This document shows positions 1 through 64,000 of a stretch of 64,000 nt of DNA, one piece after another (position 1 is the first letter of the stretch; each line of letters starts with the position of its first letter). The notes beneath the pieces were generated by a model. That model did not search any database and was not told the origin of the DNA. It was given only the letters and a program-made list of their open reading frames with translations. The position numbers and the translations under genes are program-made. Source of the stretch: Streptomyces deccanensis (GTDB lineage: Bacteria; Actinomycetota; Actinomycetes; Streptomycetales; Streptomycetaceae); contig NZ_CP092431.1 of NCBI RefSeq assembly GCF_022385335.1, positions 2,170,001-2,234,000 of the forward strand. Direction: 5' to 3'.

Positions 1-809
1 CGATGACCGAGCCGGAGGTGGCGTCGTCGGACGCCACCAACATCACCACGCTGATCGAGCGCGACGGCGACGAGTACGTCATCACCGGGCGCAAGTGGTA
101 CATCTCCGGGGCCATGAACCCCGACTGCCAGATCTTCATCGTGATGGGCAAGACGGACCCGGACGGCGCCGACATCCGCCGCCAGCAGTCGATGATCCTG
201 GTCCCGCGTGACACCCCGGGTGTCACCGTGAAGCGGGCGATGCGGGTCTTCGGGTACGAGGACCACTACCACGGCGGACACGCCGAGGTGATCTTCGAGG
301 GTGCGCGGGTGCCGGCCTCGAACCTGATCGGCGAGGAGGGCGGCGGCTTCGCCATCGCGCAGGCGCGGCTGGGCCCCGGGCGCATCCACCACTGCATGCG
401 GCTCATCGGGATGGCCGAGCGGGCGATCGAGCTGATGTGCCGGCGGGCGGTGGCGCGGGAGGCCTTCGGCAAGGCGCTGGCGCAGCAGGGGGTCGTGCAC
501 AACTGGATCGCCGACGCGCGGGTCGCCGTCGAGCAGCTGCGGCTGCTGGTGCTGAAGACGGCCTGGATGATGGACACGGTGGGCAACAAGGGGGCCCACG
601 CGGAGATCCAGGCGATCAAGATCGCCACGCCCCGGACGGTCGTGGACATCATCGACCGGGCGATCCAGCTGCACGGCGCGGGGGGTGTGAGCCAGGACTT
701 CCCGCTGGCCGAGCTGTACGCGGGGGCGCGGACGCTGATGATCGCGGACGGGCCTGACGAGGTGCATCAGCGGTCGCTGGCCCGGCGGGAGCTGAAGCGG
801 TACGTGTGA
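1..809 (+). CDS. Acyl-CoA dehydrogenase family protein (5' truncated by window)
   Basis: C-terminal two thirds of a flavin-dependent acyl-CoA dehydrogenase, which makes a trans-2-enoyl-CoA from an acyl-CoA using FAD. The reading frame is open from base 1, and the first visible ATG (position 3) opens [14 protein letters not shown], the mid-protein FAD/substrate-binding motif of the family, so the true start lies upstream of the window. A middle beta-domain and a C-terminal helical domain with [13 protein letters not shown] and [16 protein letters not shown] follow. The ending ([16 protein letters not shown]) is typical of the ACAD10/ACAD11-like branch. It is followed by a repeat- and hairpin-rich gap and then a convergent TetR gene. 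The substrate cannot be told from sequence. Confidence 0.9.
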
Positions 810-867
810 GGCCGGGCGCCTTATAGCTCGGGGGTGCCTGTTTCGTCGGCGGGTGCGGGTGCGTGGG

Positions 868-895
868 GGCTGGTCGCGCAGTTCCCCGCGCCCCT
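868..895 (+). repeat. Dispersed 28-bp intergenic repeat, copy 1
   Basis: The 28-bp element contains TCGCGCAGTTCCCCGCGCCC. It is identical to the copy at 20105-20132 and to the reverse complement of 2651-2678. With the inverted copy at 968-995 it brackets about 72 bp that holds a terminator-like hairpin. It is intergenic, and its function is unknown. Confidence 0.9.
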
Positions 896-940
896 GAAAG
901 GGCCGCAGGCCCTGGCGGGCCCACGGCCCTTTCGGGCCGA

Positions 941-966
941 AAAAGCAGGGGCGCAGCCCCGCTTTT
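941..966. terminator. Hairpin between convergent acyl-CoA dehydrogenase and TetR genes
   Basis: AAAAGC-A-GGGGC (941-952) pairs with GCCCC-GCTTTT (956-966) across a GCA loop, with one bulged A. A-tracts and T-tracts at the two ends make it usable as an intrinsic terminator in both directions, which suits the convergent genes on either side. Confidence 0.6.
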
Positions 967-967
967 C

Positions 968-995
968 AGGGGCGCGGGGAACTGCGCGAGAAGCC
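968..995 (-). repeat. Dispersed 28-bp intergenic repeat, copy 2 (inverted, 26/28)
   Basis: Inverted partner of the copy at 868-895, containing GGGGCGCGGGGAACTGCGCG. It differs from the other copies at two positions (GAGAAG in place of GACCAG). Copies 1 and 2 could pair in RNA to form a long stem around the hairpin at 941-966. Confidence 0.85.
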
Positions 996-1049
996 CCACC
1001 GGGCCTGCGGTCGCCGACGGACCCCCGCACCCTTGAGCTATCAGGCGCC

Positions 1050-1643
1050 CTACGGTCGCAGGGCCCTCAGCAGCAGGTCGGCCAGGTGGTCCGCGACCTC
1101 CTGGGGGGTCATCGGGCCGTCGGGGCGGTACCACGTCGACAGGTGGTGGACCGAGCCGAAGTGGTAGTCGACCACCAGGTCCGCCGGGGTCGCCTTGGAG
1201 AAGACCCCGGTCTCCTGGCCCTCCTCCACGAGCGCCCGGAAGCGCTCGTGGTACCGGCGGCGCTCAGCACGGACCTGCTTGTTCTTCTCGGGGCTCAGGT
1301 GGTGCATCGAGCGGAAGAAGATCGACGCGTCGTCGAGGTTGTCGATGGTGGTGACGACGACGTCCGCCGCGGCCCCCCGCAACCGCTCCTCCACCGGCGC
1401 GTCGGCCCCCGCGAACGCGTCCAGCCGTTCCTGCTGGATCCGCAGCACGCGCGCGTACACCTCGTGCAGCAGGTCGTCCTTGGAGCCGAAGTAGTGGTAC
1501 AGCGCGCCCTTGGTGACGCCGGCCGCCTCGACGATCTCCTGCACGGAGGTGCGGTCGTAGCCCCGCTCGGCGAAGAGCCGGGTGGCGGCGGCCAGCAGCC
1601 GCTGCGGGACGGGCGTTCCGTCTCCGTCCGTGGTCCTGGGCAC
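1050..1643 (-). CDS. TetR/AcrR family transcriptional regulator
   Basis: One-component repressor of about 197 aa. The N-terminal helix-turn-helix reads LFAERGYDRTSVQEIVEAAGVTKGALYHYF (split here as LFAERGYDRTSVQEIVEAA then GVTKGALYHYF), the classic TetR DNA-binding fold, and is followed by a helical ligand domain. The start is one of two GTG codons, at 1643 or 1652, with GGAAGG just upstream; 1643 gives the better spacing. It lies immediately downstream of, and co-directional with, a short-chain dehydrogenase gene. It probably controls that gene through the ACATACCG-type palindrome at 2598-2615. The ligand is unknown; by analogy with CoA-linked neighbours it could be an acyl-CoA. The family call is firm and the target is inferred. 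Confidence 0.9.
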   Translation of the reverse strand: MPRTTDGDGTPVPQRLLAAATRLFAERGYDRTSVQEIVEAAGVTKGALYHYFGSKDDLLHEVYARVLRIQQERLDAFAGADAPVEERLRGAAADVVVTTIDNLDDASIFFRSMHHLSPEKNKQVRAERRRYHERFRALVEEGQETGVFSKATPADLVVDYHFGSVHHLSTWYRPDGPMTPQEVADHLADLLLRALRP

Positions 1644-1783
1644 TGCCGCCACCTGCCTTCCGAGGTTCTGTTGTCGCCTACTGGTCGCCCGCCGGAGGCC
1701 GACCGGTTCCCGATCGGGCGGAATCGGGCGCTCCCGCCGGAGGATCATCCCACTCTCCGGCATTCGTCCGCCGGGCAGGGCGG

Positions 1784-2545
1784 TCAGCCGGTCGTCTCCC
1801 ACTTCTGCTGGATGTGGTTCATGTTCGTCAGCCAGCGGTCCGGATCGGCGGCCCTGGCCGCGTAGTAACCGGCCACCTCGGGGTGCGGCAGGATCAGGAA
1901 GCGGTCCTTCTCGATGCCCTCGAAGAGCGCGTCGGCCACGTCCTCCGGCTCGATCGCGGTCGGCGCGAGCACCAGGTCGCCCGCGCTGCCGGAGGCCGTC
2001 AACATGTCGGTGCGCACCCCCTGCGGGCAGATCGCGTGCACCTTGACCCCCCGGTGCCGGTAGGTGAGGGAGAGCCACTCGGCGAAGGCGTACGCCCCGT
2101 GCTTGGTGACGGAGTAGGGCGCGGCGCCGATCATCGTCAGCAGCCCGGCCGCCGACACCGTCGACACGAAACGCCCGCTGCCGCGCTCCAGCCACCCCGG
2201 CAGCAGTTCGTGGGCCGCCCGGACGTGCGCCATCACGTTGACGTCCCAGGCGAGCGCCCACACCTTCTCGTCGGCCGCCTCCGTGCCCCCGGAGGCCAGT
2301 CCGGCGTTCGCGCAGTACACGTCCACGTCCCCGCCGAGCGCGTCGCGCGCCGCCGTGACGATCGCCGAGGCGTCCCCGGGCACCGCGATCCCGCCGATCT
2401 CGTCGGCCACGGCCTTCGCCCGGTCCCCGTCCAGATCGTTCACCACGACCCGGGCCCCCTCGGCGGCGAACCGCCGCGCCAGAGCGGCCCCGATCCCCCC
2501 ACCGGCCCCGGTCACGACCACACCCGCACCCTGCACGGCTCCCAC
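1784..2545 (-). CDS. SDR family NAD(P)-dependent oxidoreductase
   Basis: Classical short-chain dehydrogenase/reductase of 253 aa in the cytoplasm. The Rossmann motif TGAGGGIG is near the N-terminus, followed by NDLDGDRA (cofactor-specificity loop) and CANAG (the NNAG-type motif). The active-site Ser is in STVSAAGLL, and Tyr and Lys are in YSVTKHG (YxxxK). The GTG at 2545 was chosen because GAGGAG lies 7 nt upstream; longer versions lack a ribosome site. The gene precedes a TetR gene on the same strand (140 nt gap), and an ACATACCG-type palindrome lies about 55 bp upstream of the start. The substrate is unknown; an alcohol or hydroxyacyl-CoA would fit the acyl-CoA dehydrogenase neighbour. Confidence 0.9.
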   Translation of the reverse strand: MGAVQGAGVVVTGAGGGIGAALARRFAAEGARVVVNDLDGDRAKAVADEIGGIAVPGDASAIVTAARDALGGDVDVYCANAGLASGGTEAADEKVWALAWDVNVMAHVRAAHELLPGWLERGSGRFVSTVSAAGLLTMIGAAPYSVTKHGAYAFAEWLSLTYRHRGVKVHAICPQGVRTDMLTASGSAGDLVLAPTAIEPEDVADALFEGIEKDRFLILPHPEVAGYYAARAADPDRWLTNMNHIQQKWETTG

Positions 2546-2597
2546 GATCGGTCTCCTCACGACGCGACACATCAGCAACGGCCACCAAGGGGCTCAG

Positions 2598-2615
2598 ACT
2601 AACCGGTCGGTATGT
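2598..2615. promoter_or_regulatory. Operator-like palindrome upstream of the SDR gene
   Basis: On the minus strand it reads ACATACCG-AC-CGGTTAGT, an 18-bp near-palindrome. Its core ACCG-N2-CGGT and flanks match sites at 20007-20024 and 30570-30587. The position upstream of the SDR/TetR operon suggests a TetR binding site. Confidence 0.55.
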
Positions 2616-2650
2616 CCCAGAGAAAGGGCGCCACCACCACCCGCGCCCGA

Positions 2651-2678
2651 AGGGGCGCGGGGAACTGCGCGACCAGCC
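2651..2678 (-). repeat. Dispersed 28-bp intergenic repeat, copy 3
   Basis: Exact reverse complement of copy 1 (868-895). It sits in the divergent gap between the SDR gene and the NamZ-type gene. Confidence 0.9.
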
Positions 2679-2782
2679 ACACCCCACCCGCAGACGACAA
2701 ACCACCCGCGGAAGCGCTTAGCTTTCACCAAGCACCGCTTCCCGCGACAGCGACAGCGCCCCGCGACCCGGAGGTCACCCCC

Positions 2783-4042
2783 ATGCACCTCTCCCGCCGC
2801 ACCTTCCTCGCCGCCTCCACGGCGGCAACGGCGGCCACAGCCACCGCGGCCACCGCCGGCCTCACCACCGCACCCCCGGCCGAGGCAGCCCGCCCAGGGC
2901 TCCGCACCGGCTTCGAGCGGCTCACCCACGACGGCTACAAACTGCTCGGCGGCCAGAAGGTCGGCATCGTCACCAACCCGACCGGCGTCACCCGCGACGC
3001 CCGCCACATCGTGGACGTGATGCACGCCGACGACCGCGTGGACCTGAGGGCCGTCTTCGGCCCGGAGCACGGCTTTCGCGGCACCGCCCAGGCCGGCGGC
3101 TCCGAGGGCCGCCACGACGACCCGGCGACGGGGCTGCCCGTGTACGACACGTACCAGAAGAGCGGCCGTCCCCTCGCGGACATCTTCACCGCCTCCGGCG
3201 TGGACACGATCGTCTTCGACATCCAGGACGTGGGCGCCCGCTTCTACACGTACATCTGGACGCTGTACGACTGCATGGAGGCGGCTCAGCTGGCCGGGAA
3301 GCGCTTCGTCGTGCTGGACCGGCCGAACCCGGTGACCGGACGCGCCGCCCAAGGCCCCGTGCTGCACAAGGAGTTCGCGACGTTCGTCGGGCGGCAGCCC
3401 ATCGCGCAGGCGCACGGGATGACGGTGGCGGAGCTGGCGCGCCTGTTCAACGGGGAGTTCCTCACCACGCCCGTACCGCTGGAGACCGTACTGATGTCGG
3501 GGTGGAAGCGGTCACGGTTCTACGACGAGTCCGGGCTGCCGTGGGTGCCGCCGAGCCCGAACATGCCGACGCCGGACACCGCGCTCGTCTACTCGGGGAC
3601 GTGTCTCTTCGAGGGGACGAACCTGTCGGAGGGGCGGGGGACCACGCGGCCGTTCGAGCTGCTCGGCGCGGAGGGGATCGACCGGCGGTGGGCGGCCGCC
3701 GCGAACGAACTGGGCCTGCCCGGGGCGCACTTCAGGGAGGCGTACTTCGCGCCGACGTTCTCCAAGTTCCAGGGGAAGACCGTCGGCGGGGTGCAGATCC
3801 ATGTCCACGACCGGGCCGCGTACGACCCCGTGCGCACCGGGATCGGTCTGCTGGTGACCGCCAGGGCGGTGTGGAGCGGGTTCGCCTGGCGGCCGGACAA
3901 CTGGATCGACAAGCTGACCGGTTCGGCGCGGGTGCGGACGATGATCGACGCGGGGGCGGACACGGACGAGGTCGTGGCCGGCTGGCAGGAGGAGCTGGCC
4001 GCGTTCCGCAGGGTGCGCAAGGAGTATCTGCTGTACCGCTAG
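2783..4042 (+). CDS. namZ: Exo-beta-N-acetylmuramidase NamZ family (DUF1343, GH171), Tat-exported
   Basis: A 419-aa secreted glycosidase family. NamZ enzymes release N-acetylmuramic acid from the non-reducing end of peptidoglycan fragments during wall turnover. The N-terminus (LSRRTFLAAS, residues 3-12, then an Ala-rich stretch ending AEAARPG) is a Tat signal. The mature part has the family's conserved blocks KVGIVTNPTGVTRD, FGPEHGFRG, DTYQKSG, FDIQDVGARFYTY, VLDRPNP and FEGTNLSEGRGTT. The ATG at 2783 has GGAGG 8 nt upstream; longer in-frame openings run into the repeat at 2651-2678. It appears monocistronic. The family assignment rests on these motifs; the activity is known from Bacillus and Tannerella homologues, not shown here. 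Confidence 0.88.
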   Translation: MHLSRRTFLAASTAATAATATAATAGLTTAPPAEAARPGLRTGFERLTHDGYKLLGGQKVGIVTNPTGVTRDARHIVDVMHADDRVDLRAVFGPEHGFRGTAQAGGSEGRHDDPATGLPVYDTYQKSGRPLADIFTASGVDTIVFDIQDVGARFYTYIWTLYDCMEAAQLAGKRFVVLDRPNPVTGRAAQGPVLHKEFATFVGRQPIAQAHGMTVAELARLFNGEFLTTPVPLETVLMSGWKRSRFYDESGLPWVPPSPNMPTPDTALVYSGTCLFEGTNLSEGRGTTRPFELLGAEGIDRRWAAAANELGLPGAHFREAYFAPTFSKFQGKTVGGVQIHVHDRAAYDPVRTGIGLLVTARAVWSGFAWRPDNWIDKLTGSARVRTMIDAGADTDEVVAGWQEELAAFRRVRKEYLLYR

Positions 4043-4154
4043 GGCCTGGTGGTCGGATCACGAGTCCGGTCGTACGTGACGTATGGCCATCTTTCGCCGT
4101 TGGCAGGACCATGCGCCTGAGCGCATCACCAACGGGGGCCGAAGGGGGCTCGTC

Positions 4155-5474
4155 ATGGCGGATCCGGGAATGAGCGTGACTCCCTACTGGGAACTGACCT
4201 TCGACGCGGACGGGGACGTGGACACCGGTCAACGGGACCGGCTGCTCGACGGCGTACGCAAGCGCGGGGTGGCGGATCTGGTCGTCTTCGCGCACGGCTG
4301 GAACAGCGACCGGTCCGGCGCGACCCGGCTCTACAGCCGCTTCTTCGAGCCGTTCCCCACACTCGCGCCGAAGGCGAAGCTGGGGTACGTCGGAGTGCTG
4401 TGGCCCTCGATGCGGTTCTCGGACGAGCCGATTCCGGACTTCAAGCCGGTGCCGGCCCTCGCGCCCGGCCGCCCCGCGCTCGACAAGCACACGCGGAACG
4501 CGCTGGTGGAGGTCTTCCCCGAGCGGGCCACCGTCGTCGAGCAGTTGGCCCGGCTGCTGGAGCAACGGCCGGACGCGGATACCTCGTTGGAGGAGTTCGG
4601 CCGACTCGTGCGGCTGCTGGTCGAGGTGGAGCCGCAGGGGCCGCAGGGCGCGTTCGCGGCGGACACCGTCACGGGAGGGGTGCCAGAGGGCCTGCCCGGG
4701 ATGCTGTGCGGGGACACGGTGGCGGTGTGCGCGGACTTCGCGGCGGCGCTGGCGGAGGTCGAGACCTCGGGGGTGCCCACCGGGGCCGCCATCACGCCGC
4801 CCCAGGCGTGGGACGGCGCCCACGAACTCCTGCGTCAGGCGACCTACTTCGCGATGAAGCGCCGGGCGGGGACGGTCGGCGAGCGGGGGCTCGGGCCGCT
4901 GCTCGGACGACTCGCGCGGACCTCGCCGCAGGTGCGGGTGCACCTCGTCGGGCACAGCTTCGGCGCCCGTCTGGTGTCGTTCGCGCTGCGCGGGCTGCCC
5001 GAGGGCGTGCACAGCGTCAAGTCGGTGACGCTCCTTCAGGCCGCCTTCTCGCACTACGCGTTCGCGGCCCGGCTGCCGCACGACACGGGGTCGAGCGGTG
5101 TGTTGAGCGGCCAACAGAAGCGTGTCGACGGCCCGTTGGTGTGCTGCCACTCCAAACACGACTCGGCGCTCGGCACGATCTACCCGTTGGCCTCCCGGAT
5201 GGCGGGCGACGCGCGCACGGTGCTGGGGCTGAGCGTCAACAGCCTGCTGGGCAGGAAGTGGGGCGCCCTCGGCTACGGCGGGGTGCAGGCCGTCAAGGGC
5301 ACGCGGTCGTTCAAGCTGGCCGACGCGCTCACGGCCCAGCTGCCGACGACGGGGTGTGTGAACATCGACGCCTCGGCCGTGGTGAAGCGCGGCGGCGCGC
5401 CCTCCGGCGCCCACAGCGACATCTGCCACCGCGAGCTGGCCCGGGTGGTGCTGGCGGCGGGCCGGATCACCTGA
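4155..5474 (+). CDS. Alpha/beta hydrolase-fold protein (putative serine hydrolase)
   Basis: A 439-aa protein with an alpha/beta-hydrolase layout but no recognised named family. LVVFAHGWN (residues 42-50) resembles the oxyanion-hole strand and loop. VHLVGHSFGA places the nucleophile elbow G-H-S-F-G at residues 266-270, making Ser268 the likely nucleophile. HSKHDSALG resembles the acid region, and the C-terminal AHSDICH offers a candidate catalytic His. No signal peptide or membrane segment is seen, so it is probably cytoplasmic. The ATG at 4155 follows AGGGGG by 6-7 nt; an upstream in-frame ATG at 4083 has no ribosome site. It converges on the acylase gene, with a strong hairpin between them. 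The substrate is unknown. Confidence 0.75.
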   Translation: MADPGMSVTPYWELTFDADGDVDTGQRDRLLDGVRKRGVADLVVFAHGWNSDRSGATRLYSRFFEPFPTLAPKAKLGYVGVLWPSMRFSDEPIPDFKPVPALAPGRPALDKHTRNALVEVFPERATVVEQLARLLEQRPDADTSLEEFGRLVRLLVEVEPQGPQGAFAADTVTGGVPEGLPGMLCGDTVAVCADFAAALAEVETSGVPTGAAITPPQAWDGAHELLRQATYFAMKRRAGTVGERGLGPLLGRLARTSPQVRVHLVGHSFGARLVSFALRGLPEGVHSVKSVTLLQAAFSHYAFAARLPHDTGSSGVLSGQQKRVDGPLVCCHSKHDSALGTIYPLASRMAGDARTVLGLSVNSLLGRKWGALGYGGVQAVKGTRSFKLADALTAQLPTTGCVNIDASAVVKRGGAPSGAHSDICHRELARVVLAAGRIT

Positions 5475-5481
5475 TCCCGGC

Positions 5482-5530
5482 CCGCCGCCGTCACACGTTC
5501 ACCGGCGTCGCCCGCAGGCGACGGCGGCGG
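5482..5530. terminator. Bidirectional terminator-like inverted repeat
   Basis: Arms CCGCCGCCGTC (5482-5492) and GACGGCGGCGG (5520-5530) are fully complementary. A competing inner hairpin, GTCGCC-CGCA-GGCGAC, lies at 5507-5522. It is placed exactly between two convergent stop codons. Confidence 0.7.
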
Positions 5531-5531
5531 C

Positions 5532-8345
5532 TCACCGGTGTGAGGTGAACTCCACGACCTGCTGGTAGGTCGGCCGGTTCTGCCAGCTGATCTTGTTGTG
5601 CTTGATGCCGCCCAGGGGCTGCTGGATGATCGAGTCGGCGCACCACTGGTCGCCCGCCGAGCAGTACGCGTCGCCGGGGTAGACCTGCGCGGCTGTCTTG
5701 CCGGCCGCCTCCTTGAGGGTGTTGATCAGGAGCGTGCGGCAGGCGCTGAGACTGCCGCCGCCGCAGTACTGGTTCGCCAGCGGGCCCCGCACGGTTTCGC
5801 CCAGCACCGAGCGGATGTCCTTGTCGACGTAGCTCCACCAGCCGTACTGGAAGGAGCTGCCGGCGTGCGAGCCGGTCGGGCCGTGCGCGGCGGACGGGGA
5901 CTCGTCGACGGGCAGGTTGGCGGTGATGGCGTTGTAGAGATCGGTGCCGAGGCCGGGTTCGAACTCGGCCTTCACCAGCAGGGGCCACCAGGCGTCCAGG
6001 ATGCGGATGGCCTCGGCGTTGGCGTAGGTCTTCGAACCGGCGGAGGTCTCCGTGCGTTTCGAGCCGGACGTGACCCAGGTCTGGAGCTTGGTGACCGCCG
6101 CGGCGGCCGCGGAGTCCGTGACCGTGCCGCTGTTGATGACCTTGAGCAGGTCGGGGACGACGTCCTCGGCCCGCAGGTCGGCGAGGCCCGCCTCGGCCAT
6201 GGCCTTGGTCAGCGAGGCCCGGGTGACACCGCCCGCGGCGACCAGGCGTTTGACGCGGTCGTCGAGGAGGTTGCCGCGGTGGACGGAGCCGTTGCCCCAG
6301 GGGGCGGTGGTGTAGTCGGCGGCCTGTTTGTTGTTCCAGGAGATGTAGTAGTCCTGGTCGACGGAGTTGGGGTGGGCGGAGGGCGGGGTGTAGTCGGCGG
6401 TGTTGGTGGTGGGGTTCCAGCCCCGCCACTCGTAGGCCGACTGCGCCCAGGCCGGGAACTCGGGGTCGACGCTCGCCGCGCGCACCGGGTTGTCGCCGCT
6501 GTTGTAGTACGCCGTGTGCGTGGAGTCGGCGTAGAACCAGTTGAACGTGTAGTTGATGTTCTGGACGGCCTTCTGGAAGGTCTCGGGGCCCTTGACGTAG
6601 TCCGGGTCGTTCAGCATCTGGAAACCGATGATCGACTCGGCCTCGTTCAGGTACGAGGAGCGCAGGGTGGTGTAGGCGACCTTCTTGCCGTCGACCGTGG
6701 CGCGGTGGGTCACGGGGCCGTACTTGGTGCGCCAGACCTGCATGCGGTACGAACCCGCCGGGGTGGAGTCGGCGGTGGTGGGCTTCCAGGCGTTGGTCTG
6801 CTCGATCTTCTCCATGGCCGTGCAGGTGCCGTGGTAGAGGTAGTGGACGTCGTCCTGGCACAGCTCGACGGCGTACGCGTCGATGATGTCCTGGCCGGAG
6901 GTGGTGGCGCTCCAGGCGTAGTCCTGGCCCCGGCCCAGCTCGACGTACATGCTCAGGCCCGCGAAGGAGGCGCCACGGGCGCTGATGCCCGGGCCCTGGA
7001 TCTCCTGGAGCATGAGGAGTTGGGGCGCGAAGTAGCCGGTCTGCGGGCCGAAGACGGCGACGGGGTGGCCGCTCGCGGTGTGCTCGCCGCTGACGACGAG
7101 GGCGTTGGACATGCCGCGCCGGGCCGAGCTGAGGGCGCTGTCGGTGGCCTGGGAGGAGAGGTTCCTGGAGGCCGAGGTGGCGGCGCTGCCGGTGCGGTCG
7201 TACACGAGGGGTTCCTCGGTGACCGTGCCGTCGTCGGGGAGGGCCATGCCCTGCGGGTTCGCGGGCTTGGTGGCGTACGGGAAGCTGCCGTCGTGGACGG
7301 TGAGGGCGGCCTCGGGGTCGTTGCGCTCGCGGAAGGACTCCCAGACCTCGGTGCCCTCGGTGACGCCGTACTTCTCCTGGGCGGCCAGCAGCGAGAGGGC
7401 GTTGTTGACCTCGCCGCCGCCGCCGGAGCCGAAGAGGGCGCCGATGACGGAGGCCAGGGCGACCAGGTCGGTGGGCTTGAACTTCTCGATGGTGCCGGCG
7501 TTGGTGACGGAGTCCTTGTGGCCGGTCAGGACGTACTCGCCGGGGAAGTAGCGGCCGCTGTCGGAGGCGTCGATGTAGGCGTTGATGCCGGCGACGTACG
7601 CGTTGACGTCGGCGAGGGCCAGCCGACCGCGCTCGCCGTTGGCGGCGACCGCCTTGTCGATCTGGGCCTGGAGGTCGGCCTCGGTGTAGGGGGCGTGGCG
7701 CCAGAACTCCTGCTCCAGGCCCTGGTTGGAGGGGGCGCCGCCCGCGAACGGGGTCAGCTTGCCGCGGCCGACGTGCCGGAAGACGTCCATCAGCCACAGC
7801 CGGTCCTGGGCGGCGGCGTAGCCCGCGCCGAACTCGGTGCCGTAGCGGGTGGTGCCCGTGATGTGCGGCACACCGGTCTTCTTGTCGCGGACGATCGTGA
7901 CGTCGGTGCGGCCGGCCGGCTTCAGGGTGGAGGCGACCTGGTCGGCGGCCACACCGAAGGAGGCGTCGTTGAAGAAGGTGTTGATGGTGGAGTTGGTGAG
8001 GCCCGGGTAGCCGGTGGCCAGGTTGTTGTAGGGGCCGAGCTGGTTGCTCGCGTTCTCCGGCATGGAGCCGAACCCCTGGTTGAGCAGGATCTGGGCGAGG
8101 GTGGCGTTGCCGTTCTGGCCGGGCGGCAGGATGTCGGAGCACTGTCCGCCGCAGTGGTCGGTGACCGCCGCGGCCTGCACGGACCCGGTGTCGGCGGCCG
8201 CCGCCGGGGAAGCCGGGGAAAGAGGCGACAAAAGACCGGCAACGAGTGCGCATAGGGAGGCGGCCTTGAGGAACTCCGGGAATCCACGGGGAGTTCTCAG
8301 TCTGTCCGGTGCGTTGCGTGAGGTGCGTGGGGTGCGCCAGGGCAT
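5532..8345 (-). CDS. Secreted penicillin acylase family protein (Ntn-hydrolase)
   Basis: A 937-aa preproenzyme of the penicillin amidase family (PF01804). Members remove acyl side chains from amides such as beta-lactams, acyl-homoserine lactones or lipopeptides after autocatalytic processing. Residues 1 to about 51 form a long signal peptide ending ASPAAAA. The alpha-chain region contains VTIVRDKKTGVPHI and GYAAAQDRLWLMD. RRGMSNALVVSG places Ser413 as the predicted N-terminal nucleophile of the beta chain, followed by HPVAVFGPQTGY. Paired Cys residues near both ends suggest disulfides in an extracellular enzyme. The ATG at 8345 has AGGAGGA 6-7 nt upstream. It is longer than typical AHL or penicillin acylases (roughly 750-850 aa). 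The true substrate cannot be read from sequence. Confidence 0.9.
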   Translation of the reverse strand: MPWRTPRTSRNAPDRLRTPRGFPEFLKAASLCALVAGLLSPLSPASPAAAADTGSVQAAAVTDHCGGQCSDILPPGQNGNATLAQILLNQGFGSMPENASNQLGPYNNLATGYPGLTNSTINTFFNDASFGVAADQVASTLKPAGRTDVTIVRDKKTGVPHITGTTRYGTEFGAGYAAAQDRLWLMDVFRHVGRGKLTPFAGGAPSNQGLEQEFWRHAPYTEADLQAQIDKAVAANGERGRLALADVNAYVAGINAYIDASDSGRYFPGEYVLTGHKDSVTNAGTIEKFKPTDLVALASVIGALFGSGGGGEVNNALSLLAAQEKYGVTEGTEVWESFRERNDPEAALTVHDGSFPYATKPANPQGMALPDDGTVTEEPLVYDRTGSAATSASRNLSSQATDSALSSARRGMSNALVVSGEHTASGHPVAVFGPQTGYFAPQLLMLQEIQGPGISARGASFAGLSMYVELGRGQDYAWSATTSGQDIIDAYAVELCQDDVHYLYHGTCTAMEKIEQTNAWKPTTADSTPAGSYRMQVWRTKYGPVTHRATVDGKKVAYTTLRSSYLNEAESIIGFQMLNDPDYVKGPETFQKAVQNINYTFNWFYADSTHTAYYNSGDNPVRAASVDPEFPAWAQSAYEWRGWNPTTNTADYTPPSAHPNSVDQDYYISWNNKQAADYTTAPWGNGSVHRGNLLDDRVKRLVAAGGVTRASLTKAMAEAGLADLRAEDVVPDLLKVINSGTVTDSAAAAAVTKLQTWVTSGSKRTETSAGSKTYANAEAIRILDAWWPLLVKAEFEPGLGTDLYNAITANLPVDESPSAAHGPTGSHAGSSFQYGWWSYVDKDIRSVLGETVRGPLANQYCGGGSLSACRTLLINTLKEAAGKTAAQVYPGDAYCSAGDQWCADSIIQQPLGGIKHNKISWQNRPTYQQVVEFTSHR

Positions 8346-8725
8346 GGCAGCTCCTCCTGACGGGGGTGGGCCGGATGTTACCGCCGGTATCCCCGACTTT
8401 GAAGATGAGCAAGCGTCACGTTTTTGGAATCACCGTCGACGGACAGGTGACGCACAGCGTGAACAGGTACTCAGAAGTAGTCGTAAGCCCAAGAGGAAGC
8501 ACAACAAGAAGCGCGACACCAAGTACGACAAGAAGCGCGACAAGACGTCAGAGGCAGTCAGGCGTAGGCAGGAACGGTCCGTGAACGGCTCAGTTGACGA
8601 CTTATGGAGGTCATCGGAAATCGGATGGAGCCGAATCGCGTGTCGATACGTCTATTCGGCGACGTCCCGACGACGACGCCGAAGTGACCGAAGTACAGGT
8701 GCAGGTGTGACGGAGGTGCAGGGCG
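8346..8725. other. Non-coding gap with Lys/Arg-rich repeated sequence
   Basis: 380 bp between the acylase start and the next gene. The stretch at roughly 8495-8545 is A-rich for this genome and repeats AAGAAGCGCGACA twice, about 24 bp apart. One frame would read KKRDTKYDKKRDK, but it lacks a usable start and ribosome site. A 59-codon frame from ATG 8405 to 8584 also has no convincing ribosome site. It may hold divergent promoters or a decayed gene. No RNA gene was recognised. Confidence 0.4.
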
Positions 8726-9328
8726 ATGGCCGGTTTCCGGAGTCTGGCAAGACAGGTGCGAGATCCCAGGTGCGACCTGGCACTGCGGCGGTATTCGCTG
8801 CGCAAGTGCCTTGAGAGGTTCGCCCCCTACGGGCATCGGGCGACGTGGGACCACTTGTGCTCGCGGGCCGGCTTCGGCCCCGAGGACCGCAACCCCGACC
8901 CGGCGCGGCTCGTGGCCGCACTGGAGGAGTTGGAAGAGGCCCGCTCCGTCTGGCTCGACTACGAGGTGCAGTTCGCGCGGCGCCGCAAGAAGGAGAAGTA
9001 CGACGGGCTGCGCAGGCCGGGCAGTGTCGACGACTGGCACCGGCTGACCTGGGGCGGTTTCGGCGTCGCGTGGTGCGACGACCCGAAGGTCCATCCCCGG
9101 GAACCCCTGGCGGAGGTGCTGCGCCGGCTCATCGCCGCGCTGGAGCGCGAACCGGGCTCGACCTGCCCGGTGTGCGAGGGTGAGCGCCTCGTCTGGATGT
9201 ACGACCTGGCCCACGAACCGTCCTCGGGCCCGGTCTGCACGGAGTGCGGAATCGTGGTGCCACGACCGGTGCTCACGCCCGAGGCCCTGGCGGAGTCCAG
9301 GCGCGGACGGCTGCTGGTCTCGGCCTAG
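8726..9328 (+). CDS. Uncharacterised protein with C-terminal zinc ribbon
   Basis: A 200-aa soluble protein that I do not recognise. The N-terminal three quarters are rich in Arg, Trp and acidic residues and look helical (for example ARLVAALEELEEARSVWLDY). The C-terminal part has two CxxC knuckles, C147-P-V-C150 and C171-T-E-C174, the layout of a structural zinc ribbon. That suggests nucleic-acid or protein binding. The ATG at 8726 is preceded by GACGGAGGTGCAGGGCG, so GGAGG lies about 10 nt upstream. It is probably monocistronic and is followed by a perfect 10-bp-stem terminator shared with the convergent gene. Codon use is normal for the genome. Confidence 0.7.
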   Translation: MAGFRSLARQVRDPRCDLALRRYSLRKCLERFAPYGHRATWDHLCSRAGFGPEDRNPDPARLVAALEELEEARSVWLDYEVQFARRRKKEKYDGLRRPGSVDDWHRLTWGGFGVAWCDDPKVHPREPLAEVLRRLIAALEREPGSTCPVCEGERLVWMYDLAHEPSSGPVCTECGIVVPRPVLTPEALAESRRGRLLVSA

Positions 9329-9333
9329 CTCGG

Positions 9334-9363
9334 CGGGGGTGCGCCGGGGATGCCGCACCCCCG
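9334..9363. terminator. Bidirectional terminator hairpin
   Basis: CGGGGGTGCG (9334-9343) pairs perfectly with CGCACCCCCG (9354-9363) across a 10-nt loop, with GTGTTTGTG downstream on the plus strand. It lies between two convergent genes. Confidence 0.75.
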
Positions 9364-9387
9364 TGTTTGTGCCTCCACGGCGCGACG

Positions 9388-9909
9388 TCAGGGCCTTTTG
9401 ACGTCCGTGTGGATGGCGAGCTTGAACTCGGCGAGGGTGATCGCCGTGGCCCGCTTGGTGTCCCCCGCCCCCCGCGCGGATATCTTCAGGCCCAGCGGCA
9501 TGCCCTTGTGCACGAACATCTGCCACACGCAGGTGCGGTACTGGCCGCCCCGGGTGCTCACACTGTCCGTCGTGCCCGTGGAGTCGTACTTCTTCTTCGT
9601 CAGGTTCAGGGGGTCGCGCACGAAGCGGGTGCGGTACTCCAGCGTCCTGGCGTCGGCCTCCCAGAACACCATCGCCGACAGCACGCCCCAGCCGTCGTGG
9701 CTGGGCCAGATCAGTCCGGAGCGCGGGTCGGGGAACGTGGAGGCGGCGCCACCGCCCTGGGCCGGGTCGTGCATCTTCCAGGGGTCGTACGACTCCTCGG
9801 TCGCCTCGTACGGGAAGCGCACCAGGTGGTAGCCGTCCGGGTCGTAGCTGATCCGCTGTGTCCCTGAGTGTGCCTTCTCCCACTTCAGCGAACAGATGAC
9901 AACGCTCAT
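9388..9909 (-). CDS. Conserved-looking hypothetical protein
   Basis: A 173-aa soluble protein with no recognised domain. It starts MSVVICSLKWEKAHSGTQRI and has regularly spaced aromatic residues, with alternating hydrophobic stretches such as YHLVRFPYEA and WGVLSAMVFWEADART, suggesting a beta-rich fold. No signal peptide or transmembrane segment is seen. The ATG at 9909 has GAGGAG 6 nt upstream. It stands alone, divergent from the RNA ligase gene across a 220-bp gap, so the two could share a regulatory region. No function is proposed. Confidence 0.7.
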   Translation of the reverse strand: MSVVICSLKWEKAHSGTQRISYDPDGYHLVRFPYEATEESYDPWKMHDPAQGGGAASTFPDPRSGLIWPSHDGWGVLSAMVFWEADARTLEYRTRFVRDPLNLTKKKYDSTGTTDSVSTRGGQYRTCVWQMFVHKGMPLGLKISARGAGDTKRATAITLAEFKLAIHTDVKRP

Positions 9910-10129
9910 CGGCGCTCCTCGCCCTTACTGTGCCCCTGCTGTGTTCTTGCCCTGCCTCGCCGGGGGACGCGCCGCGTCACCCCTCCGTGTCCATGACACA
10001 GCTGCGGTGAAAGCGGTTGCGGCGCGGGCGCTCTTACCAGTCCGAAATTGACTCGCTCCACCCCTTTCCCGTCCGGACAGTTGGGGTCGATGAGACACCC
10101 CTGAGCCGCCCAGGACCGAGGAGAGGCCG

Positions 10130-11206
10130 ATGTCGACGCTGCGCGTCACCGCCGAAGTGCTGACGATCCACGAACACCCGAACGCCGACGCGCTCGAACT
10201 GGCCCAGGTGGGCCTGTATCGAGCCGTCGTGGCGAAGGGGGCGTACCGCACCGGTGACACCGCCGTGTACATCCCGGAGCAGTCCGTGCTCCCCGCCGCG
10301 CTGATCGAGGAGTTGGGGCTCACCGGCCGGCTGGCGGGCGGCAACGCGGACAGGGTGAAGGCGGTACGGCTGCGGGGCGAGCTGTCGCAGGGCATCGTCT
10401 GCCGGCCGAGGGCCCTCGCGGACGTCGATCTCACGGCCGCCGTCTCCGACGGCACGGACTTCGCGGAGCGGCTCGGCATCGTCAAATGGGTGCCGCCGAT
10501 CCCGCCCACGATGAGCGGTGAGGTCGAGTCGGCGCCGGATCTGCTGCCCTGGGTCGACATCGAGAACATCCAGCGCCACCCCGGCATCTTCACGCCCGGC
10601 GAGCCGGTCGTCCTGACGGAGAAGCTGCACGGCACGGCCTGCCTGGTCACGTACCTCGCCGAGGGCGGCCGGATCCAGGTGTCCTCGAAGGGCTTCGGGT
10701 CGAAGTCCCTGGCCCTGAAGGAGGATCCGCGCAATCTGTACTGGCGCGCCGTCCACGGTCACCGGGTGGGCGAGGTCGCGGCCCGGCTCGCCGAGCGGCT
10801 CGGCGCCCGCCGCGTCGGGATCTTCGGCGAGGTCTACGGCGCCGGGGTGCAGGACCTGACATACGGCGCGGACGGTCGCCGCGACACCCTCGGGTACGCC
10901 GTCTTCGACGTCTCCGCGGACATCGACGGCCGGGTCCGCTGGCTGGACGCCGCGGAGCTGCCGGACCTGCTCGACGGCGAACTGCCCCTGGTACCACGGC
11001 TGTACGAGGGCCCGTACGCCGTCGACCGGGTCCTGGAGGTCGCCAGTGGACGGGAGACGGTCTCCGGGCGCGGGCTGCACCTGCGCGAGGGCGTCGTGAT
11101 CCGGCCGGCCACCGAGCGGTACAGCCCGGTGACCGGTGGACGGGCCGTCGCCAAGGCGGTCAGCCCGGCGTACCTGACCCGCAAGGGCGGCACGGAGTAC
11201 GAGTGA
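10130..11206 (+). CDS. RNA ligase (ATP), DraRnl/Rnl5-like
   Basis: A 358-aa nucleotidyltransferase predicted to seal breaks in RNA strands using ATP. The N-terminal part (about 1-110) resembles an OB-fold tRNA-binding module (HPNADALELAQVG). The adenylyltransferase domain has motif I at TEKLHGT with Lys165 as the predicted AMP-accepting residue, then IFGEVYG (motif III/IIIa-like), EGVVIRP (motif IV) and AKAVSPAYLTRK (motif V). The order OB fold then ligase core is that of Deinococcus DraRnl. GAGGAGAGG lies just upstream of the ATG. It is convergent with soxR; a perfect 42-bp palindrome separates them. The biochemical class is well supported, while the repair role is inferred from the family. 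Confidence 0.88.
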   Translation: MSTLRVTAEVLTIHEHPNADALELAQVGLYRAVVAKGAYRTGDTAVYIPEQSVLPAALIEELGLTGRLAGGNADRVKAVRLRGELSQGIVCRPRALADVDLTAAVSDGTDFAERLGIVKWVPPIPPTMSGEVESAPDLLPWVDIENIQRHPGIFTPGEPVVLTEKLHGTACLVTYLAEGGRIQVSSKGFGSKSLALKEDPRNLYWRAVHGHRVGEVAARLAERLGARRVGIFGEVYGAGVQDLTYGADGRRDTLGYAVFDVSADIDGRVRWLDAAELPDLLDGELPLVPRLYEGPYAVDRVLEVASGRETVSGRGLHLREGVVIRPATERYSPVTGGRAVAKAVSPAYLTRKGGTEYE

Positions 11207-11324
11207 GGGCCGCACCCGGTGGCACCCGGCCGGGTGAAGACCGGGCCGGGTGCGACCGGGCCGGATGAAGGCCGGGGCCGGGTGCCATCAGCCCCCCACG
11301 GGATCTCCGGGGGACTCGTGGGGT

Positions 11325-11366
11325 GCGGGAACCCGGGAGCTGACTTGTCAGCTCCCGGGTTCCCGC
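11325..11366. terminator. Perfect 42-bp palindrome overlapping the 3' end of soxR
   Basis: GCGGGAACCCGGGAGCTGAC (11325-11344) and its exact complement (11347-11366) are separated by only TT. The soxR stop codon (11348-11350) and its last five or so codons are inside the right arm. Probably a bidirectional terminator for the RNA ligase gene and soxR. Confidence 0.8.
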
Positions 11367-11833
11367 TGTTCGGCCTTCCGGCGCTCGACCAGGAGGCGGG
11401 AGCCGCTCTGGCGTTCGCCGAAGATGTCGTCGGGGTTGGAGAGCACACAGGTGTCCATGGACAGACAGCCGCAGCCGATGCAGTCGGTGAGGTGGTCCCG
11501 CAGCCGGTTCAGCTGCTTGATCCGTTCGTCCAGCTCGGACCGCCAGGCCTCGGAGAGATGGGCCCAGTCCTCGCGGGTCGGTGTCCGTTCCTCGGGCAGT
11601 TCGGCGAGCGCCTCGCGGATCGTGGCGAGCGGGATGCCGACGCGCTGCGCGGCCCGGACGAAGGCCACCCGGCGCAGGGCGTCCCGGCTGTAACGGCGCT
11701 GGTTGCCCGTGGTGCGGCGGCTGCTGATCAGCCCCTTGGACTCGTAGAAGTGCAGCGCGGAGACGGCGGCGCCGCTACGGGCCGACAGCTGGCCGACGGT
11801 CAACTCGTGGATCTTCTCAGGGATCTGGGGCAC
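11348..11833 (-). CDS. soxR: Redox-sensitive transcriptional regulator SoxR
   Basis: A 161-aa MerR-family activator with a [2Fe-2S] redox switch. The MerR helix-turn-helix lies at about residues 10-60 ([20 protein letters not shown]), then a dimer helix. The cluster motif [12 protein letters not shown] gives C118-X2-C121-X-C123-X5-C129, the SoxR signature. In Streptomyces, SoxR responds to redox-active compounds and controls oxygenase and efflux genes directly rather than through SoxS. A GTG at 11833 ([12 protein letters not shown]) is preferred because it matches the family N-terminus; an in-frame ATG at 11851 is possible. Neither has a strong ribosome site. It is divergent from the MaoC gene. 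Confidence 0.93.
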
Positions 11834-11872
11834 CCCGCCGAGCCTACCCATACCCGAAAGGGTCACGGTCCG

Positions 11873-11901
11873 TTGACAGGGATCGCGCGGCCGACCATGC
11901 T
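11873..11901 (+). promoter_or_regulatory. Promoter of the MaoC gene
   Basis: TTGACA (11873-11878) lies 17 bp before CATGCT (11896-11901), a sigma-70/HrdB-type arrangement. The -10 runs into the palindrome at 11900-11915, which is the geometry expected for repression. Confidence 0.55.
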
Positions 11902-11915
11902 AAGCAGTCGCTTAG
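11900..11915. promoter_or_regulatory. TetR-type operator CTAAGC-N4-GCTTAG
   Basis: Perfect 6-bp arms with an AGTC spacer, 25 bp upstream of the MaoC start and overlapping its predicted -10 and transcription start. Similar to the site at 14761-14774 upstream of a TetR gene (11 of 14 core positions). Confidence 0.65.
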
Positions 11916-11940
11916 ACATCGGGACCAGGGAGGCCGAGAC

Positions 11941-12402
11941 ATGGCAGAGCCGAGGATCTTCACGTCCGCCGAGGAGCTGAAGGCGGCGGTGGGTGAGTCG
12001 CTGGGGTACAGCGACTGGCTGGAGGTCGACCAGAAGCGGATCGATCTCTTCGCCGAGGCCACCGGCGACCACCAGTGGATCCATGTGGACCCGGAGAAGG
12101 CGGCGGCCGGGCCGTTCGGAACGACCATCGCCCACGGCTATCTGACCCTGTCCCTGCTGCCGTTGTTCGTTCCGCAGGTCCTCAAGGTCGACAACGCCAA
12201 GATGGGCGTGAACTACGGCACCAACAAGGTCCGCTTCCCGGCGCCGGTCCCGGTCGGCTCCCGACTGCGCGCCACCGCGACCCTCCAGGACGTCACGGAG
12301 GTCGGCGGGGGCGTCCAGGTCACGGCCGCGGTCGTCGTGGAACGCGAGGGCGGGGAGAAGCCGGTGTGCGTGGCCGAGTCGGTGTCCCGGTTCTACTTCT
12401 GA
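11941..12402 (+). CDS. MaoC family dehydratase (R-specific enoyl-CoA hydratase-like)
   Basis: A 153-aa hot-dog-fold protein. MaoC proteins hydrate enoyl-CoA to (R)-3-hydroxyacyl-CoA or perform related dehydrations. FAEATGDHQWIHVDPEKA supplies the catalytic Asp/His pair of the hydratase-2 motif. GPFGTTIAHGYLTLSLLP is the second conserved block. AGGGAGG lies 7 nt before the ATG. It is a single-gene unit with its own TTGACA promoter, overlapped by a TetR-type palindrome, so it is probably derepressed by an acyl-CoA or related metabolite. It is followed by a 12-bp-stem hairpin. Cytoplasmic. Confidence 0.92.
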   Translation: MAEPRIFTSAEELKAAVGESLGYSDWLEVDQKRIDLFAEATGDHQWIHVDPEKAAAGPFGTTIAHGYLTLSLLPLFVPQVLKVDNAKMGVNYGTNKVRFPAPVPVGSRLRATATLQDVTEVGGGVQVTAAVVVEREGGEKPVCVAESVSRFYF

Positions 12403-12409
12403 GCTCGAC

Positions 12410-12441
12410 CGTGGCGCGGCGTTCGCGACCGCCGCGCCACG
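12410..12441. terminator. Bidirectional terminator, 12-bp perfect stem
   Basis: CGTGGCGCGGCG (12410-12421) pairs with CGCCGCGCCACG (12430-12441) across an 8-nt loop, between the convergent MaoC and deacetylase genes. Confidence 0.8.
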
Positions 12442-12449
12442 AGCGTGTC

Positions 12450-13154
12450 CTACCCGGGCGCCACGGCGCGGCCGGTCTGCGGTGAGATCGCTCCCGCGCA
12501 CAGACCACGGACGGACAGCCCCTGCGCGATGCGCGGGAGCGCCGCGCGCGCGTTCGCGGACCAGTCGTGCATGAGGATGACCTGGCCGTTCGTGAGGCGG
12601 GCCGCGGCCTGCACGATCGCGTCGGTGCCGGCGCCGTTCCAGTCCTGCGAGTCGACGTTCCAGATGATCTCGGTCAGGCCGTGTCTGGCCGCGACCGCCT
12701 TCACCGTCGCGTTGGTCTCGCCGTACGGCGGCCGGAACAGCTTCGGGGTGCCGCCGCCCGCGCCCGCGATCGCCGCCTGGGTCCGGGAGATCTCCGAGTC
12801 GATCTGCGCCTGGCTCAGCCCGGTCAGATGCGGGTGGGTGTAGCTGTGGTTGGCCACCCACATGCCGGCCGTGACCTGCGCCCGGACCAGGGCGGGGTTG
12901 GCGGCGGCGTACTGACCCTGGTTGAACATGGTGGCCCTCAGCCCGTTCTGCCGCAGCGCGGTCAGCAGGGACTGCGTACTGGTGGACGGACCGTCGTCGA
13001 ACGTGAGCCCGACATAGCCGGTACAGGCAGCGACCCGCTCCGGTGCCGCCGTGGCGGAGGTGAGCGTCAGGGGTACGGCGCTCACCAGGGCCGTCGCGAC
13101 GACCGCCAGCCGCCGCGCCGCTCGACGCGGCGAGCGGCGCGGTCCGGTGCTCAC
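12450..13154 (-). CDS. Secreted polysaccharide deacetylase (CE4; probable acetylxylan esterase)
   Basis: A 234-aa secreted NodB-homology enzyme. The signal peptide has a twin-Arg-containing n-region and a long Ala-rich core (residues 1 to about 40). The CE4 motifs are TFDDGPS (metal-binding Asp), HSYTHPHL (HxxxH metal ligands), RPPYGE and a final ILMHDW. The GTG start at 13154 overlaps the stop of the upstream GH11 xylanase gene by 4 nt (GTGA), so the two are translationally coupled. In S. lividans the CE4 enzyme AxeA is paired with XlnB, so removal of acetyl groups from xylan is the likeliest role. Chitin or peptidoglycan deacetylation cannot be excluded. It lacks a carbohydrate-binding module. 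Confidence 0.88.
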
Positions 13155-13879
13155 GGGGACACCGTGATACTGGAGCTGCCGCTGCTCCGGTATCCCTCGG
13201 TGGCCATGATCATGTAGTAGCGGAAACTGCCGAGGGGCATCCCCGCGCGGGCCCAGGCGTCGAAGTGGTTGCCGGTGGTGATGTTTCCGCCGGTCCGCTT
13301 CGACTGCCGCACGCTCCAGTACTGGTCGAAGGTGCGGGTGCCCTCGACGGAGGGGGCGTTGTACCGCGTCGTCTTGTAGATGTCGTACGTGCCGCCGTCG
13401 CTGGTGACCGTGCCCTTGTAGGTGCCCGTGGGCCGGTAGGTGCCCCAGTTGTCGACGATGTAGTACTCGATGAGCGGACTGGCCGTCCAGCCGTAGAGGG
13501 TCAGATAGGCGTTGCCGGACGGGCTGAAGCTGCCCGAGTAGGTGACGGTCCTGCGGGAGCCGTTGCTCCAGCCCTTGCCGGCGACGAAGTTGCCGGTGTT
13601 CCGCCAGGAGGTCCGGTAGGTGCCGCCGGAGGCCAGGGTCATGGAGACCGTGCCCGGGGCGTCGGTCCAGAACGAGTAGTAGAAGCCGTTGTTCGTGCCG
13701 GTCTGGTTGCTGGTGACCACCGTGTCCGCGCGGGCCGTGCCGGGCAGGGCCAGCGTGGTCGCCGCGGCCATGGCGGTGGCGCAGACACCGCTCATGAAGA
13801 GCCTGCGGCTGGGGGGCGGGGTGGGTGCGGATTCCGATGCGGATTCTGGTGCGGTTGCGGGTGCGGGTGCGTCGCTCAT
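13151..13879 (-). CDS. GH11 endo-1,4-beta-xylanase, Tat-exported
   Basis: A 242-aa secreted xylanase that cuts internal beta-1,4-xylose bonds. A long n-region leads to SRRLFMSGV, a Tat motif, and cleavage is likely after GTARA. The mature GH11 jelly roll contains the nucleophile Glu in [12 protein letters not shown] and the acid/base Glu in [12 protein letters not shown]. The ATG at 13879 has GAGGAGGA 8 nt upstream. It has no binding domain, so it is XlnC-like, yet it is coupled to a CE4 gene as XlnB is. The upstream region carries TTTCGG/CCGAAA and two inverted CGAAACATTCG elements, matching the CGAAA-type motif known from Streptomyces xylanase promoters. Confidence 0.93.
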
Positions 13880-13959
13880 ACGCGCGCGTCCTCCTCGGGC
13901 TCGTGGGGTTCGCCCTGTCATCCCGGGAGTGTTGGCCTGCCCCTGCCAACTGTCAATGC

Positions 13960-13985
13960 TTTCGGCGTCGAGCCCGAAACATTCG
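13960..13985. promoter_or_regulatory. Xylanase-type regulatory element (TTTCGG-N8-CCGAAA, CGAAACATTCG)
   Basis: TTTCGG (13960-13965) and CCGAAA (13974-13979) form an inverted repeat that merges into CGAAACATTCG (13975-13985). Located about 80-105 bp upstream of the xylanase start. Confidence 0.6.
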
Positions 13986-14051
13986 CGGTCCGCACCAGCG
14001 ACAACCCGCCAAGAGCCCTGCGGAGGGGGTCACATCACCGGCCAGAGACTT

Positions 14052-14062
14052 CGAATGTTTCG
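14052..14062. promoter_or_regulatory. Second CGAAACATTCG element, inverted
   Basis: CGAATGTTTCG is the exact reverse complement of the element at 13975-13985, centred 77 bp away. It lies just before the 3' end of the TetR gene and is probably part of the xylanase control region. Confidence 0.5.
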
Positions 14063-14085
14063 ACGGTCGATCCGATCGTCGAGGG

Positions 14086-14712
14086 TCACTTCTTCGCGCC
14101 CACCATGCGCAGGACGAGGTCCGCGTAGAGGGTGCCGACCTCGTCCGGGGTGCGGGAACCGTTGACGTTGAACCAGCGGGCCACGTCGATGCAGAGGGAG
14201 AGGATGGCGATCGTCGTGCCGCGGACGTCGGGGACGTCGAAGTCGCCCGAGGCGACGCCGTCCTCGATGATGCCGCGCACGGCCGCGTCGTTCTCACGGC
14301 GCAGCGTGACGATCTCGGCGCGGGCGTCGGGCCCGAGGGCGTCGAGCTCGTACTGCACGACACGGGCGACGGTGTGCTGTCCCGCGTGCCAGCGGACGAA
14401 GGAGCGCACGGCCTCGGCGAGCCGGTCGGCCGGGCCGCCCTCGGAACGGGCCGCCGTACGCAGGACGTCGAGGGCCTTCTCGTGACCGATGCGGCTGATC
14501 CGGTGGAGCAGCTCTTCCTTGGTCTTGTAATGGATGTACAGCGCGGCGGGGCTCATGCCCGCGCGACCCGCGATGTCCCGGGTCGTCGTCGCGTGGTAGC
14601 CACGCTCGGCGAAGGCCTCCACGGCGGCCACCAGCAGCCGCCGGGCCGCGTCCGGGTTGACCTCACCCCACGGCTGCGGCTCGCCGCCCGCCGTCTCCTC
14701 CGCCGTACTCAT
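14086..14712 (-). CDS. TetR/AcrR family transcriptional regulator
   Basis: A 208-aa repressor. The helix-turn-helix region is FAERGYHATTTRDIAGRAG followed by MSPAALYIHYKTKEELL. The C-terminal domain ends VRMVGAKK-like and is of the ligand-binding helical type. The ATG at 14712 has GGAAGGGG about 10 nt upstream. Upstream (14761-14774) is TAAGCGCTCGCTCA on the coding strand, a near-palindrome that resembles the operator of the MaoC gene at 11900. It therefore probably autoregulates and also controls the MaoC gene; that link is inferred. It does not look like a xylanase regulator, because the xylanase region carries a different motif. Confidence 0.9.
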   Translation of the reverse strand: MSTAEETAGGEPQPWGEVNPDAARRLLVAAVEAFAERGYHATTTRDIAGRAGMSPAALYIHYKTKEELLHRISRIGHEKALDVLRTAARSEGGPADRLAEAVRSFVRWHAGQHTVARVVQYELDALGPDARAEIVTLRRENDAAVRGIIEDGVASGDFDVPDVRGTTIAILSLCIDVARWFNVNGSRTPDEVGTLYADLVLRMVGAKK

Positions 14713-14760
14713 CGCTCGTTCGCCCCTTCCGATGGCTCGGCACCACCATACCGCCGAAGG

Positions 14761-14774
14761 TGAGCGAGCGCTTA
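14761..14774. promoter_or_regulatory. Operator-like site upstream of the TetR gene
   Basis: TGAGCGAGCGCTTA, an imperfect palindrome (TAAGCG/CGCTCA arms) about 50 bp upstream of the TetR start. Same half-site (TAAGC) as 11900-11915. Confidence 0.5.
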
Positions 14775-14797
14775 GAAGCCCCGCTCAGGGCCGGTCG

Positions 14798-15085
14798 TCA
14801 GAGCTTTTCGAAGGGGTCGTGCTCGGCGAGGAGCTTCTCCAGCCGGGCCTGGTCGACCCGGCTGACGATCCGGCCGGCCTCCTGGCGGTCGCGGATCACC
14901 TTGGCCAGGGTGAAGGACGAGGTCACGAGGTAGAGGACCGCGATGGCCAGGAAGGCGCGGACCCAGGTGTCGGCGTCGAGGTGGTAGATGCCGACGGCGG
15001 TGGCGCCCATGGCGACGGCGAAGGAGGCGACGGCCTGGCCGTAGAAGGCCGCCGTGTTCTGCTGCTTGACCGGTGTCTCACTCAT
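14798..15085 (-). CDS. Small two-helix membrane protein (YiaA/YiaB-like)
   Basis: A 95-aa inner-membrane protein with two hydrophobic segments (AFYGQAVASFAVAMGATAVG and FLAIAVLYLVTSSFTLAKVI). They are separated by YHLDADTWVR and followed by a charged cytoplasmic tail. The size and layout match the YiaA/YiaB two-helix domain, whose function is unknown. The ATG at 15085 (MSETPVK) is chosen over an upstream GTG/ATG extension because it gives the usual N-terminus; no strong ribosome site is visible. It lies upstream of, and co-directional with, a TetR gene, with an operator-like site between. Confidence 0.75.
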   Translation of the reverse strand: MSETPVKQQNTAAFYGQAVASFAVAMGATAVGIYHLDADTWVRAFLAIAVLYLVTSSFTLAKVIRDRQEAGRIVSRVDQARLEKLLAEHDPFEKL

Positions 15086-15364
15086 GGGGACATGGTTCGC
15101 CGGATGTGGCCCGAACCACATCCGTCGAGGTACTCAGCCGGCGGCCCTCGCGTACTCAGGCCGCACCGACGCCCGAACCGGCGCGCACACCGGGACTCGG
15201 CTCGGGCGACTCGGGACTCAGGGACGGCATCCTCATCGGCCTTGACCATCCGTTCCGGTTGTGAGGGCTGGGACGTTTCCCGGTTGTGGGAGCGGAGGGG
15301 TGGATAGCGTGCTCAGGTCACTGTTCATGTGAGGTGCACCACGTGCACAGGGGGGAAGTCACAC

Positions 15365-16045
15365 ATGCGGAGCATGCGCAGAACACTGGGGCGGCTGTCC
15401 ACGGCCTTACTGGCGGGGGCCCTGCTCGTCCTGGTCGGTACAGGAACCGCCCACGCCACCACCACGGTCGAGATCCCGGCGGCCACCGACGGCGGTATCT
15501 CCGCGACCGTCAAGTTCTACGGCGCCGTGGTGCCCCAGCCCTACAACCCGGATCCCACCGCCTACTTCGGCGACCGCAAGTGCCTGCTCACCTACCACGA
15601 CTACGACCCGACGGCAGGCTGCGGCGGCTTCAAGCTGAGCGTCGAACTGCACAACGTACGCAACCAGCCCGGCTACATCGCGGGCCTGAGCAGCACCGGC
15701 GGCTACTTCCAGGCGTACGCCGACACGGCCCGCACGTTCGGCTGTCTGCGCGCGGACGGCACGTTCGACCACAGCACCAGTTTCGTGGTCCGTACCCAGC
15801 AGCAGCCCCTGTCGGCGACGTACTACGAGCCCGACAGCAACTACATCCTCTACGCGCACCGGAACCACTCCGGCGAGTACGGGCCGCATTTCTACGTCAA
15901 CTTCGCGCCCGTGGAGGTGAATTGCCCCGACGGCACGACCCCCACCCAGCGCGGCCTCAAGGTCACGAACGTCAGCGTCACCATCGAGGACGCGAACGTC
16001 TTCGGCAACACGAACTGGAGTACGCCGGGGCCGTTCTACGCGTAA
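15365..16045 (+). CDS. Secreted protein of unknown function with a TTA (bldA-type) codon
   Basis: A 226-aa exported protein that I do not recognise. A Sec signal peptide (RRTLGRLSTALLAGALLVLV, then AHA) ends near residue 33. The mature part is rich in Tyr, Thr and Asn, with four or so Cys (KCLLTYHDYDPTAGCGG, FGCLRADG, VNCPDG) that could form disulfides, suggesting a beta-rich extracellular domain. GGGGGGAAG lies 6 nt before the ATG. The codon at 15407-15409 (residue 15, in the signal peptide) is TTA. In Streptomyces TTA needs the bldA tRNA, so production may be tied to development. I found no other in-frame TTA in the window. Single gene. Confidence 0.8.
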   Translation: MRSMRRTLGRLSTALLAGALLVLVGTGTAHATTTVEIPAATDGGISATVKFYGAVVPQPYNPDPTAYFGDRKCLLTYHDYDPTAGCGGFKLSVELHNVRNQPGYIAGLSSTGGYFQAYADTARTFGCLRADGTFDHSTSFVVRTQQQPLSATYYEPDSNYILYAHRNHSGEYGPHFYVNFAPVEVNCPDGTTPTQRGLKVTNVSVTIEDANVFGNTNWSTPGPFYA

Positions 16046-16070
16046 CGGCACCCAGGACACATACGCGGAC

Positions 16071-16100
16071 GAGGGCCCCGGCGGTGAGGTCGGGCCCCTC
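16071..16100. terminator. Hairpin between convergent genes
   Basis: GAGGGCCC and GGGCCCCTC (16071-16100) pair with one extra C. They are followed by CTTTCC on the plus strand and placed between the convergent secreted-protein and Mth938 genes. Confidence 0.55.
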
Positions 16101-16121
16101 CTTTCCAGGCCCCGACCCTAC

Positions 16122-16490
16122 TCAGCAGGTCGAGTGGAACAGGCCGCCGACAGGCTTGCTCTCGCTTGCCAGCTGGTTGTACAGGTCAACGGCGCCCCTC
16201 GTCTCCTCGACGTGCACGGCCACGCTCGCTTCTTGAAGCAGCCGCAACGTCTCCGGCATCGTCTTCAGCCGCCGTTCCATGCCCTGGCTGAGGACGACGA
16301 CCGTACATCCACGATCAAGGAGTTCTCGTACGTCCGCGGGCTGGATCCCCGGATCGTGCCGGGTCCCGTACTCGTTCCAGTCCCAGGGGTGCCCTCCCCC
16401 TGGGTACAACACTAGATCCTTGTCGGTCGCGAGCCCTTCGACCTCCATCCGCCCCCATGAGACGTGTGTGATCAGTGGCGATCGATCCAT
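16122..16490 (-). CDS. Mth938-like domain protein (MTH938/NDUFAF3 family)
   Basis: A 122-aa single-domain cytoplasmic protein of the Mth938-like fold, a small alpha/beta domain shared with human AAMDC and NDUFAF3. Recognisable blocks are SWGRMEVEG near the start, DLVLYPGGGHPWDWNEYGT, CTVVVLSQGMERRL and a final VDLYNQLA. Bacterial members have no settled function. GGGGGGTG lies 5 nt before the ATG. It is alone between a convergent secreted-protein gene and an acyl-CoA dehydrogenase gene on the same strand, 170 bp away. Confidence 0.8.
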   Translation of the reverse strand: MDRSPLITHVSWGRMEVEGLATDKDLVLYPGGGHPWDWNEYGTRHDPGIQPADVRELLDRGCTVVVLSQGMERRLKTMPETLRLLQEASVAVHVEETRGAVDLYNQLASESKPVGGLFHSTC

Positions 16491-16662
16491 CAGGCACCCC
16501 CCGTCGTCGGGCGTAAGTCAACGCTTTGTCAGCCGCCGATAGGCCCGGAAGTGTGGTTCTGCGTCCAGGACGTTACCCAGCCGGTACCCGGGCTCTCTTC
16601 GCGGCTCGGAGTGGCCGCCCGAGAGGGATTACCACCATCCACGGCGAGGTCAAAGCTCAAGC

Positions 16663-17814
16663 TCAGAAGGCCGAAACGCCCGTCAGCGCCCGCCCGATGA
16701 GCAGCTTCTGTATCTGGCTGGTGCCCTCGTAGAGGGTCATCACCCGGGCGTCGCGCAGGAGCTTTCCGGCCGGGTACTCGTCGATGTAGCCGTAACCGCC
16801 GTAGACCTGGAGGGCATTGTTCGCGGCGCGGACGGCGGCCTCGGAGGCGAAGAGCTTGGCCTTGCTGGCCTCGGTGGCGAAGGGCTGGCCCCGGTCCACG
16901 AGATCGGCGACGCGCCAGGTCAGCAGCCGGGCCGCGTCGACGTCCACCGCGATGTCGCTGATGAGTTCCTGGACGAGCTGGTGGTGGGCGATGGGCCTGC
17001 CGAACTGCTCGCGCTCACCGGCGTAGCGGACCGCCGCGTCCAGCGCGGCCTGCGCGATGCCGACGCAGCCGGCGGCGACCGACATCCGGCCCTTGGCGAG
17101 CGCGGACATGGCGACGGTGAAGCCCTTGCCCTCGGGGCCGAGCATCGCGGAGGCGGGGACGCGGACGTCCTCCAGGACCAGTTCGGCGGTGGCCTGGCCG
17201 CGCAGGCCGAGCTTGCCGTGGATGGTCCGCCGGGTGAGGCCGGGGGTGTCGGTGGGGACGAGGAAGGCGGAGACGCCCTTGTGGCCGGGGGCGTCGGTGG
17301 AGCGGGCGAAGAGCAGGACGACGTCGGCCCAGGTGCCGTTGGTGATGAACATCTTGGTGCCGCTGATGACGTAGCTGTCGCCGTCCCGGACGGCCCGGGT
17401 GGCGAGGTTGCCCGCGTCGGAGCCGGTGCCGGGTTCGGTGAGACCGAAGCAGCCGACGTACTCCCCCGCCGTGAGCCCCGGCAGCCAGCGGCGCTTCTGC
17501 TCCTCGTCGCCCCAGGCCGCGATCGTCTTCGCGACCAGGCCGAGGGAGACGGAGACGATGCCGCGCACGGAGGAGTCCCCGCGCCCCAGCTCCTCGGTGA
17601 CCAGGCAGTACGTGAGGTGGTCGCCGCCGGATCCGCCGTACTCCTCGTCGACGGTGAGCCCCAGGAAGCCGACCTCGCCGAGCTTCTTCACGATCGCCCG
17701 GTCGACGTTCTCGGCGCGGTCCCACTCGATGACATGCGGGGCGATCTCGCGCTCCACGAAGTCGCTCGCGAGTCGGCGCGCGGCGGTCTGTTCCTCGCTG
17801 AGCTCCAGGTTCAC
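16663..17814 (-). CDS. Acyl-CoA dehydrogenase
   Basis: Full-length 383-aa acyl-CoA dehydrogenase, the FAD enzyme of the first beta-oxidation-type step. Visible motifs are CFGLTEPGTGSDAGN (FAD/substrate loop), KMFITNGTWAD and the C-terminal YGGYGYIDEYPAGKL. The catalytic Glu is in TLYEGTSQIQ, the position used by short- and medium-chain enzymes. A GTG start at 17814 (VNLELSEEQ) has GAGAGG upstream. It is divergent from a TetR gene across 73 bp that hold an AAAACTA-type operator, so repression by that TetR is likely. Electrons would go to electron-transfer flavoprotein, which is encoded elsewhere. Confidence 0.93.
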   Translation of the reverse strand: MNLELSEEQTAARRLASDFVEREIAPHVIEWDRAENVDRAIVKKLGEVGFLGLTVDEEYGGSGGDHLTYCLVTEELGRGDSSVRGIVSVSLGLVAKTIAAWGDEEQKRRWLPGLTAGEYVGCFGLTEPGTGSDAGNLATRAVRDGDSYVISGTKMFITNGTWADVVLLFARSTDAPGHKGVSAFLVPTDTPGLTRRTIHGKLGLRGQATAELVLEDVRVPASAMLGPEGKGFTVAMSALAKGRMSVAAGCVGIAQAALDAAVRYAGEREQFGRPIAHHQLVQELISDIAVDVDAARLLTWRVADLVDRGQPFATEASKAKLFASEAAVRAANNALQVYGGYGYIDEYPAGKLLRDARVMTLYEGTSQIQKLLIGRALTGVSAF

Positions 17815-17841
17815 GCGGCCCGCCTCTCGTCCGTTCCCCGT

Positions 17842-17862
17842 TTAATTACCACTGCTAGTTTT
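17842..17862. promoter_or_regulatory. Operator-like site between acyl-CoA dehydrogenase and TetR genes
   Basis: On the minus strand it reads AAAACTAGCAGTGGTAATTAA. It shares AAAACTAGC plus the TG, TA and TT positions with the perfect palindrome at 22736-22756. It overlaps the predicted -35 of the TetR promoter. Confidence 0.55.
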
Positions 17863-17874
17863 AGCTCGCAGCCC

Positions 17875-17880
17875 TACTAT
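17875..17880 (+). promoter_or_regulatory. -10 element of a probable leaderless TetR transcript
   Basis: TACTAT ends 7 nt before the A of the ATG at 17888, so transcription would begin at or next to the start codon. There is no ribosome site upstream. The -35 is poor (CTGCTA at 17852-17857) and lies in the operator. Confidence 0.45.
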
Positions 17881-17887
17881 GTGCGCC

Positions 17888-18526
17888 ATGGCCCGACCGC
17901 GCAAGCCCTTGTTGAGCACCGACCGCATCGTGGAGACGGCGCGGGCTCTGGTGGACGCGGAAGGGCTGGCGGCGGTCTCCACGCGACGGCTCGCCGCCGA
18001 ACTCGGGGTGAGCGGGCCCTCCCTCTACAACCACTTCCGCACCATGGACCAGATCCTGGAGGCGGTCGCCGACTCGGTGAGCGCGCAGGTCGACCTGTCC
18101 ATGTTCCGCGACGGGCGGGACTGGCGGACCGCGCTGCACGACTGGGCCGTGTCGTACCGGGCGGCACTGCGCGACCACCCCAACATCGTGCCGATCCTCG
18201 CGCGGGGACCGGGGCGGCGGCCGGCGGGGCTGCGGGTCGCGGACGTCGTGTTCGGGGCGATGGTCGAGGCGGGGTGGCCGGCGGCCCAGGCCACGTCCAT
18301 CGGGGCGCTGATGCGGTACTTCATCATGGGCTCCGCGATCGGCTCGTTCGCCGGGGGGTTCGTGGACGACGAGAGCGCCTACGACCCCGCCGACTATCCG
18401 CATCTCGGCCAGGCACACCTGCTGGCCGAACAGCAGCAGAAGGTCGACGAGCGGGCGTTCGAGGTGGGGCTGCGGGCGCTGTTGGACGGGTTGGAGCAGC
18501 AGTACGAGCGGGTGGGGTCCCGGTAG
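17888..18526 (+). CDS. TetR/AcrR family transcriptional regulator
   Basis: A 212-aa repressor with the helix-turn-helix ALVDAEGLAAVSTRRLAAEL followed by GVSGPSLYNHF, and a C-terminal TetR_C-type domain. The ATG at 17888 (MARPRKPLL) is preferred to an in-frame ATG at 17879, because a TACTAT -10 box would place the transcript start exactly at 17888, giving a leaderless message. An operator-like AAAACTA site overlaps the promoter and the divergent acyl-CoA dehydrogenase promoter. The same site type precedes the aldehyde/alcohol dehydrogenase pair at 22.7 kb. One repressor for all three genes is a reasonable inference. Confidence 0.9.
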   Translation: MARPRKPLLSTDRIVETARALVDAEGLAAVSTRRLAAELGVSGPSLYNHFRTMDQILEAVADSVSAQVDLSMFRDGRDWRTALHDWAVSYRAALRDHPNIVPILARGPGRRPAGLRVADVVFGAMVEAGWPAAQATSIGALMRYFIMGSAIGSFAGGFVDDESAYDPADYPHLGQAHLLAEQQQKVDERAFEVGLRALLDGLEQQYERVGSR

Positions 18527-18561
18527 GGCGGTGCCGGGGGTGCGGGCCCTCGCGCCGCGAA

Positions 18562-18585
18562 CGGTCCGGGCCGCGGCCCGGACCG
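18562..18585. terminator. Perfect 24-bp palindrome, bidirectional terminator
   Basis: CGGTCCGGGCC-GC-GGCCCGGACCG is self-complementary over all 24 bases. It sits between the stops of the convergent TetR and MHS-transporter genes. Confidence 0.7.
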
Positions 18586-18638
18586 GAGTCCGGAACCGCG
18601 GCCGGGGCCGTCTGCGCGAGGGGGTTGGCCGGAGCGGG

Positions 18639-19964
18639 CTAGCTCTCGGCTCGTGAACTCGCCCTCCCCGCGAGGATCTTGATCGAGATCAGGGCGATCA
18701 CCGAGAGCACGATGATGTACGCGGACACCGCGAGGGACGTGCCGGTGGCCTCCAGGAGGAGGACCATCAGGAACGGGGCGAGGCCGCCGCCGAGCACCGC
18801 GGCGATCTGGTAGCCGAGGGAAGCACCCGTGTAGCGCATCTCGGGGGTGAACAGCTCGGCGAACAGGGCGGCCTGGGGGCCGTACATGATGCTGAGGAAG
18901 CAGCTGGCGACGAAGGTGCCTACGGCGAGCCACAGCAGGGAGCCCGTGTCGATGAGCAGGAACAGCGGGACGGCCCACAGGGCGATGCCGGCCGCGCCGA
19001 ACGCGTAGATCCGGATCCTGCCGACGCGGTCGGAGAGGGCCGCGGCGGCGGGGATCAGCACCAGTTGGGTGAGGCTGACACACAGGGAGACCGCGAGGAC
19101 GGCACTGCGTTTCATGTCGAGTTCGCGGGTGGTGTAGTCGAGGACACCGGTGATGAGGATGTAGAACGTCGCGGTGTTCACGGCGAAGGAGCCGCCGGCC
19201 AGGAAGACCGTACCGAGATGACCGCGCAGGATCGTCCTGAGCGGGGAGCCCTTCTCGCCCTTCTCCTTCTCCGCCAACTCCCTTTCCGCTGCCCGGAACT
19301 CAGGGGTCTCCTCGACGTGGCGGTGGATGTACCAGGCGAGACCGAGGACGAACAGCCCGACCAGGAAGGGCACGCGCCAGCCCCAGGCGGCGAAGGCCGA
19401 GTCGCTGGTGGCCGCGCCCACGACCAGGAACATCGTGTTGGCGCTCACCACACCGATGGGGACGCCGAGTTGGACGAAGCTGCCGTACACCCCGCGCTTG
19501 CCCTCGGGGGCGTACTCGGTGGCCAGCAGCATCGCGCCGCCCCACTGGGCGCCGACGGCCACGCCCTGGGCGACGCGGAGGAGGACGAGCAGGACCGGAG
19601 CGGCGATCCCGATCGTCTCGTACGTGGGGAGGAGGCCGATGCCGGTGGTGGCGACGCCCATCAGGGTGAGCGCCAGGACGAGCATCGGCTTGCGGCCCCG
19701 TTTGTCGCCGAGGTGACCGGCGACGACGCCGCCGAGGGGGCGGGCGAGGAAGCCGACGGCGAAGGTGGCGAACGCGGCGAGGACTCCTGCGGAGGAGCTG
19801 CCGGCCGGGAAGTAGAGGTCGCCCAGGACGAGGGCGGCGGCTATGCCGAAGACGAAGTAGTCGTACCACTCCACCGCCGAGGCGAGCGCCGCGGCGGTGG
19901 CCACCTTGCGGTGGCTCTGGGGGCGGGAGGTGGTGGTGGGGACGGAAACGGGAGCGGTGTCCAT
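18639..19964 (-). CDS. MFS transporter, metabolite:H+ symporter (MHS) family
   Basis: A 441-aa inner-membrane secondary transporter with about 12 hydrophobic segments. The signature GHLGDKRGRKPML follows TM2 (the MFS loop motif). GAQWGGAMLLATEYAPEGKRG and the overall spacing match the MHS family (ShiA, ProP, KgtP and PcaT relatives), which import organic acids, osmolytes or shikimate with protons. No clear ribosome site is visible upstream of the ATG at 19964, so the start is provisional. Upstream lie a perfect ACGTTCCC/GGGAACGT palindrome and an ACATACCG-type site, so it is probably substrate-induced. The substrate is unknown; carboxylates fit the neighbourhood. Confidence 0.88.
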   Translation of the reverse strand: MDTAPVSVPTTTSRPQSHRKVATAAALASAVEWYDYFVFGIAAALVLGDLYFPAGSSSAGVLAAFATFAVGFLARPLGGVVAGHLGDKRGRKPMLVLALTLMGVATTGIGLLPTYETIGIAAPVLLVLLRVAQGVAVGAQWGGAMLLATEYAPEGKRGVYGSFVQLGVPIGVVSANTMFLVVGAATSDSAFAAWGWRVPFLVGLFVLGLAWYIHRHVEETPEFRAAERELAEKEKGEKGSPLRTILRGHLGTVFLAGGSFAVNTATFYILITGVLDYTTRELDMKRSAVLAVSLCVSLTQLVLIPAAAALSDRVGRIRIYAFGAAGIALWAVPLFLLIDTGSLLWLAVGTFVASCFLSIMYGPQAALFAELFTPEMRYTGASLGYQIAAVLGGGLAPFLMVLLLEATGTSLAVSAYIIVLSVIALISIKILAGRASSRAES

Positions 19965-19990
19965 GTGAGCACACTCCGGTGGGTGCGGGG

Positions 19991-20006
19991 ACGTTCCCGG
20001 GAACGT
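19991..20006. promoter_or_regulatory. Perfect 16-bp palindrome upstream of the MHS transporter
   Basis: ACGTTCCCGGGAACGT, fully self-complementary, 27 bp upstream of the start codon. Immediately abuts the ACATACCG-type site. Confidence 0.5.
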
Positions 20007-20024
20007 ACTGACCGGACGGTATGT
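20007..20024. promoter_or_regulatory. ACATACCG-N2-CGGT type operator
   Basis: On the minus strand it reads ACATACCG-TC-CGGTCAGT. Same family as 2598-2615 and 30570-30587. Confidence 0.55.
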
Positions 20025-20104
20025 CGGTCAACGGTCGTGCGTGGATTGCTTTGGGGGTGAGTTCTACGAGTGAGGGGTGAGATCTTCGGGTGCGAGTGCG
20101 TGGG

Positions 20105-20132
20105 GGCTGGTCGCGCAGTTCCCCGCGCCCCT
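20105..20132 (+). repeat. Dispersed 28-bp intergenic repeat, copy 4
   Basis: Identical over 28 bp to copy 1 (868-895), and the flanking GCGTGGG is also shared. It is intergenic, just beyond the 3' end of the alcohol dehydrogenase gene. Confidence 0.9.
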
Positions 20133-20158
20133 CACAAGCATGGGCCGCGCCCGGAGTC

Positions 20159-21244
20159 TCAGAACGTCACCAGCGCCCGGCCGCCCTTGCCCGCTCGCAT
20201 GTTGTCGAAGGCCGCCGGGATGTCCTCCAGGGTGATGCGGTCGGTCACCAGGGCGGAGAGGTCCAGGCGGCCGGCGGTGATGTGGTCCGCGAGGACCGGT
20301 ACGTCGCGCGCCGGGTCGGAGTTGCCGTAGACGCACCCGGCCAGGGTGCGGCCCCAGTGGAAGATCTCCAGCGCGTTGAAGGTGACCTGCTGGTCCTTGC
20401 CGCCGATGCCGACGACCGTGGTGCGGCCGCCCCGCCGGGTCGACTCCCAGGCCGTCCGGATGGTGACCGCCCGGCCCACGCATTCCACGGCGACGTCCAC
20501 GCCCTGCTTGCCGGTGAGCGCGCGGATCTCGCGGGCGGTGTTCTCGGAGGCGACCACGTACTCCGTGGCCCCCATCGTCCGGGCCAGCTCCTCCTTCGCC
20601 GGGGAGACGTCCACGGCGACGATCCGGGACGCCCCGGCGATCCGCGCGGCCTGGAGCGAGGCCAGCCCGACGCCGCCCGCCCCGAACACGGCGACGGTCT
20701 CGCCCTCCCGGACCCGCGCCGCGTGGTGGACCGCGCCGTAGCCGGTGAGGACGGCGCAGCCGAGCAGAGCCGCGTCGGTGAGCGGCACGCCGTCCGGTGC
20801 GGGGAGCACACAGCCGGCGGCCACGACCGTCTCCTCCGCGAAGGCGGCCACGTTCAGCCCGGGATGGAGGTCGGCGCCGTCCGAGGCGCGCCGGGCGTAC
20901 ACGTTCCCGGAGCCGAGCAGCGCGTTCGCGCACAGCCAGACCTCGCCGAGTGAGCAGGCGTGGCAACTCCCGCAGGACGGGGCCCAGTTGAGGACGACGC
21001 CGTCGCCCGGCGAGACATGGGTGACCCCTTCGCCGACCGCCAGGACCGTGCCCGCCCCCTCGTGGCCGAGCACGGCGGGCACCGGCACCCGCATGGTCCC
21101 GTCGGACAGCGACAGGTCGGAGTGGCAGACCCCGGCGGCGGCGAGCCGCACCCGGACCTGGCCGGGTCCGGGGTCCGGCAGCTCGATCTCGGTGATCTCC
21201 AACGGGGCGCCGACGGCGGGCAGTACGGCGGCTCGAACGGCCAT
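20159..21244 (-). CDS. Zinc-dependent alcohol dehydrogenase (MDR family)
   Basis: A 361-aa medium-chain dehydrogenase oxidising an alcohol to an aldehyde with NAD(P). Catalytic zinc ligands are in GVCHSD and GHEGAG plus a Cys in LLGCAVLTGYG. The structural zinc cluster is CGSCHACSLGEVWLC (C-X2-C-X2-C-X7-C), as in class I/III enzymes. The coenzyme loop is FGAGGVGLASLQAAR. The ATG at 21244 has AGGAGAG about 9 nt upstream. It lies 65 bp downstream of an aldehyde dehydrogenase gene on the same strand, so the pair probably converts an alcohol to a carboxylate. The operator at 22736-22756 would control both genes. Confidence 0.92.
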   Translation of the reverse strand: MAVRAAVLPAVGAPLEITEIELPDPGPGQVRVRLAAAGVCHSDLSLSDGTMRVPVPAVLGHEGAGTVLAVGEGVTHVSPGDGVVLNWAPSCGSCHACSLGEVWLCANALLGSGNVYARRASDGADLHPGLNVAAFAEETVVAAGCVLPAPDGVPLTDAALLGCAVLTGYGAVHHAARVREGETVAVFGAGGVGLASLQAARIAGASRIVAVDVSPAKEELARTMGATEYVVASENTAREIRALTGKQGVDVAVECVGRAVTIRTAWESTRRGGRTTVVGIGGKDQQVTFNALEIFHWGRTLAGCVYGNSDPARDVPVLADHITAGRLDLSALVTDRITLEDIPAAFDNMRAGKGGRALVTF

Positions 21245-21309
21245 GGGGACGACTCTCCTACTGGTTCGTCTGGAACCCGGTCGGAACGAGGGGACTCGGA
21301 AGCAGGGGC

Positions 21310-22698
21310 TCAGAACTGGAGGGACTTGGTCTGGAGGTACTCGGCCAGGCCGTGTGCGCCCAGTTCGCGGCCCACACCCGACTGCTTGTAACCCCCGAAC
21401 GGGGCCCTGGGGTTGAAGCGGCCGCCGTTGATGTCGACCTGGCCGGTGTCCATCCGGCGGGCGAAGGCCACGGCCTCGCTCTCGTCGCCGGCCCAGACCG
21501 CGCCGGCCAGCCCGTACACCGTGCCGTTGGCGATCCGCAGGGCGTCGGCCTCGTCCTCGTAGCGGAGGATCGACAGGACCGGGCCGAAGATCTCCTCCTG
21601 GGCGATCGTCATCTCGGGGGTCACGTCGGCGAAGACGGTGGGGCTGACGAAGTAGCCGTGCTCGCGCGGGGATTCGGGGCCGCCCGCGATCAGACGCGCG
21701 CCCTCGGCCACGCCCTTCTCGATGTAACCCCGCACCCGCGCCTGCTGCTTGGCGTTCACGAGCGGGCCGATGCGGTCGCCGTACTTCGCGGCGGCCTGCG
21801 CGGCCAGTTCGACTGCTTCGTCGTACCGGGAGGTGTGGACGAGCATCCGGGTCCAGGCGCTGCACGTCTGACCGGAGTTGGACATGACGTTGGCGACGCC
21901 GACGCTCACCGCCTTGGCGAGGTCGGCGCTCGGGAGGATGACGTTGGCGGACTTGCCGCCGAGTTCGAGGGCGACCTTCTTGATCGCGGCACCGGCGGTC
22001 GCGGCGATCCGCCGGCCCACCGCCGTGGAGCCGGTGAAGGAGATCAGGTCGACGCCGTCGTGCTCGGCGAGCGCCTGTCCGGCGACCGGGCCGAGGCCGG
22101 TGACCAGGTTGAACACTCCGGCGGGTACGCCCGCGTCGTGGACGGCCTCGGCGAAGAGCTGAGCGACCAGCGGGGTGTCCTCGGCGGGCTTCAGGACCAC
22201 CGTGCAGCCGGCGGCGAGGGCCGGGGCGACCTTGGCAACGATCTGGTGCAGCGGGTAGTTCCACGGGGTGATGGCCCCGACGACGCCGATGGGCTCGTGG
22301 TGGACGGTGGAGTTGCCGACCTTCTCCTCGAAGGCGTGCCCGGCGGCCAGTTCGGCGTACGAACCGGCGACCGTGACGGGCAGATCCGCGTGCACCCTCT
22401 GCGCGAGCGGCGGCGGCGCGCCGAGCTCCGCCGTCACCGTCTCGGCGATCTCCTCCCGGCGGGCGGCGAGCGCGTCGCGCAGCGCGCCGATGATCGCTCC
22501 CCGCTCGGCGGGCGGGGTGGCGGCCCAGCCGGGGAGAGCGGCGCGGGCCGCGATCACGGCGGCGTCGATGTCCTCGGCGGTGCCCGCGGGGACGCGGCCG
22601 ATCACCTGCTCGTCGGCCGGGTTCACGACCTCGATCGTGTCGGTCCCCGCGGCGGGGCGCCAGGTACCGCCGATGTACATGCCGTCGTGTGCCTTCAT
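21310..22698 (-). CDS. Aldehyde dehydrogenase family protein
   Basis: A 462-aa NAD(P)-dependent aldehyde dehydrogenase making a carboxylate from an aldehyde. ITPWNYPL (cofactor site), [18 protein letters not shown], the general-base Glu in [10 protein letters not shown] and the catalytic Cys in NSGQTCSAW are all present, as is the C-terminal [10 protein letters not shown]. It is first gene of an operon with the zinc alcohol dehydrogenase. A perfect AAAACTA-N7-TAGTTTT palindrome lies 38 bp upstream of the start. The substrate is not identifiable; 462 aa is slightly short of the usual 480-500 because of a short N-terminus. Confidence 0.93.
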
Positions 22699-22735
22699 CG
22701 TGCTGCCTCCCGAGCGGGCGTGGTCGTCCGCCCCA

Positions 22736-22756
22736 AAAACTAGCCCTGATAGTTTT
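22736..22756. promoter_or_regulatory. Perfect palindromic operator AAAACTA-N7-TAGTTTT
   Basis: Seven-base arms are exactly complementary. It lies just upstream of the aldehyde/alcohol dehydrogenase operon and is related to the site at 17842-17862 next to a TetR gene. Confidence 0.65.
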
Positions 22757-22825
22757 CCGGCACCAGGCCTTCGAGGAGTGAGGCAGGACTCGTCGGTTCC
22801 GGTGGCGGCGGGGAGTCGCCTCGCC

Positions 22826-23314
22826 TCAGAAGTCGACGCGCTTGCGGTCGTCGACCCGTGCCACCGCCTCCTGGGCGAACTCCGCGCGGTAGTCGCCGCG
22901 GATCTCCTCGATCCTGCGGTCGCTCACGGTGGCCGACGACACGGGATACAGCAGGACCAGCTCGTACGACCGCTCCTTCTCGATCGTCCCGTTCGCGTCC
23001 CGCCACTGCCCGCGCCCCTCCTGCACGGTCAGCCCGTCCGGAAACCCGGGGGTGACCTCACGGTCGACGAAGGTCATGAACTGGTCGTCGGTGACGGCGG
23101 GACCGCCGTCCGGTCGCTCGGTGCCGAAGAGCAGCCGCGTCTCCATGTAGGGCGTCCCGCGCGCCGGAGCGATCACGGAACCGGCGGGGGCGTCCTCGGC
23201 GAGGGTGGCGTACGCGGTCGGGGCGCCCACCACCAGCAGACAGACGGTGGCCGCGAGGGCGACGCGGGCGCGGGTACGGCGGTGGGCGCGGGGGGAGGTG
23301 GGGAGTGCGTTCAT
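22826..23314 (-). CDS. Secreted DUF3574 domain protein
   Basis: A 162-aa exported protein. The signal peptide (RARVALAATVCLLVVGAP, then AYA) covers about residues 1-36. The rest matches DUF3574, a small domain of unknown function found in secreted bacterial proteins, with the blocks YMETRLLFGTERPDGG, VTPGFPDGLTVQEGRGQW, KERSYELVLLYP and a final YRAEFAQEAVARV. AGAGGTGG lies 5 nt before the ATG. It is 124 bp downstream of, and co-directional with, the sortase gene, possibly in the same transcript. Confidence 0.8.
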   Translation of the reverse strand: MNALPTSPRAHRRTRARVALAATVCLLVVGAPTAYATLAEDAPAGSVIAPARGTPYMETRLLFGTERPDGGPAVTDDQFMTFVDREVTPGFPDGLTVQEGRGQWRDANGTIEKERSYELVLLYPVSSATVSDRRIEEIRGDYRAEFAQEAVARVDDRKRVDF

Positions 23315-23438
23315 GCGTCCACCTCTAGCGGTACCGCCGCTTCCGGTTGCGTCGGCCGCGCCGGTGCCGGTCCCCGTGTGCGTCCGTACGCCCCCGGGGG
23401 CTCGGCGAGGCGTGCGGCGCACGCCCCGCACGCCCGGT

Positions 23439-24563
23439 TCACGGCTTGCGCGCCGGTTCCTTGGTCGCGGTGAGGTGGGCGAACACGACGACGTTGCTCG
23501 CGTAGCCCTTCCGGCGGTCGTACGTCCCACCGCAGGTGATCAGGCGCAGCTCGGGGCGCCCCCGGTGGCCGTACACCTTCTTGCTGGGGAAGCGGTCCTT
23601 CTCGTACGACCTCACGGCGTCCACGGTGTAGACGGCGGTGCGGCCGTCCGCCCGCAGGACCTCCACCAGGCGGCCGGCCTTGATCACGTCGAGCGCGGCG
23701 AAGACGGCGGGGCCCGTCCGGGTGTCCCGGTGCCCGACGACGACCGCCGTGCCGGGTCCGCCGGGCGCGGGCCCGTCCGCGTACCAGCCGACCAGCTTCG
23801 GCTTGTCGTCCGGCGGCGCGGGGAGTCGCCGTCGGGCGTCGAGGCGGAGATCGGTCACCGGCGCCTCGATGCCAAGGTAGGGGATGGTGACGGTCCTCGC
23901 CGGGGAGGGCGGCAGCGTACGCGGGCGGGCGGGCTTGCGTGGCTCGGCGGGCCTGGGGGTGGGCGGCGCGGGTCGCACGGGCCGGGTGGGGGCGGGCCGT
24001 ACGGGCGTCGCTGTGGTGGGCACGACGGGTGCCGGGCCCGTGGGGTCGGCACCCGTGGGTTGGGCGGGGGCCTGGCCCGTCGGTGCGGCCGTGGAGGTGG
24101 GCACCGTCGGCCGGGCGGGCGTCTGGCTCGCCCACCCGGTCGGGGGGCGGGTCTCCCACCCGGTCGGGGGCTGGGTCCCCGCCGCATCCCCCGCCACCGA
24201 CCCGGCGCCGGCCCCCGCCACCGTCCCCGCAGCGGCCCCCGCCTCGGTCCCCGGCTCGGTCGGTGTCTCCGGTTCCGTGCGCTCGGTCCCTTGCGCACCG
24301 GTCGCCGTCGGCGGCGGCGGGGATGCGGGCTCGTCGGGTGGGGGAGGCGTGAAGTACAGGGACGCTTGGGCGTGTGGTGCCCCCGCACCGCGCGCCCTGG
24401 AGTCGGCCCAGGCGGCACCGGCCTCGGCGGCCCCGGTCCGGTCCCTGTTCTCCGCCAGGTGGACGCCGCCCACCACCAGCGCGGTGGCCATGACGACCGT
24501 CCGCGTCAGGCGGTAGGCGCGCGTCCGGTGCCAGGGCCTGCGCCGGCGTCTACGCGGCGCCAT
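23439..24563 (-). CDS. Class F sortase with long Pro/Thr-rich stalk
   Basis: A 374-aa membrane-anchored transpeptidase. The N-terminus is very basic (APRRRRRRPWHR), then a hydrophobic anchor (VVMATALVVGGVHLA). A stalk of about 180 residues rich in Pro, Thr and Ala would span the thick wall. The C-terminal sortase domain has the catalytic His in VVVGHRDT, Cys in LRLITCGGTYD and a basic residue near the end (TYDRRKGYASNVVV), as in actinobacterial class F enzymes. The ATG at 24563 overlaps the upstream gene by 14 nt, so it is co-translated with a putative surface protein that is the obvious candidate substrate or partner. Confidence 0.87.
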   Translation of the reverse strand: MAPRRRRRRPWHRTRAYRLTRTVVMATALVVGGVHLAENRDRTGAAEAGAAWADSRARGAGAPHAQASLYFTPPPPDEPASPPPPTATGAQGTERTEPETPTEPGTEAGAAAGTVAGAGAGSVAGDAAGTQPPTGWETRPPTGWASQTPARPTVPTSTAAPTGQAPAQPTGADPTGPAPVVPTTATPVRPAPTRPVRPAPPTPRPAEPRKPARPRTLPPSPARTVTIPYLGIEAPVTDLRLDARRRLPAPPDDKPKLVGWYADGPAPGGPGTAVVVGHRDTRTGPAVFAALDVIKAGRLVEVLRADGRTAVYTVDAVRSYEKDRFPSKKVYGHRGRPELRLITCGGTYDRRKGYASNVVVFAHLTATKEPARKP

Positions 24564-25167
24564 CGGCGCGGCGACGGCGCAGCCGCAGATAGGCCACGCC
24601 GCCGACCGCGGCGAGACCCACGGCGGCCGCGCCGGCGACCGGCGAGAAGTTCTGGGTGAGGGCGAGACCGCCGCCACCGGCCGGCACCGCGCCCTCGGGC
24701 CCGGCGAGCGGGCAGTTGACGTTGATGTCCCTGCGGCCCTCCTCCAGCGTTCCGCCGATGGTCCTCCAGGTCAGCACGTAGTCCCCGTTGGGGAGCCGCG
24801 CCGCGTTGGGGGGCGCCACCGGCGTGCTGTGCCCGGTGCCGTCGGCGGCGAGCGTGATCTCGCCCGTGGCGACGGGGTCGGTGCGCGGCGCGGGGGGCTG
24901 GCGGTCGATGGTCCAGCTGATGCGCTGCGTCGGGGTGGGGTCCGTGGGGAAGTTGAAGGCGGAGAGGTAGAAGTCGCAGACCAGCTGCTGGTTGCGCTGG
25001 TTGTCGAACGGGAAGCCCACCTTGTGGATCACGACGTCGGGGTCGCCCGGGGCGGCGACGGCGGCCGGTGCCGTGATGAGGCTGGCTCCCGTGACGGTGA
25101 GTGCCGCGAGGACGGCGGCGGCACTCGCGCGCACTCCGGCGGGGCGCGGGCGGGACGAGGTGGACAT
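24550..25167 (-). CDS. Surface-anchored protein co-encoded with class F sortase
   Basis: A 205-aa secreted protein. The signal peptide (RASAAAVLAALTVTGASLI, then AVAAPGD) ends near residue 40. An extracellular domain of about 120 aa follows with a likely Cys pair (QLVCDFYL and VNCPLAG). Then come a Gly-rich segment, LALTQ, a hydrophobic helix (VAGAAAVGLAAVGGVAYL) and the basic tail RLRRRR. This is the layout of a cell-wall sorting signal, but LALTQ replaces the usual LPxTG/LAxTG. GGAGG lies 6 nt before the ATG at 25167. The sortase gene overlaps its end. Extracellular domain family not recognised. Confidence 0.8.
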   Translation of the reverse strand: MSTSSRPRPAGVRASAAAVLAALTVTGASLITAPAAVAAPGDPDVVIHKVGFPFDNQRNQQLVCDFYLSAFNFPTDPTPTQRISWTIDRQPPAPRTDPVATGEITLAADGTGHSTPVAPPNAARLPNGDYVLTWRTIGGTLEEGRRDINVNCPLAGPEGAVPAGGGGLALTQNFSPVAGAAAVGLAAVGGVAYLRLRRRRADGAA

Positions 25168-25186
25168 GCAGAACCTCCGAGTCAGA

Positions 25187-25204
25187 CGATTTTCACACAA
25201 ATCG
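25187..25204. promoter_or_regulatory. Inverted repeat upstream of the surface-protein/sortase operon
   Basis: CGATTT-N6-AAATCG, nested inside GTCAG (25181-25185) and CTGAC (25214-25218). This AT-rich patch 20-50 bp upstream of the start is a candidate operator or promoter. Confidence 0.4.
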
Positions 25205-25267
25205 CTCTTTCGCCTGACTCTCTGTCACATCACACGGGGCGCGGGTGGAGCCGCGCCCGACGGCTCG

Positions 25268-26557
25268 TCAGATATCCCCCTTACGGCTCAGGGACTCACC
25301 CGCCGCATCCGACCGCGAGCCCCTCGCCCTCCGCCTCGTCGAGGTGCCGCTCCCCCGCCCCGGCCCCGCCCGTCCCGGCTCCCCGCGCCCCGGCTCCGCC
25401 GGTGAGCGCAGAGCGATGACCGACGACACCAGCAGCAGCGCGCCCAGCATCACGAACGGCGCGGCCACGCCCGCGACCCCGGCGATCAGGCCCGCGGCGG
25501 CCGGTGCCCCGGCCTGCCCCAGCCGGTTTCCCGTCAGCCGCAGGGCGAGCGCTGTGGAGCGGGCGTCGTCCGGCGCGGCCTGCACCACCGTCGTCATGGA
25601 CAGCGGCTGTCCGACTCCGAGGCAGAACCCGAGGGCGGCGAGGATCAGGGCGAGCGCCCACACCGGCACCGGCAGCGCGATCCCGGCGCAGAGCACGGCC
25701 CCCAGCACACAGGTGACCGTGAGCAGCGCGGTCCGGCCGAGCAGCCGCAGCATGGGGGTCATCACCAAACGGCACGCGATGGTCGCCGCCGCCCGCAGGC
25801 TCAGCAGGACGCCGATCACCGAGGGCGCGATGCCCCGGTCCTCACCGACCACCGGCAGATACGCGGTCAGGATGTCCGTCGCCGACAGCACGGCCAGGCT
25901 GATGAAGATGCCGCCCGGCACGCCCCGGGTGCGCAGGATACGGTGCACGGGCACGCGCTCGCCCTTCGCCGTACGGGACTTGGGCTCGGCGGGACGCTCT
26001 ATGCGCCACAGCGACGTGAAAGCGACGGCCGCCCCGGCACCGGCGACCACCAGCGCCAGGGCGCTGGTCCGGGCCATGTCCGGGCCGCCGATCAGGGCGC
26101 CCGCGGCGATGGGGCCGACCAGCTGGCCGAGGGAGGCGCCGATGGTGAAGTGGCCGAAGTTGCGGTCGTGTTCGTGCGGCGCGGACTGGCGGGCCACCAG
26201 GGACTGGGCGCCGATCACGAAGGAGAGATGACCGAGGCCCATCACACCGCTCCAGACGGCCATCGCCACCAGGGAGTCGGCCAGACCGCTCAGGGCGCAG
26301 CCGCCGGAGATGAGGACGACACCGATCGGCAGCAGGGGCGCGCACCGGCCCCGGTCGGTCCTGCGGCCGAGCGGGACGGCGGCGAACAGCGGGAGCAGGG
26401 CGTAGACCCCCGCGATCACACCGACCGCCCGTTCGTCGGCGCCCAACGCGAGGGCCCGGTAGGACACGGCGGGCCGTGCCATCGACACCGCCCCCTGCGC
26501 GAAGCTGAAGGCGATGACGAGGCGGAGCAGCCAGCCGCGGTTCCTACCGGGCCTCAC
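25268..26557 (-). CDS. MFS transporter
   Basis: A 429-aa membrane protein with about 12 hydrophobic segments of the major facilitator type. PLGRRTDRGRCAPLL matches the cytoplasmic loop motif after TM2, and GASLGQLVGPIAAGALIG is the antiporter-like TM5 motif, so drug or metabolite efflux is likely. The C-terminal tail of about 40 residues is Gly/Pro/Arg-rich and disordered. The GTG at 26557 has AGGAGG 9 nt upstream. It is 92 bp downstream of CitMHS on the same strand, with no shared regulation evident. Confidence 0.82.
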   Translation of the reverse strand: MRPGRNRGWLLRLVIAFSFAQGAVSMARPAVSYRALALGADERAVGVIAGVYALLPLFAAVPLGRRTDRGRCAPLLPIGVVLISGGCALSGLADSLVAMAVWSGVMGLGHLSFVIGAQSLVARQSAPHEHDRNFGHFTIGASLGQLVGPIAAGALIGGPDMARTSALALVVAGAGAAVAFTSLWRIERPAEPKSRTAKGERVPVHRILRTRGVPGGIFISLAVLSATDILTAYLPVVGEDRGIAPSVIGVLLSLRAAATIACRLVMTPMLRLLGRTALLTVTCVLGAVLCAGIALPVPVWALALILAALGFCLGVGQPLSMTTVVQAAPDDARSTALALRLTGNRLGQAGAPAAAGLIAGVAGVAAPFVMLGALLLVSSVIALRSPAEPGRGEPGRAGPGRGSGTSTRRRARGSRSDAAGESLSRKGDI

Positions 26558-26648
26558 GATGCGGTTCCTCCTGGGGGAAGTTCACGCCGGTCCGAGCGAA
26601 CTTCGCTCTAGGGCGCGGGAGTCGGGTCCGACGGTCCGGGCGATGCCG

Positions 26649-28115
26649 TCAGATGATGCCGAACAGCACACCCGCGCCGAGAATGATCAGCGAGGTCGCC
26701 GCCGCCCACTTGACCACGAACCTGGTGTGGTCGCCGAACTCGACCTTGGCCATGCCCACGAGCACGTACACGGCGGGGACCAGCGGGCTGGACATGTGCA
26801 GCGGCTGGCCGACGAGGGAGGCGCGGGCGATCTCCAGCGGCGAGACCCCGTGGGCGGCACCGGCCTCGGCGAGGACGGGGAGGACACCGAAGTAGAAGCC
26901 GTCGTTGGACATGAAGTAGGTGAGCGGCAGGCTCAGGAAGCCGGTGACGAGGGCCATGTGCGGGCCCATGCCGGCCGGGATGCCGTCGACGATCCACTTG
27001 GCCATCGAGTCGACCATGCCGGTGCCCTGGAGGACGCCGGTGAAGACGGCGGCGGCGAAGACCATGCCGGAGACGTTGAGGACGTTGTCCGCGTGGGCGG
27101 CGAGCCGGTCCTTCTGGTCGGGGATGTGGGGGAAGTTGACCGTCAGCGCGAGCGCGGCGCCGAGGATGAACAGCACCGGGATCGGCAGCCACTCCATGAT
27201 CATGGCGGTCAGCAGCGTGACCGTGAGCAGCGCGTTGAACCAGTACAGCTTGGGGCGCAGCGTCGGGCGATTGGGGTCGAGACCCTGGAGGCGGACGTCG
27301 TCCGCGTCGTCGTCCTCGGCGTCCGCGTCGGTGCCGGAGCCCGCTCCGCCGGTGGTCTTCGTCGTACGGACCTTGTCGTCACCGGAACCGGAACCGGCGG
27401 CCGACGAGGCGCCCGCGCCGACGAGCACGGTCTCCTCGGAGCCGGACTTCTCCTCGTCCTTGACGATCTTCTCCTGCTCCAGGACCTCGTCGAGGCTCAG
27501 CACACCGAGGCGCTTGCGCTCGCGCAGACCGAGGAAGTAGGCGAGGACGAAGACGAAGAGCAGACCGACGAGGAGCGCCGGGATCATCGGGACGAAGATG
27601 TCGCCGGCGTCGAGCTTGAGCGCGGTGGCGGCGCGGGCGGTCGGGCCGCCCCAGGGCAGCGTGTTCATCACGCCGTTGGCGGTGGCGGCGACACCGGTCA
27701 TCACGACCAGGCTCATCTTCAGGCGCTTGTACAGCGGGTACATCGCCGAGACGGTGATCATGAAGGTGGTCGAGCCGTCGCCGTCCAGCGAGACGATCGC
27801 GGCGAGCAGGGCCGTGCCGACGACGATGCGCAGCGGGTCGGCCTTGCAGAACTTCAGGATGCCCCGGACGATCGGGTCGAAGAGTCCGACGTCGATCATG
27901 AGGCCGAAGTAGACGATGGCGAACATCAGCATCGCGGCGGTGGGCGCGAGATTGCCCACCCCCTCGATGACGTAGTCGCCGAGTTGGGCTCCCTTTCCGA
28001 CGAACACGCAGAAGAGCGCGGGGATCAGTACGAGTGCCGCGATCGGCGACATCTTCTTCATCATGATCAGGACCAGGAAGGTCGCGATCATGGCGAAGCC
28101 GAGGATGGTCAACAT
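26649..28115 (-). CDS. CitMHS family citrate-metal:H+ symporter
   Basis: A 488-aa transporter of the CitMHS family, which takes up citrate complexed with Mg2+ or Ca2+ (CitM/CitH type). About 11-12 membrane segments are visible, with family blocks IVSLDGDGSTTFMITVSAMYPLY, NGVMNTLPWGGPTARAA and YFMSNDGFYFGVLPV split across both halves. Between the halves (about residues 210-280) is a hydrophilic loop rich in Glu, Ser, Gly and Asp (SGSEETVLVGAGASS, DADAEDDDADDV). The ATG at 28115 has a weak TTAGG ribosome site. Upstream, several GACGTTA/AACGTT-like words (28130-28210) may be regulator sites. Single gene. Confidence 0.9.
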   Translation of the reverse strand: MLTILGFAMIATFLVLIMMKKMSPIAALVLIPALFCVFVGKGAQLGDYVIEGVGNLAPTAAMLMFAIVYFGLMIDVGLFDPIVRGILKFCKADPLRIVVGTALLAAIVSLDGDGSTTFMITVSAMYPLYKRLKMSLVVMTGVAATANGVMNTLPWGGPTARAATALKLDAGDIFVPMIPALLVGLLFVFVLAYFLGLRERKRLGVLSLDEVLEQEKIVKDEEKSGSEETVLVGAGASSAAGSGSGDDKVRTTKTTGGAGSGTDADAEDDDADDVRLQGLDPNRPTLRPKLYWFNALLTVTLLTAMIMEWLPIPVLFILGAALALTVNFPHIPDQKDRLAAHADNVLNVSGMVFAAAVFTGVLQGTGMVDSMAKWIVDGIPAGMGPHMALVTGFLSLPLTYFMSNDGFYFGVLPVLAEAGAAHGVSPLEIARASLVGQPLHMSSPLVPAVYVLVGMAKVEFGDHTRFVVKWAAATSLIILGAGVLFGII

Positions 28116-28236
28116 GTGGATACCTAACGTTCGCCCTTGAACTCCCACCAGGGCACCGGCGGTGCGACGACGTTAGGGCGGCTCCACAAGCGTTAACAAG
28201 ACGTTGACATGCGAGCAATAAGCGCAGAACTCCAGG

Positions 28237-30492
28237 TCACAGCGTTGCGCCTGCTCGGGACAGCTCCACGGGGATGCCGTTGAGGACCGCGTTGCCCGAC
28301 AGCGGGTCGAGCAGGGAGCCGTCGAGGAGCTGGTTGACGTTGACCCCGGGATCGATCGCCGCGTGGCTCATACGGGTGCCCGGACGGTCGTGTCCCCAGC
28401 CGTGCGGAAGGCTCACGACACCCTGGCGTACGACGTCGGTGACCTCGGCGGGAGCGGTGACCTCTCCCCCGGCGCCCTTGATCCTTACGGCGTCGCCGTC
28501 GGCGAGGCCGAGGCGGTCGGCGTCGTCGGGGTGGATGTGGAGGGTGCAGCGGTTGGTGCCGCCGGTGAGGGCGGGGATGTTGTGCAGCCAGCTGTTGTTG
28601 GAGCGCAGGTGTCGGCGGCCGATGAGGACCAGGCCGTCGGGGCGCTCGCGCAGGGCGGTGCGGAGCCTCGGCAGATCGCCGACGATCGGCTCGGGCAGCA
28701 GTTCGATGCGGCCGCTGACCGTCTTCAGCGGCTGCGGCAGCCGGGGCCGCAGCGGTCCGAGGTCGATGCCGTGCGGGTGGGCGAGCAGCTTCTCCAGCGT
28801 CAGTCCGTCCGGGTCCGCGCCGAAGCCCTCGCCGTACGGGCCGAGGCGCAGCATCATGTCGAGCCGGCGCTCGGGGCCGGTGTCGCCGGTGAGAAGGCCG
28901 GCGAGTTCCTTCGGGTCGCGGCCGTGGACGGGTGAGTGGGCGTCCTTGACGGCCTTGCCCAGGGTCTGGCCGATGACCAGGTCGTCGACGGCGGAGGGGT
29001 CGGCGCCGTGCATCCCGGTGGCGGCGAGGGTGAGGCGGGCGAGGATCTCGGTCTCGGCCATGCGGCCGTCCTCCAGGGGGACGGCGGCGCGGTTGTAGCG
29101 GACCTGGTTGCGCACGGCGAAGGCGTTGAACGCGAAGTCGAAGTGCGGGGCCTGCGAGGGCGGGGGTGGCGGCAGGACCACGTCGGCGTGGCGGGCGGTC
29201 TCGCCGAGGTAGGGGTCGACGCTGACCATGAAGTCCAGCGAGTCGAGCGCCTTGTCGAGGCGGTCGCCGTCGGGTGCGGAGAGCACGGGGTTGGCGGCGA
29301 TCGTGATGAGGGCGCGGACCGGGCTGCCCTCGGGGGTGGCGGTGTCGATCTCCTCGGCGAGCGCGGACAGCGGCAGTTCGCCCTTGGCCTCGGGGTGGCC
29401 GCCGACCCGGCTGCGCCAGCGTCCGAGGGCGAAGCCCCGGCCGGGTCCTGCGGGCCGGGGGGTCTTGTCCGTCGCGGAGTGCGGGAACAGGGCGCCGCCG
29501 GGCCGGTCGAGGTTGCCGGTGAGGATGTTGAGGACGTCGACCAGCCAGCTGGCGAGGGTGCCGTGCGGGACGGTGCAGCTGCCGATGCGGCCGTATACGG
29601 CGGCGGTGGGCGCGGCGGCCAGTTCGCGGGCGAGCGCGCGGATGGTGCCGGCGTCGACGTCACAGGCCTCGGCGACGGCCTCGGGGGTGAACTCCCGCAT
29701 GGCGGCGGCGAGTTCGTCGACCCCCTGCACATGCGGGGCGAGGTCGCGGAGGTCGGTGAGCTCCTCCTCGAACAGCACCTGCGCCATCGCCGCCAGCAGC
29801 AGGGCGTCCGTGCCCGGCCGGATGGCGACGTGCCGGTCGGCGAGCTTGGCCGTGCGGGTCAGCCGGGGGTCGACGACGGTGAGGGTGCCGCCGCGCGCCT
29901 TGAGGGCCTTGAGCTTGCCGGGGAAGTCGGGGGCGGTGCACAGACTGCCGTTGGACTCCAGCGGGTTGGCGCCGAGGAGCAGCAGGTGGTCGGTGCGGTC
30001 CAGGTCGGGGACGGGGATGGCGTGGGCGTCGCCGTAGAGCAGTCCGCTGGAGACGTGCTTGGGCATCTGGTCGACGGTGGAGGCGGTGAACAGGCTGCGG
30101 GTGCCGAGGCCGGCGAGCAGGACGGGCGGGTAGAGGGCGCCGGCCATGGTGTGGACGTTGGGGTTGCCGAGGACGACGCCGACGGCGTTCGGGCCGTGCG
30201 CCTCGACGACCGGGCGCAGTCCGGCGGCGACGGCGTCGAAGGCCTCCGCCCAGGTGGCTTCCCGCAGCTCCCCGTCCTTGCGGACCAGCGGGGTGCGCAG
30301 CCGGTCGGGGTCGCCGTCGGCCGCTCCGAACGAGGCGCCCTTGGGGCAGATGAACCCCTTGCTGAACACGTCGTCCCGGTCGCCGCGGGCCCCGGTCACC
30401 CGGGTGCCCTCGATGGTGAGGGTGAGTCCGCAGGTCGCCTCGCAGAGCGGGCAGACCCGCAGGGCGGTGCGGGCGTCGGTGGTGGTGGACAC
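28237..30492 (-). CDS. Molybdopterin-dependent oxidoreductase (formate dehydrogenase/nitrate reductase-like)
   Basis: A 751-aa Mo-bisMGD enzyme of the DMSO-reductase superfamily. The N-terminal Fe4S4 motif is CPLCEATCGLTLTIEG with the fourth Cys in FICPKG. Typical cofactor-binding blocks follow (VVLGNPNVHTMAGALYP, LLLGANPLESNGS, VDPRLTRTAKLAD and the C-terminal dinucleotide-binding domain with RRHLRSNNSWLHN and LPHGWGH). There is no Tat signal, so it is cytoplasmic. It may use a separate ferredoxin-like partner. The GTG at 30492 has GGGAGGA close upstream. A perfect GCATACCG-AC-CGGTATGC operator lies about 80 bp before it. The substrate is unknown. Confidence 0.88.
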   Translation of the reverse strand: MSTTTDARTALRVCPLCEATCGLTLTIEGTRVTGARGDRDDVFSKGFICPKGASFGAADGDPDRLRTPLVRKDGELREATWAEAFDAVAAGLRPVVEAHGPNAVGVVLGNPNVHTMAGALYPPVLLAGLGTRSLFTASTVDQMPKHVSSGLLYGDAHAIPVPDLDRTDHLLLLGANPLESNGSLCTAPDFPGKLKALKARGGTLTVVDPRLTRTAKLADRHVAIRPGTDALLLAAMAQVLFEEELTDLRDLAPHVQGVDELAAAMREFTPEAVAEACDVDAGTIRALARELAAAPTAAVYGRIGSCTVPHGTLASWLVDVLNILTGNLDRPGGALFPHSATDKTPRPAGPGRGFALGRWRSRVGGHPEAKGELPLSALAEEIDTATPEGSPVRALITIAANPVLSAPDGDRLDKALDSLDFMVSVDPYLGETARHADVVLPPPPPSQAPHFDFAFNAFAVRNQVRYNRAAVPLEDGRMAETEILARLTLAATGMHGADPSAVDDLVIGQTLGKAVKDAHSPVHGRDPKELAGLLTGDTGPERRLDMMLRLGPYGEGFGADPDGLTLEKLLAHPHGIDLGPLRPRLPQPLKTVSGRIELLPEPIVGDLPRLRTALRERPDGLVLIGRRHLRSNNSWLHNIPALTGGTNRCTLHIHPDDADRLGLADGDAVRIKGAGGEVTAPAEVTDVVRQGVVSLPHGWGHDRPGTRMSHAAIDPGVNVNQLLDGSLLDPLSGNAVLNGIPVELSRAGATL

Positions 30493-30569
30493 GGGTCCTC
30501 CCGGAGGGGCGGCGGCGACGATGACGCTCGGACGGGCGCCACGCGCGGGGCACGCGACACCGAGGCCGA

Positions 30570-30587
30570 GCATACCGACCGGTATGC
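30570..30587. promoter_or_regulatory. Perfect operator palindrome GCATACCG-AC-CGGTATGC
   Basis: 18 bp with exact 8-bp arms, upstream of the molybdopterin oxidoreductase. Shares CATACCG-N2-CGGT with 2598-2615 and 20007-20024. Confidence 0.65.
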
Positions 30588-30639
30588 ACCACGGGGAGGG
30601 GCTGCCGGGGGTCTTGTCGGGAAACCGCCGGGGCACCGG

Positions 30640-30776
30640 GCCCCGGCCGCGCGGAAGCCCCCCGGGGTGCGGCCCCGCGCGGAGGCGGCCGGGCGCGCGG
30701 GCCTCGCGGGAGCCGCCTGGCGCATGGGCCGCGCGGAAGCCGCCGGGCGCATGGGCCGCGCCCGGCGGTGCGTGGC
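30640..30776. repeat. Imperfect tandem repeat, GC-only region
   Basis: GCGCATGGGCCGCGC occurs twice 27 bp apart (around 30720-30765), with degenerate relatives (CCGCGCGGAAGCC, CCGCGCGGAGGCG) extending upstream. It lies between the oxidoreductase promoter and the 3' end of a TetR gene. No coding potential is supported. Confidence 0.5.
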
Positions 30777-30777
30777 C

Positions 30778-31395
30778 TCAGTCCAGTACGCGTGCGAGAT
30801 AGGCCCGTAGCAGCTCCCGCATCTCCAGGATGATCCGTTCGTCGCCCTCCGGGGAGACCCGGAAGGCCAGGTGGACCAGGGTGTCGGCGGTCTCGACGGC
30901 GATCAGGAAGGTGCGGCGCAGATCCTCGTCGGGGGTGCGGTCGATGAACGCGGAGAGCAGGTCGGAGAGGCGGTCGGCGACGCGGTGATTGGGTTCCTGG
31001 CGGCTGCCGCCGACCGGGATCTGGTTGCCGAAGTCGATGAGGGCGAAGCCCGGGGTGTTGCGCTTCATGTCGAGGTACTCGTCGAGGACGGCGTCCATCG
31101 CGGTGCGCCAGTCCCGGCGGCCCGTCGCCTGGAGGCGGCGGGTGACCCGGTCGGTGAAACGGTCCAGGTTGCGTTCGGCCAGCGCGTCGGCCATCGCGCG
31201 CTTGTTGCCGAAGAAGCGGTAGACGGAGCCGATGGGCACACCCGCGCGGAGCGCCACGGCACGGGTGCTCAGCGCGTCGTAGCCGACCTCGTCGAGGAGG
31301 TCGGCGCAGGCGTCGAGGATCCTGGTCAGTCGTTCGGCACTGCGCCGCTGCACGGGGGCGCGGCGCAGGGAGGTCGCCTGGGACACGGGCTTCAT
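30778..31395 (-). CDS. TetR/AcrR family transcriptional regulator
   Basis: A 205-aa repressor. The helix-turn-helix is LLDEVGYDALSTRAVALRAG followed by VPIGSVYRFFGNKRAMADAL. The C-terminal half, with YLDMKRNTPGFALIDFGNQIP, is characteristic of one TetR subgroup. It is divergent from hmgA across 328 bp. From memory, S. coelicolor has a TetR here (SCO1712) linked to antibiotic production, but I could not check that these are orthologues. No strong ribosome site is seen. Confidence 0.88.
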   Translation of the reverse strand: MKPVSQATSLRRAPVQRRSAERLTRILDACADLLDEVGYDALSTRAVALRAGVPIGSVYRFFGNKRAMADALAERNLDRFTDRVTRRLQATGRRDWRTAMDAVLDEYLDMKRNTPGFALIDFGNQIPVGGSRQEPNHRVADRLSDLLSAFIDRTPDEDLRRTFLIAVETADTLVHLAFRVSPEGDERIILEMRELLRAYLARVLD

Positions 31396-31723
31396 GATGC
31401 CTTTCCGCCGAGGTCCGATGAGCTGTCCGAATATCAGTACGGCCGGTACCGCCGCTCCCGCTCAGCACTGGACCGTACGGACACCGAACATCCGCACGCC
31501 CACAGCCTGCCGGGAGACTAGAGCACCGCACTGACAGGACGGATCCCCTCGCGGTCCGGTTCTCCCTCTCCGCCCGATGCACCCGATCTGTGGACGCCCC
31601 GTCGACGTCCGGTTGTCGTCCGTCGACGCCCCGTCGCCGGCTCGCCGCCGCTTTGTCCCCTTGCAGCCACCCCGACGGAATCCTACGGTGAAGCATAGGA
31701 ATCGGGAGTGCGAGGGAGCGGGC
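31396..31723. other. Divergent regulatory gap between TetR and hmgA
   Basis: 328 bp without a gene. It holds GTACGGCCGGTAC near 31436 (imperfect palindrome) close to the TetR start. GACGCCCCGTCG occurs twice (around 31600 and 31625), and the hmgA promoter is at 31661-31689. No RNA gene was recognised. Confidence 0.45.
31661..31689 (+). promoter_or_regulatory. hmgA promoter
   Basis: TTGCAG (31661-31666), a 17-bp spacer, then TACGGT (31684-31689). Predicted start about 31696, giving a leader of roughly 28 nt to the hmgA ATG. Confidence 0.55.
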
Positions 31724-33040
31724 ATGAGCGGGGACGCGAGGAAGACGGCCGAGGAGCTGGAGTACCTCACCGGTTTCGGCAACGAGCACGCCTCGGAGGC
31801 GGTCCCGGGCGCGCTGCCGCTCGGCCGCAACTCCCCGCAGCGCGCCCCGCTCGGCCTGTACGCGGAGCAGCTCAGCGGCACCGCCTTCACCGAACCGAGG
31901 GCGCACAACCGCCGCTCCTGGCTCTACCGGATCCGCCCGTCGGCCGCGCACCCCGCGTTCACGCGCGCGGGCAACGGCGCGCTGCGCACGGCGCCCTTCA
32001 CCGAGACCGTCCCCGACCCCAACCGGCTGCGCTGGAACCCGCTGCCGGAGCCCCCGGCGGGCACCGACTTCCTCGGCGGCCTGTGGACGCTCGGCGGCAA
32101 CGGCGACGCGACGCTGCGCACGGGCATGGCCGTGCACCTGTATCACGCCAATTCCGCCATGGAGCGGGTCTTCGGCGACGCGGACGGCGAACTCCTGATC
32201 GTCCCGGAGCGGGGCGGCCTGCTGCTGCGCACGGAGTTCGGCCTGCTGCGCGCCGAGCCGGGTGAGGTCGCCCTGATCCCCCGGGGCGTCCGCTTCCGCG
32301 TCGACCTCCTCGACGCCACCGCCCGCGGCTACGTCTGCGAGAACTACGGCGCCCCCTTCCGCCTCCCCGACCTCGGCCCGATCGGCGCCAACGGCCTCGC
32401 GAACGCCCGTGACTTCCGGGCGCCGACGGCGGCGTACGAGGACGTGGAGGGCCCGGTGGAGGTGGTGAACAAGTACTGCGGAAACCTCTGGACGGCCACC
32501 TACGACCACTCCCCGCTCGACGTGGTCGCCTGGCACGGCAACCACACCCCGTACGTCTACGACCTGCGCCGTTTCAACGTCATCGGGACGATCTCGTACG
32601 ACCACCCGGACCCGTCGATCTTCACGGTGCTGACCTCGCCGAGCGACACCCCGGGCCTCGCGGCGGTGGACTTCGTGGTGTTCGCGCCCCGGTGGCTGGT
32701 GGGTGAGGACACGTTCCGGCCGCCCTACTTCCACCGGAACGTGATGAGCGAGTACATGGGCCTGATCGAGGGCGCGTACGACGCGAAGGCGGAGGGCTTC
32801 GTGCCGGGGGGCGGCTCGCTGCACAACATGATGTCGGCGCACGGTCCGGACCGGGAGACCTTCGACCGGGCGAGCGCGGCGGAGCTGGCGCCGCAACGGG
32901 TGGACGACGGGCTCGCGTTCATGTTCGAGACGCGCTGGCCCGTGCTCACCACCGAGCAGGCGGCCCGTTCAGAACAACGGCAGCAGGCGTACGACGATGT
33001 GTGGTCCGGGCTGCGGCGCCACTTCGGCCCGTTGCGCTGA
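31724..33040 (+). CDS. hmgA: Homogentisate 1,2-dioxygenase
   Basis: A 438-aa iron(II) ring-cleaving dioxygenase of tyrosine/phenylalanine catabolism, turning homogentisate into maleylacetoacetate. Length and sequence agree along the protein: [13 protein letters not shown] at the start, [21 protein letters not shown] and NKYCGNLW. Iron ligands are in [12 protein letters not shown] (His and Glu spaced as in the human enzyme) and [19 protein letters not shown] lies 6 nt before the ATG, with a TTGCAG/TACGGT promoter upstream. A GntR gene starts 28 nt after it, so it is probably co-transcribed. No other homogentisate-pathway gene is in the window. Confidence 0.97.
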
Positions 33041-33068
33041 ACCCGCCGGGCCGGGTACGGATACCGAC

Positions 33069-33818
33069 GTGACCTCATTCGCTCCGGACTCGATCGTCCT
33101 GAACCGCAAACTGCCGCTCTGGTACCAGGTGTCGCAGTCCCTGCGTGCCTCGATACTGGGCCGGTCGCCGCAGGAGCCGCTGCGGCTGCCGACCGAGGAG
33201 CAGTTGGCCGGGCACTACGGCGTGAGCGTGCTGACCATGCGGCAGGCGCTGAAGGAGCTGGAGGGCGAGGGACTGATCAGCCGGCACCGCCGGCGCGGCA
33301 CCTTCATCGAGCCGGGCGCCCGGCGGGGCTCCCCGGTGCGGCTGCTCGGCTCCGTGGACGCGATCGTGGCCCAGCAGTCGGGGATGACGACGGAGTTGCT
33401 GGAGGAGGGCAGCACCCCCGTATCGGGTGAACTCTCGCAGTACTTCCCCGACTTGACCGAGGTGGCCACCTACCACCGGCTGCGCGGCGACGAGCGGACG
33501 GGCGAGCCGACCAACCACGCCCGCAACTACGTCCGCCCCGAGCTGGCCGAACGCATCGACCGCGACGACCTGCTCCGGTGGCCGATGACCAAGGTCCTGC
33601 GCGATGTCGTGGGGGTGGCCATCGGCCGGATCACCGACACGGTCGAGGCCCGCATCGCCGACCCGGAGACCGCCCGCCTCCTCCAGGTCCCCCTGCTCAG
33701 CCCGATCCTGCACTACACGGGCGTCACCCACGACGAGTCCGGCCGTGTCCTCGACGTGGCGGTCATCCACTACCGCGGTGACCGCTTCTCGTTCACCGTG
33801 ACCCTCGACGCCCCCTGA
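33069..33818 (+). CDS. GntR family regulator (HutC/FarR type)
   Basis: A 249-aa regulator with an N-terminal winged helix (LPTEEQLAGHYGVSVLTMRQ, then LEGEGLISRHRRRGTFI) and a C-terminal UTRA ligand domain (YHRLRGDERTGEP to YRGDRFSFTVTL). GTG start at 33069, 28 nt after the hmgA stop and on the same strand, so it is likely co-transcribed with hmgA. It may sense homogentisate or a related aromatic acid. Some family members activate and others repress. The function is inferred from position only. Confidence 0.87.
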   Translation: MTSFAPDSIVLNRKLPLWYQVSQSLRASILGRSPQEPLRLPTEEQLAGHYGVSVLTMRQALKELEGEGLISRHRRRGTFIEPGARRGSPVRLLGSVDAIVAQQSGMTTELLEEGSTPVSGELSQYFPDLTEVATYHRLRGDERTGEPTNHARNYVRPELAERIDRDDLLRWPMTKVLRDVVGVAIGRITDTVEARIADPETARLLQVPLLSPILHYTGVTHDESGRVLDVAVIHYRGDRFSFTVTLDAP

Positions 33819-33830
33819 CGAGGCCGTACG

Positions 33831-35024
33831 ATGCCCAGCGTGACGCCCGACGACGCTCCGCGACTCGCGGACCTCATGCCGTGGTCCGTCGCACCGCCAC
33901 GGCTGGGCCGGGGGTGGCCGACGGCCCCCGACGCCGTGTCCCTGAAGGCCCGCTGGGACGCCCTGGTGAAGGCGGAGGGCCCGGACCGCGAGACCCTCTT
34001 CGCCCCCACCCGTTCCCGCACGCTCACCTCCGCGGTGGCTCAGCTGCCGGGCCGGTCCACCGGCACCGGTCGGCTGGCCCGGGAGTCCGGGCCCTGCCCG
34101 GAGCCGGTCCGTGTCCTGGCCGCGCCCTTCGACGAACAGTGGCTCATCCCCGACCACCGGCTCATCGACGCCGCCCGCCCCGAGCTGTGGCGGGTGGCGG
34201 ACGAGCGGCAGGTCTTCGTGGTCGAACAGACGGTCGCCCCGGACTCCGCGGGCCCTCTGCTCACCGCGTCGTCCGTGCTCCCGCTCGCCCCGCCGCACGG
34301 CCCCCGCATCGGCCGCGTCCACCCGCTGTTCCGCCGCCCGAGGGCCGCCGAACCCAACCTCGCGCCGGGTCTGGTGGAGTATCTGGGCGAGCGCCTCGGC
34401 ACCGGCCCGGTCGACGCCATCGACGTCCTCGCCTGGGCCCTGGTGGCCGCGCGGCCCGGCCCTGACGGTGTCGGGGTGCCCCTCCCCGCCGACCCCGACG
34501 TCTGGTCGCGGGGCGTCGAACTGGGCCGCCGCGCCCTGTGGCTGATGCGCCGCGACGGCGACCGCCCCAAGCTCCCCGGAGGCCGACGCCCGTACGTGCG
34601 CGCGCCGCTCCCGTCCCGCCCCGTCGAAGTCCGCTACGCCCGCGAGGAGGAGACCCTCGTCGTCGACGACGGCCGTATCTCCCCCGTCCCGTCCGAGGCC
34701 TGGGACTTCCACGTCGGCGGTGTGCGCGTGCTGGAGGAGTGGTTCGCCCGCAGGACCGAGACCGCCGAGCCGGGCACGCTTGAGGCGATCCGCCCGACGA
34801 CCTGGCCCCAGACCTGGACGTCGGAGCTGCTCGAACTGATCACCGTGCTGGCGCTGCTGGCCGAACTGCGGCCGAGGCAGGAGGAGTTGTCGGTCGGGGA
34901 CCCGATCACGGCGGCTGAGCTGCGCCGGGCGGGAGTGCTCCCGGTGCCGGACTCCGCCCGTCGGCCCGCCTCGGTCCTGGACCACCGGGAGGAGGGCCCG
35001 GAGGGCCAGTTCACCCTGCTGTAG
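33831..35024 (+). CDS. Orphan Type-ISP-restriction-like protein without methylase or helicase motifs
   Basis: A 397-aa cytoplasmic protein. From memory, related Streptomyces proteins are annotated as Type ISP restriction/modification enzymes because of a C-terminal specificity-like domain. The block WDFHVGGVRVLEEWFARRT followed by PTTWPQTWTSELLELITVL fits that domain. I see no SAM-binding motif, no DPPY-type methylase motif and no Walker motifs, so it is not a complete restriction enzyme. It begins 12 nt after the GntR stop, in line with hmgA. Alternatives are a DNA-binding remnant or a housekeeping derivative. The name should not be taken as function. Confidence 0.55.
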   Translation: MPSVTPDDAPRLADLMPWSVAPPRLGRGWPTAPDAVSLKARWDALVKAEGPDRETLFAPTRSRTLTSAVAQLPGRSTGTGRLARESGPCPEPVRVLAAPFDEQWLIPDHRLIDAARPELWRVADERQVFVVEQTVAPDSAGPLLTASSVLPLAPPHGPRIGRVHPLFRRPRAAEPNLAPGLVEYLGERLGTGPVDAIDVLAWALVAARPGPDGVGVPLPADPDVWSRGVELGRRALWLMRRDGDRPKLPGGRRPYVRAPLPSRPVEVRYAREEETLVVDDGRISPVPSEAWDFHVGGVRVLEEWFARRTETAEPGTLEAIRPTTWPQTWTSELLELITVLALLAELRPRQEELSVGDPITAAELRRAGVLPVPDSARRPASVLDHREEGPEGQFTLL

Positions 35025-35047
35025 GGCGCTTTACGGCGCAGGGCTCT

Positions 35048-35755
35048 CTACGGCGCGAACGAGTCCAGCACCCTGCCCAGCATCCACTCGAACACGGCCT
35101 CCAGATCGATCGGCCCGGAGTCCTCCGTGAACGCCGCCGCCAGCCGCGGGTACGCGCCGCTCGCGATCTGCCCCCCGAGGTACGCGATCCGGACCTCGTT
35201 CTCCCGGTCCTCCGACCACGGCAGCGACCGCACCCGCTCGGCCGTCGCCAGCTCGTTCGCGACGTAGGTCGTCACGCACCCGTTCAGCATCCCCAGGAGC
35301 TGCATCTTCGTCCCGTACGGCGCGTCGAGGGAGTCCATGCAGGCCATGCAGTGCTCCAGATACCGCAGCCCGTTGGGGCTGAAGCCGTAGACCGGCGACA
35401 TCAGCCGTGGCATCCAGGGGTGGCGACGCAGCAGGTCACGCGTCTGGTGGGCCACCCGCCGCAGATCGGCCCGCCAGTCGCCGGCCGGCTCCCACAGCTC
35501 GTGCTCGCCCGCGACCGCGTCGACCATCAGCTCGTACAGGTCCTCCTTGCGCGGCACGTAGTTGTAGAGCGACATCGTGCCGCAGCCCAGCTCGGCGGCC
35601 ACGTGCCGCATGGACACGGCGTCCAGGCCGCCCGCGTCGGCGAGCCTTACGGCCGCCGCCGCGATGTCCGCGCGGCTGAACGCGGGTCTCGGCCCCCGGC
35701 CGGTGCGTTCGGGGCGGGCCCAGATCACTTCGGGTCGGGCCGCTCGGCCAGCCAT
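35048..35755 (-). CDS. TetR/AcrR family regulator of the adjacent ABC exporter
   Basis: A 235-aa repressor with an extended N-terminus. The helix-turn-helix is RLADAGGLDAVSMRHVAAEL followed by GCGTMSLYNYV. The C-terminal domain is of the TetR_C_1 type (HPWMPRLMSPVYGFSPNGL), common in regulators of drug exporters. It is divergent from a DrrAB-like ABC transporter with only 63 bp between starts. That gap holds a perfect TTACGTAC-AGC-GTACGTAA palindrome, and a second copy lies inside the exporter gene. Ribosome site GAGG 9 nt before the ATG. Repression of exporter and self is strongly suggested. Confidence 0.92.
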   Translation of the reverse strand: MAGRAARPEVIWARPERTGRGPRPAFSRADIAAAAVRLADAGGLDAVSMRHVAAELGCGTMSLYNYVPRKEDLYELMVDAVAGEHELWEPAGDWRADLRRVAHQTRDLLRRHPWMPRLMSPVYGFSPNGLRYLEHCMACMDSLDAPYGTKMQLLGMLNGCVTTYVANELATAERVRSLPWSEDRENEVRIAYLGGQIASGAYPRLAAAFTEDSGPIDLEAVFEWMLGRVLDSFAP

Positions 35756-35782
35756 CGATCATCACCTCGGCCACCATCCTAG

Positions 35783-35801
35783 TTACGTACAGCGTACGTA
35801 A
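35783..35801. promoter_or_regulatory. Operator O1, perfect palindrome TTACGTAC-AGC-GTACGTAA
   Basis: 19 bp with exact 8-bp arms. Overlaps the predicted -35 of the exporter promoter and lies 28 bp upstream of the TetR start. Confidence 0.8.
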
Positions 35802-35806
35802 TGCGC

Positions 35807-35812
35807 TATGGT
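35807..35812 (+). promoter_or_regulatory. -10 element of a probable leaderless exporter transcript
   Basis: TATGGT ends 7 nt before the ATG at 35819, so the transcript would begin at the start codon. No ribosome site is present. The -35 falls in operator O1. Confidence 0.5.
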
Positions 35813-35818
35813 CGGCCC

Positions 35819-36796
35819 ATGACTACTACGTACGCTGTACTTAGTGAGGGTCTGGAGAAGCGCTTCGGCGACGTCCGTGCCGTACGCGGCCTCGATCTGG
35901 CCGTGGAGGAGGGCACGGTGCTCGGGATGCTCGGCCCGAACGGGGCGGGCAAGACCACGGCCGTACGGCTGCTGGCGACGCTGCTGCGGCCGGACGCGGG
36001 TTCGGCGCGGATCGCGGGCCACGATCTCGTGCGGGAGCCGGCCGCGGTCCGGCGGGTGATCGGGCTGACCGGGCAGTACGCGTCGGTCGACGGCGACCTC
36101 ACCGGCAGGCAGAATCTCCGGCTGTTCGCCCGGCTGCACCGGGTCCGCGACACGGCGGCCCGCGCGGCCGAACTCCTCGACCGTTTCGGCCTGACCGAGG
36201 CCGCCGACCGGCCGGTCTCCACCTACTCGGGCGGTATGCGCCGCCGGCTCGACCTCGCGGCCGGCCTCGTCCGGCGCCCGGCGGTGCTCTTCCTCGACGA
36301 GCCCACCACCGGCCTGGACCCGGTCAGCCGCAACCGGACCTGGGACGCCGTGCGCGCCCTCAAGGACGAAGGGACGACCGTCCTGCTGACGACGCAGTAC
36401 CTGGAGGAGGCCGACCAACTCGCCGACCGGATCGTGCTGATGGACCGGGGCCGGATCGCGCACAGCGGCTCGCCGCCCCAACTCAAGGCGCTCGTCGGCT
36501 CGTACGCGGAGGTCGTCGTGGCCCACGCGGACGCGATGACGGCGGCGGCGGGAGTGCTCGACCAACTGACCGGCGCGGAGCCGTCGTTCGACCACGAGCG
36601 GCGGGCCGTCGGCGTGATCGCGCTGGACCCGACGCTCACGCTCCCCCGGCTGGTGCGTGAACTCGACGCGGCGGGCATCCCGTTGCTGGACGCGAGCCTG
36701 CGACCGCCCACCCTGGACGACGTGTTCCTCCGCCTCACCGAGGGCGCCCCGGCAGACTTTCGCGACCGACGAGACCTCAAGGAGCGTGCGGCGTGA
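35819..36796 (+). CDS. ABC transporter ATP-binding protein, DrrA-like
   Basis: A 325-aa ATPase subunit of a drug-type ABC-2 exporter. Walker A is GPNGAGKTTAV, the signature YSGGMRRRLDLA, Walker B VLFLDEPTTGLDP and the H-loop region LLTTQYLEEADQLAD. The C-terminal extension of about 90 aa matches daunorubicin-resistance ATPases. The ATG at 35819 has no ribosome site but sits where a TATGGT -10 box would start transcription. Codons 3-9 contain a second copy of the TetR operator. The permease gene overlaps its stop by 4 nt. Confidence 0.93.
   Translation: MTTTYAVLSEGLEKRFGDVRAVRGLDLAVEEGTVLGMLGPNGAGKTTAVRLLATLLRPDAGSARIAGHDLVREPAAVRRVIGLTGQYASVDGDLTGRQNLRLFARLHRVRDTAARAAELLDRFGLTEAADRPVSTYSGGMRRRLDLAAGLVRRPAVLFLDEPTTGLDPVSRNRTWDAVRALKDEGTTVLLTTQYLEEADQLADRIVLMDRGRIAHSGSPPQLKALVGSYAEVVVAHADAMTAAAGVLDQLTGAEPSFDHERRAVGVIALDPTLTLPRLVRELDAAGIPLLDASLRPPTLDDVFLRLTEGAPADFRDRRDLKERAA
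35826..35844. promoter_or_regulatory. Operator O2 inside the exporter coding sequence
   Basis: CTACGTAC-GCT-GTACTTAG, a second copy of the O1 palindrome with two mismatched arm positions. Centre 43 bp from O1, about four helical turns, which would suit two dimers on one face. Located within codons 3-9 of the ATPase gene. Confidence 0.7.
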
Positions 36797-37575
36797 GCGC
36801 GTTGGCGTACGACGGCACGGCGATGCTGGGCCGGCAGCTGCGGCGGGTCCGCAACAACCCGGGGCTGCTGATCCTCACCCAGATCATGCCCGTCTCGATG
36901 CTGCTGTTCTTCGGGTACGTCTTCGGCAGCGCGCTCGCCGTGCCGGGCGAGGAGTACCGGCGGTTCCTGGTGCCCGGTCTGCTGGTCGCGACGGCCTCCG
37001 GCGGGATCATGACCGGGATGTTCCAGGCCGCCCAGGACACCCACCGCGGCGTGATGGACCGCTTCCGGACGCTGCCGATGAGCCGGGCGGCGGTGCCGCT
37101 GGGCCAGGCCCTGGCGGACCTGGTGGTCACCGTCGTGGGGTCGCTGCTGTTCCTGCTCGTCGGGCTGGCGGTGGGCTGGCGGATCGAGGGGGGCGCGCTC
37201 GCGGCGGCCGGCGCGTTCGGGCTGTTGCTGCTGTTCCGGTTCGCCTGCGTGTGGATCGGCATCTTCCTGGGGCTGCTCACCCGCGACGAGGAGGCGGCCG
37301 GGCAGCTGGGCGGTGCGACCTTCCTGCTGCCGCTGCTCTCCAGCGCGTACATCCCGACCGAGGGTCTGCCGGGCTGGCTGCGCACGGCCGCCGAGTGGAA
37401 CCCGATCAGCGCGGTCGCGACGGCCCTGCGTGACCTCTTCGGCAACGCGGCCGTGCCGGAGGGGGCCGCCTGGCCGGTGACGCATCCCGTCGCCGGGTCG
37501 CTGCTCTGGTGCGCGCTCCTGCTCGCGGTGTTCGTGCCGCTCGCGGTCCGCACGTACGCGGCCGGCCCGAGGTGA
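36793..37575 (+). CDS. ABC-2 type transporter permease, DrrB-like
   Basis: A 260-aa inner-membrane subunit with six hydrophobic segments. FRTLPMSRAAVPLGQALADL is the typical ABC-2 cytoplasmic loop, and SSAYIPTEGLPGWLRTAAEWNPIS the conserved periplasmic/TM5-6 region of DrrB-type permeases. The GTG start at 36793 overlaps the ATPase stop by 4 nt, so translation is coupled. With the ATPase it should form an exporter for a hydrophobic compound. An 11-bp-stem terminator directly follows. Confidence 0.92.
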   Translation: MSALAYDGTAMLGRQLRRVRNNPGLLILTQIMPVSMLLFFGYVFGSALAVPGEEYRRFLVPGLLVATASGGIMTGMFQAAQDTHRGVMDRFRTLPMSRAAVPLGQALADLVVTVVGSLLFLLVGLAVGWRIEGGALAAAGAFGLLLLFRFACVWIGIFLGLLTRDEEAAGQLGGATFLLPLLSSAYIPTEGLPGWLRTAAEWNPISAVATALRDLFGNAAVPEGAAWPVTHPVAGSLLWCALLLAVFVPLAVRTYAAGPR

Positions 37576-37576
37576 C

Positions 37577-37605
37577 CTCCGGCCCGTTCGGGGGACGGGC
37601 CGGAG
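37577..37605 (+). terminator. Terminator of the ABC exporter operon
   Basis: CTCCGGCCCGT (37577-37587) pairs perfectly with ACGGGCCGGAG (37595-37605), 7-nt loop, immediately after the permease stop. Confidence 0.75.
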
Positions 37606-37682
37606 ACCGCCGACGCCGGGACGCGTCACCGGGGCACGTGACACGCGGCACTCCCTGGTGACAACCCCGCCCCGGCGGGGAC

Positions 37683-38906
37683 ATGATCCACGGCATGCGT
37701 CCACTCCCCCGCGCCGGTGACCCCCTGCCCCTCGACGGCGTCACCGTCGTCGCCGTCGAGCAGGCCGTCGCGGCACCCTTCGCCACCCGGCAGCTCGCCG
37801 ACCTCGGCGCCCGGGTGATCAAGGTCGAGCGGGTGGACGGCGGTGACTTCGCCCGGGGCTACGACACGGCGGCCCGGGGCCTGGCCTCGCACTTCGTGTG
37901 GTGCAACCGGGGCAAGGAGTCCCTCGCGCTGGACCTGAAGGACCCGCGCGGCCTGGCCGTCGTACGCCGACTGGTGGCGGACGCGGACGTGTTCGTGCAG
38001 AACCTCGCGCACGGCGCGGCGGCCCGGCTCGGCCTGGACGCGGCCACGCTGTGCGCCGCGCACCCCCGGCTGGTCGCCGTGGACATCTCGGGCTACGGGG
38101 CGACGGGGCCCTACGCGGACAAGCGGGCCTACGACATGCTCGTGCAGTGCGAGGCGGGGCTGGTGTCGGTGACGGGGACCCCGGAGCAGCCCGTGAAGGC
38201 GGGCATCCCGGCGGCGGACATCGCCGCCGGGATGTACGCGTTCTCGGGGGTGCTCGCGGCGCTCGTCCGGCGGGGCACGACCGGGCGGGGCGGGCCGGTG
38301 GAGGTGTCGATGCTGGAGGCGCTGGCCGAGTGGATGGGACATCCGCTGCACCACGCCATGCACGGCGGCGGCGCCCCGGCCCGGACGGGCCTCGGGCACG
38401 CGGTGATCGCGCCGTACGACGCCTATCCGACGGCGGACGGCGGGCGGGTGCTGCTGTCGGTGCAGAACGACCGGGAGTGGCGGCGGCTCGCCGAACAGGT
38501 GCTGGGGCGGCCGGAGTTGGCGGACGACCCGGCCTTCGCGACGAATCCGGCGCGGGTCGAGCGCCGGGAACGCACGGACGAGCTGGTCACGGAGACGCTC
38601 GGGCTGCTGGACACCGACGAGGCGTTGGCGCGGCTGGAGGCGGCGGGGATCGCCTGCGCGCGGCTACGGGACGTGACGGAGGTGGCGGAGCATCCGCAGT
38701 TGGCGGCCCGGGACCGGTGGCGGGAAGTGGAGTCACCGGTGGGGCCGCTCCGGGCGTTGCTGCCGCCCATCACGCTGCCGGGCGGGGACGAGGCGCGGAT
38801 GGGTGCGGTGCCCGCGCTCGGGGAGCACACCGGGTCGCTGCTCCGTGCCGCGGGGATGACGGACGACGAGATCGCAGCGTTGCGCCGGGACGGCGTGGTG
38901 GCCTGA
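37683..38906 (+). CDS. CaiB/BaiF family CoA-transferase (class III)
   Basis: A 407-aa class III CoA transferase moving CoA between carboxylic acids. Conserved blocks are LADLGARVIKVERVDGGDFARGYD (given here in part: GARVIKVERVDGGD), CNRGKESLALDLKDPRG and ISGYGATGPYADKRAYD, where the Asp of YDMLVQ is the expected acyl-accepting residue. QCEAGLVSVTGTPEQPVK and VSMLEALAEWM follow. An alternative ATG at 37695 (MRPLPRAG) is equally plausible, with neither start well supported by a ribosome site. Single gene after a terminator. The substrates are unknown. Confidence 0.88.
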   Translation: MIHGMRPLPRAGDPLPLDGVTVVAVEQAVAAPFATRQLADLGARVIKVERVDGGDFARGYDTAARGLASHFVWCNRGKESLALDLKDPRGLAVVRRLVADADVFVQNLAHGAAARLGLDAATLCAAHPRLVAVDISGYGATGPYADKRAYDMLVQCEAGLVSVTGTPEQPVKAGIPAADIAAGMYAFSGVLAALVRRGTTGRGGPVEVSMLEALAEWMGHPLHHAMHGGGAPARTGLGHAVIAPYDAYPTADGGRVLLSVQNDREWRRLAEQVLGRPELADDPAFATNPARVERRERTDELVTETLGLLDTDEALARLEAAGIACARLRDVTEVAEHPQLAARDRWREVESPVGPLRALLPPITLPGGDEARMGAVPALGEHTGSLLRAAGMTDDEIAALRRDGVVA

Positions 38907-38945
38907 GCGCGGGCCTCCTGCGGGGAAACCCTTGGTGCTGTGGTG

Positions 38946-39212
38946 CTAACGGCTGCCGAACAGCGAGCGGCGCAGCCTCTTGAGGGGGGCGAACAGCGAG
39001 ACCCGGCCGACGCGCGTGTCCTTGCGGCTGCTGCGCTCCTGCGGGGAACGTGACGTTATCTCGCGCATCAGCGAGGTCGCCTCGGCCGCCTCGCGCTGTG
39101 GCACGGCGGGGCCGCTCAGCACCGAGAGATGTCGGTCGAGGCGCGAGCTGGTCGCGCTGCTCCCGCATGTGATCGCAGGGACTCGCGCCCTGCGCACTGT
39201 TATCTGTTCCAT
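38946..39212 (-). CDS. Small basic hypothetical protein
   Basis: An 88-aa protein rich in Ser, Arg and Thr. It starts MEQITVRRARVPAITCGSS and ends with a basic amphipathic tail (SLFAPLKRLRRSLFGSR). No domain or membrane segment is seen. GGGGAG lies about 5 nt before the ATG at 39212, which is better supported than an upstream extension to 39398. I recall similar short proteins in other Streptomyces, but the function is unknown. It lies 115 bp downstream of the anti-sigma gene on the same strand. Confidence 0.6.
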   Translation of the reverse strand: MEQITVRRARVPAITCGSSATSSRLDRHLSVLSGPAVPQREAAEATSLMREITSRSPQERSSRKDTRVGRVSLFAPLKRLRRSLFGSR

Positions 39213-39327
39213 GTCACTCCCCACCCGTACGAGTCCACCCGGCCCGGGCAGCGTAACCATATCGCCCCGTTGGAGCACTCGGGAATCACGGTCCCGGTAT
39301 TCACCTACCCTGTAACGGCGTTGTTGA

Positions 39328-40158
39328 TTACTCTCCGAATCCGACCGATTCCAGGGCGAGTTGGACAACTGGCTGGCTGGTGGGCTGTGGTGATCCACCG
39401 TCGGGTTCGACGGTCACGGCGAGTGACGTCGCGTCGGTGTTCATTCCGCTCGTGACCAAGGGCGTGTCGCCGTCGAAGAGGCCCAGGGAGCGTGGTTGCA
39501 CGTCGGGGCGCATGAGCCAGAGCTGGTGCACCTGATCCTTCGGGAGGTCCTCGAATCCGCTGAGGGTCACGATCGCGCTCCCCTCCTCCGCGGAAGCGAT
39601 CACTCCGATTCTGTGGCCCTTTCCGTCCCGGTCACTGGTCGCGCGGGCGTCCGGCGCGGCGAGAACGTGGGCGATCTCACTCGCCTGTGCGCGCTCGGCG
39701 GCCAGCTCGTCACGGGTGCGGTCGGCCTGGACGGCGAAGAGGGAGGCCACCACGAGCGCGGCGGCGGCCGTGACGGTGGCCAGCGGGACGAGCCAAGAGC
39801 GCAACCGGGGCGCACGGGCGCGCGACCTCGGCGGCGGCTCGGTCCCCCACACATGCCTCGGCAGGTGCTGGGACCGCGGCGGCTGGGCGCTCCAGGACTG
39901 GTTCTCCTGAGGCGTGTTGGCCTCCTGCGGCGTGTTGCGCACGGCGGCGAAGACCCGGTCGCGCATCGCGGCCGGGGCCGGCGCGGCCGTCGACCAGGCG
40001 AGGCGGACCGCGTCCTCGGACAGGGCGCGCACCTCGGCCGGACAGCGGTCGCAGCGCTCCAGATGCTGCTCGAAGCGGCGCCGCTCGTCGGGCTCCAGGG
40101 CGTCCAGGGCGTAGGGAGCGGCGAGCGAGTGGAGATCCTCGCGGCGGAACAGGCTCAC
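39328..40158 (-). CDS. rskA: Anti-sigma-K factor (RskA-like)
   Basis: A 276-aa membrane anti-sigma factor. The cytoplasmic zinc-binding domain has HLERCDRCPAEVRAL (H-X3-C-X2-C). After a linker, one transmembrane segment (SWLVPLATVTAAAALVVASLFAV) leads to an extracytoplasmic RskA domain, with HRIGVIASAEEGSAIVTLSGF, KDQVHQLWLM and ATSLAVTVEPDGGSP. RskA proteins hold SigK inactive until cut in response to a signal. The GTG at 40158 has GGGGGAGG 6 nt upstream and is 34 nt after the sigma gene stop, same operon. Confidence 0.9.
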   Translation of the reverse strand: MSLFRREDLHSLAAPYALDALEPDERRRFEQHLERCDRCPAEVRALSEDAVRLAWSTAAPAPAAMRDRVFAAVRNTPQEANTPQENQSWSAQPPRSQHLPRHVWGTEPPPRSRARAPRLRSWLVPLATVTAAAALVVASLFAVQADRTRDELAAERAQASEIAHVLAAPDARATSDRDGKGHRIGVIASAEEGSAIVTLSGFEDLPKDQVHQLWLMRPDVQPRSLGLFDGDTPLVTSGMNTDATSLAVTVEPDGGSPQPTSQPVVQLALESVGFGE

Positions 40159-40192
40159 CGCACACCTCCCCCGGGCCGGCCGTACAGGGCGC

Positions 40193-40735
40193 TCATGCGA
40201 CTCCTCCCAGGCATTCGCGCAGCCGTGTGAGTCCGTCGCGCATACGGGTCTTGACCGTGCCGAGCGGCAGTGAGAGCCGCTCGGCCACTTCACGGTAGGT
40301 GTAGCCGTCGTAGTAGGCGAGGGTGACGGACTCGCGCTGGAGGGTGGTGAGCTTCTCCAGGCAGTGGCGCACCCACTGGCGTTCGAGACCCGCCTCGACC
40401 TCCTCGGCGACCTGGTCGAAGGCGGGGTGGTGGTTGCGTCGTCCCTCGCGCTGCTCGCGCTCGGTGGCGGCGCGGGCGCTGCGCACCCGGTCCACCGCGC
40501 GCCGGTGCGCGAGGGTGAGTATCCAGGACAGGGCGCTGCCCCGCGCCGGGTCGAACCGGCCCGCGGAGCGCCAGAGTTCGAGCAGCACCTCCTGGGCCAC
40601 CTCCTCCGACTGCGCGGGGTCACGTACGACCCTGCGCACCAGCCCGAACACCGGGCCGGACACCAGGGCGTACAGATCCTCGAACGCCCGCTGGTCGCCT
40701 CCGGCCACCCGGACCAGAAGACTGTCCGCCTCCAC
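40193..40735 (-). CDS. sigK: ECF RNA polymerase sigma factor SigK-like
   Basis: A 180-aa ECF sigma factor. Region 2 covers FEDLYALVSGPVFGLVRRVV to ALSWILTLAHRRAVDRVRS. Region 4 has YYDGYTYREVAERLSLPLGT followed by VKTRMRDGLTRLRE. It is paired with RskA, as in Mycobacterium. The GTG at 40735 is chosen because GAGGGGGAGC precedes it and because a SigK-like promoter (40785-40811) lies just upstream, which rules out the more distal ATG codons. It is divergent from the DUF4331 gene, whose own promoter has a perfect CCGAAT -10. The pair is therefore probably autoregulated. Confidence 0.92.
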   Translation of the reverse strand: MEADSLLVRVAGGDQRAFEDLYALVSGPVFGLVRRVVRDPAQSEEVAQEVLLELWRSAGRFDPARGSALSWILTLAHRRAVDRVRSARAATEREQREGRRNHHPAFDQVAEEVEAGLERQWVRHCLEKLTTLQRESVTLAYYDGYTYREVAERLSLPLGTVKTRMRDGLTRLRECLGGVA

Positions 40736-40784
40736 TCGCTCCCCCTCGCCTCCGGCCGAGCACGGCCATCCCCGCGCGTAAGGC

Positions 40785-40811
40785 ATTCGCAACCGACCCA
40801 CCTCCGGATGG
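40785..40811 (-). promoter_or_regulatory. SigK-like promoter of sigK-rskA
   Basis: On the minus strand: CCATCC (-35), 15 bp, GCGAAT (-10). The mycobacterial SigK consensus as I recall it is CCATCC with CCGAAT. Start predicted near 40778. Confidence 0.6.
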
Positions 40812-40902
40812 GGTTACGGATCCGGACGAGATCCGGATCAACAAATCCCGCTCTCCGCTGAAACAACCTTTCAAACGCGCCGTAAGAACGTTTGGGATTC
40901 GA

Positions 40903-40930
40903 CCAATCCACCCTGCCGACCGCTCCGAAT
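40903..40930 (+). promoter_or_regulatory. SigK-like promoter of the DUF4331 gene
   Basis: CCAATC (40903-40908), 16 bp, then CCGAAT (40925-40930). The -10 is a perfect match to the remembered SigK consensus and the -35 matches about four of six. Gives a leader of about 32 nt. Confidence 0.6.
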
Positions 40931-40968
40931 GGCGTTCGTCAGGCAAGTTGGGACAGAGGACGGACGGC

Positions 40969-42492
40969 ATGACGACACCTACTTCCAGGAGCGGCGCGGG
41001 ACGGCGGAGCATCGCGTCCCTCATCTGTGCTTCGCTGGCCGCCGGAGGACTCGCGGCCGCCGGCGTCACCGTGTTGCAGCCGGGGGCGGCCTCCGCCTCC
41101 AGCCACCGGGAGGCCCCGCTGATCTCGGGGGAGCCCCAGTTCGACAACACCGACGTGTACGCGTTCGTCAGCCCCGACAAGCCGGACACGACCACGGTGA
41201 TCGCCAACTGGATCCCCTTCGAGGAGCCGGCGGGCGGACCGAACTTCTTCACCTTCTCCGAGGACGCGGAGTACGACATCCGCGTCGACCAGGACGGCGA
41301 CGCCCAGGAAGACCTCGTCTTCCGGTACACGTTCAAGACGAAGACGAAGAACGACAGGACCTTCCTGTACAACACGGGCGTCGTGGAGAGCCTCGACGAC
41401 CCGGACCTGAACATCACGCAGACGTACGACATCGACCTGATCAAGCTGAAGGACCGTCGCGCGGTCTCCAAGACCAAGCTCGCGGACGACGTGTGGGTGG
41501 CGCCGTCGAACGTCGGCAAGGCGTCGATGCCGGACTTCAAGAAGCTGCGCGACGAGGCCGTGTACAAGACGGCGAGCGGGGTGACCACGTACGCGGGTCA
41601 GGCCGACGACCCGTTCTTCCTGGACCTGCGCGTCTTCGACCTGCTGTACGGCGGTGACCTCTCCGAGGTCGGGCGGGACACGCTGAAGGGCTACAACGTC
41701 AACTCGATCGCCCTGCAGATCCCGAGCGAGGCGCTCGTGCAGTCCAAGGACCAGCCGATCGTCGGCATCTGGTCCACGACGCAGCGCCAGGGCGCCGACG
41801 GCCAGTACCACCAGGTGTCGCGCCTCGGCATGCCGCTGGTGAACGAGGTCGTCAACCCCATCGGCGACAAGGACAAGTTCAACGCGTCCTCGCCGGTCGA
41901 CGACGCCCAGTTCCTGAAGAACGTCACCGAGCCCGAGCTGCCCAAGCTCATCGAGGCGATCTACAAGATCCCGGCGCCCAAGGAGCCGCGCAACGACCTC
42001 GTCGACGTCTTCCTCAAGGGCGTCGAGGGCCTCAACCAGCCGCCGCACGTGACCCCTTCGGAGCAGCTGCGGCTCAACACCTCCATCGAGCCCACGGCGA
42101 AGCCGAAGCGGCTGGGTGTGCTGGACGGTGACAACCAGGGCTTCCCGAACGGTCGCCGGCTCACCGACGACGTGATCGACATCGCGCTCCAGGTCGTCGA
42201 GGGCGAGCTGGTCGACGCGCCCAACGACCTGGGCGACGCGGTCGACAAGAACGACAAGAAGTTCGGCAAGTCCTTCCCGTACGTCGGTCTGCCGACGGCC
42301 GGTTCGCGGGGCAAGACGGTCAAGGGCAACACCACGAACAACGTCCGCAGCGCGCTGGGCGGCGGTGTCGAGAGCGGCACCGACGACACCACGCTGATCG
42401 CCGCCTCGGCCGGCGCCGGCGCGGCCGGTGTCCTGCTGATCGGCTCGGGTCTGCTGTGGTGGCGCCGTCGCAACGACCGCGCGTACTACTAG
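40969..42492 (+). CDS. DUF4331 domain protein, membrane-anchored on the outer face
   Basis: A 507-aa protein. It has a signal peptide (SLICASLAAGGLAAAGVTVL, ending ASASS), and the mature N-terminus SSHREAPLISGEPQFDNTD is the DUF4331 hallmark. The large domain is acidic with regular Asp-rich loops (FDNTDVYAFVSPDKPDTTT, DIRVDQDGDAQEDL), suggesting metal binding. A C-terminal helix (LIAASAGAGAAGVLLIGSGLLWW) with a RRRNDR tail anchors it. Ribosome site AGAGGA 9 nt before the ATG. Its SigK-like promoter and divergence from sigK make it a probable SigK target. The biochemical role is unknown. Confidence 0.88.
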   Translation: MTTPTSRSGAGRRSIASLICASLAAGGLAAAGVTVLQPGAASASSHREAPLISGEPQFDNTDVYAFVSPDKPDTTTVIANWIPFEEPAGGPNFFTFSEDAEYDIRVDQDGDAQEDLVFRYTFKTKTKNDRTFLYNTGVVESLDDPDLNITQTYDIDLIKLKDRRAVSKTKLADDVWVAPSNVGKASMPDFKKLRDEAVYKTASGVTTYAGQADDPFFLDLRVFDLLYGGDLSEVGRDTLKGYNVNSIALQIPSEALVQSKDQPIVGIWSTTQRQGADGQYHQVSRLGMPLVNEVVNPIGDKDKFNASSPVDDAQFLKNVTEPELPKLIEAIYKIPAPKEPRNDLVDVFLKGVEGLNQPPHVTPSEQLRLNTSIEPTAKPKRLGVLDGDNQGFPNGRRLTDDVIDIALQVVEGELVDAPNDLGDAVDKNDKKFGKSFPYVGLPTAGSRGKTVKGNTTNNVRSALGGGVESGTDDTTLIAASAGAGAAGVLLIGSGLLWWRRRNDRAYY

Positions 42493-42504
42493 CCGGACCC
42501 GCGT

Positions 42505-42529
42505 CCGGGCCCTTCCCCATGGGGCCCGG
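42505..42529 (+). terminator. Terminator-like hairpin after the DUF4331 gene
   Basis: CCGGGCCC (42505-42512) pairs with GGGCCCGG (42522-42529), 9-nt loop. Suggests the DUF4331 transcript may end before the TPR gene. Confidence 0.6.
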
Positions 42530-42629
42530 CCGCCGTGACCGGCGCGGCCCGTCCGTATCCATCCCCCCGGCGCGGGCCGCGCCCCACGACCACGATCACC
42601 GCACCCGGCAAGGCTGTTGAGGAGAGGGA

Positions 42630-44647
42630 ATGTCCCCGCGTACGAACGAGAGCGCGCCGCAGAACGGGCGCCCGCGCCCCGACGAGGGAACTCCCGAACC
42701 CGACCGGTCCGCACCCACCGCCTCCGACCGGAACACCGGGCCCGCCGCCGCGTCGGGGCGGACGACCGACGACGGGGCCACTGCCGCGTCAGGGCGGACG
42801 ACCGACGACGGGGCCACTGCCGCGTCAGGGCGGACGGCCGACGACGGGGCCACTGCCGCGTCAGGGCGGACGACCGACGACGGGGCCACTGCCGGGGTCG
42901 GGCCAGGGGGCGACGGGTCCGCTACCGCGAACGAGCCGCGAGCCGACTCCGGGTGCGACGCCTCGGACGAGCCGGGGGCCGACGGGTCCGCTGCCGCGAT
43001 CGGGTCGCGGGCAGACATCGTGTCCGACGCCGCGAACGAGCCCGGGGCTGACACCAGGTCCGACGCGGGACCGGAGCCGGTGTCCGAGGCCGAACGGAGC
43101 CCGGTGGCCGGCGCCGAGGCCGAGGCCGAGGCCGAGGGGAACCCAGTGGCCGAGGCCGACTCCACGTCCGGCGCCGACTCCGGGGCGAGGCCGGTAGCCG
43201 GCTTCGCGTCCGGCGGTGGGTCCGGGGGCGTCTCGAAGGGCGAGGGGGGTTCGGAGACCACCGTGGTGCCCGGTCGTGGGACGGCTCCCCGGCGGGGGCG
43301 TGAGAGCGCGCCCGAGTCGGGGCGGCGGCGGTTGGCTCGGGTCGCCGCGTGCGCGGCGGCGCTGGCCGTGGCGTTCACCGGGTTCGCGGTGGCGCTGGGG
43401 GCCGGGGACGACGGCCGGACCGTGGCCATGTCCTCCTCGCCGGGTGTCTCGGCGGCGCAGCTCGCCGGTGGCGACCTCGACACGGCCGTCGAGCGGCTCC
43501 AGGCCCATCTCAAGGCACAGCCCAAGGACTTCGGCTCCTGGTCCACGCTCGGTCTCGCCTACGTCGAGCAGGCCAGGGTCAAGGGCGACCCGTCCCGCTA
43601 CCCGCAGGCCGAGAAGGCCCTGGAGCGCTCCCTGGAGCTGCGCCCGGACAACGACCCGGCGCTCGCGGGCCTCGCCGCCCTCGCCGCAGCCCGCCACGAG
43701 TTCGAGGACGCCCTGCGGTACGCGGACAAGGCGCTGAAGCAGAACCCGTACAGCGAACGGGCGTTGTGCAGCCGCGTCGACGCCCTGGTCGAACTGGGCC
43801 GCTACGACGACGCGTTGGAGGCGGTCCGCCTCGCCGACACCCGCCGCCCCGGCATCCCCGTCTTCACCCGGTACGCCTACGTGTACGAGCTGCGCGGCGA
43901 CGTGAAGACCGCCCGACGCGTCCTGGAACAGGCCCTCGACTCGGCCGCCACACGCGGAGACATCGCCTACGTGGCCACCCAGCTCGGCCAACTCGCTTGG
44001 AAACAGGGCGACTACAAGACCGCGCTCGACCACTACGCCCGCGCCCTCGGCGCCGACGACACCTACCTCCCCGCCCTGGAGGGCCGCGCCCGCGCCCAGG
44101 CCGCGAGCGGCGACGACGCGGAGGCGATCCGCGGCCTGGAGCAGGTCGTGTCCTCCTATCCGCTGCCGGGACCGCTCGTCGTGCTCGGCGAGCTGTACGA
44201 GGCGAAGGGCGAGAGGACCAAGGCGGGCGACCAGTACGCGCTGGTGGACGCCTACACCGCGATCGCCCGTTCCAACGGCGTCAACGCCGACCTCGACACC
44301 GCGCTCGCCGCCGCCGACCACGGCGACACCAAGGCCGCGCTGCGGGCCGCCGAGGCCGAGTGGAAGCGCCGGGAGACGGTGCACACGGCGGACGCCCTCG
44401 CCTGGGCGCTGCATGTCAACGGCCGCGACGAGGAGGCCCTGCCGTACGCCCGCCGGGCCACCGCCACCGGATACAAGGACGCGACGTTCCTGTACCACCG
44501 GGGCATGGTCGAGTACGCGGCCGGCGACAAGAAGGACGCCCGCGCCTCGCTGAAGGCGGCGCTCGACCTCAACGCCGGTTTCTCGCCGCTCGGCGCGGCG
44601 GAGGCCCGCAAGACCCTGAAGGCACTGCAGGCCCTGGAGACCGCCAA

Positions 44648-44651
<4 letters not shown>
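42630..44651 (+). CDS. Membrane-anchored TPR protein with long disordered N-terminus
   Basis: A 673-aa protein. Residues 1 to about 230 are low-complexity (Ala, Gly, Asp, Glu), with four near-identical 12-residue units of the form ASGRTTDDGATA encoded by 36-bp tandem repeats. One membrane segment (RVAACAAALAVAFTGFAVAL, about 240-260) puts the C-terminal 400 residues outside. Those form a run of tetratricopeptide repeats (for example LGLAYVEQARVKGDPSRYPQ, ALRYADKALKQNPYSERAL, HYARALGADDTYLPALEGRA). GAGGAG lies 5 nt before the ATG. The transporter gene overlaps its stop by 4 nt. It is probably a scaffold for the metal transporter or DUF4331 protein; inferred. Confidence 0.82.
42758..42901 (+). 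repeat. 36-bp coding tandem repeat, about four copies
   Basis: Units beginning GCGTCAGGGCGGACGACCG recur every 36 bp, nearly identical at the DNA level, which suggests recent expansion. Each encodes ASGRTTDDGATA (one unit has TADDG). Confidence 0.85.
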
Positions 44652-46543
<1,892 letters not shown>

Positions 46544-46621
46544 GCTACTTTTGGGGAGAAATCGCACGGAGTGGAGATTCCGGGCCGATGCGTGGGCGGA
46601 TGCGAGTGACGGGGGATGGCC

Positions 46622-48379
46622 GTGTCCGAAGAACCGGGCGGTGAACGGGTGATCGCGGGCCGCTACCGGCTGCTGACCCCGCTGGGCGAGGGCGGCATGG
46701 GCACCGTGTGGCGGGCCCGCGACGAGGTGCTGCACCGCGAGGTCGCCGTCAAGGAGGTGCGGGCGCCGGGCGGGATCGCGGTCTCCGACGTCGAGCGGAT
46801 GTACGCCCGGCTGGAGCGGGAGGCGTGGGCGGCGGCCCGGGTCGCCAACCGCAATGTCGTCACGGTGTACGACGTGGCGATGGAGGACGGCCGCCCGTGG
46901 ATCGTGATGGAGCTGGTGCGCGGCTTGTCGCTCGCCGACCTCCTGGACGGCGAGGGCCCCCTGTCTCCTCAGCGCGCCGCGCAGATCGGCGCCGAGGTGC
47001 TGTCCGCGCTGCGCGCCGCGCACGAGGCCGGGGTGCTGCACCGGGACGTGAAACCGGCCAACGTGCTCATCTCCAACGACAACCGGGTGGTGCTCACCGA
47101 CTTCGGCATCGCCACGGTCGAGGGCAGCTCCGCGCTGACCATGACCGGTGAGGTCATCGGCTCCCCGGAGTTCCTCGCCCCCGAGCGGGCGCTCGGCCGG
47201 GCGTTCGGCCCCGAGTCGGACCTGTGGTCGCTCGGGGTGCTGCTGTACGCGGCGGTCGAGGGCAACTCGCCGTTCCGGCAGAACACGCCGCTGAGCACCC
47301 TGCGCGCGGTGGTCGACGAGGAGCTTCCGCCGCCGCACCGGGCCGGTCCGCTGACACCGGTGATCGAGGGGCTGCTGCGCAAGGATCCGGCCGAACGGAT
47401 CCCCGCCGAGCAGGCCGAGCGGGACCTGCGGATCATCGGCGCCGGGGGCACCCCCTCCGCGGGAGGCGCCGCGTACTCCGACACGGCTCCCACCACCCCG
47501 TACAGCCCGACGGTGGCGGCCTTCCCGAGCCCGGGCGCGCGGACCGGACCGGGGCCGGGCACGAACGAGTTCGGGCCGCCGACCCCGCCGCACCCCACCC
47601 CGGCGGCGACACACCCGTCCCCGGTACCGACGCGTGGGCCGGACCGCAACCGCCGGGCCCTCGTCTTCCTGGTCGCGGGGATCGCGGCGATCGCCTTCGC
47701 CATCGCCGGTCTGACGTACGCCCTGGTCAACCGGGACGACGGCGGGAAGGACGGCACTCCGACCAACGGGGCGGGCACGGTGGGCGGCACCAACGACCAG
47801 ACGGGCGACGGCGGTACGGGCGAGGAACCCGGCGGCGGGGACGAGACGAGCGGCGACGCCACGCCCTCGGACACGCCCACCGACGAGGAGAAGCCGACCA
47901 CCGAACCGCCCGCGCAGTCGGTCAAGGTGACCGTCGAGGGTTCGAACACCGACTACACCGGCGCCTGTCCGCCGCAGGACGCCGAGGCGCCCACCTTCAC
48001 CGCGACGTTCACCGTGGGCAGCGTCCCCGTGGACGTCGACTACCGGTGGGTGGCGAGGAGCGGCGAGGTCGAGGACGAGGGCTGGAAGACCCTGTCGTTC
48101 GCGTCCGGTGGTGAGAAGACCAAGCAGGACCGGGTCGTCGTCTCGACCAACGGGAGCCACACGGACGAGATCAGCGTCGAGGTGCGCGGCCCGGTGAAGA
48201 CGGAGTCGAACAAGGTCGCGTTCTCGGTGACGTGCGAGTCGGAGGCCCCGACCACGGGCGGGACCTCCCCCTCCGACGACTCGGAGAACCCGGACGGCTA
48301 CAGCGACTCGGACGCCGACTACGACGAAGCCGGAGCCGGCGCCGGAGCCCTGAACGGGGCCGTCAGGCCGCGTTCCTGA
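46622..48379 (+). CDS. Serine/threonine protein kinase, PknB-like, with extracellular domain
   Basis: A receptor-type Hanks kinase of about 585 aa. The kinase domain (residues 15-275) has LGEGGMGTVW (P-loop), the Lys in REVAVKEVRA, VLHRDVKPANVLI, TDFGIATVEG and SDLWSLGVLLY. A Pro/Thr-rich juxtamembrane linker leads to one transmembrane helix (ALVFLVAGIAAIAFAIAGLTYALV). A disordered acidic segment and an Ig-like outer domain with two Cys (TGACPPQD and SVTCESE) follow. No PASTA repeats, so it is not a classic PknB. The GTG at 46622 has GGGGGA upstream; ATG 46616 is possible. Its 3' end overlaps the convergent lipase gene by 17 bp. Confidence 0.93.
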   Translation: MSEEPGGERVIAGRYRLLTPLGEGGMGTVWRARDEVLHREVAVKEVRAPGGIAVSDVERMYARLEREAWAAARVANRNVVTVYDVAMEDGRPWIVMELVRGLSLADLLDGEGPLSPQRAAQIGAEVLSALRAAHEAGVLHRDVKPANVLISNDNRVVLTDFGIATVEGSSALTMTGEVIGSPEFLAPERALGRAFGPESDLWSLGVLLYAAVEGNSPFRQNTPLSTLRAVVDEELPPPHRAGPLTPVIEGLLRKDPAERIPAEQAERDLRIIGAGGTPSAGGAAYSDTAPTTPYSPTVAAFPSPGARTGPGPGTNEFGPPTPPHPTPAATHPSPVPTRGPDRNRRALVFLVAGIAAIAFAIAGLTYALVNRDDGGKDGTPTNGAGTVGGTNDQTGDGGTGEEPGGGDETSGDATPSDTPTDEEKPTTEPPAQSVKVTVEGSNTDYTGACPPQDAEAPTFTATFTVGSVPVDVDYRWVARSGEVEDEGWKTLSFASGGEKTKQDRVVVSTNGSHTDEISVEVRGPVKTESNKVAFSVTCESEAPTTGGTSPSDDSENPDGYSDSDADYDEAGAGAGALNGAVRPRS

Positions 48380-49169
48380 ACACCGGCAGGTAGCCGCCCG
48401 ACTGGCCCGCGGCCTTCGGGTGGTACGACTCGCCGATGTTCAGCAGGTTGAGGCTGTGCAGCCACGCGCTGCCCGAGCACAGTTCGTGGCCGGTGAACGC
48501 GGAGCGCACGTCGCCGAAGGTGAACCCGTGGTCGGCGGCGCGTTTGGCGATCGCGGTGTTCAGGTAGTCGGCGGCGTTGTTGATGGCGGTCCGCTTGGCC
48601 TGGGAGAGGCCGGGGCAGGTGCCGCCGAGCTGGTAGAAGCGGGGGTAGCCGAGCACGACCACATGGGCGGCCGGTGCCTTCGCGCTGATCGACGAGTACA
48701 CCTTGTCGAGTTGACCGGGGAGCGTCGAGTCGACGTACGCCTTCGCCGTGTTGATGCGGGAGACGCAGGCGCTGTCGGACTGCAGGACGCAGGTCGTCAT
48801 GACGTCGGCGAAGCCGGCGTCGTTGCCGCCGACGGAGACGGAGACCAGCCCCGTGTCCGCACTAAGCGGCCCCAGTTGACTCGCCAGAACATCACCCGTT
48901 CGGGCGCCCGAGCAGGCCGTGAAGGCGAAGGTCGAGGGAGCGTTGGCGGCCGCCCAGAGGTAGGGGTAGGCCTTCGTGCTGCGCTTGCAGTCGCCGCTGG
49001 AGGAGAGGTAACTCCCCGCACCGACACCCGAGGAATAGGAGTCGCCGAGCGCCACATAGCCGGTGGCGGCGGCCTGTTGGGACGCCTGCGCCGTCGCGGC
49101 CCCGGTGAGGGTGACGCCGACGGCGAGGAGGAGCGAGGTCATGTATGCCGCAAGTCGGGAACGTCTCAT
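48363..49169 (-). CDS. Secreted SGNH/GDSL lipase
   Basis: A 268-aa secreted esterase/lipase. The signal peptide (AAYMTSLLLAVGVTLTGAAT, ending AQASQQ) covers about 1-33. SGNH blocks are GDSYSSGVG (Ser nucleophile), the Gly region with ACSGARTGDV, GGNDAGF (Asn oxyanion) and ESYHPKAAGQ (catalytic His). Six Cys in CKRS, ACSG, TTCV, ACVS, GTCPG and ELCSG positions suit three disulfides, as in the S. rimosus and S. coelicolor enzymes. GGGAGG lies close before the ATG. Its last codons overlap the end of the opposing kinase gene. Confidence 0.95.
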   Translation of the reverse strand: MRRSRLAAYMTSLLLAVGVTLTGAATAQASQQAAATGYVALGDSYSSGVGAGSYLSSSGDCKRSTKAYPYLWAAANAPSTFAFTACSGARTGDVLASQLGPLSADTGLVSVSVGGNDAGFADVMTTCVLQSDSACVSRINTAKAYVDSTLPGQLDKVYSSISAKAPAAHVVVLGYPRFYQLGGTCPGLSQAKRTAINNAADYLNTAIAKRAADHGFTFGDVRSAFTGHELCSGSAWLHSLNLLNIGESYHPKAAGQSGGYLPVFRNAA

Positions 49170-49483
49170 GGAACCTCCCTTTAGCAGGATCTCTGCCTCA
49201 ACCGTCGTAGCAACTACGCGTGTTGATCGGAAGTGTTCATGTCAATACTTTCCCGTCCGCAAGCGAACGTACCCACCGCGTTCCATCGGCGTTCGATTTC
49301 AGATACGTGACAGAAACATGACAACGCTTCAACTCTCTTGAGCTACACCCGTAGATCACCCAGTCTGCTTACAGCCGCGAGCGGAACGCGACGCTCCCGG
49401 CCGTGCGTGCGATCCCGCACGCGCCCCCCACGAACGCGCGCCCCACCCGGGCGCGCGTCGCCTATGAGGAGGAAACCCTCGTA
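49170..49483. other. Divergent promoter region of lipase and subtilisin genes
   Basis: 314 bp, noticeably more AT-rich than its surroundings between 49225 and 49345 (for example GTTCATGTCAATACTTTCCC). This fits two divergent promoters for secreted enzymes. GGAAGT-N12-ACTTTCC near 49229-49253 is an imperfect inverted repeat. No confident -35/-10 pair and no RNA gene. Confidence 0.45.
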
Positions 49484-50689
49484 ATGGCACACCTGCGTAG
49501 CAAGAACATCCGCGTCGCCGCCGTCACCACCGTGGCGACCGCCGCCCTGCTCGGCGGTCTGACCGCGCTCCCCGCCCAGGCCGCCCCGGCCGAGGGCAAG
49601 GTGCTCGCGGCCGGCTCCCCCACCGCCGTCAAGGACAGCTACATCGTCACGCTCAAGAAGGGCGCGGGCCTCAAGGCCGCGTCGAGCGCGGGCAAGGACC
49701 TGGTCGAGGAGTACGGCGGCACGGTGAAGCGGACCTTCAAGTCCGCGCTCAACGGCTACTCGGCGAAGCTCTCCGCGACCGAGGCGAAGAGACTCGCCGC
49801 CGACCCGGCGGTCGCCTCCGTCGAGCAGGACCAGGTCTTCACCGTCGACGCCACCCAGACCAACGCCCCGTGGGGCCTGGACCGCTCCGACCAGGCGTCG
49901 CTGCCGCTCTCCGGCACGTACACCTACCCGGACAGCGCGGGCAGCGGGGTGACGGCGTACGTCATCGACACCGGTGTGCGCATCTCGCACGCCCAGTTCG
50001 GCGGCCGGGCGGTCAACGGCTACGACGCCGTCGACGGCGACAGCGTCGCCCAGGACGGCAACGGCCACGGCACGCACGTCGCGTCCACGATCGCGGGCTC
50101 GACCTACGGCATCGCCAAGAAGGCGAAGATCGTGGCCGTGCGCGTGCTGAACAACGCCGGCTCGGGCACCACGGCCGGCGTCGTCGCGGGCATCGACTGG
50201 GTGACCGCGAACCACAGCGGCCCCTCCGTCGCCAACATGTCGCTCGGCGGCGGCGCCTCCACCGCCATCGACACGGCCGTCCGCAACTCCATATCCAGCG
50301 GTGTGACCTACGCCGTCGCGGCCGGCAACAGCAGCGCCAACGCCTCCTCGTACTCCCCGGCCCGCGTCACCGAGGCGATCACGGTCGGCGCCACCACCAA
50401 CACGGACGCCCGGGCGAGCTACTCCAACTTCGGCTCGGTCCTGGACATCTTCGCCCCGGGCTCGTCGATCACGGCCGGCTGGTACACCAGCGACACCGCG
50501 ACCAACACCATCTCGGGCACCTCGATGGCCACGCCGCACGTCGCGGGCGCGGCCGCCGTCTACCTGGCCGGCCACACCTCGGCCACCCCGGCCCAGGTCG
50601 CCTCGGCCCTGACCGCCGGCGCCGTGACCGGCAAGGTCACCAGCCCCGGCACCGGTTCCCCGAACCGCCTGCTGCAGATCGTCCCGTAA
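49484..50689 (+). CDS. Secreted S8 family serine protease (subtilisin-like)
   Basis: A 401-aa preproprotease. The signal peptide runs to about residue 34 (ALPAQAAPAEG), then an inhibitor-I9 propeptide (DSYIVTLKKGAGL to AVASVEQDQVF), then a mature subtilase of about 275 aa starting near TNAPWGLDR. The catalytic triad is in VIDTGVRISH (Asp), GNGHGTHVAS (His) and SGTSMATPHVAG (Ser), with the oxyanion Asn in AVAAGNSS. AGGAGG lies about 11 nt before the ATG at 49484. A strong terminator follows. No C-terminal pre-peptidase or binding domain. Confidence 0.96.
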   Translation: MAHLRSKNIRVAAVTTVATAALLGGLTALPAQAAPAEGKVLAAGSPTAVKDSYIVTLKKGAGLKAASSAGKDLVEEYGGTVKRTFKSALNGYSAKLSATEAKRLAADPAVASVEQDQVFTVDATQTNAPWGLDRSDQASLPLSGTYTYPDSAGSGVTAYVIDTGVRISHAQFGGRAVNGYDAVDGDSVAQDGNGHGTHVASTIAGSTYGIAKKAKIVAVRVLNNAGSGTTAGVVAGIDWVTANHSGPSVANMSLGGGASTAIDTAVRNSISSGVTYAVAAGNSSANASSYSPARVTEAITVGATTNTDARASYSNFGSVLDIFAPGSSITAGWYTSDTATNTISGTSMATPHVAGAAAVYLAGHTSATPAQVASALTAGAVTGKVTSPGTGSPNRLLQIVP

Positions 50690-50746
50690 GGGCGACCGCC
50701 CCTCTGTGAGGGTCCCTGTGTGAAAGTCCCCTTGTGAGAGAAGTTT

Positions 50747-50773
50747 CCCCGGAGGCGCGGGTCGCCTCCGGGG
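50747..50773 (+). terminator. Intrinsic terminator after the subtilisin gene
   Basis: CCCCGGAGGCG (50747-50757), loop CGGGT, CGCCTCCGGGG (50763-50773), then ATTCTTCG. Perfect 11-bp stem. Confidence 0.85.
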
Positions 50774-50921
50774 ATTCTTCGTGTGCGACCGCGCATCTCC
50801 TCGCGACGCGTGACAATCGGGCATACGGTCGGGCGTGGCGGGTCTCGACGTATTGACTCCCCCGCGCCGACTGAGCGACATTGAAGCCCGGCATCCGGCG
50901 CTTCAGGGGGCAAAGTCGCCA

Positions 50922-51311
50922 ATGCAGACCTCGGGTATCAAGCCATCGTTGTCAGACAGTGGGGGGCCGCTGCTGGCGGGCGTGGCCGCGGCCGTGGCGG
51001 GGGTCGGCGCGGTGCTCGCGCTCGCCGACACCGACTCCGTGCTGCGCGGCCCGTTCACCCTGTTCTTCCTCCTCGTCGCGCCAGGAGCCGCCATCGGGGC
51101 CGTACTGCGCGGACTGGAGCCGTTCGCCCGGGTCGTGACGTCCTTCGCGGGCGCGATCGCGGTGAACCTCCTCGTCGCCCAGGGCATGATCGCCACCCAC
51201 TCGTGGTCGGTGACCGGTGGGATCACGGCCGTGACCGTGATCAGCTCGCTCGTTCTCCTGCCGAGTCTGGTACGGCGCCCGGGCGCCCGTACGGAGAGAA
51301 GACGGACCTGA
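50922..51311 (+). CDS. Small integral membrane protein
   Basis: A 129-aa protein with four hydrophobic stretches (LLAGVAAAVAGVGAVLAL, FTLFFLLVAPGAAIGAVL, VTSFAGAIAVNLLVAQGM, GGITAVTVISSLVLLPSL) and a basic end (RRPGARTERRR). The ATG at 50922 (MQTSGIKPS) is preferred, with GGGGG 12 nt upstream; an in-frame GTG at 50835 is possible. It ends 3 nt before the FemAB/GNAT-like gene, so it is the likely first gene of the surface-glycan cluster. No family recognised. Confidence 0.75.
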   Translation: MQTSGIKPSLSDSGGPLLAGVAAAVAGVGAVLALADTDSVLRGPFTLFFLLVAPGAAIGAVLRGLEPFARVVTSFAGAIAVNLLVAQGMIATHSWSVTGGITAVTVISSLVLLPSLVRRPGARTERRRT

Positions 51312-51314
51312 GAC

Positions 51315-52436
51315 GTGGACATCAGTGTGTACCGCCCCGGCGAACTGACCGCCGCCGATCGGGCGGCCTGGACCGCTCTGCAGTCCAAGGCCCATCTCCA
51401 CGGCGCGCCCGAACTGGCGAACCCGTTCCTGTCCCCGGAGTTCGCCCTCGCGGTGGGCCGCTGCAGACGTGGGGTACGGATCGCGGTCGTACGGGAGGGC
51501 GGCGAACCGGCGGCCTTCTTCCCGTACCAGAGAACCACCGTCGGGGTGGGCAGAGCCGTCGGTCTCGGCCTCTCCGACTGCCAGGGCGTGGTCCACCGGC
51601 CGGGCTTCACCTGGGACCCCGAGGAACTGCTGCGTGCCTGCGGGCTCGCGGTGTGGGAGTTCGACCATCTGGCGGCGGGCCAGACGCCGTTCGCCGCTCA
51701 TGTCACCGACAGCTTCCCGTCGCCGGTCATGGATCTGGAGCAGGGCTACGAGGCGTATCTGGGCCAGGTGCGGGCCCGCTCGCCGAAGTTCCTCCGCTCG
51801 ACGTTCGCCAAGGAGCGCAGGCTCGGCCGCGCGGTGAACGAGGTGCGTTATGTGCACGACGAGCGGGACCCGGGGGCCCTGCGCACCCTGATGGCCTGGA
51901 AGTCGGCGCAGTACCGCAGGACGGGGCGCAGCGACCGCTTCGCGCACCCGTGGATCACCCGCCTGGTGCACCAGCTCTTCCACACCCGCTCCGCCTCCTT
52001 CGCCGGCCAGCTGTCCGTGCTGTACGCGGACGGCAAGCCGGCCGCGGCTCATTTCGGACTGCGCTCCGAGCGGGTACTGACATGCTGGTTCCCGGCGTAC
52101 GACCCGGCGTTCGCGAGGTTCTCGCCGGGCCTGCTGCTGCATCTGCACATGGCCGAGGAGGGCGCCGCCGACGGCATCGCCTACCTGGACCTGGGCCGGG
52201 GGCAGAAGCAGTACAAGGACTCCCTGAAGACCCGGGAGATCTCGGTGTCGGAGGGGTGGGTCACCCGGCGCCATCCGGTGGCGCTCGGGCACCGGGCGCG
52301 ACGGGCGCCGGTCAGGGCCTTGCGGAACGCTGTGCTGGCCCGACCGGAACTGTTCGAACCTGCCGACAGATTGTTGAAACGGATGGGGAAAATCCGGTCG
52401 GGAGGTCAGCTAACGGACACATCAACAAAAACGTGA
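51315..52436 (+). CDS. GNAT/FemAB-like acyltransferase (CelD/BcsL-type)
   Basis: A 373-aa cytoplasmic protein of the GNAT superfamily branch found in polysaccharide and cellulose clusters (Acetyltransf_6, CelD/BcsL). VREGGEPAAFFPYQRT is in the first half. The acetyltransferase-like half contains LSVLYADGKPAAAHFGLRSE, then SPGLLLHLHMAEEGAADG and YLDLGRGQKQYKDSLKT, the family's most conserved stretch. GTG start, 3 nt after the membrane-protein gene. It may acylate sugar precursors. It is followed by a palindrome and a long leader before the glycosyltransferases. Confidence 0.8.
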   Translation: MDISVYRPGELTAADRAAWTALQSKAHLHGAPELANPFLSPEFALAVGRCRRGVRIAVVREGGEPAAFFPYQRTTVGVGRAVGLGLSDCQGVVHRPGFTWDPEELLRACGLAVWEFDHLAAGQTPFAAHVTDSFPSPVMDLEQGYEAYLGQVRARSPKFLRSTFAKERRLGRAVNEVRYVHDERDPGALRTLMAWKSAQYRRTGRSDRFAHPWITRLVHQLFHTRSASFAGQLSVLYADGKPAAAHFGLRSERVLTCWFPAYDPAFARFSPGLLLHLHMAEEGAADGIAYLDLGRGQKQYKDSLKTREISVSEGWVTRRHPVALGHRARRAPVRALRNAVLARPELFEPADRLLKRMGKIRSGGQLTDTSTKT

Positions 52437-52453
52437 GACCTCGTACGAGGTCT
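52436..52453. terminator. Perfect 18-bp palindrome after the GNAT/FemAB-like gene
   Basis: AGACCTCGTACGAGGTCT is fully self-complementary and starts at the last base of the stop codon. The opposite strand follows it with CGTTTTTG, so it would terminate better leftward than rightward. Confidence 0.5.
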
Positions 52454-52790
52454 TGCCATATGGTCTCAATCATCAATACCGTCTTGCATCGCTGTACATA
52501 AACCCGCATCGGTCCGTCGGCACATGCTCCTAGGGGAGGGCTCAAGGAGCGCGGCGGTCCCGGCGCGGGGCGCGGTAGGGGGGTGCCGTGCTCGGTGAGC
52601 ACACCGTTCATCGAGTCGTGCCGCGCGACCGACTGCCGAGTCGCGACAGTCGGCCGGCTTTTTGCCAGCTCACCCGGCACGCACGGAGATCCACTTCGCC
52701 GTGCCGTGAGTGAGAACCCCCCTTTCGAACCGGACAACATTCCGAACCACCCAGGGGCGGGTGGTTCACCGGACGAGAGGGACCAGACTC
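52437..52790 (+). promoter_or_regulatory. 354-bp leader region of the glycan operon with two hairpins
   Basis: A possible promoter is TTGCCA (52453-52458), 18 bp, TACCGT (52477-52482). Downstream are GTGCTC-GGT-GAGCAC (52588-52602) and CCGACTG-N11-CAGTCGG (52629-52653), followed by CCGGCTTTTT. The second looks like a terminator or attenuator inside a long 5' leader. No open frame with a ribosome site was found. Confidence 0.5.
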
Positions 52791-53624
52791 ATGAGCTCAG
52801 TTCTGCGCCCGGCGATATCCGAATCCGATACCGAGAGCGCCGAGACGTCGGCGCTCGCGAAGTACCGGCCGATCTCCCACCACCTGGCCATCGCACCGCC
52901 GGTGAGCGTGGTGATCCCCGCCATGAACGAGGCGGAGAACCTGCCGTACGTCTTCAAGACGCTGCCCGGCTGGATCCACGAGGTGGTCCTGGTCGACGGC
53001 AACTCCACCGACAACACGGTCGAGGTGGCCCGCGAACTGTGGCCGGACGTCAAGGTCGTCCCGCAGCAGGGCAAGGGCAAGGGGGACGCCCTGATCACCG
53101 GCTTCGAGGCGTGCACCGGTGACATCATCGTGATGGTCGACGCGGACGGCTCGGCCGACGGGCACGAGATCGTGTCGTACGTCTCCGCCCTCGTCTCGGG
53201 CGCCGACTTCGCCAAGGGCTCCCGCTTCGCCAACGGCGGCGGCACCGACGACATGACCCTGATCCGCAAGCTCGGCAACTGGGCGCTGTGCACCACCGTG
53301 AACCGCAAGTTCGGCGCCCGCTACACCGACCTGTGCTACGGCTACAACGCGTTCTGGCGGCACTGCCTCGACAAGATCGACCTCGACTGCACCGGCTTCG
53401 AGGTGGAGACCCTGATGAACATCCGGGTGGTCAAGGCGGGCCTGAGGGTGCAGGAGATCCCCAGCCACGAGTACCTGCGCATCCACGGCGCGAGCAATCT
53501 GCGGGCCGTCCGCGACGGACTGCGGGTGCTGAAGGTGATCCTCAAGGAGCGCTCCAACCGGCGCGCCCTGCGCCGCCGTTCGGCCCCGACGATGCTCACC
53601 GCCGGGCGGGGAGAGTCGTCTTGA
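52791..53624 (+). CDS. Family 2 glycosyltransferase (DPM1-like)
   Basis: A 277-aa GT-A enzyme. The fold is marked by PPVSVVIPAMNEAENLPYV near residue 36, EVVLVDGNSTDNT, GKGKGDALITG and the metal-binding VMVDADGSADG. The sequence resembles polyprenol-phosphate sugar synthases of the DPM1 group. No C-terminal membrane helices are seen, so it acts at the cytoplasmic face. The basic C-terminal tail (KERSNRRALRRRS) could bind membrane. It is first of four overlapping genes; the next starts at an overlapping TTG. Confidence 0.9.
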   Translation: MSSVLRPAISESDTESAETSALAKYRPISHHLAIAPPVSVVIPAMNEAENLPYVFKTLPGWIHEVVLVDGNSTDNTVEVARELWPDVKVVPQQGKGKGDALITGFEACTGDIIVMVDADGSADGHEIVSYVSALVSGADFAKGSRFANGGGTDDMTLIRKLGNWALCTTVNRKFGARYTDLCYGYNAFWRHCLDKIDLDCTGFEVETLMNIRVVKAGLRVQEIPSHEYLRIHGASNLRAVRDGLRVLKVILKERSNRRALRRRSAPTMLTAGRGESS

Positions 53625-54634
53625 ACGAGCCGACCGTCTCGGTCGTGATCTGTGTGTACACCGAGGACCGCTGGGAGGACATCCTCGCGGCGGTCTCCTC
53701 GGTGCGCGCACAGTCCCGGCCGGCCCTGGAGACGCTCCTGGTGGTGGACCACAACCGGTCCCTGCTGGAGCGTCTGACCGGGGAGTACAAAGAGGTCCAT
53801 GAGGTGCGCGTGCTCGCCAACGCGGGCCCCCGGGGGCTGTCCGCCGGCCGCAACACGGGCATCGCCGCCTCGTACGGGGAGATCATCGCCTTCCTCGACG
53901 ACGACGCCGTGGCCGAGCGCGACTGGCTGCGCTACTTCGTCCAGGGATACGCCGACCCCCGGGTCATGGCCGTCGGCGGCCGTACGGTGCCCGTGTGGGC
54001 GTCCGGCCGCCGCCCGGCCTGGTTCCCCGAGGAGTTCGACTGGGTGGTGGGCTGCGCCTACAAGGGGCTGCCCGGCGGTGTCGCCGAGGTCCGCAACGTC
54101 CTCGGCGGCAACGCCTCCTTCCGCCGCGGCGCCTTCGACGCGGCCGGGGGCTTCGCCACCGGTATCGGCCGCGACGGCGACAAGCGCCCGCTGGGCTGCG
54201 AGGAGACGGAACTGTGCATCCGGCTCTCCCGGGCCCGGCCGGACGCGGTGCTGCTGCTCGACGACCGGGCGGTGATCCACCACCGGGTGCCGGACGTGCG
54301 GGAGCGCTTCGCGTACTTCCGCGCGCGCACCTACGCCGAAGGGCTGTCGAAGGCGCTGGTGGCGCGCAGCGTGGGCACGGACAAGGGGCTGGAGTCGGAG
54401 CGCCGCTACACCACCCGGGTACTGCCCGCCGGGGTGGCGCGCGGTCTGCGGGACGCGCTGCTCGGCCGCGCGGGCGGCGCGGGACGTGCGGGCGCGATCG
54501 TCACGGGGGTGGCGGCGGCGGCCGGGGGGTACGTTGTGGGGAGCGTCCGGGCCCGCAGGGGCGAGGTCACGTTCTCGGTCGGCGAGATCCCGGGCGGCCC
54601 GGTCGGCAAGGGGGGCGAGGGGGGCTCGTCATGA
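53621..54634 (+). CDS. Family 2 glycosyltransferase, TTG start
   Basis: A 337-aa GT2. SVVICVYTEDRWEDILAAVS is at the N-terminus, LSAGRNTGIAA and IIAFLDDDAVAERDW mark the nucleotide-sugar and DxD sites, and GGNASFRRGAFDAAGGF with GCEETELCIRLS is the acceptor/catalytic region. A C-terminal hydrophobic stretch (AGAIVTGVAAAAGGYVVGS) may anchor it. A TTG at 53621 overlapping the previous TGA is the only start that fits GGGGAGAG 5 nt upstream and the protein's beginning. Its stop overlaps the next ATG by 4 nt. Confidence 0.9.
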   Translation: MNEPTVSVVICVYTEDRWEDILAAVSSVRAQSRPALETLLVVDHNRSLLERLTGEYKEVHEVRVLANAGPRGLSAGRNTGIAASYGEIIAFLDDDAVAERDWLRYFVQGYADPRVMAVGGRTVPVWASGRRPAWFPEEFDWVVGCAYKGLPGGVAEVRNVLGGNASFRRGAFDAAGGFATGIGRDGDKRPLGCEETELCIRLSRARPDAVLLLDDRAVIHHRVPDVRERFAYFRARTYAEGLSKALVARSVGTDKGLESERRYTTRVLPAGVARGLRDALLGRAGGAGRAGAIVTGVAAAAGGYVVGSVRARRGEVTFSVGEIPGGPVGKGGEGGSS

Positions 54635-55461
54635 CGGAAACGACGGGGACGGCGGGGCCGGCGGGGACGGCTGCGGCCGTGCCGATCCTGATGTACCACG
54701 CGGTGTCCACCGCGCCGAACGACGCCACCAAGGACCTGTCGGTGACCCCGGAGGCCTTCGCGGAACAGCTGGCGCTCATCGACGACCTGGGCCTCACCCC
54801 GGTGAACACCGCCGACCTGGCGGCAAGTTGGCGGCACGGCCGCCCGCTGCCCGCCCGGCCCGTGCTGATCACCTTCGACGACGGCTACGCGGGCGTGCAC
54901 CGGCACGCCCTGCCCGTCCTCGCCAAACACGGCTTCGCGGCCTCGCTGTTCGTCACCACGGGCTGGATCGAGGGCCCCCACGACAACGGCGAGGCCCTCG
55001 ACACCATGCTCGACTGGGACCAGGTCCGCGAGCTCGCCGACCACGGCGTGGAGATCGGCGGGCACAGCCACACCCATCCCCAGCTCGACATGCTGGACGA
55101 CGACCGGCTCCGGTTCGAGCTGCGGCGCTGCCGGCAGATCGTCGCCGACGAACTGGGCACCCGGCCCGTCTCGTTCGCCTACCCGTACGGCTACTCCAGC
55201 CGCCGGGTGCGCGTGGCGGTGCGCGAGACGGGCTTCGCCCAGTCGCTCGCCGTCGGCAACGCACTGGCCCGGCGCGCACAGGGCCCGTACGCGCTGCGGC
55301 GGGTGACCGTGCGGCGTTCCACGGACCTCGCGGAGTTCGAGCGGCTCGTCGAGGGCCGTGCGATCGCCCGCACCTTCGCCCGGGACCGTGCCCTGACCAA
55401 GGGGTACGCCATGGTCCGAAGAGCACGACAGGTCCGGAAGGCCATCCGTTCCCGTGTCTGA
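54631..55461 (+). CDS. Polysaccharide deacetylase family protein (CE4)
   Basis: A 276-aa NodB-type deacetylase without a signal peptide. VPILMYHAVS begins the domain. LITFDDGYAGVH is the metal/catalytic Asp motif, GGHSHTHPQLDML the HxxxH motif, and FAYPYGYSSRRVR the later conserved loop. It would remove N-acetyl groups from a sugar polymer or lipid-linked intermediate. ATGA overlap with the upstream glycosyltransferase and 8-nt overlap with the flippase fusion indicate one operon. The absence of an export signal suggests a cytoplasmic, precursor-level reaction. Confidence 0.9.
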   Translation: MTETTGTAGPAGTAAAVPILMYHAVSTAPNDATKDLSVTPEAFAEQLALIDDLGLTPVNTADLAASWRHGRPLPARPVLITFDDGYAGVHRHALPVLAKHGFAASLFVTTGWIEGPHDNGEALDTMLDWDQVRELADHGVEIGGHSHTHPQLDMLDDDRLRFELRRCRQIVADELGTRPVSFAYPYGYSSRRVRVAVRETGFAQSLAVGNALARRAQGPYALRRVTVRRSTDLAEFERLVEGRAIARTFARDRALTKGYAMVRRARQVRKAIRSRV

Positions 55462-58400
55462 CACGACGACCACCACGGCTCACGAGGCCGAGGACACCAC
55501 GACCGAGGAGACCGGGCCAGGGCCGGGCCCCGGCCGCAGGCTGCGCCTGCCCGGGCTGGGCAAGGGGGCAGGGGGCGACCAGCTGTTCCGCAACGCCTAC
55601 GCCCTGATGCTGAACACCGGTATCTCGGCCGTCCTCGGCCTCGGCTTCTGGCTGGCCGCCGCCCGCTACTACACCGAAGCCTCGGTCGGTCAGGGCTCCG
55701 CCGCGATCGCCGCGATGAAGCTCCTCGCCGGGCTCACCGCGCTGACGCTGACGGGTGCCCTGGCGCGGTTCATCCCGGTCGCGGGCCGGGACACCGGCCG
55801 GCTGATTTTCCGCACGTACGCGGGCAGTGCGGTGGTCGTGGCGCTGGCGGCGGGCGTGTTCCTGCTGACGCTGGGCCTGTGGGGGTCGTCGTACAGCTTT
55901 CTGCACGATCCGCTCTACGCCGTGTTCTTCGTGCTCGCGGTGGTCGCCTGGTCGACGCTGACGCTCCAGGACGGGGTGCTCACCGGGCTGCGCAGCGCGG
56001 TGTGGGTGCCGGTCGGCAACACCGTGTTCTCGGCGGTGAAGCTGGTGCTGCTGGTGGTGTTCGCCGCCGCGATCCCGACCATGGGCGTCTTCGTGTCCTG
56101 GGTCGCGGCGATCGCGATGTCCGTGCTGCCGCTGGGCTGGCTGGTGTTCCGACGGCTCATCCCGGCCCATGTGCGGGCCACCGAGGACCACGCGCACCCG
56201 CCGTCGCTGCGGGAGATCGGCCGCTTCCTCGCCGGTGACTACACGGGCTCCCTCTTCTCGCTCGCGGTCGTCTATCTGGTCCCGGTGATCGTCGCCGCGC
56301 AGGTCGGCTCCGCCGACAACGCGTACTTCTACATCACCACCACCATCGGCGGCACCGTCAATCTGCTCGCCATCAACATGGGTGCCTCGCTGACCGTGGA
56401 GGGCGCCCACGACCCGGCACGACTGGCCGCCAACACCCGGGCCGCGCTGAAGCGGATGGCCCGGATCATGCTGCCGGTGTGCGCGGTGCTGTTCTTCGGG
56501 GCGCCCTGGATCCTGGCCGTCTTCGGGCAGGCCTACGCGGACGCGGCGACCCCGCTGCTGCGCTGGTTCGCGGTCGGCGCGGTTCTGCGGGTCGTCATGG
56601 AGACGTACTTCGCGGTGCTGCGCGCCCAGAGCCGCACCGCCGGACTCGCCTGGCTGCAGGGACTGTTGTGCGCCCTGGTCCTCGGCCTGACCCTGGTCCT
56701 GCTCCCCCGGATGGGGCTGACCGGCGCGGGCGTCGCCGAGATCTCCAGCCTCGCGGTGATCGTGCTGATCGCCGCGCCGCGGCTGTACCGGATCCTGCGC
56801 ACCGCCGGGCCCGCCGAGGTACCCGCGGACGCGGCGCCCGACGGCGATCTCGCCGACCTGGGCCGGATGGCGTCCGCCGCGAAGCAGAGCGGCGCCTGGT
56901 CCCGGCGCCTGGACTCCGACACCCTCGCCCTCGGCCTCCATGTCGACTTCGACCACCTGGAACGCCGCCCGGACGTACGGCCCGGCCCGGGCACCCCGCC
57001 CACCGGCACCGCGCTGCCGCGGGGGGAGCACCGGCCGACCTGGGCCCAGGACCGGCCCACCCGTCCGCCCGAGGACGCCCCGCTCGAAGAGGCCGCAGGC
57101 GGGCCGGACCTCGCACGAGAGACCGCAGGGCAGCCGGACTTCGCACGAGAGGCCGAAGGGCAGCCGGACTTCGCACGAGAGGCCGAGAAGCTGGAGAAGT
57201 CCGTACGGGAGCCGGTGGCACCCGAGGCCGAGGAGACGCCGTCCGGCCGGCACACACCTCGGGTGTCCCTCCGCGAACGCCTCTCGCACCCCACGATCAC
57301 CGGGGTGGTCCTCGGCTTCCTGCTGCTCTCCGCGCTGCTCCTCTACTGGGTGCCCGCGCTGGCGCTGGACGACTCCGACCTGGACCGCATGGGCGGCCTC
57401 GGCCTGATCTCCGTGCTGCCGACGCCGACCCTGGTCGGCGCTGGCCTGCTGGCGGTCGTGTTCGCCGCGCTGCTGTGGCCGGCCCGGGAGCATCGCGCGC
57501 TGCTGCTGATCACGCTGCTGGCCACCGTGTTCTCACTGCACGCGCTGCCCGCCGTGATCGAGACCGAACCCCGCTTCGCGACGGCCTGGCAGCACCTGGG
57601 CTTCATCGACTACATCGACCGCACCGGCACGGCCGTACCCGACCTGGACGCCCGGTGGAGCTGGCCGGGGTTCTTCGCGGCGGCGGCGTTCGTGGCGCGG
57701 GCCTGCGGGGTCACCGACTTCACCGAGATCATCCGCTGGTGGCCGACGGCCGTCCAACTCCTCTATCTGGCCCCGATGTTCCTCCTCGCCCGCCATATGC
57801 GGGCGAGCTGGCGCGCCCGGTGGACAGGGGTCTGGATCTTCGTCCTGAGCGGCTGGGTGGGCCAGGACTACTTCTCCCCCCAGGGCTTCACCTACCTCCT
57901 CTACCTGGTCTTCGTCGCGATCCTGCTGGTCTGGTTCCGCGCCCCGCACATGCTGTGGGGCACGGTGCGCCCCGGCGAGGCGGAGGTCGAGCCGACGAAC
58001 CGCCGGCAGCGCGCGGTGCTCCTCGCGGTCCTGATCGCGCTGTACGCGGCGACGGTCCCGGCCCACCAGCTCACCCCGTTCGTGATGCTGGGTGTCCTCG
58101 CGGCCCTCGTCCTGGTCGGCCGCTCGGAACTGCGCGGCCTGCCCATCCTGTTCGCCGTGCTGGTCGCCGTCTGGGTGGGCTTCCTCGCCGAGCCGTACTG
58201 GTCGGGCCACTTCGACGAACTCTTCGGCGGGGTCGGCGGGGTCGGCGGGAACGTCACCTCCTCGGTCTCCGGCCGGATCGGCGAGGGCAGTTCGACCCAC
58301 AAACTCGTGCTGTACGCGCGCGTGGCGCTCGCCGGCTCGGTCATGCTCCTGGCTTGCCTCGGCTTCTGGCGCCGCCGCGCGAACAAATACCGCGAACGCT

Positions 58401-59302
58401 CCCTGCTCGTGCTCACGTTCGTGCCGTTCCTGGGCTTCGGCATGCAGTCGTACGGCGGTGAGATGGCCCTGCGGGTCTTCATGTTCGCGCTGCCGGGTGC
58501 CGCGCTGCTGGGCGCGCTCGCCCTCTTCCCGCGCACCGGCGTCACCGACGGGGAACGCGAGAAGGACCGAAGGAACCTCGGCCCGCCGGCTGCCCTGATG
58601 GCCGGTCTCGTCCTCATCGGCGGCTTCCTGGTCGCCCGCTGGGGCAACGAGCCCTTCGAGCGCGTCCGGCCGGGCGAGGTCGCCGCCATGGAGTACGTCT
58701 ACGCCCACGACGACCCGACGGTACGGCTGCTGTGGCTCAGCGACGACCCGGTGAACAACGTGACGCCGGCGATGCCGTGGGGCGCCCGGGACATGGAGAA
58801 GGTCGAGTACGTGCCCACGCTCGCGCCGGTGGATCCGGTCCTGGTGTCCGGTGTGGCCAAGGCGCTCAAGGACGCGGGCGCGGGCTCGTTCCTGATCGTC
58901 AACCGCAGCCAGGTCACCAACCTCCAGATGGACGCCGGTTACCCCGGGAACTGGGAGTCCCGGCTCATCGAGAACCTCGACAGGCGCGCCGACGTGGAGC
59001 AGGTCTTCGCCAACGACGACGCCACGATCTTCGCCCTGCGCGACCAGCCCGGAAAGGCCCCGGATCCCGATCCCGGCCCGATCGGCCCCCAGGTCACCTG
59101 GACCCCGTGGTCGGTGGTGGGCGGCCTGGCCGCGATCGCCCTGATCGTGCTGCTGAGCGTCCGCGAGATGGTCCGGGTGGCGGTCCGCCCCGGCGTACGT
59201 CAACTCCGCTGGCTGCAGAGCAGTTTCTGGTTCAGCCTGCCGCTACTGGCCCTGCTGCTGGCGTCACTGGTGCAGAGGTTCCTGACGATGGGCTCGCAGT
59301 GA
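55454..59302 (+). CDS. Flippase (MOP/Wzx-like) fused to a large multi-span membrane enzyme
   Basis: A 1282-aa fusion. Residues about 40-460 form a polysaccharide flippase: 12-14 membrane spans, with RNAYALMLNTGISAVLGLGF, ALARFIPVAGRDTGRLI and FGAPWILAVFGQAYADAATP. Residues about 460-620 are a disordered linker with three 10-residue repeats (AGQPDFAREA type). Residues about 620-1282 hold 10 or so spans and a large outer loop (VGQDYFSPQGFTYLLYLVF, PAHQLTPFVMLGVLAALVLV, GNVTSSVSGRIGEGSS). They end with an outer domain and a last membrane helix, and resemble polytopic glycosyltransferases/polymerases. GTG start with an 8-nt overlap. The flippase half is confident and the second half is unassigned. 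Confidence 0.82.
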   Translation: MSDTTTTTAHEAEDTTTEETGPGPGPGRRLRLPGLGKGAGGDQLFRNAYALMLNTGISAVLGLGFWLAAARYYTEASVGQGSAAIAAMKLLAGLTALTLTGALARFIPVAGRDTGRLIFRTYAGSAVVVALAAGVFLLTLGLWGSSYSFLHDPLYAVFFVLAVVAWSTLTLQDGVLTGLRSAVWVPVGNTVFSAVKLVLLVVFAAAIPTMGVFVSWVAAIAMSVLPLGWLVFRRLIPAHVRATEDHAHPPSLREIGRFLAGDYTGSLFSLAVVYLVPVIVAAQVGSADNAYFYITTTIGGTVNLLAINMGASLTVEGAHDPARLAANTRAALKRMARIMLPVCAVLFFGAPWILAVFGQAYADAATPLLRWFAVGAVLRVVMETYFAVLRAQSRTAGLAWLQGLLCALVLGLTLVLLPRMGLTGAGVAEISSLAVIVLIAAPRLYRILRTAGPAEVPADAAPDGDLADLGRMASAAKQSGAWSRRLDSDTLALGLHVDFDHLERRPDVRPGPGTPPTGTALPRGEHRPTWAQDRPTRPPEDAPLEEAAGGPDLARETAGQPDFAREAEGQPDFAREAEKLEKSVREPVAPEAEETPSGRHTPRVSLRERLSHPTITGVVLGFLLLSALLLYWVPALALDDSDLDRMGGLGLISVLPTPTLVGAGLLAVVFAALLWPAREHRALLLITLLATVFSLHALPAVIETEPRFATAWQHLGFIDYIDRTGTAVPDLDARWSWPGFFAAAAFVARACGVTDFTEIIRWWPTAVQLLYLAPMFLLARHMRASWRARWTGVWIFVLSGWVGQDYFSPQGFTYLLYLVFVAILLVWFRAPHMLWGTVRPGEAEVEPTNRRQRAVLLAVLIALYAATVPAHQLTPFVMLGVLAALVLVGRSELRGLPILFAVLVAVWVGFLAEPYWSGHFDELFGGVGGVGGNVTSSVSGRIGEGSSTHKLVLYARVALAGSVMLLACLGFWRRRANKYRERSLLVLTFVPFLGFGMQSYGGEMALRVFMFALPGAALLGALALFPRTGVTDGEREKDRRNLGPPAALMAGLVLIGGFLVARWGNEPFERVRPGEVAAMEYVYAHDDPTVRLLWLSDDPVNNVTPAMPWGARDMEKVEYVPTLAPVDPVLVSGVAKALKDAGAGSFLIVNRSQVTNLQMDAGYPGNWESRLIENLDRRADVEQVFANDDATIFALRDQPGKAPDPDPGPIGPQVTWTPWSVVGGLAAIALIVLLSVREMVRVAVRPGVRQLRWLQSSFWFSLPLLALLLASLVQRFLTMGSQ
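57091..57180 (+). repeat. 30-bp coding tandem repeat in the fusion linker
   Basis: Three 30-bp units ending at 57120, 57150 and 57180. The last two are almost identical (GGGCAGCCGGACTTCGCACG core) and encode GQPDFAREAE. Confidence 0.85.
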
Positions 59303-59305
59303 GGC

Positions 59306-60724
59306 TCACCGCTTCAGCCACTTCACCTCGTACGCGGCCATGTCGAACTTCCGACCGTCGATGTCGGCGCTGATCTTCCGGTCGAGGGTGTTGACGACGA
59401 GTACGGCCTTGTCGTCGGCCAGCACGCGCACGTTCGGCTTGTCGTCCGCCGCGACGGACACCGTCTCGTACGTCGTCCCCGGCGGGAACTCCTCGCTGAA
59501 CCGGGACAGCAGCCCGTACATGGGCAGTTCGCGTCCGCCGTCACGCTTGTCGGTCGGCGTCCACAGACAGCCGGGGCACTCGCCGGTCTTCTCTTCCGGG
59601 TTCCAGTAGAACCCGGAGGTGGCACCGCCCTTGGCCATGGCCATCAGCCCGGAGGCCTGGACGGCGACCCGGCGGTTCTCGGACCAGCCGTGCCGGTTGT
59701 CGTTCCCGTCGGCCGGTTCGACGTAGTACTCGGCCCACCACAGCGGCAGATCGCCGGACCGCTCCCGCACCCACCGGCTCACGTCCGTGAACTTGTCGGT
59801 CGCCGCGAACTCGTCCGGGACCAGCTCGTCGTCCCGGGTGTAGCTGGATCCGTCGACCACCACGAAGTCGGCGCCGACCTTGTGCTCGTTCCAGTAGTCG
59901 AAGGCGTCGAGGATCCGCCGGTCCATGGCGCCCCACGGCCCCTTGAGCCGTGTCGACGCGTCCTGCTCCTGGCGTGGGTCGACGCTGTCCATGACCAGGT
60001 AGGGCCCGCCGACCATGATGTCCTCGTCGACCTTCTTCAGGGCCTTGTGGACGAGGTTGTACAGCTCGGTGTAGCCCTCGTAGTCCCAGCGGGCCTCCGC
60101 GTCGTTCCAGAAGCCCTTGAACTCGTTCCAGACGATGAAGTGCCGTACGTCCGGGTAGCGCTTGGCGACGGTGGCGGCGAGGTCGGCGTAGTCCGCGAAG
60201 TGCTCGGGCTCGGGCGCGGTCTCCAGCGCGGCCTGGCTCCAGTCGGTCCGGTCGGCGCCCGGTCTGCCGCCCTTCATCCAGTCGGGCGCGCAGCACAGGG
60301 TGACGACGGGCGTGCCGCCGGTGGCGCGGACGAAGTCGATGCGCCGGTCCATCTCCTCGAAGTCGTAACGCCCCTCGACGGGCTCGGGGTTGCCCGCGCC
60401 CCAGCCCATGATGTGCTGGATCTGCGGCAGGGGCCGCTCGGCGAGCCGCTCCTCGACGCGCTCGACAGCCGTCCCGCTGCCCGCGTCCGCGCTGAACTGG
60501 GTGTGGGTGAAACCCCAGCCCACACTGGGTCCGGTGTCCCCGGGCGGGGTCGCGGGCGTGCCGTGCACCTTGTCGCCGTCGGGGGTGGTGCCGGCGCTGC
60601 TGCCGCCCCCGGAAAGTGTGTTGAGCAGGGTCACGACGAGGGCCAGCGCGGCCACCCCCACGCCCAGCAGCGCGCCGAGTCGCCACCGCCGGTCCCCCGC
60701 AATCCACCCATGACGTCCCATCAT
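59306..60724 (-). CDS. Membrane-anchored GH39-like glycoside hydrolase
   Basis: A 472-aa clan-A (beta/alpha)8 hydrolase. The N-terminal hydrophobic anchor (LGALLGVGVAALALVVTLLN) is followed by a Gly/Ser/Thr/Pro linker. The barrel has WGAGNPEPVEGRYDFEEMDR, the acid/base Glu in HFIVWNEFKGFW and the probable nucleophile Glu in LWWAEYYVEPAD, the layout of GH39 xylosidase/iduronidase relatives. It converges on the flippase fusion with only 3 bp between stop codons. It probably trims or releases the glycan made by that cluster. ATG 60724 or 60721; no clear ribosome site. Confidence 0.8.
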   Translation of the reverse strand: MMGRHGWIAGDRRWRLGALLGVGVAALALVVTLLNTLSGGGSSAGTTPDGDKVHGTPATPPGDTGPSVGWGFTHTQFSADAGSGTAVERVEERLAERPLPQIQHIMGWGAGNPEPVEGRYDFEEMDRRIDFVRATGGTPVVTLCCAPDWMKGGRPGADRTDWSQAALETAPEPEHFADYADLAATVAKRYPDVRHFIVWNEFKGFWNDAEARWDYEGYTELYNLVHKALKKVDEDIMVGGPYLVMDSVDPRQEQDASTRLKGPWGAMDRRILDAFDYWNEHKVGADFVVVDGSSYTRDDELVPDEFAATDKFTDVSRWVRERSGDLPLWWAEYYVEPADGNDNRHGWSENRRVAVQASGLMAMAKGGATSGFYWNPEEKTGECPGCLWTPTDKRDGGRELPMYGLLSRFSEEFPPGTTYETVSVAADDKPNVRVLADDKAVLVVNTLDRKISADIDGRKFDMAAYEVKWLKR

Positions 60725-60790
60725 GGGCAACAGTAACCGCGCGGGCCCGCCCTGGGGGAGGTTCCGCCGGTGAACTCCTGGGCGATATGA

Positions 60791-60845
60791 CGGCTCACGG
60801 GCGGCTCACGGGCGGCTCACGGGCGGCTCACGGGCGGCTCACGGG
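60791..60845. repeat. 11-bp tandem repeat, five perfect copies
   Basis: CGGCTCACGGG repeated exactly five times (60791-60845), with a decayed sixth copy (CGCATCACGCG) following. Intergenic, between the GH39-like and AAA-ATPase starts. Confidence 0.95.
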
Positions 60846-60904
60846 CGCATCACGCGCCGACACCACCGGCGCGCAGCGGAAAGCGGATGCACGGGGAGCC
60901 CTCG

Positions 60905-62017
<1,113 letters not shown>

Positions 62018-62057
62018 GATCTCTAGGCGGTTCCGCTCTGAGTGTTTTCATGGATGT

Positions 62058-62825
62058 ATGACCTTGTTCGTCGGCACGTCGGGGTGGCAGTACAAGGACT
62101 GGCGGGGCGCCGTCTACCCGGAGGGCTGCCCCACCCGGCTGTGGCTGGAGGAGTACGCGGCGCGGTTCGCGACGGTCGAGCTCAACAACGCGTTCTACCG
62201 GCTGCCGACGAAGGAGAACTTCGAGGCGTGGCGGCAGAGGGTGCCGGCGGACTTCGTGGTCGCGGTGAAGGCGAGCCGGTACCTGACCCACATCAAGCGC
62301 CTGCGGGACCCCGAGGAGCCGGTGCACCGCCTGATGAGCCACGCGGAGGGGCTGGGCGACCGTCTGGGCCCGATCCTGCTCCAGCTCCCCCCGACGCTAC
62401 GGGCCGACCCCGCTCTCCTGGACGCCTGCCTGGGCTGCTTCCCCTCGGGCACCCGGATCGCGGTCGAGCCCCGCCACGACTCGTGGTGGACCGCCGAGGT
62501 CCGCGAGGTCCTGGAGTCCCGGGGCGCGGCCCTGTGCTGGGCGGACAGCCACTCCCGCCCGGCCACGCCGCTCTGGCGCACCACCGACTGGTCCTACCTC
62601 CGCCTCCACCAGGGCCGAGCCCACCCCTGGCCCCACTACGGCGAGCGGTCCCTCTCCACCTGGGCCCACCGCATCGCCGACACCTGGCCCGCCACCGCCG
62701 ACGCCTACGTCTACTTCAACAACGACCCCCACGCGGCGGCGGTGCAGGACGCGACGACATTCGCGAGGACAGCGAAAAAAGCGGGCCTACGACCAACCCG
62801 AACCCCGGAGCACGTCCCCCGGTAA
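62058..62825 (+). CDS. DUF72 domain-containing protein
   Basis: A 255-aa cytoplasmic protein of the DUF72 (YecE-like) family, a TIM-barrel fold with no settled function. Hallmarks are LFVGTSGWQYKDWRGAVYP at the N-terminus, FATVELNNAFYRLP, FVVAVKASRYLTHIKRL, LGPILLQLPP, VEPRHDSWW and YVYFNNDPHAAAVQDA near the C-terminus. The length matches the family. Single gene, 40 bp after the AAA ATPase on the same strand, possibly co-transcribed. Confidence 0.93.
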   Translation: MTLFVGTSGWQYKDWRGAVYPEGCPTRLWLEEYAARFATVELNNAFYRLPTKENFEAWRQRVPADFVVAVKASRYLTHIKRLRDPEEPVHRLMSHAEGLGDRLGPILLQLPPTLRADPALLDACLGCFPSGTRIAVEPRHDSWWTAEVREVLESRGAALCWADSHSRPATPLWRTTDWSYLRLHQGRAHPWPHYGERSLSTWAHRIADTWPATADAYVYFNNDPHAAAVQDATTFARTAKKAGLRPTRTPEHVPR

Positions 62826-63005
62826 GCCGCCGGCACCCACCATGGGCCCACAGCCCCGCGCCCCGGCCTCTCGCGCCGCTCCGCTCGCGGCTGTCGTGCC
62901 CGGCTGACGTGTGTCCGCCGGTTCACTGATTCCGCCGCGACGGTGCTCAGCCACGGCGGCGTGGTTCGGCGGTGCCGGACTTCGCTCAGCCCTCGGCGGC
63001 GCCCG

Positions 63006-63374
63006 CTACTCCGCGTACGCGGCCCGCAGGGCGTCCCGGGCCGCCGCCAACGCCTCCGTCTCGCTGAGCCCCAGTCGGCGCGCCCGCTCCGCGTACGCCC
63101 CCGCCGCCACCGCCGCCTCACGCTCCGCGGCGGAGCCGGCCGCGGCCACGAACGTCCCGTTGCGCCCCCGCGTCTCGATCACCCCGTCGGTCTCCAGCGC
63201 CCGGTACGCCTTGGCGACGGTGTTGGCCGCGAGCCCCAGCTGCTCGGCGAGCCCCCGTACGGTCGGCAACCGGTACCCCACGGGCAGCGCCCCGGAGCGG
63301 GCCTGTTCCGAGATCTGGGCGCGCACCTGCTCATAGGGCGCGCCCCCGTCCACGATGCGAATCTTCAAGGTCAC
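63006..63374 (-). CDS. GntR family regulator, YtrA-type
   Basis: A 122-aa short GntR repressor. The winged helix covers APYEQVRAQISEQARSGALP, VGYRLPTVRGLAEQLGLAAN and TVAKAYRALETDGVIETRGR; only a short C-terminal dimer helix follows (LGLSETEALAAARDALRA). That length and layout define the YtrA group, usually repressors of neighbouring ABC or membrane genes. GTG at 63374. It is divergent from a GNAT acetyltransferase gene with 71 bp between starts. The target is probably itself and that gene. Confidence 0.9.
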   Translation of the reverse strand: MTLKIRIVDGGAPYEQVRAQISEQARSGALPVGYRLPTVRGLAEQLGLAANTVAKAYRALETDGVIETRGRNGTFVAAAGSAAEREAAVAAGAYAERARRLGLSETEALAAARDALRAAYAE

Positions 63375-63445
63375 GCGGCGATTGTCCCGTACCCGCCGGA
63401 AAATCGGAGGCGACTCCCGGCGCCGCCCGCGTAGCGTGCCCACCC

Positions 63446-64000
63446 ATGACATTGATCGTGCGCGACCTCCGCGCCGCCGACCCGGCGGACGCCGAGGCCT
63501 TCGCCGACGTACGACGGCACGCCCTGCCCTTCCTGGTCGGCACCGCCGAGTCCCTGCTCCACGACGCCACGCACGCTCCCCCCGAGGCCCACCACGGGCA
63601 GCTGGTCGCCGAGGCGGACGGCGAGGTGATCGGCACCGCGCAGCTGTCCATCGCCCACGACAGCCCCGTACCGGGCCAGGGCGACATCAACATATACGTG
63701 CACCCGGCGCACCTGCGCCGGGGCGCGGGCGCCCTGCTGGCCCGCACCGCCGAGGAGCGGCTGACGGCGGTGGGCGCGCGGCGGCTGCTGTCCTGGGTGC
63801 TGGACACCCCGGAGAACCGCGCGTTCGCCGAGCGCCGCGGCTACGCGCCGAGCCGCTCCGCGCACTTCCTGCGCCTGGACCTGGCCCACGGCACCCTCCC
63901 CCCGCTCGACGCCCCGCCCGGGGACGTGGAGCTGCGGACGGCCGCCGACTTCGCCGACGACCCGCGCCCCCTGTTCGACCTGGACGCGGAGACCACGGCG
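63446..64000 (+). CDS. GNAT family N-acetyltransferase (3' truncated by window)
   Basis: At least 185 codons, open to the last base of the window. The first GNAT domain (about 1-145) contains VAEADGEVIGTAQLSIA, INIYVHPAHLRRGAGALLAR (acetyl-CoA loop, R-x-x-G-x-G type) and RAFAERRGYAPSRSA. A second unit seems to begin at GDVELRTAADFADDPR, so it is probably a tandem GNAT, as in aminoglycoside or mycothiol-type acetyltransferases. ATG at 63446, no strong ribosome site. Divergent from the YtrA-type regulator, so probably regulated by it. Confidence 0.88.
   Translation, partial: MTLIVRDLRAADPADAEAFADVRRHALPFLVGTAESLLHDATHAPPEAHHGQLVAEADGEVIGTAQLSIAHDSPVPGQGDINIYVHPAHLRRGAGALLARTAEERLTAVGARRLLSWVLDTPENRAFAERRGYAPSRSAHFLRLDLAHGTLPPLDAPPGDVELRTAADFADDPRPLFDLDAETTA

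Follow-up and report, generated by a model that had tools for sequence, protein, structure and literature searches.

Two kinds of described system come nearest in logic to the locus studied here, as far as the available portions of the accounts go: one of three components, among them a MATE-family flippase and an enzyme of family GT136 (PMC11127046), and the GtrA/GtcA systems (PMC7389260). The former, the O-antigen GT136 system of Citrobacter youngae, has in common with our locus a polyprenyl-phosphate sugar synthase, a MOP/MATE flippase and a GT-C glycosyltransferase; in the part of the account available these are three separate proteins working with pentofuranose sugars, whereas the Streptomyces locus has a flippase-GT-C fusion, a second GT2 enzyme, a CE4 deacetylase and a candidate leader RNA (PMC11127046). 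The GtrA/GtcA systems likewise make a lipid-phosphate sugar inside the cell, flip it and transfer the sugar outside by a GT-C enzyme, but, in the available portion of the source, they use a small SMR-type flippase and one cytosolic glycosyltransferase in place of the MOP flippase and two glycosyltransferases found here (PMC7389260). In gene content there is also overlap with the wps-3 cluster of Actinoplanes missouriensis, which likewise groups Wzx with a CE4 enzyme and a BioF2-like acetyltransferase, although the accessible part of that report describes Wzx and an O-antigen-ligase-like protein as separate, lists Wzz and further sugar genes, and mentions no fusion (PMC13390465). HexSDF of Clostridioides difficile also combines a glycosyltransferase, a CE4 enzyme and a flippase to yield an amino sugar; its product, however, is linked to diradylglycerol, its flippase is MprF-like and, in the part of the account at hand, no GT-C enzyme is among the three genes (PMC10128005). 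It is the closest experimental case of such a trio, and its authors, in that same part, put deacetylation after flipping while leaving the other order open (PMC10128005).

A parallel of another kind is the archaeal N-glycosylation route of AglJ, AglG and AglB, since the first glycosyltransferase of our locus (GT2a) resembles AglJ, the second (GT2b) resembles AglG and the C-terminal half of the fusion has a predicted AglB fold; unlike the archaeal proteins, those of our locus score under the family cut-offs and the C half has no WWD string. To our knowledge, neither a CE4 enzyme nor the fusion is part of the archaeal route. In the open-access literature we found no description of this gene set or of a flippase-GT-C fusion. 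In this study, we analyse a window of 64,000 nucleotides from Streptomyces deccanensis, whose assembly is a single contig of 10.1 Mb, together with its relatives. We find that the predicted flipping and attaching steps are often joined in one protein, in many Streptomyces, and propose a pathway in which that protein would act.

Gene layout and the associated enzymes

Each of the seven genes named in a preliminary description of this DNA was located, namely those for a membrane protein, a GNAT/FemAB-like acyltransferase, GT2a, GT2b, a CE4 deacetylase, the fusion and a GH39-like hydrolase, with Pfam matches for the FemAB-like, glycosyltransferase, CE4 and GH39 proteins. The coordinates confirm the spacing it gave: the neighbours GT2a/GT2b, GT2b/CE4 and CE4/fusion overlap by 4 (TTGA), 4 (ATGA) and 8 nt, and the stops of the convergent fusion and GH39-like genes are separated by 3 bp (59303-59305). 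Between the FemAB-like gene and GT2a lie 354 bp without an assigned gene, so that GT2a, GT2b, CE4 and the fusion appear to make up one unit and the two genes before them a second. The conservation of gene order that the preliminary description had suggested examining is seen across relatives and supports its picture of a compact glycan machine, with GT2a and GT2b adjoining the fusion in 74 of the 80 named Streptomyces loci; each of the other six is cut by a contig end. A search of the window with ARAGORN found no tRNA, and an Rfam scan of 48000-64000 returned nothing at the gathering score.

GT2a (52791..53624, plus strand, ATG start) and GT2b (53621..54634, plus strand, TTG start) both match PF00535. 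Among solved structures the best match of GT2a is dolichol-phosphate mannose synthase (E 4e-21), with ArnC also among the best, and its best NCBIfam model is AglJ at 140 bits, below the cut-off of 325; that of GT2b is AglG at 230 bits, below the cut-off of 440. Because these scores fall under the equivalog cut-offs we claim membership for neither, and judge from sequence likeness that GT2a is likely a polyprenyl-phosphate sugar synthase and GT2b likely a second glycosyltransferase. The CE4 polysaccharide deacetylase (54631..55461, plus strand; PF01522, 99.9 bits, cut-off 23.1) has, besides the family domain, TFDD at residue 81 and HSHTH, of the form HxxxH, at residue 145, which we take to be the CE4 motifs. 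No export signal is visible on it, as previously remarked; 29 of 87 relatives have hardly any space for one, since an in-frame stop lies no more than 60 codons before residue 17, and for the other 58 the test is silent. Deacetylation ahead of flipping, the order favoured in the preliminary description, is probable on the basis of this CE4 protein without a visible export signal. When 13 distant loci were searched by tblastn, CE4 was missing from seven and GT2a from four.

The small membrane protein (129 aa; 50922..51311, plus strand), present in 73 of the 80 named loci, has no Pfam match and weakly resembles a stretch by which some standalone GT-C relatives are extended at the N terminus (a weak profile match to three such extensions). 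The FemAB/GNAT-like acyltransferase (51315..52436, plus strand; PF13480, 148 bits, cut-off 22) is an optional member found in 51 of the 80 named loci, cut loci accounting for six of the 29 misses, and its pairing with CE4 recalls NodB and NodA. Directly 3' of its gene is a palindrome (52437-52452), which was seen in one of 12 relatives inspected, elsewhere in the locus. The flippase frame of one distant locus (L116) runs on into AMP-binding, carrier and thioesterase domains, which again hints at acylation. The GH39-like hydrolase (59306..60730, minus strand; PF01229, 36 bits, cut-off 26) belongs to GH39 by its Pfam match and has GH39 beta-xylosidases as solved relatives; the string WNE, presumably the GH39 motif, occurs at residues 201 and 280. 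It has an N-terminal hydrophobic stretch and is probably anchored outside.

The two halves of the fusion protein

The fusion protein of 1282 aa (55454..59302, plus strand, GTG start) carries both halves in one frame. Its N half contains a MOP flippase domain (55559..56833, plus strand), delimited by model and fold search, and a linker (56834..57268, plus strand) sits between the two modelled stretches. A gene-calling artefact was considered and rejected: one open frame spans both halves in 77 of the 80 named Streptomyces loci, two of the three misses (L027, L041 and L053) being cut by contig ends (L041 and L053). A long open frame is in itself no proof of fusion in GC-rich DNA, as the unfused loci L134-L137 have long frames with flippase and GT-C in different frames.

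The model of the N half is of medium quality (pLDDT 65.2, pTM 0.66; 45 rows of 78-88% identity), and a search with it gave 46 matches at E <= 0.001, with WzxE at the top, followed by MATE and MurJ proteins and one entry titled 'protein A'. At the medium confidence of this model the N half is a MOP flippase, which agrees with the flippase assigned to it beforehand. Pfam Polysacc_synt does not match the fusion protein of the window, and a relative (P0034) reaches 26.5 bits, below the cut-off of 28.2.

For the C half the preliminary description had recognised no family, and by sequence this stands. Pfam and NCBIfam hold no matching family, the Pfam STT3 family is without a match at E <= 0.1, and the string WWD, an oligosaccharyltransferase motif, is absent; a single-sequence search of the PDB found no relative and a 113-row profile gave four chance matches. 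By fold it does not stand, for the model of the C half best matches STT3 and AglB, and its closest structures are oligosaccharyltransferases and ArnT, residues 1-70 and 605-677 being barely covered. The predicted GT-C core (57479..59050, plus strand; residues 71-594 of P0004) shows the multi-helix membrane fold with an outer loop, EL1, and E98, an acidic residue conserved in 93 of 102 rows, lies in the first outer loop following the first core helix and may be the catalytic residue. On this model the C half is a GT-C glycosyltransferase with a predicted donor of the polyprenyl-phosphate type. That it might instead be a transporter or other non-glycan protein, an outcome the preliminary description had named as telling against its proposal, was rejected because the fold matches are GT-C enzymes, and the glycan reading is favoured. 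The C-half sequence is 98% identical to Streptomyces relatives and 95% to S. caniscabiei, and S. avermitilis also has a relative (P0100).

Distribution, co-occurrence and the leader RNA candidate

In 134 of 246 Streptomyces genomes there is a C-half match at E <= 1e-4; matches are also found in 31 of 61 genomes family-wide and in 17 of 396 phylum-wide. Ninety Streptomyces genomes, the window's own included, match the C half over nearly its full length at 63-100% identity, two of them with an in-frame TAG. In other genera of the Streptomycetaceae, six of ten loci (L130-L139) are fused, with C-half identities of 58-61%, and four (L134-L137) have separate genes, with identities of 43-46%. More distant Actinomycetota have separate genes, for example a 454-aa flippase adjoining a 649-aa GT-C (L105). 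In a tree of the GT-C enzymes a single clade (100/99) comprises the eight truly fused rows, and its nearest kin are the unfused L137, L134 and L135; in a tree of the flippases nine fused rows group weakly (76/54), where long branches meet.

A further, split state is seen in eight Streptomyces genomes. Their sole C-half relative is a standalone GT-C from a different subfamily (about 35% identity), and close to it lies a flippase that shares 56-58% identity with the N half. The flippase frame extends 258-420 residues beyond the flippase domain in all eight. A profile search detects a GT-C stub in this extension in four; these four stub-bearing frames are without the conserved QDY, HQLTP and YGGE motifs, and a bare WPG string remains in two. 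The eight flippases form one clade (100/100), which branches off ahead of the fused flippases and of the unfused L134-L136. The pattern is compatible either with a single old fusion that later decayed and split or with two fusions.

Co-occurrence was assessed in 28 Streptomyces genomes, ten with a close C-half relative, eight split and ten without, and all counts in this paragraph are raw, from genomes that are not phylogenetically independent: GT2a (E <= 1e-60) is found in 18 of 18 genomes with a C-half relative and in none of the ten without, and the flippase in all eight split genomes and in none of those ten. In the split genomes GT2a and the GT-C lie on different contigs (two genomes) or about 1.5 Mb or more apart (six), so gene neighbourhood does not explain their co-occurrence. 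By families and co-occurrence, a putative polyprenyl-phosphate sugar synthase, a flippase and a GT-C go together. The three split genomes inspected have the leader, GT2a, GT2b and CE4 at the window's own site, between lipase and AAA genes. That site is nearly empty in genomes without the system, where the matched lipase and AAA stretches are 145-322 bp apart in eight of nine and 2.8 kb apart in the ninth, compared with 11.7 kb in the window; a tenth genome has no AAA match. All 10 genomes with a close C-half relative have GH39 and none of the 16 without one does; since the unfused loci L134-L137 also carry it, it tracks this group of GT-C enzymes and not the fusion as such.

Upstream of GT2a lies a leader RNA candidate (52720..52781, plus strand), in which a lower stem formed by CCCUUUCG with CGAGAGGG encloses a hairpin and extends over the ribosome-binding site (52775-52781). 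The pattern of its 3' part precedes GT2a in 83 of 93 loci; of the ten that lack it, six are cut and four are the unfused L134-L137. An alignment of 37 chosen rows, 36 of them distinct, has 99.1% of its cells paired, and sliding the alignment by one column lowers pairing to 54-62%. Four of the seven hairpin pairs change on both sides, a number reached in 4 of 500 shuffles, and the ten cells with such changes were reached in none of 500. The lower stem is nearly invariant, lends no covariation support and could be a DNA site instead of RNA. Single-sequence folding was clearly better than shuffles for four of six leaders (z -2.3 to -3.9), with no clear gain for L130 (z -0.9) and L132 (z +0.4). 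A covariance model finds one strong copy in each of the six fused-type and three split genomes tested and no copy in the unfused G664 and G092; among four genomes lacking the system it gives nothing in three and, in G413, a 24-bit match located at a distance from any of these genes. The hairpin can cover the ribosome-binding site of GT2a, and with a structure supported in part a regulatory role may be inferred.

Proposed pathway and alternatives

From computed folds, conservation and co-occurrence we infer the substrates, order of steps, acceptor and regulation of a transmembrane glycosylation pathway, in which sugars are placed on a lipid inside, flipped and attached to an outside acceptor by the GT-C half, and on balance we hold this reading to be probable. 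Going by their families, GT2a would load the first sugar onto polyprenyl phosphate and GT2b would add a second, CE4 would strip an N-acetyl group in the cytosol to leave a free amine, and the optional FemAB-like enzyme may re-acylate that amine. The MOP half, a flippase by modelling, would then flip the lipid-linked sugar, and the tethered GT-C half would transfer it to an outside acceptor, most likely an envelope polymer, the fusion handing the donor directly from flipping to transfer. Outside, the GH39-like hydrolase may trim or recycle the product, and the leader hairpin over the ribosome-binding site, whose structure is partly supported, would gate translation of GT2a. A narrower version, a single-chain flippase-transferase that would pass a de-N-acetylated polyprenyl-monophosphate disaccharide straight from flipping to transfer onto exported proteins or wall polymers in many Streptomyces, in parallel to AglJ-AglG-AglB, with GT2a gated by a new RNA leader that may sense product or precursor, is speculative and rather unlikely as a whole.

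The preliminary description had suggested that the C half could be the polymerase. In a Wzx/Wzy-type system GT2a and GT2b would make a repeat unit, which the N half would flip and the C half polymerise into a partly deacetylated exopolysaccharide, with GH39 trimming the polymer much as PslG does. The Wzx-like N half, the presence of CE4 and the company that GH39 keeps with the GT-C group (10 of 10 against 0 of 16 genomes) suit this scheme, as does the Actinoplanes cluster with its CE4, BioF2-like acetyltransferase, Wzx and ligase-like protein, which is read as Wzx/Wzy in the available part of its account (PMC13390465). No initiating phosphoglycosyltransferase, however, was recognised among the eight window proteins scanned with Pfam, GT2a resembles a monophosphate-type synthase and by fold the C half matches GT-C enzymes akin to STT3 and ArnT. 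Neither Wzy nor WaaL matches the C half in Pfam, and that the fold matches listed include no WaaL, Wzy or RodA-type protein carries no weight either way. The GT-C fold of the C half and the likely nature of GT2a together suggest an enzyme that passes a lipid-linked sugar on to an outside acceptor rather than a Wzy polymerase, and we consider polymerisation, still a rival, unlikely.

If the C half were instead an oligosaccharyltransferase placing the flipped disaccharide on exported proteins, its best fold matches, STT3 and AglB, would be accounted for, as would AglJ and AglG as best models of the two glycosyltransferases, and AglJ shares a clade with Dpm in a published tree, in the portion of that source available (PMC4973528). 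Both models nevertheless score under cut-off, the C half has neither the STT3 Pfam match nor the WWD string, and a common GT-C fold tells little of the acceptor; we regard protein glycosylation as quite improbable. Least credible, and in our view very improbable, is a free amino-glycolipid of the membrane as end product, with the GT-C half merely extending the sugar chain. The C. difficile glycosyltransferase, CE4 enzyme and MprF-like flippase do make an aminohexosyl glycolipid, but that three-gene set, in the available part of its account, works without a GT-C (PMC10128005), whereas here the GT-C motifs are strictly conserved and each of the eight split genomes examined has an intact GT-C close to its flippase gene.

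If the transmembrane glycosylation reading is true, many Streptomyces, a large share of the genus, have a route to surface glycans that relies on a family of membrane enzymes for which our searches gave neither a Pfam or NCBIfam model nor a sequence relative in the PDB. The leader RNA would then be a handle on the timing of glycan synthesis, the split genomes with their stubs would show the re-tooling of such a machine, and the fusion would make the coupling of flipping to transfer directly testable.

Flanking genes

The system is flanked by a lipase gene (48363-49169) and an AAA gene (60887-62017), and in eight of nine Streptomyces genomes that lack the system these two genes lie almost side by side. 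Between the lipase gene and the system stands a gene for a secreted protease (49403-50689, + strand), by our reading of its sequence a putative S8-type enzyme, with a counterpart in 52 of the 80 named Streptomyces loci.

Fused, separate and fragmentary relatives

The linker joining flippase and GT-C halves in the fusion contains two tandem GQPDFAREAE units (57128-57187, + strand). Elsewhere (L109:7104-9611, L111:6039-9554, L158:7081-9441 and L159:3211-6627), the flippase frame closes with a GT-C stub that lacks the conserved motifs, and in each case an intact standalone GT-C gene lies close by. Standalone GT-C relatives at loci L112, L114 and L116 bear an N-terminal extension weakly resembling the small membrane protein of the system (50922-51311, + strand). 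The flippase frame of L116 (358-4236, - strand) runs on into AMP-binding, carrier-protein and thioesterase domains, and the genes beside it encode a 3-dehydroquinate synthase II and an aldolase of the DeoC type. In four genomes (G480, G458, G507 and G526) the C-half matches fall in at least two pieces, possibly representing decaying copies or assembly gaps.

A conserved leader before GT2a

Immediately 5' of GT2a lies a conserved leader (52715-52793, + strand), which matched no Rfam family at the gathering score when 48000-64000 was searched, and whose predicted fold can cover the GT2a ribosome-binding site.
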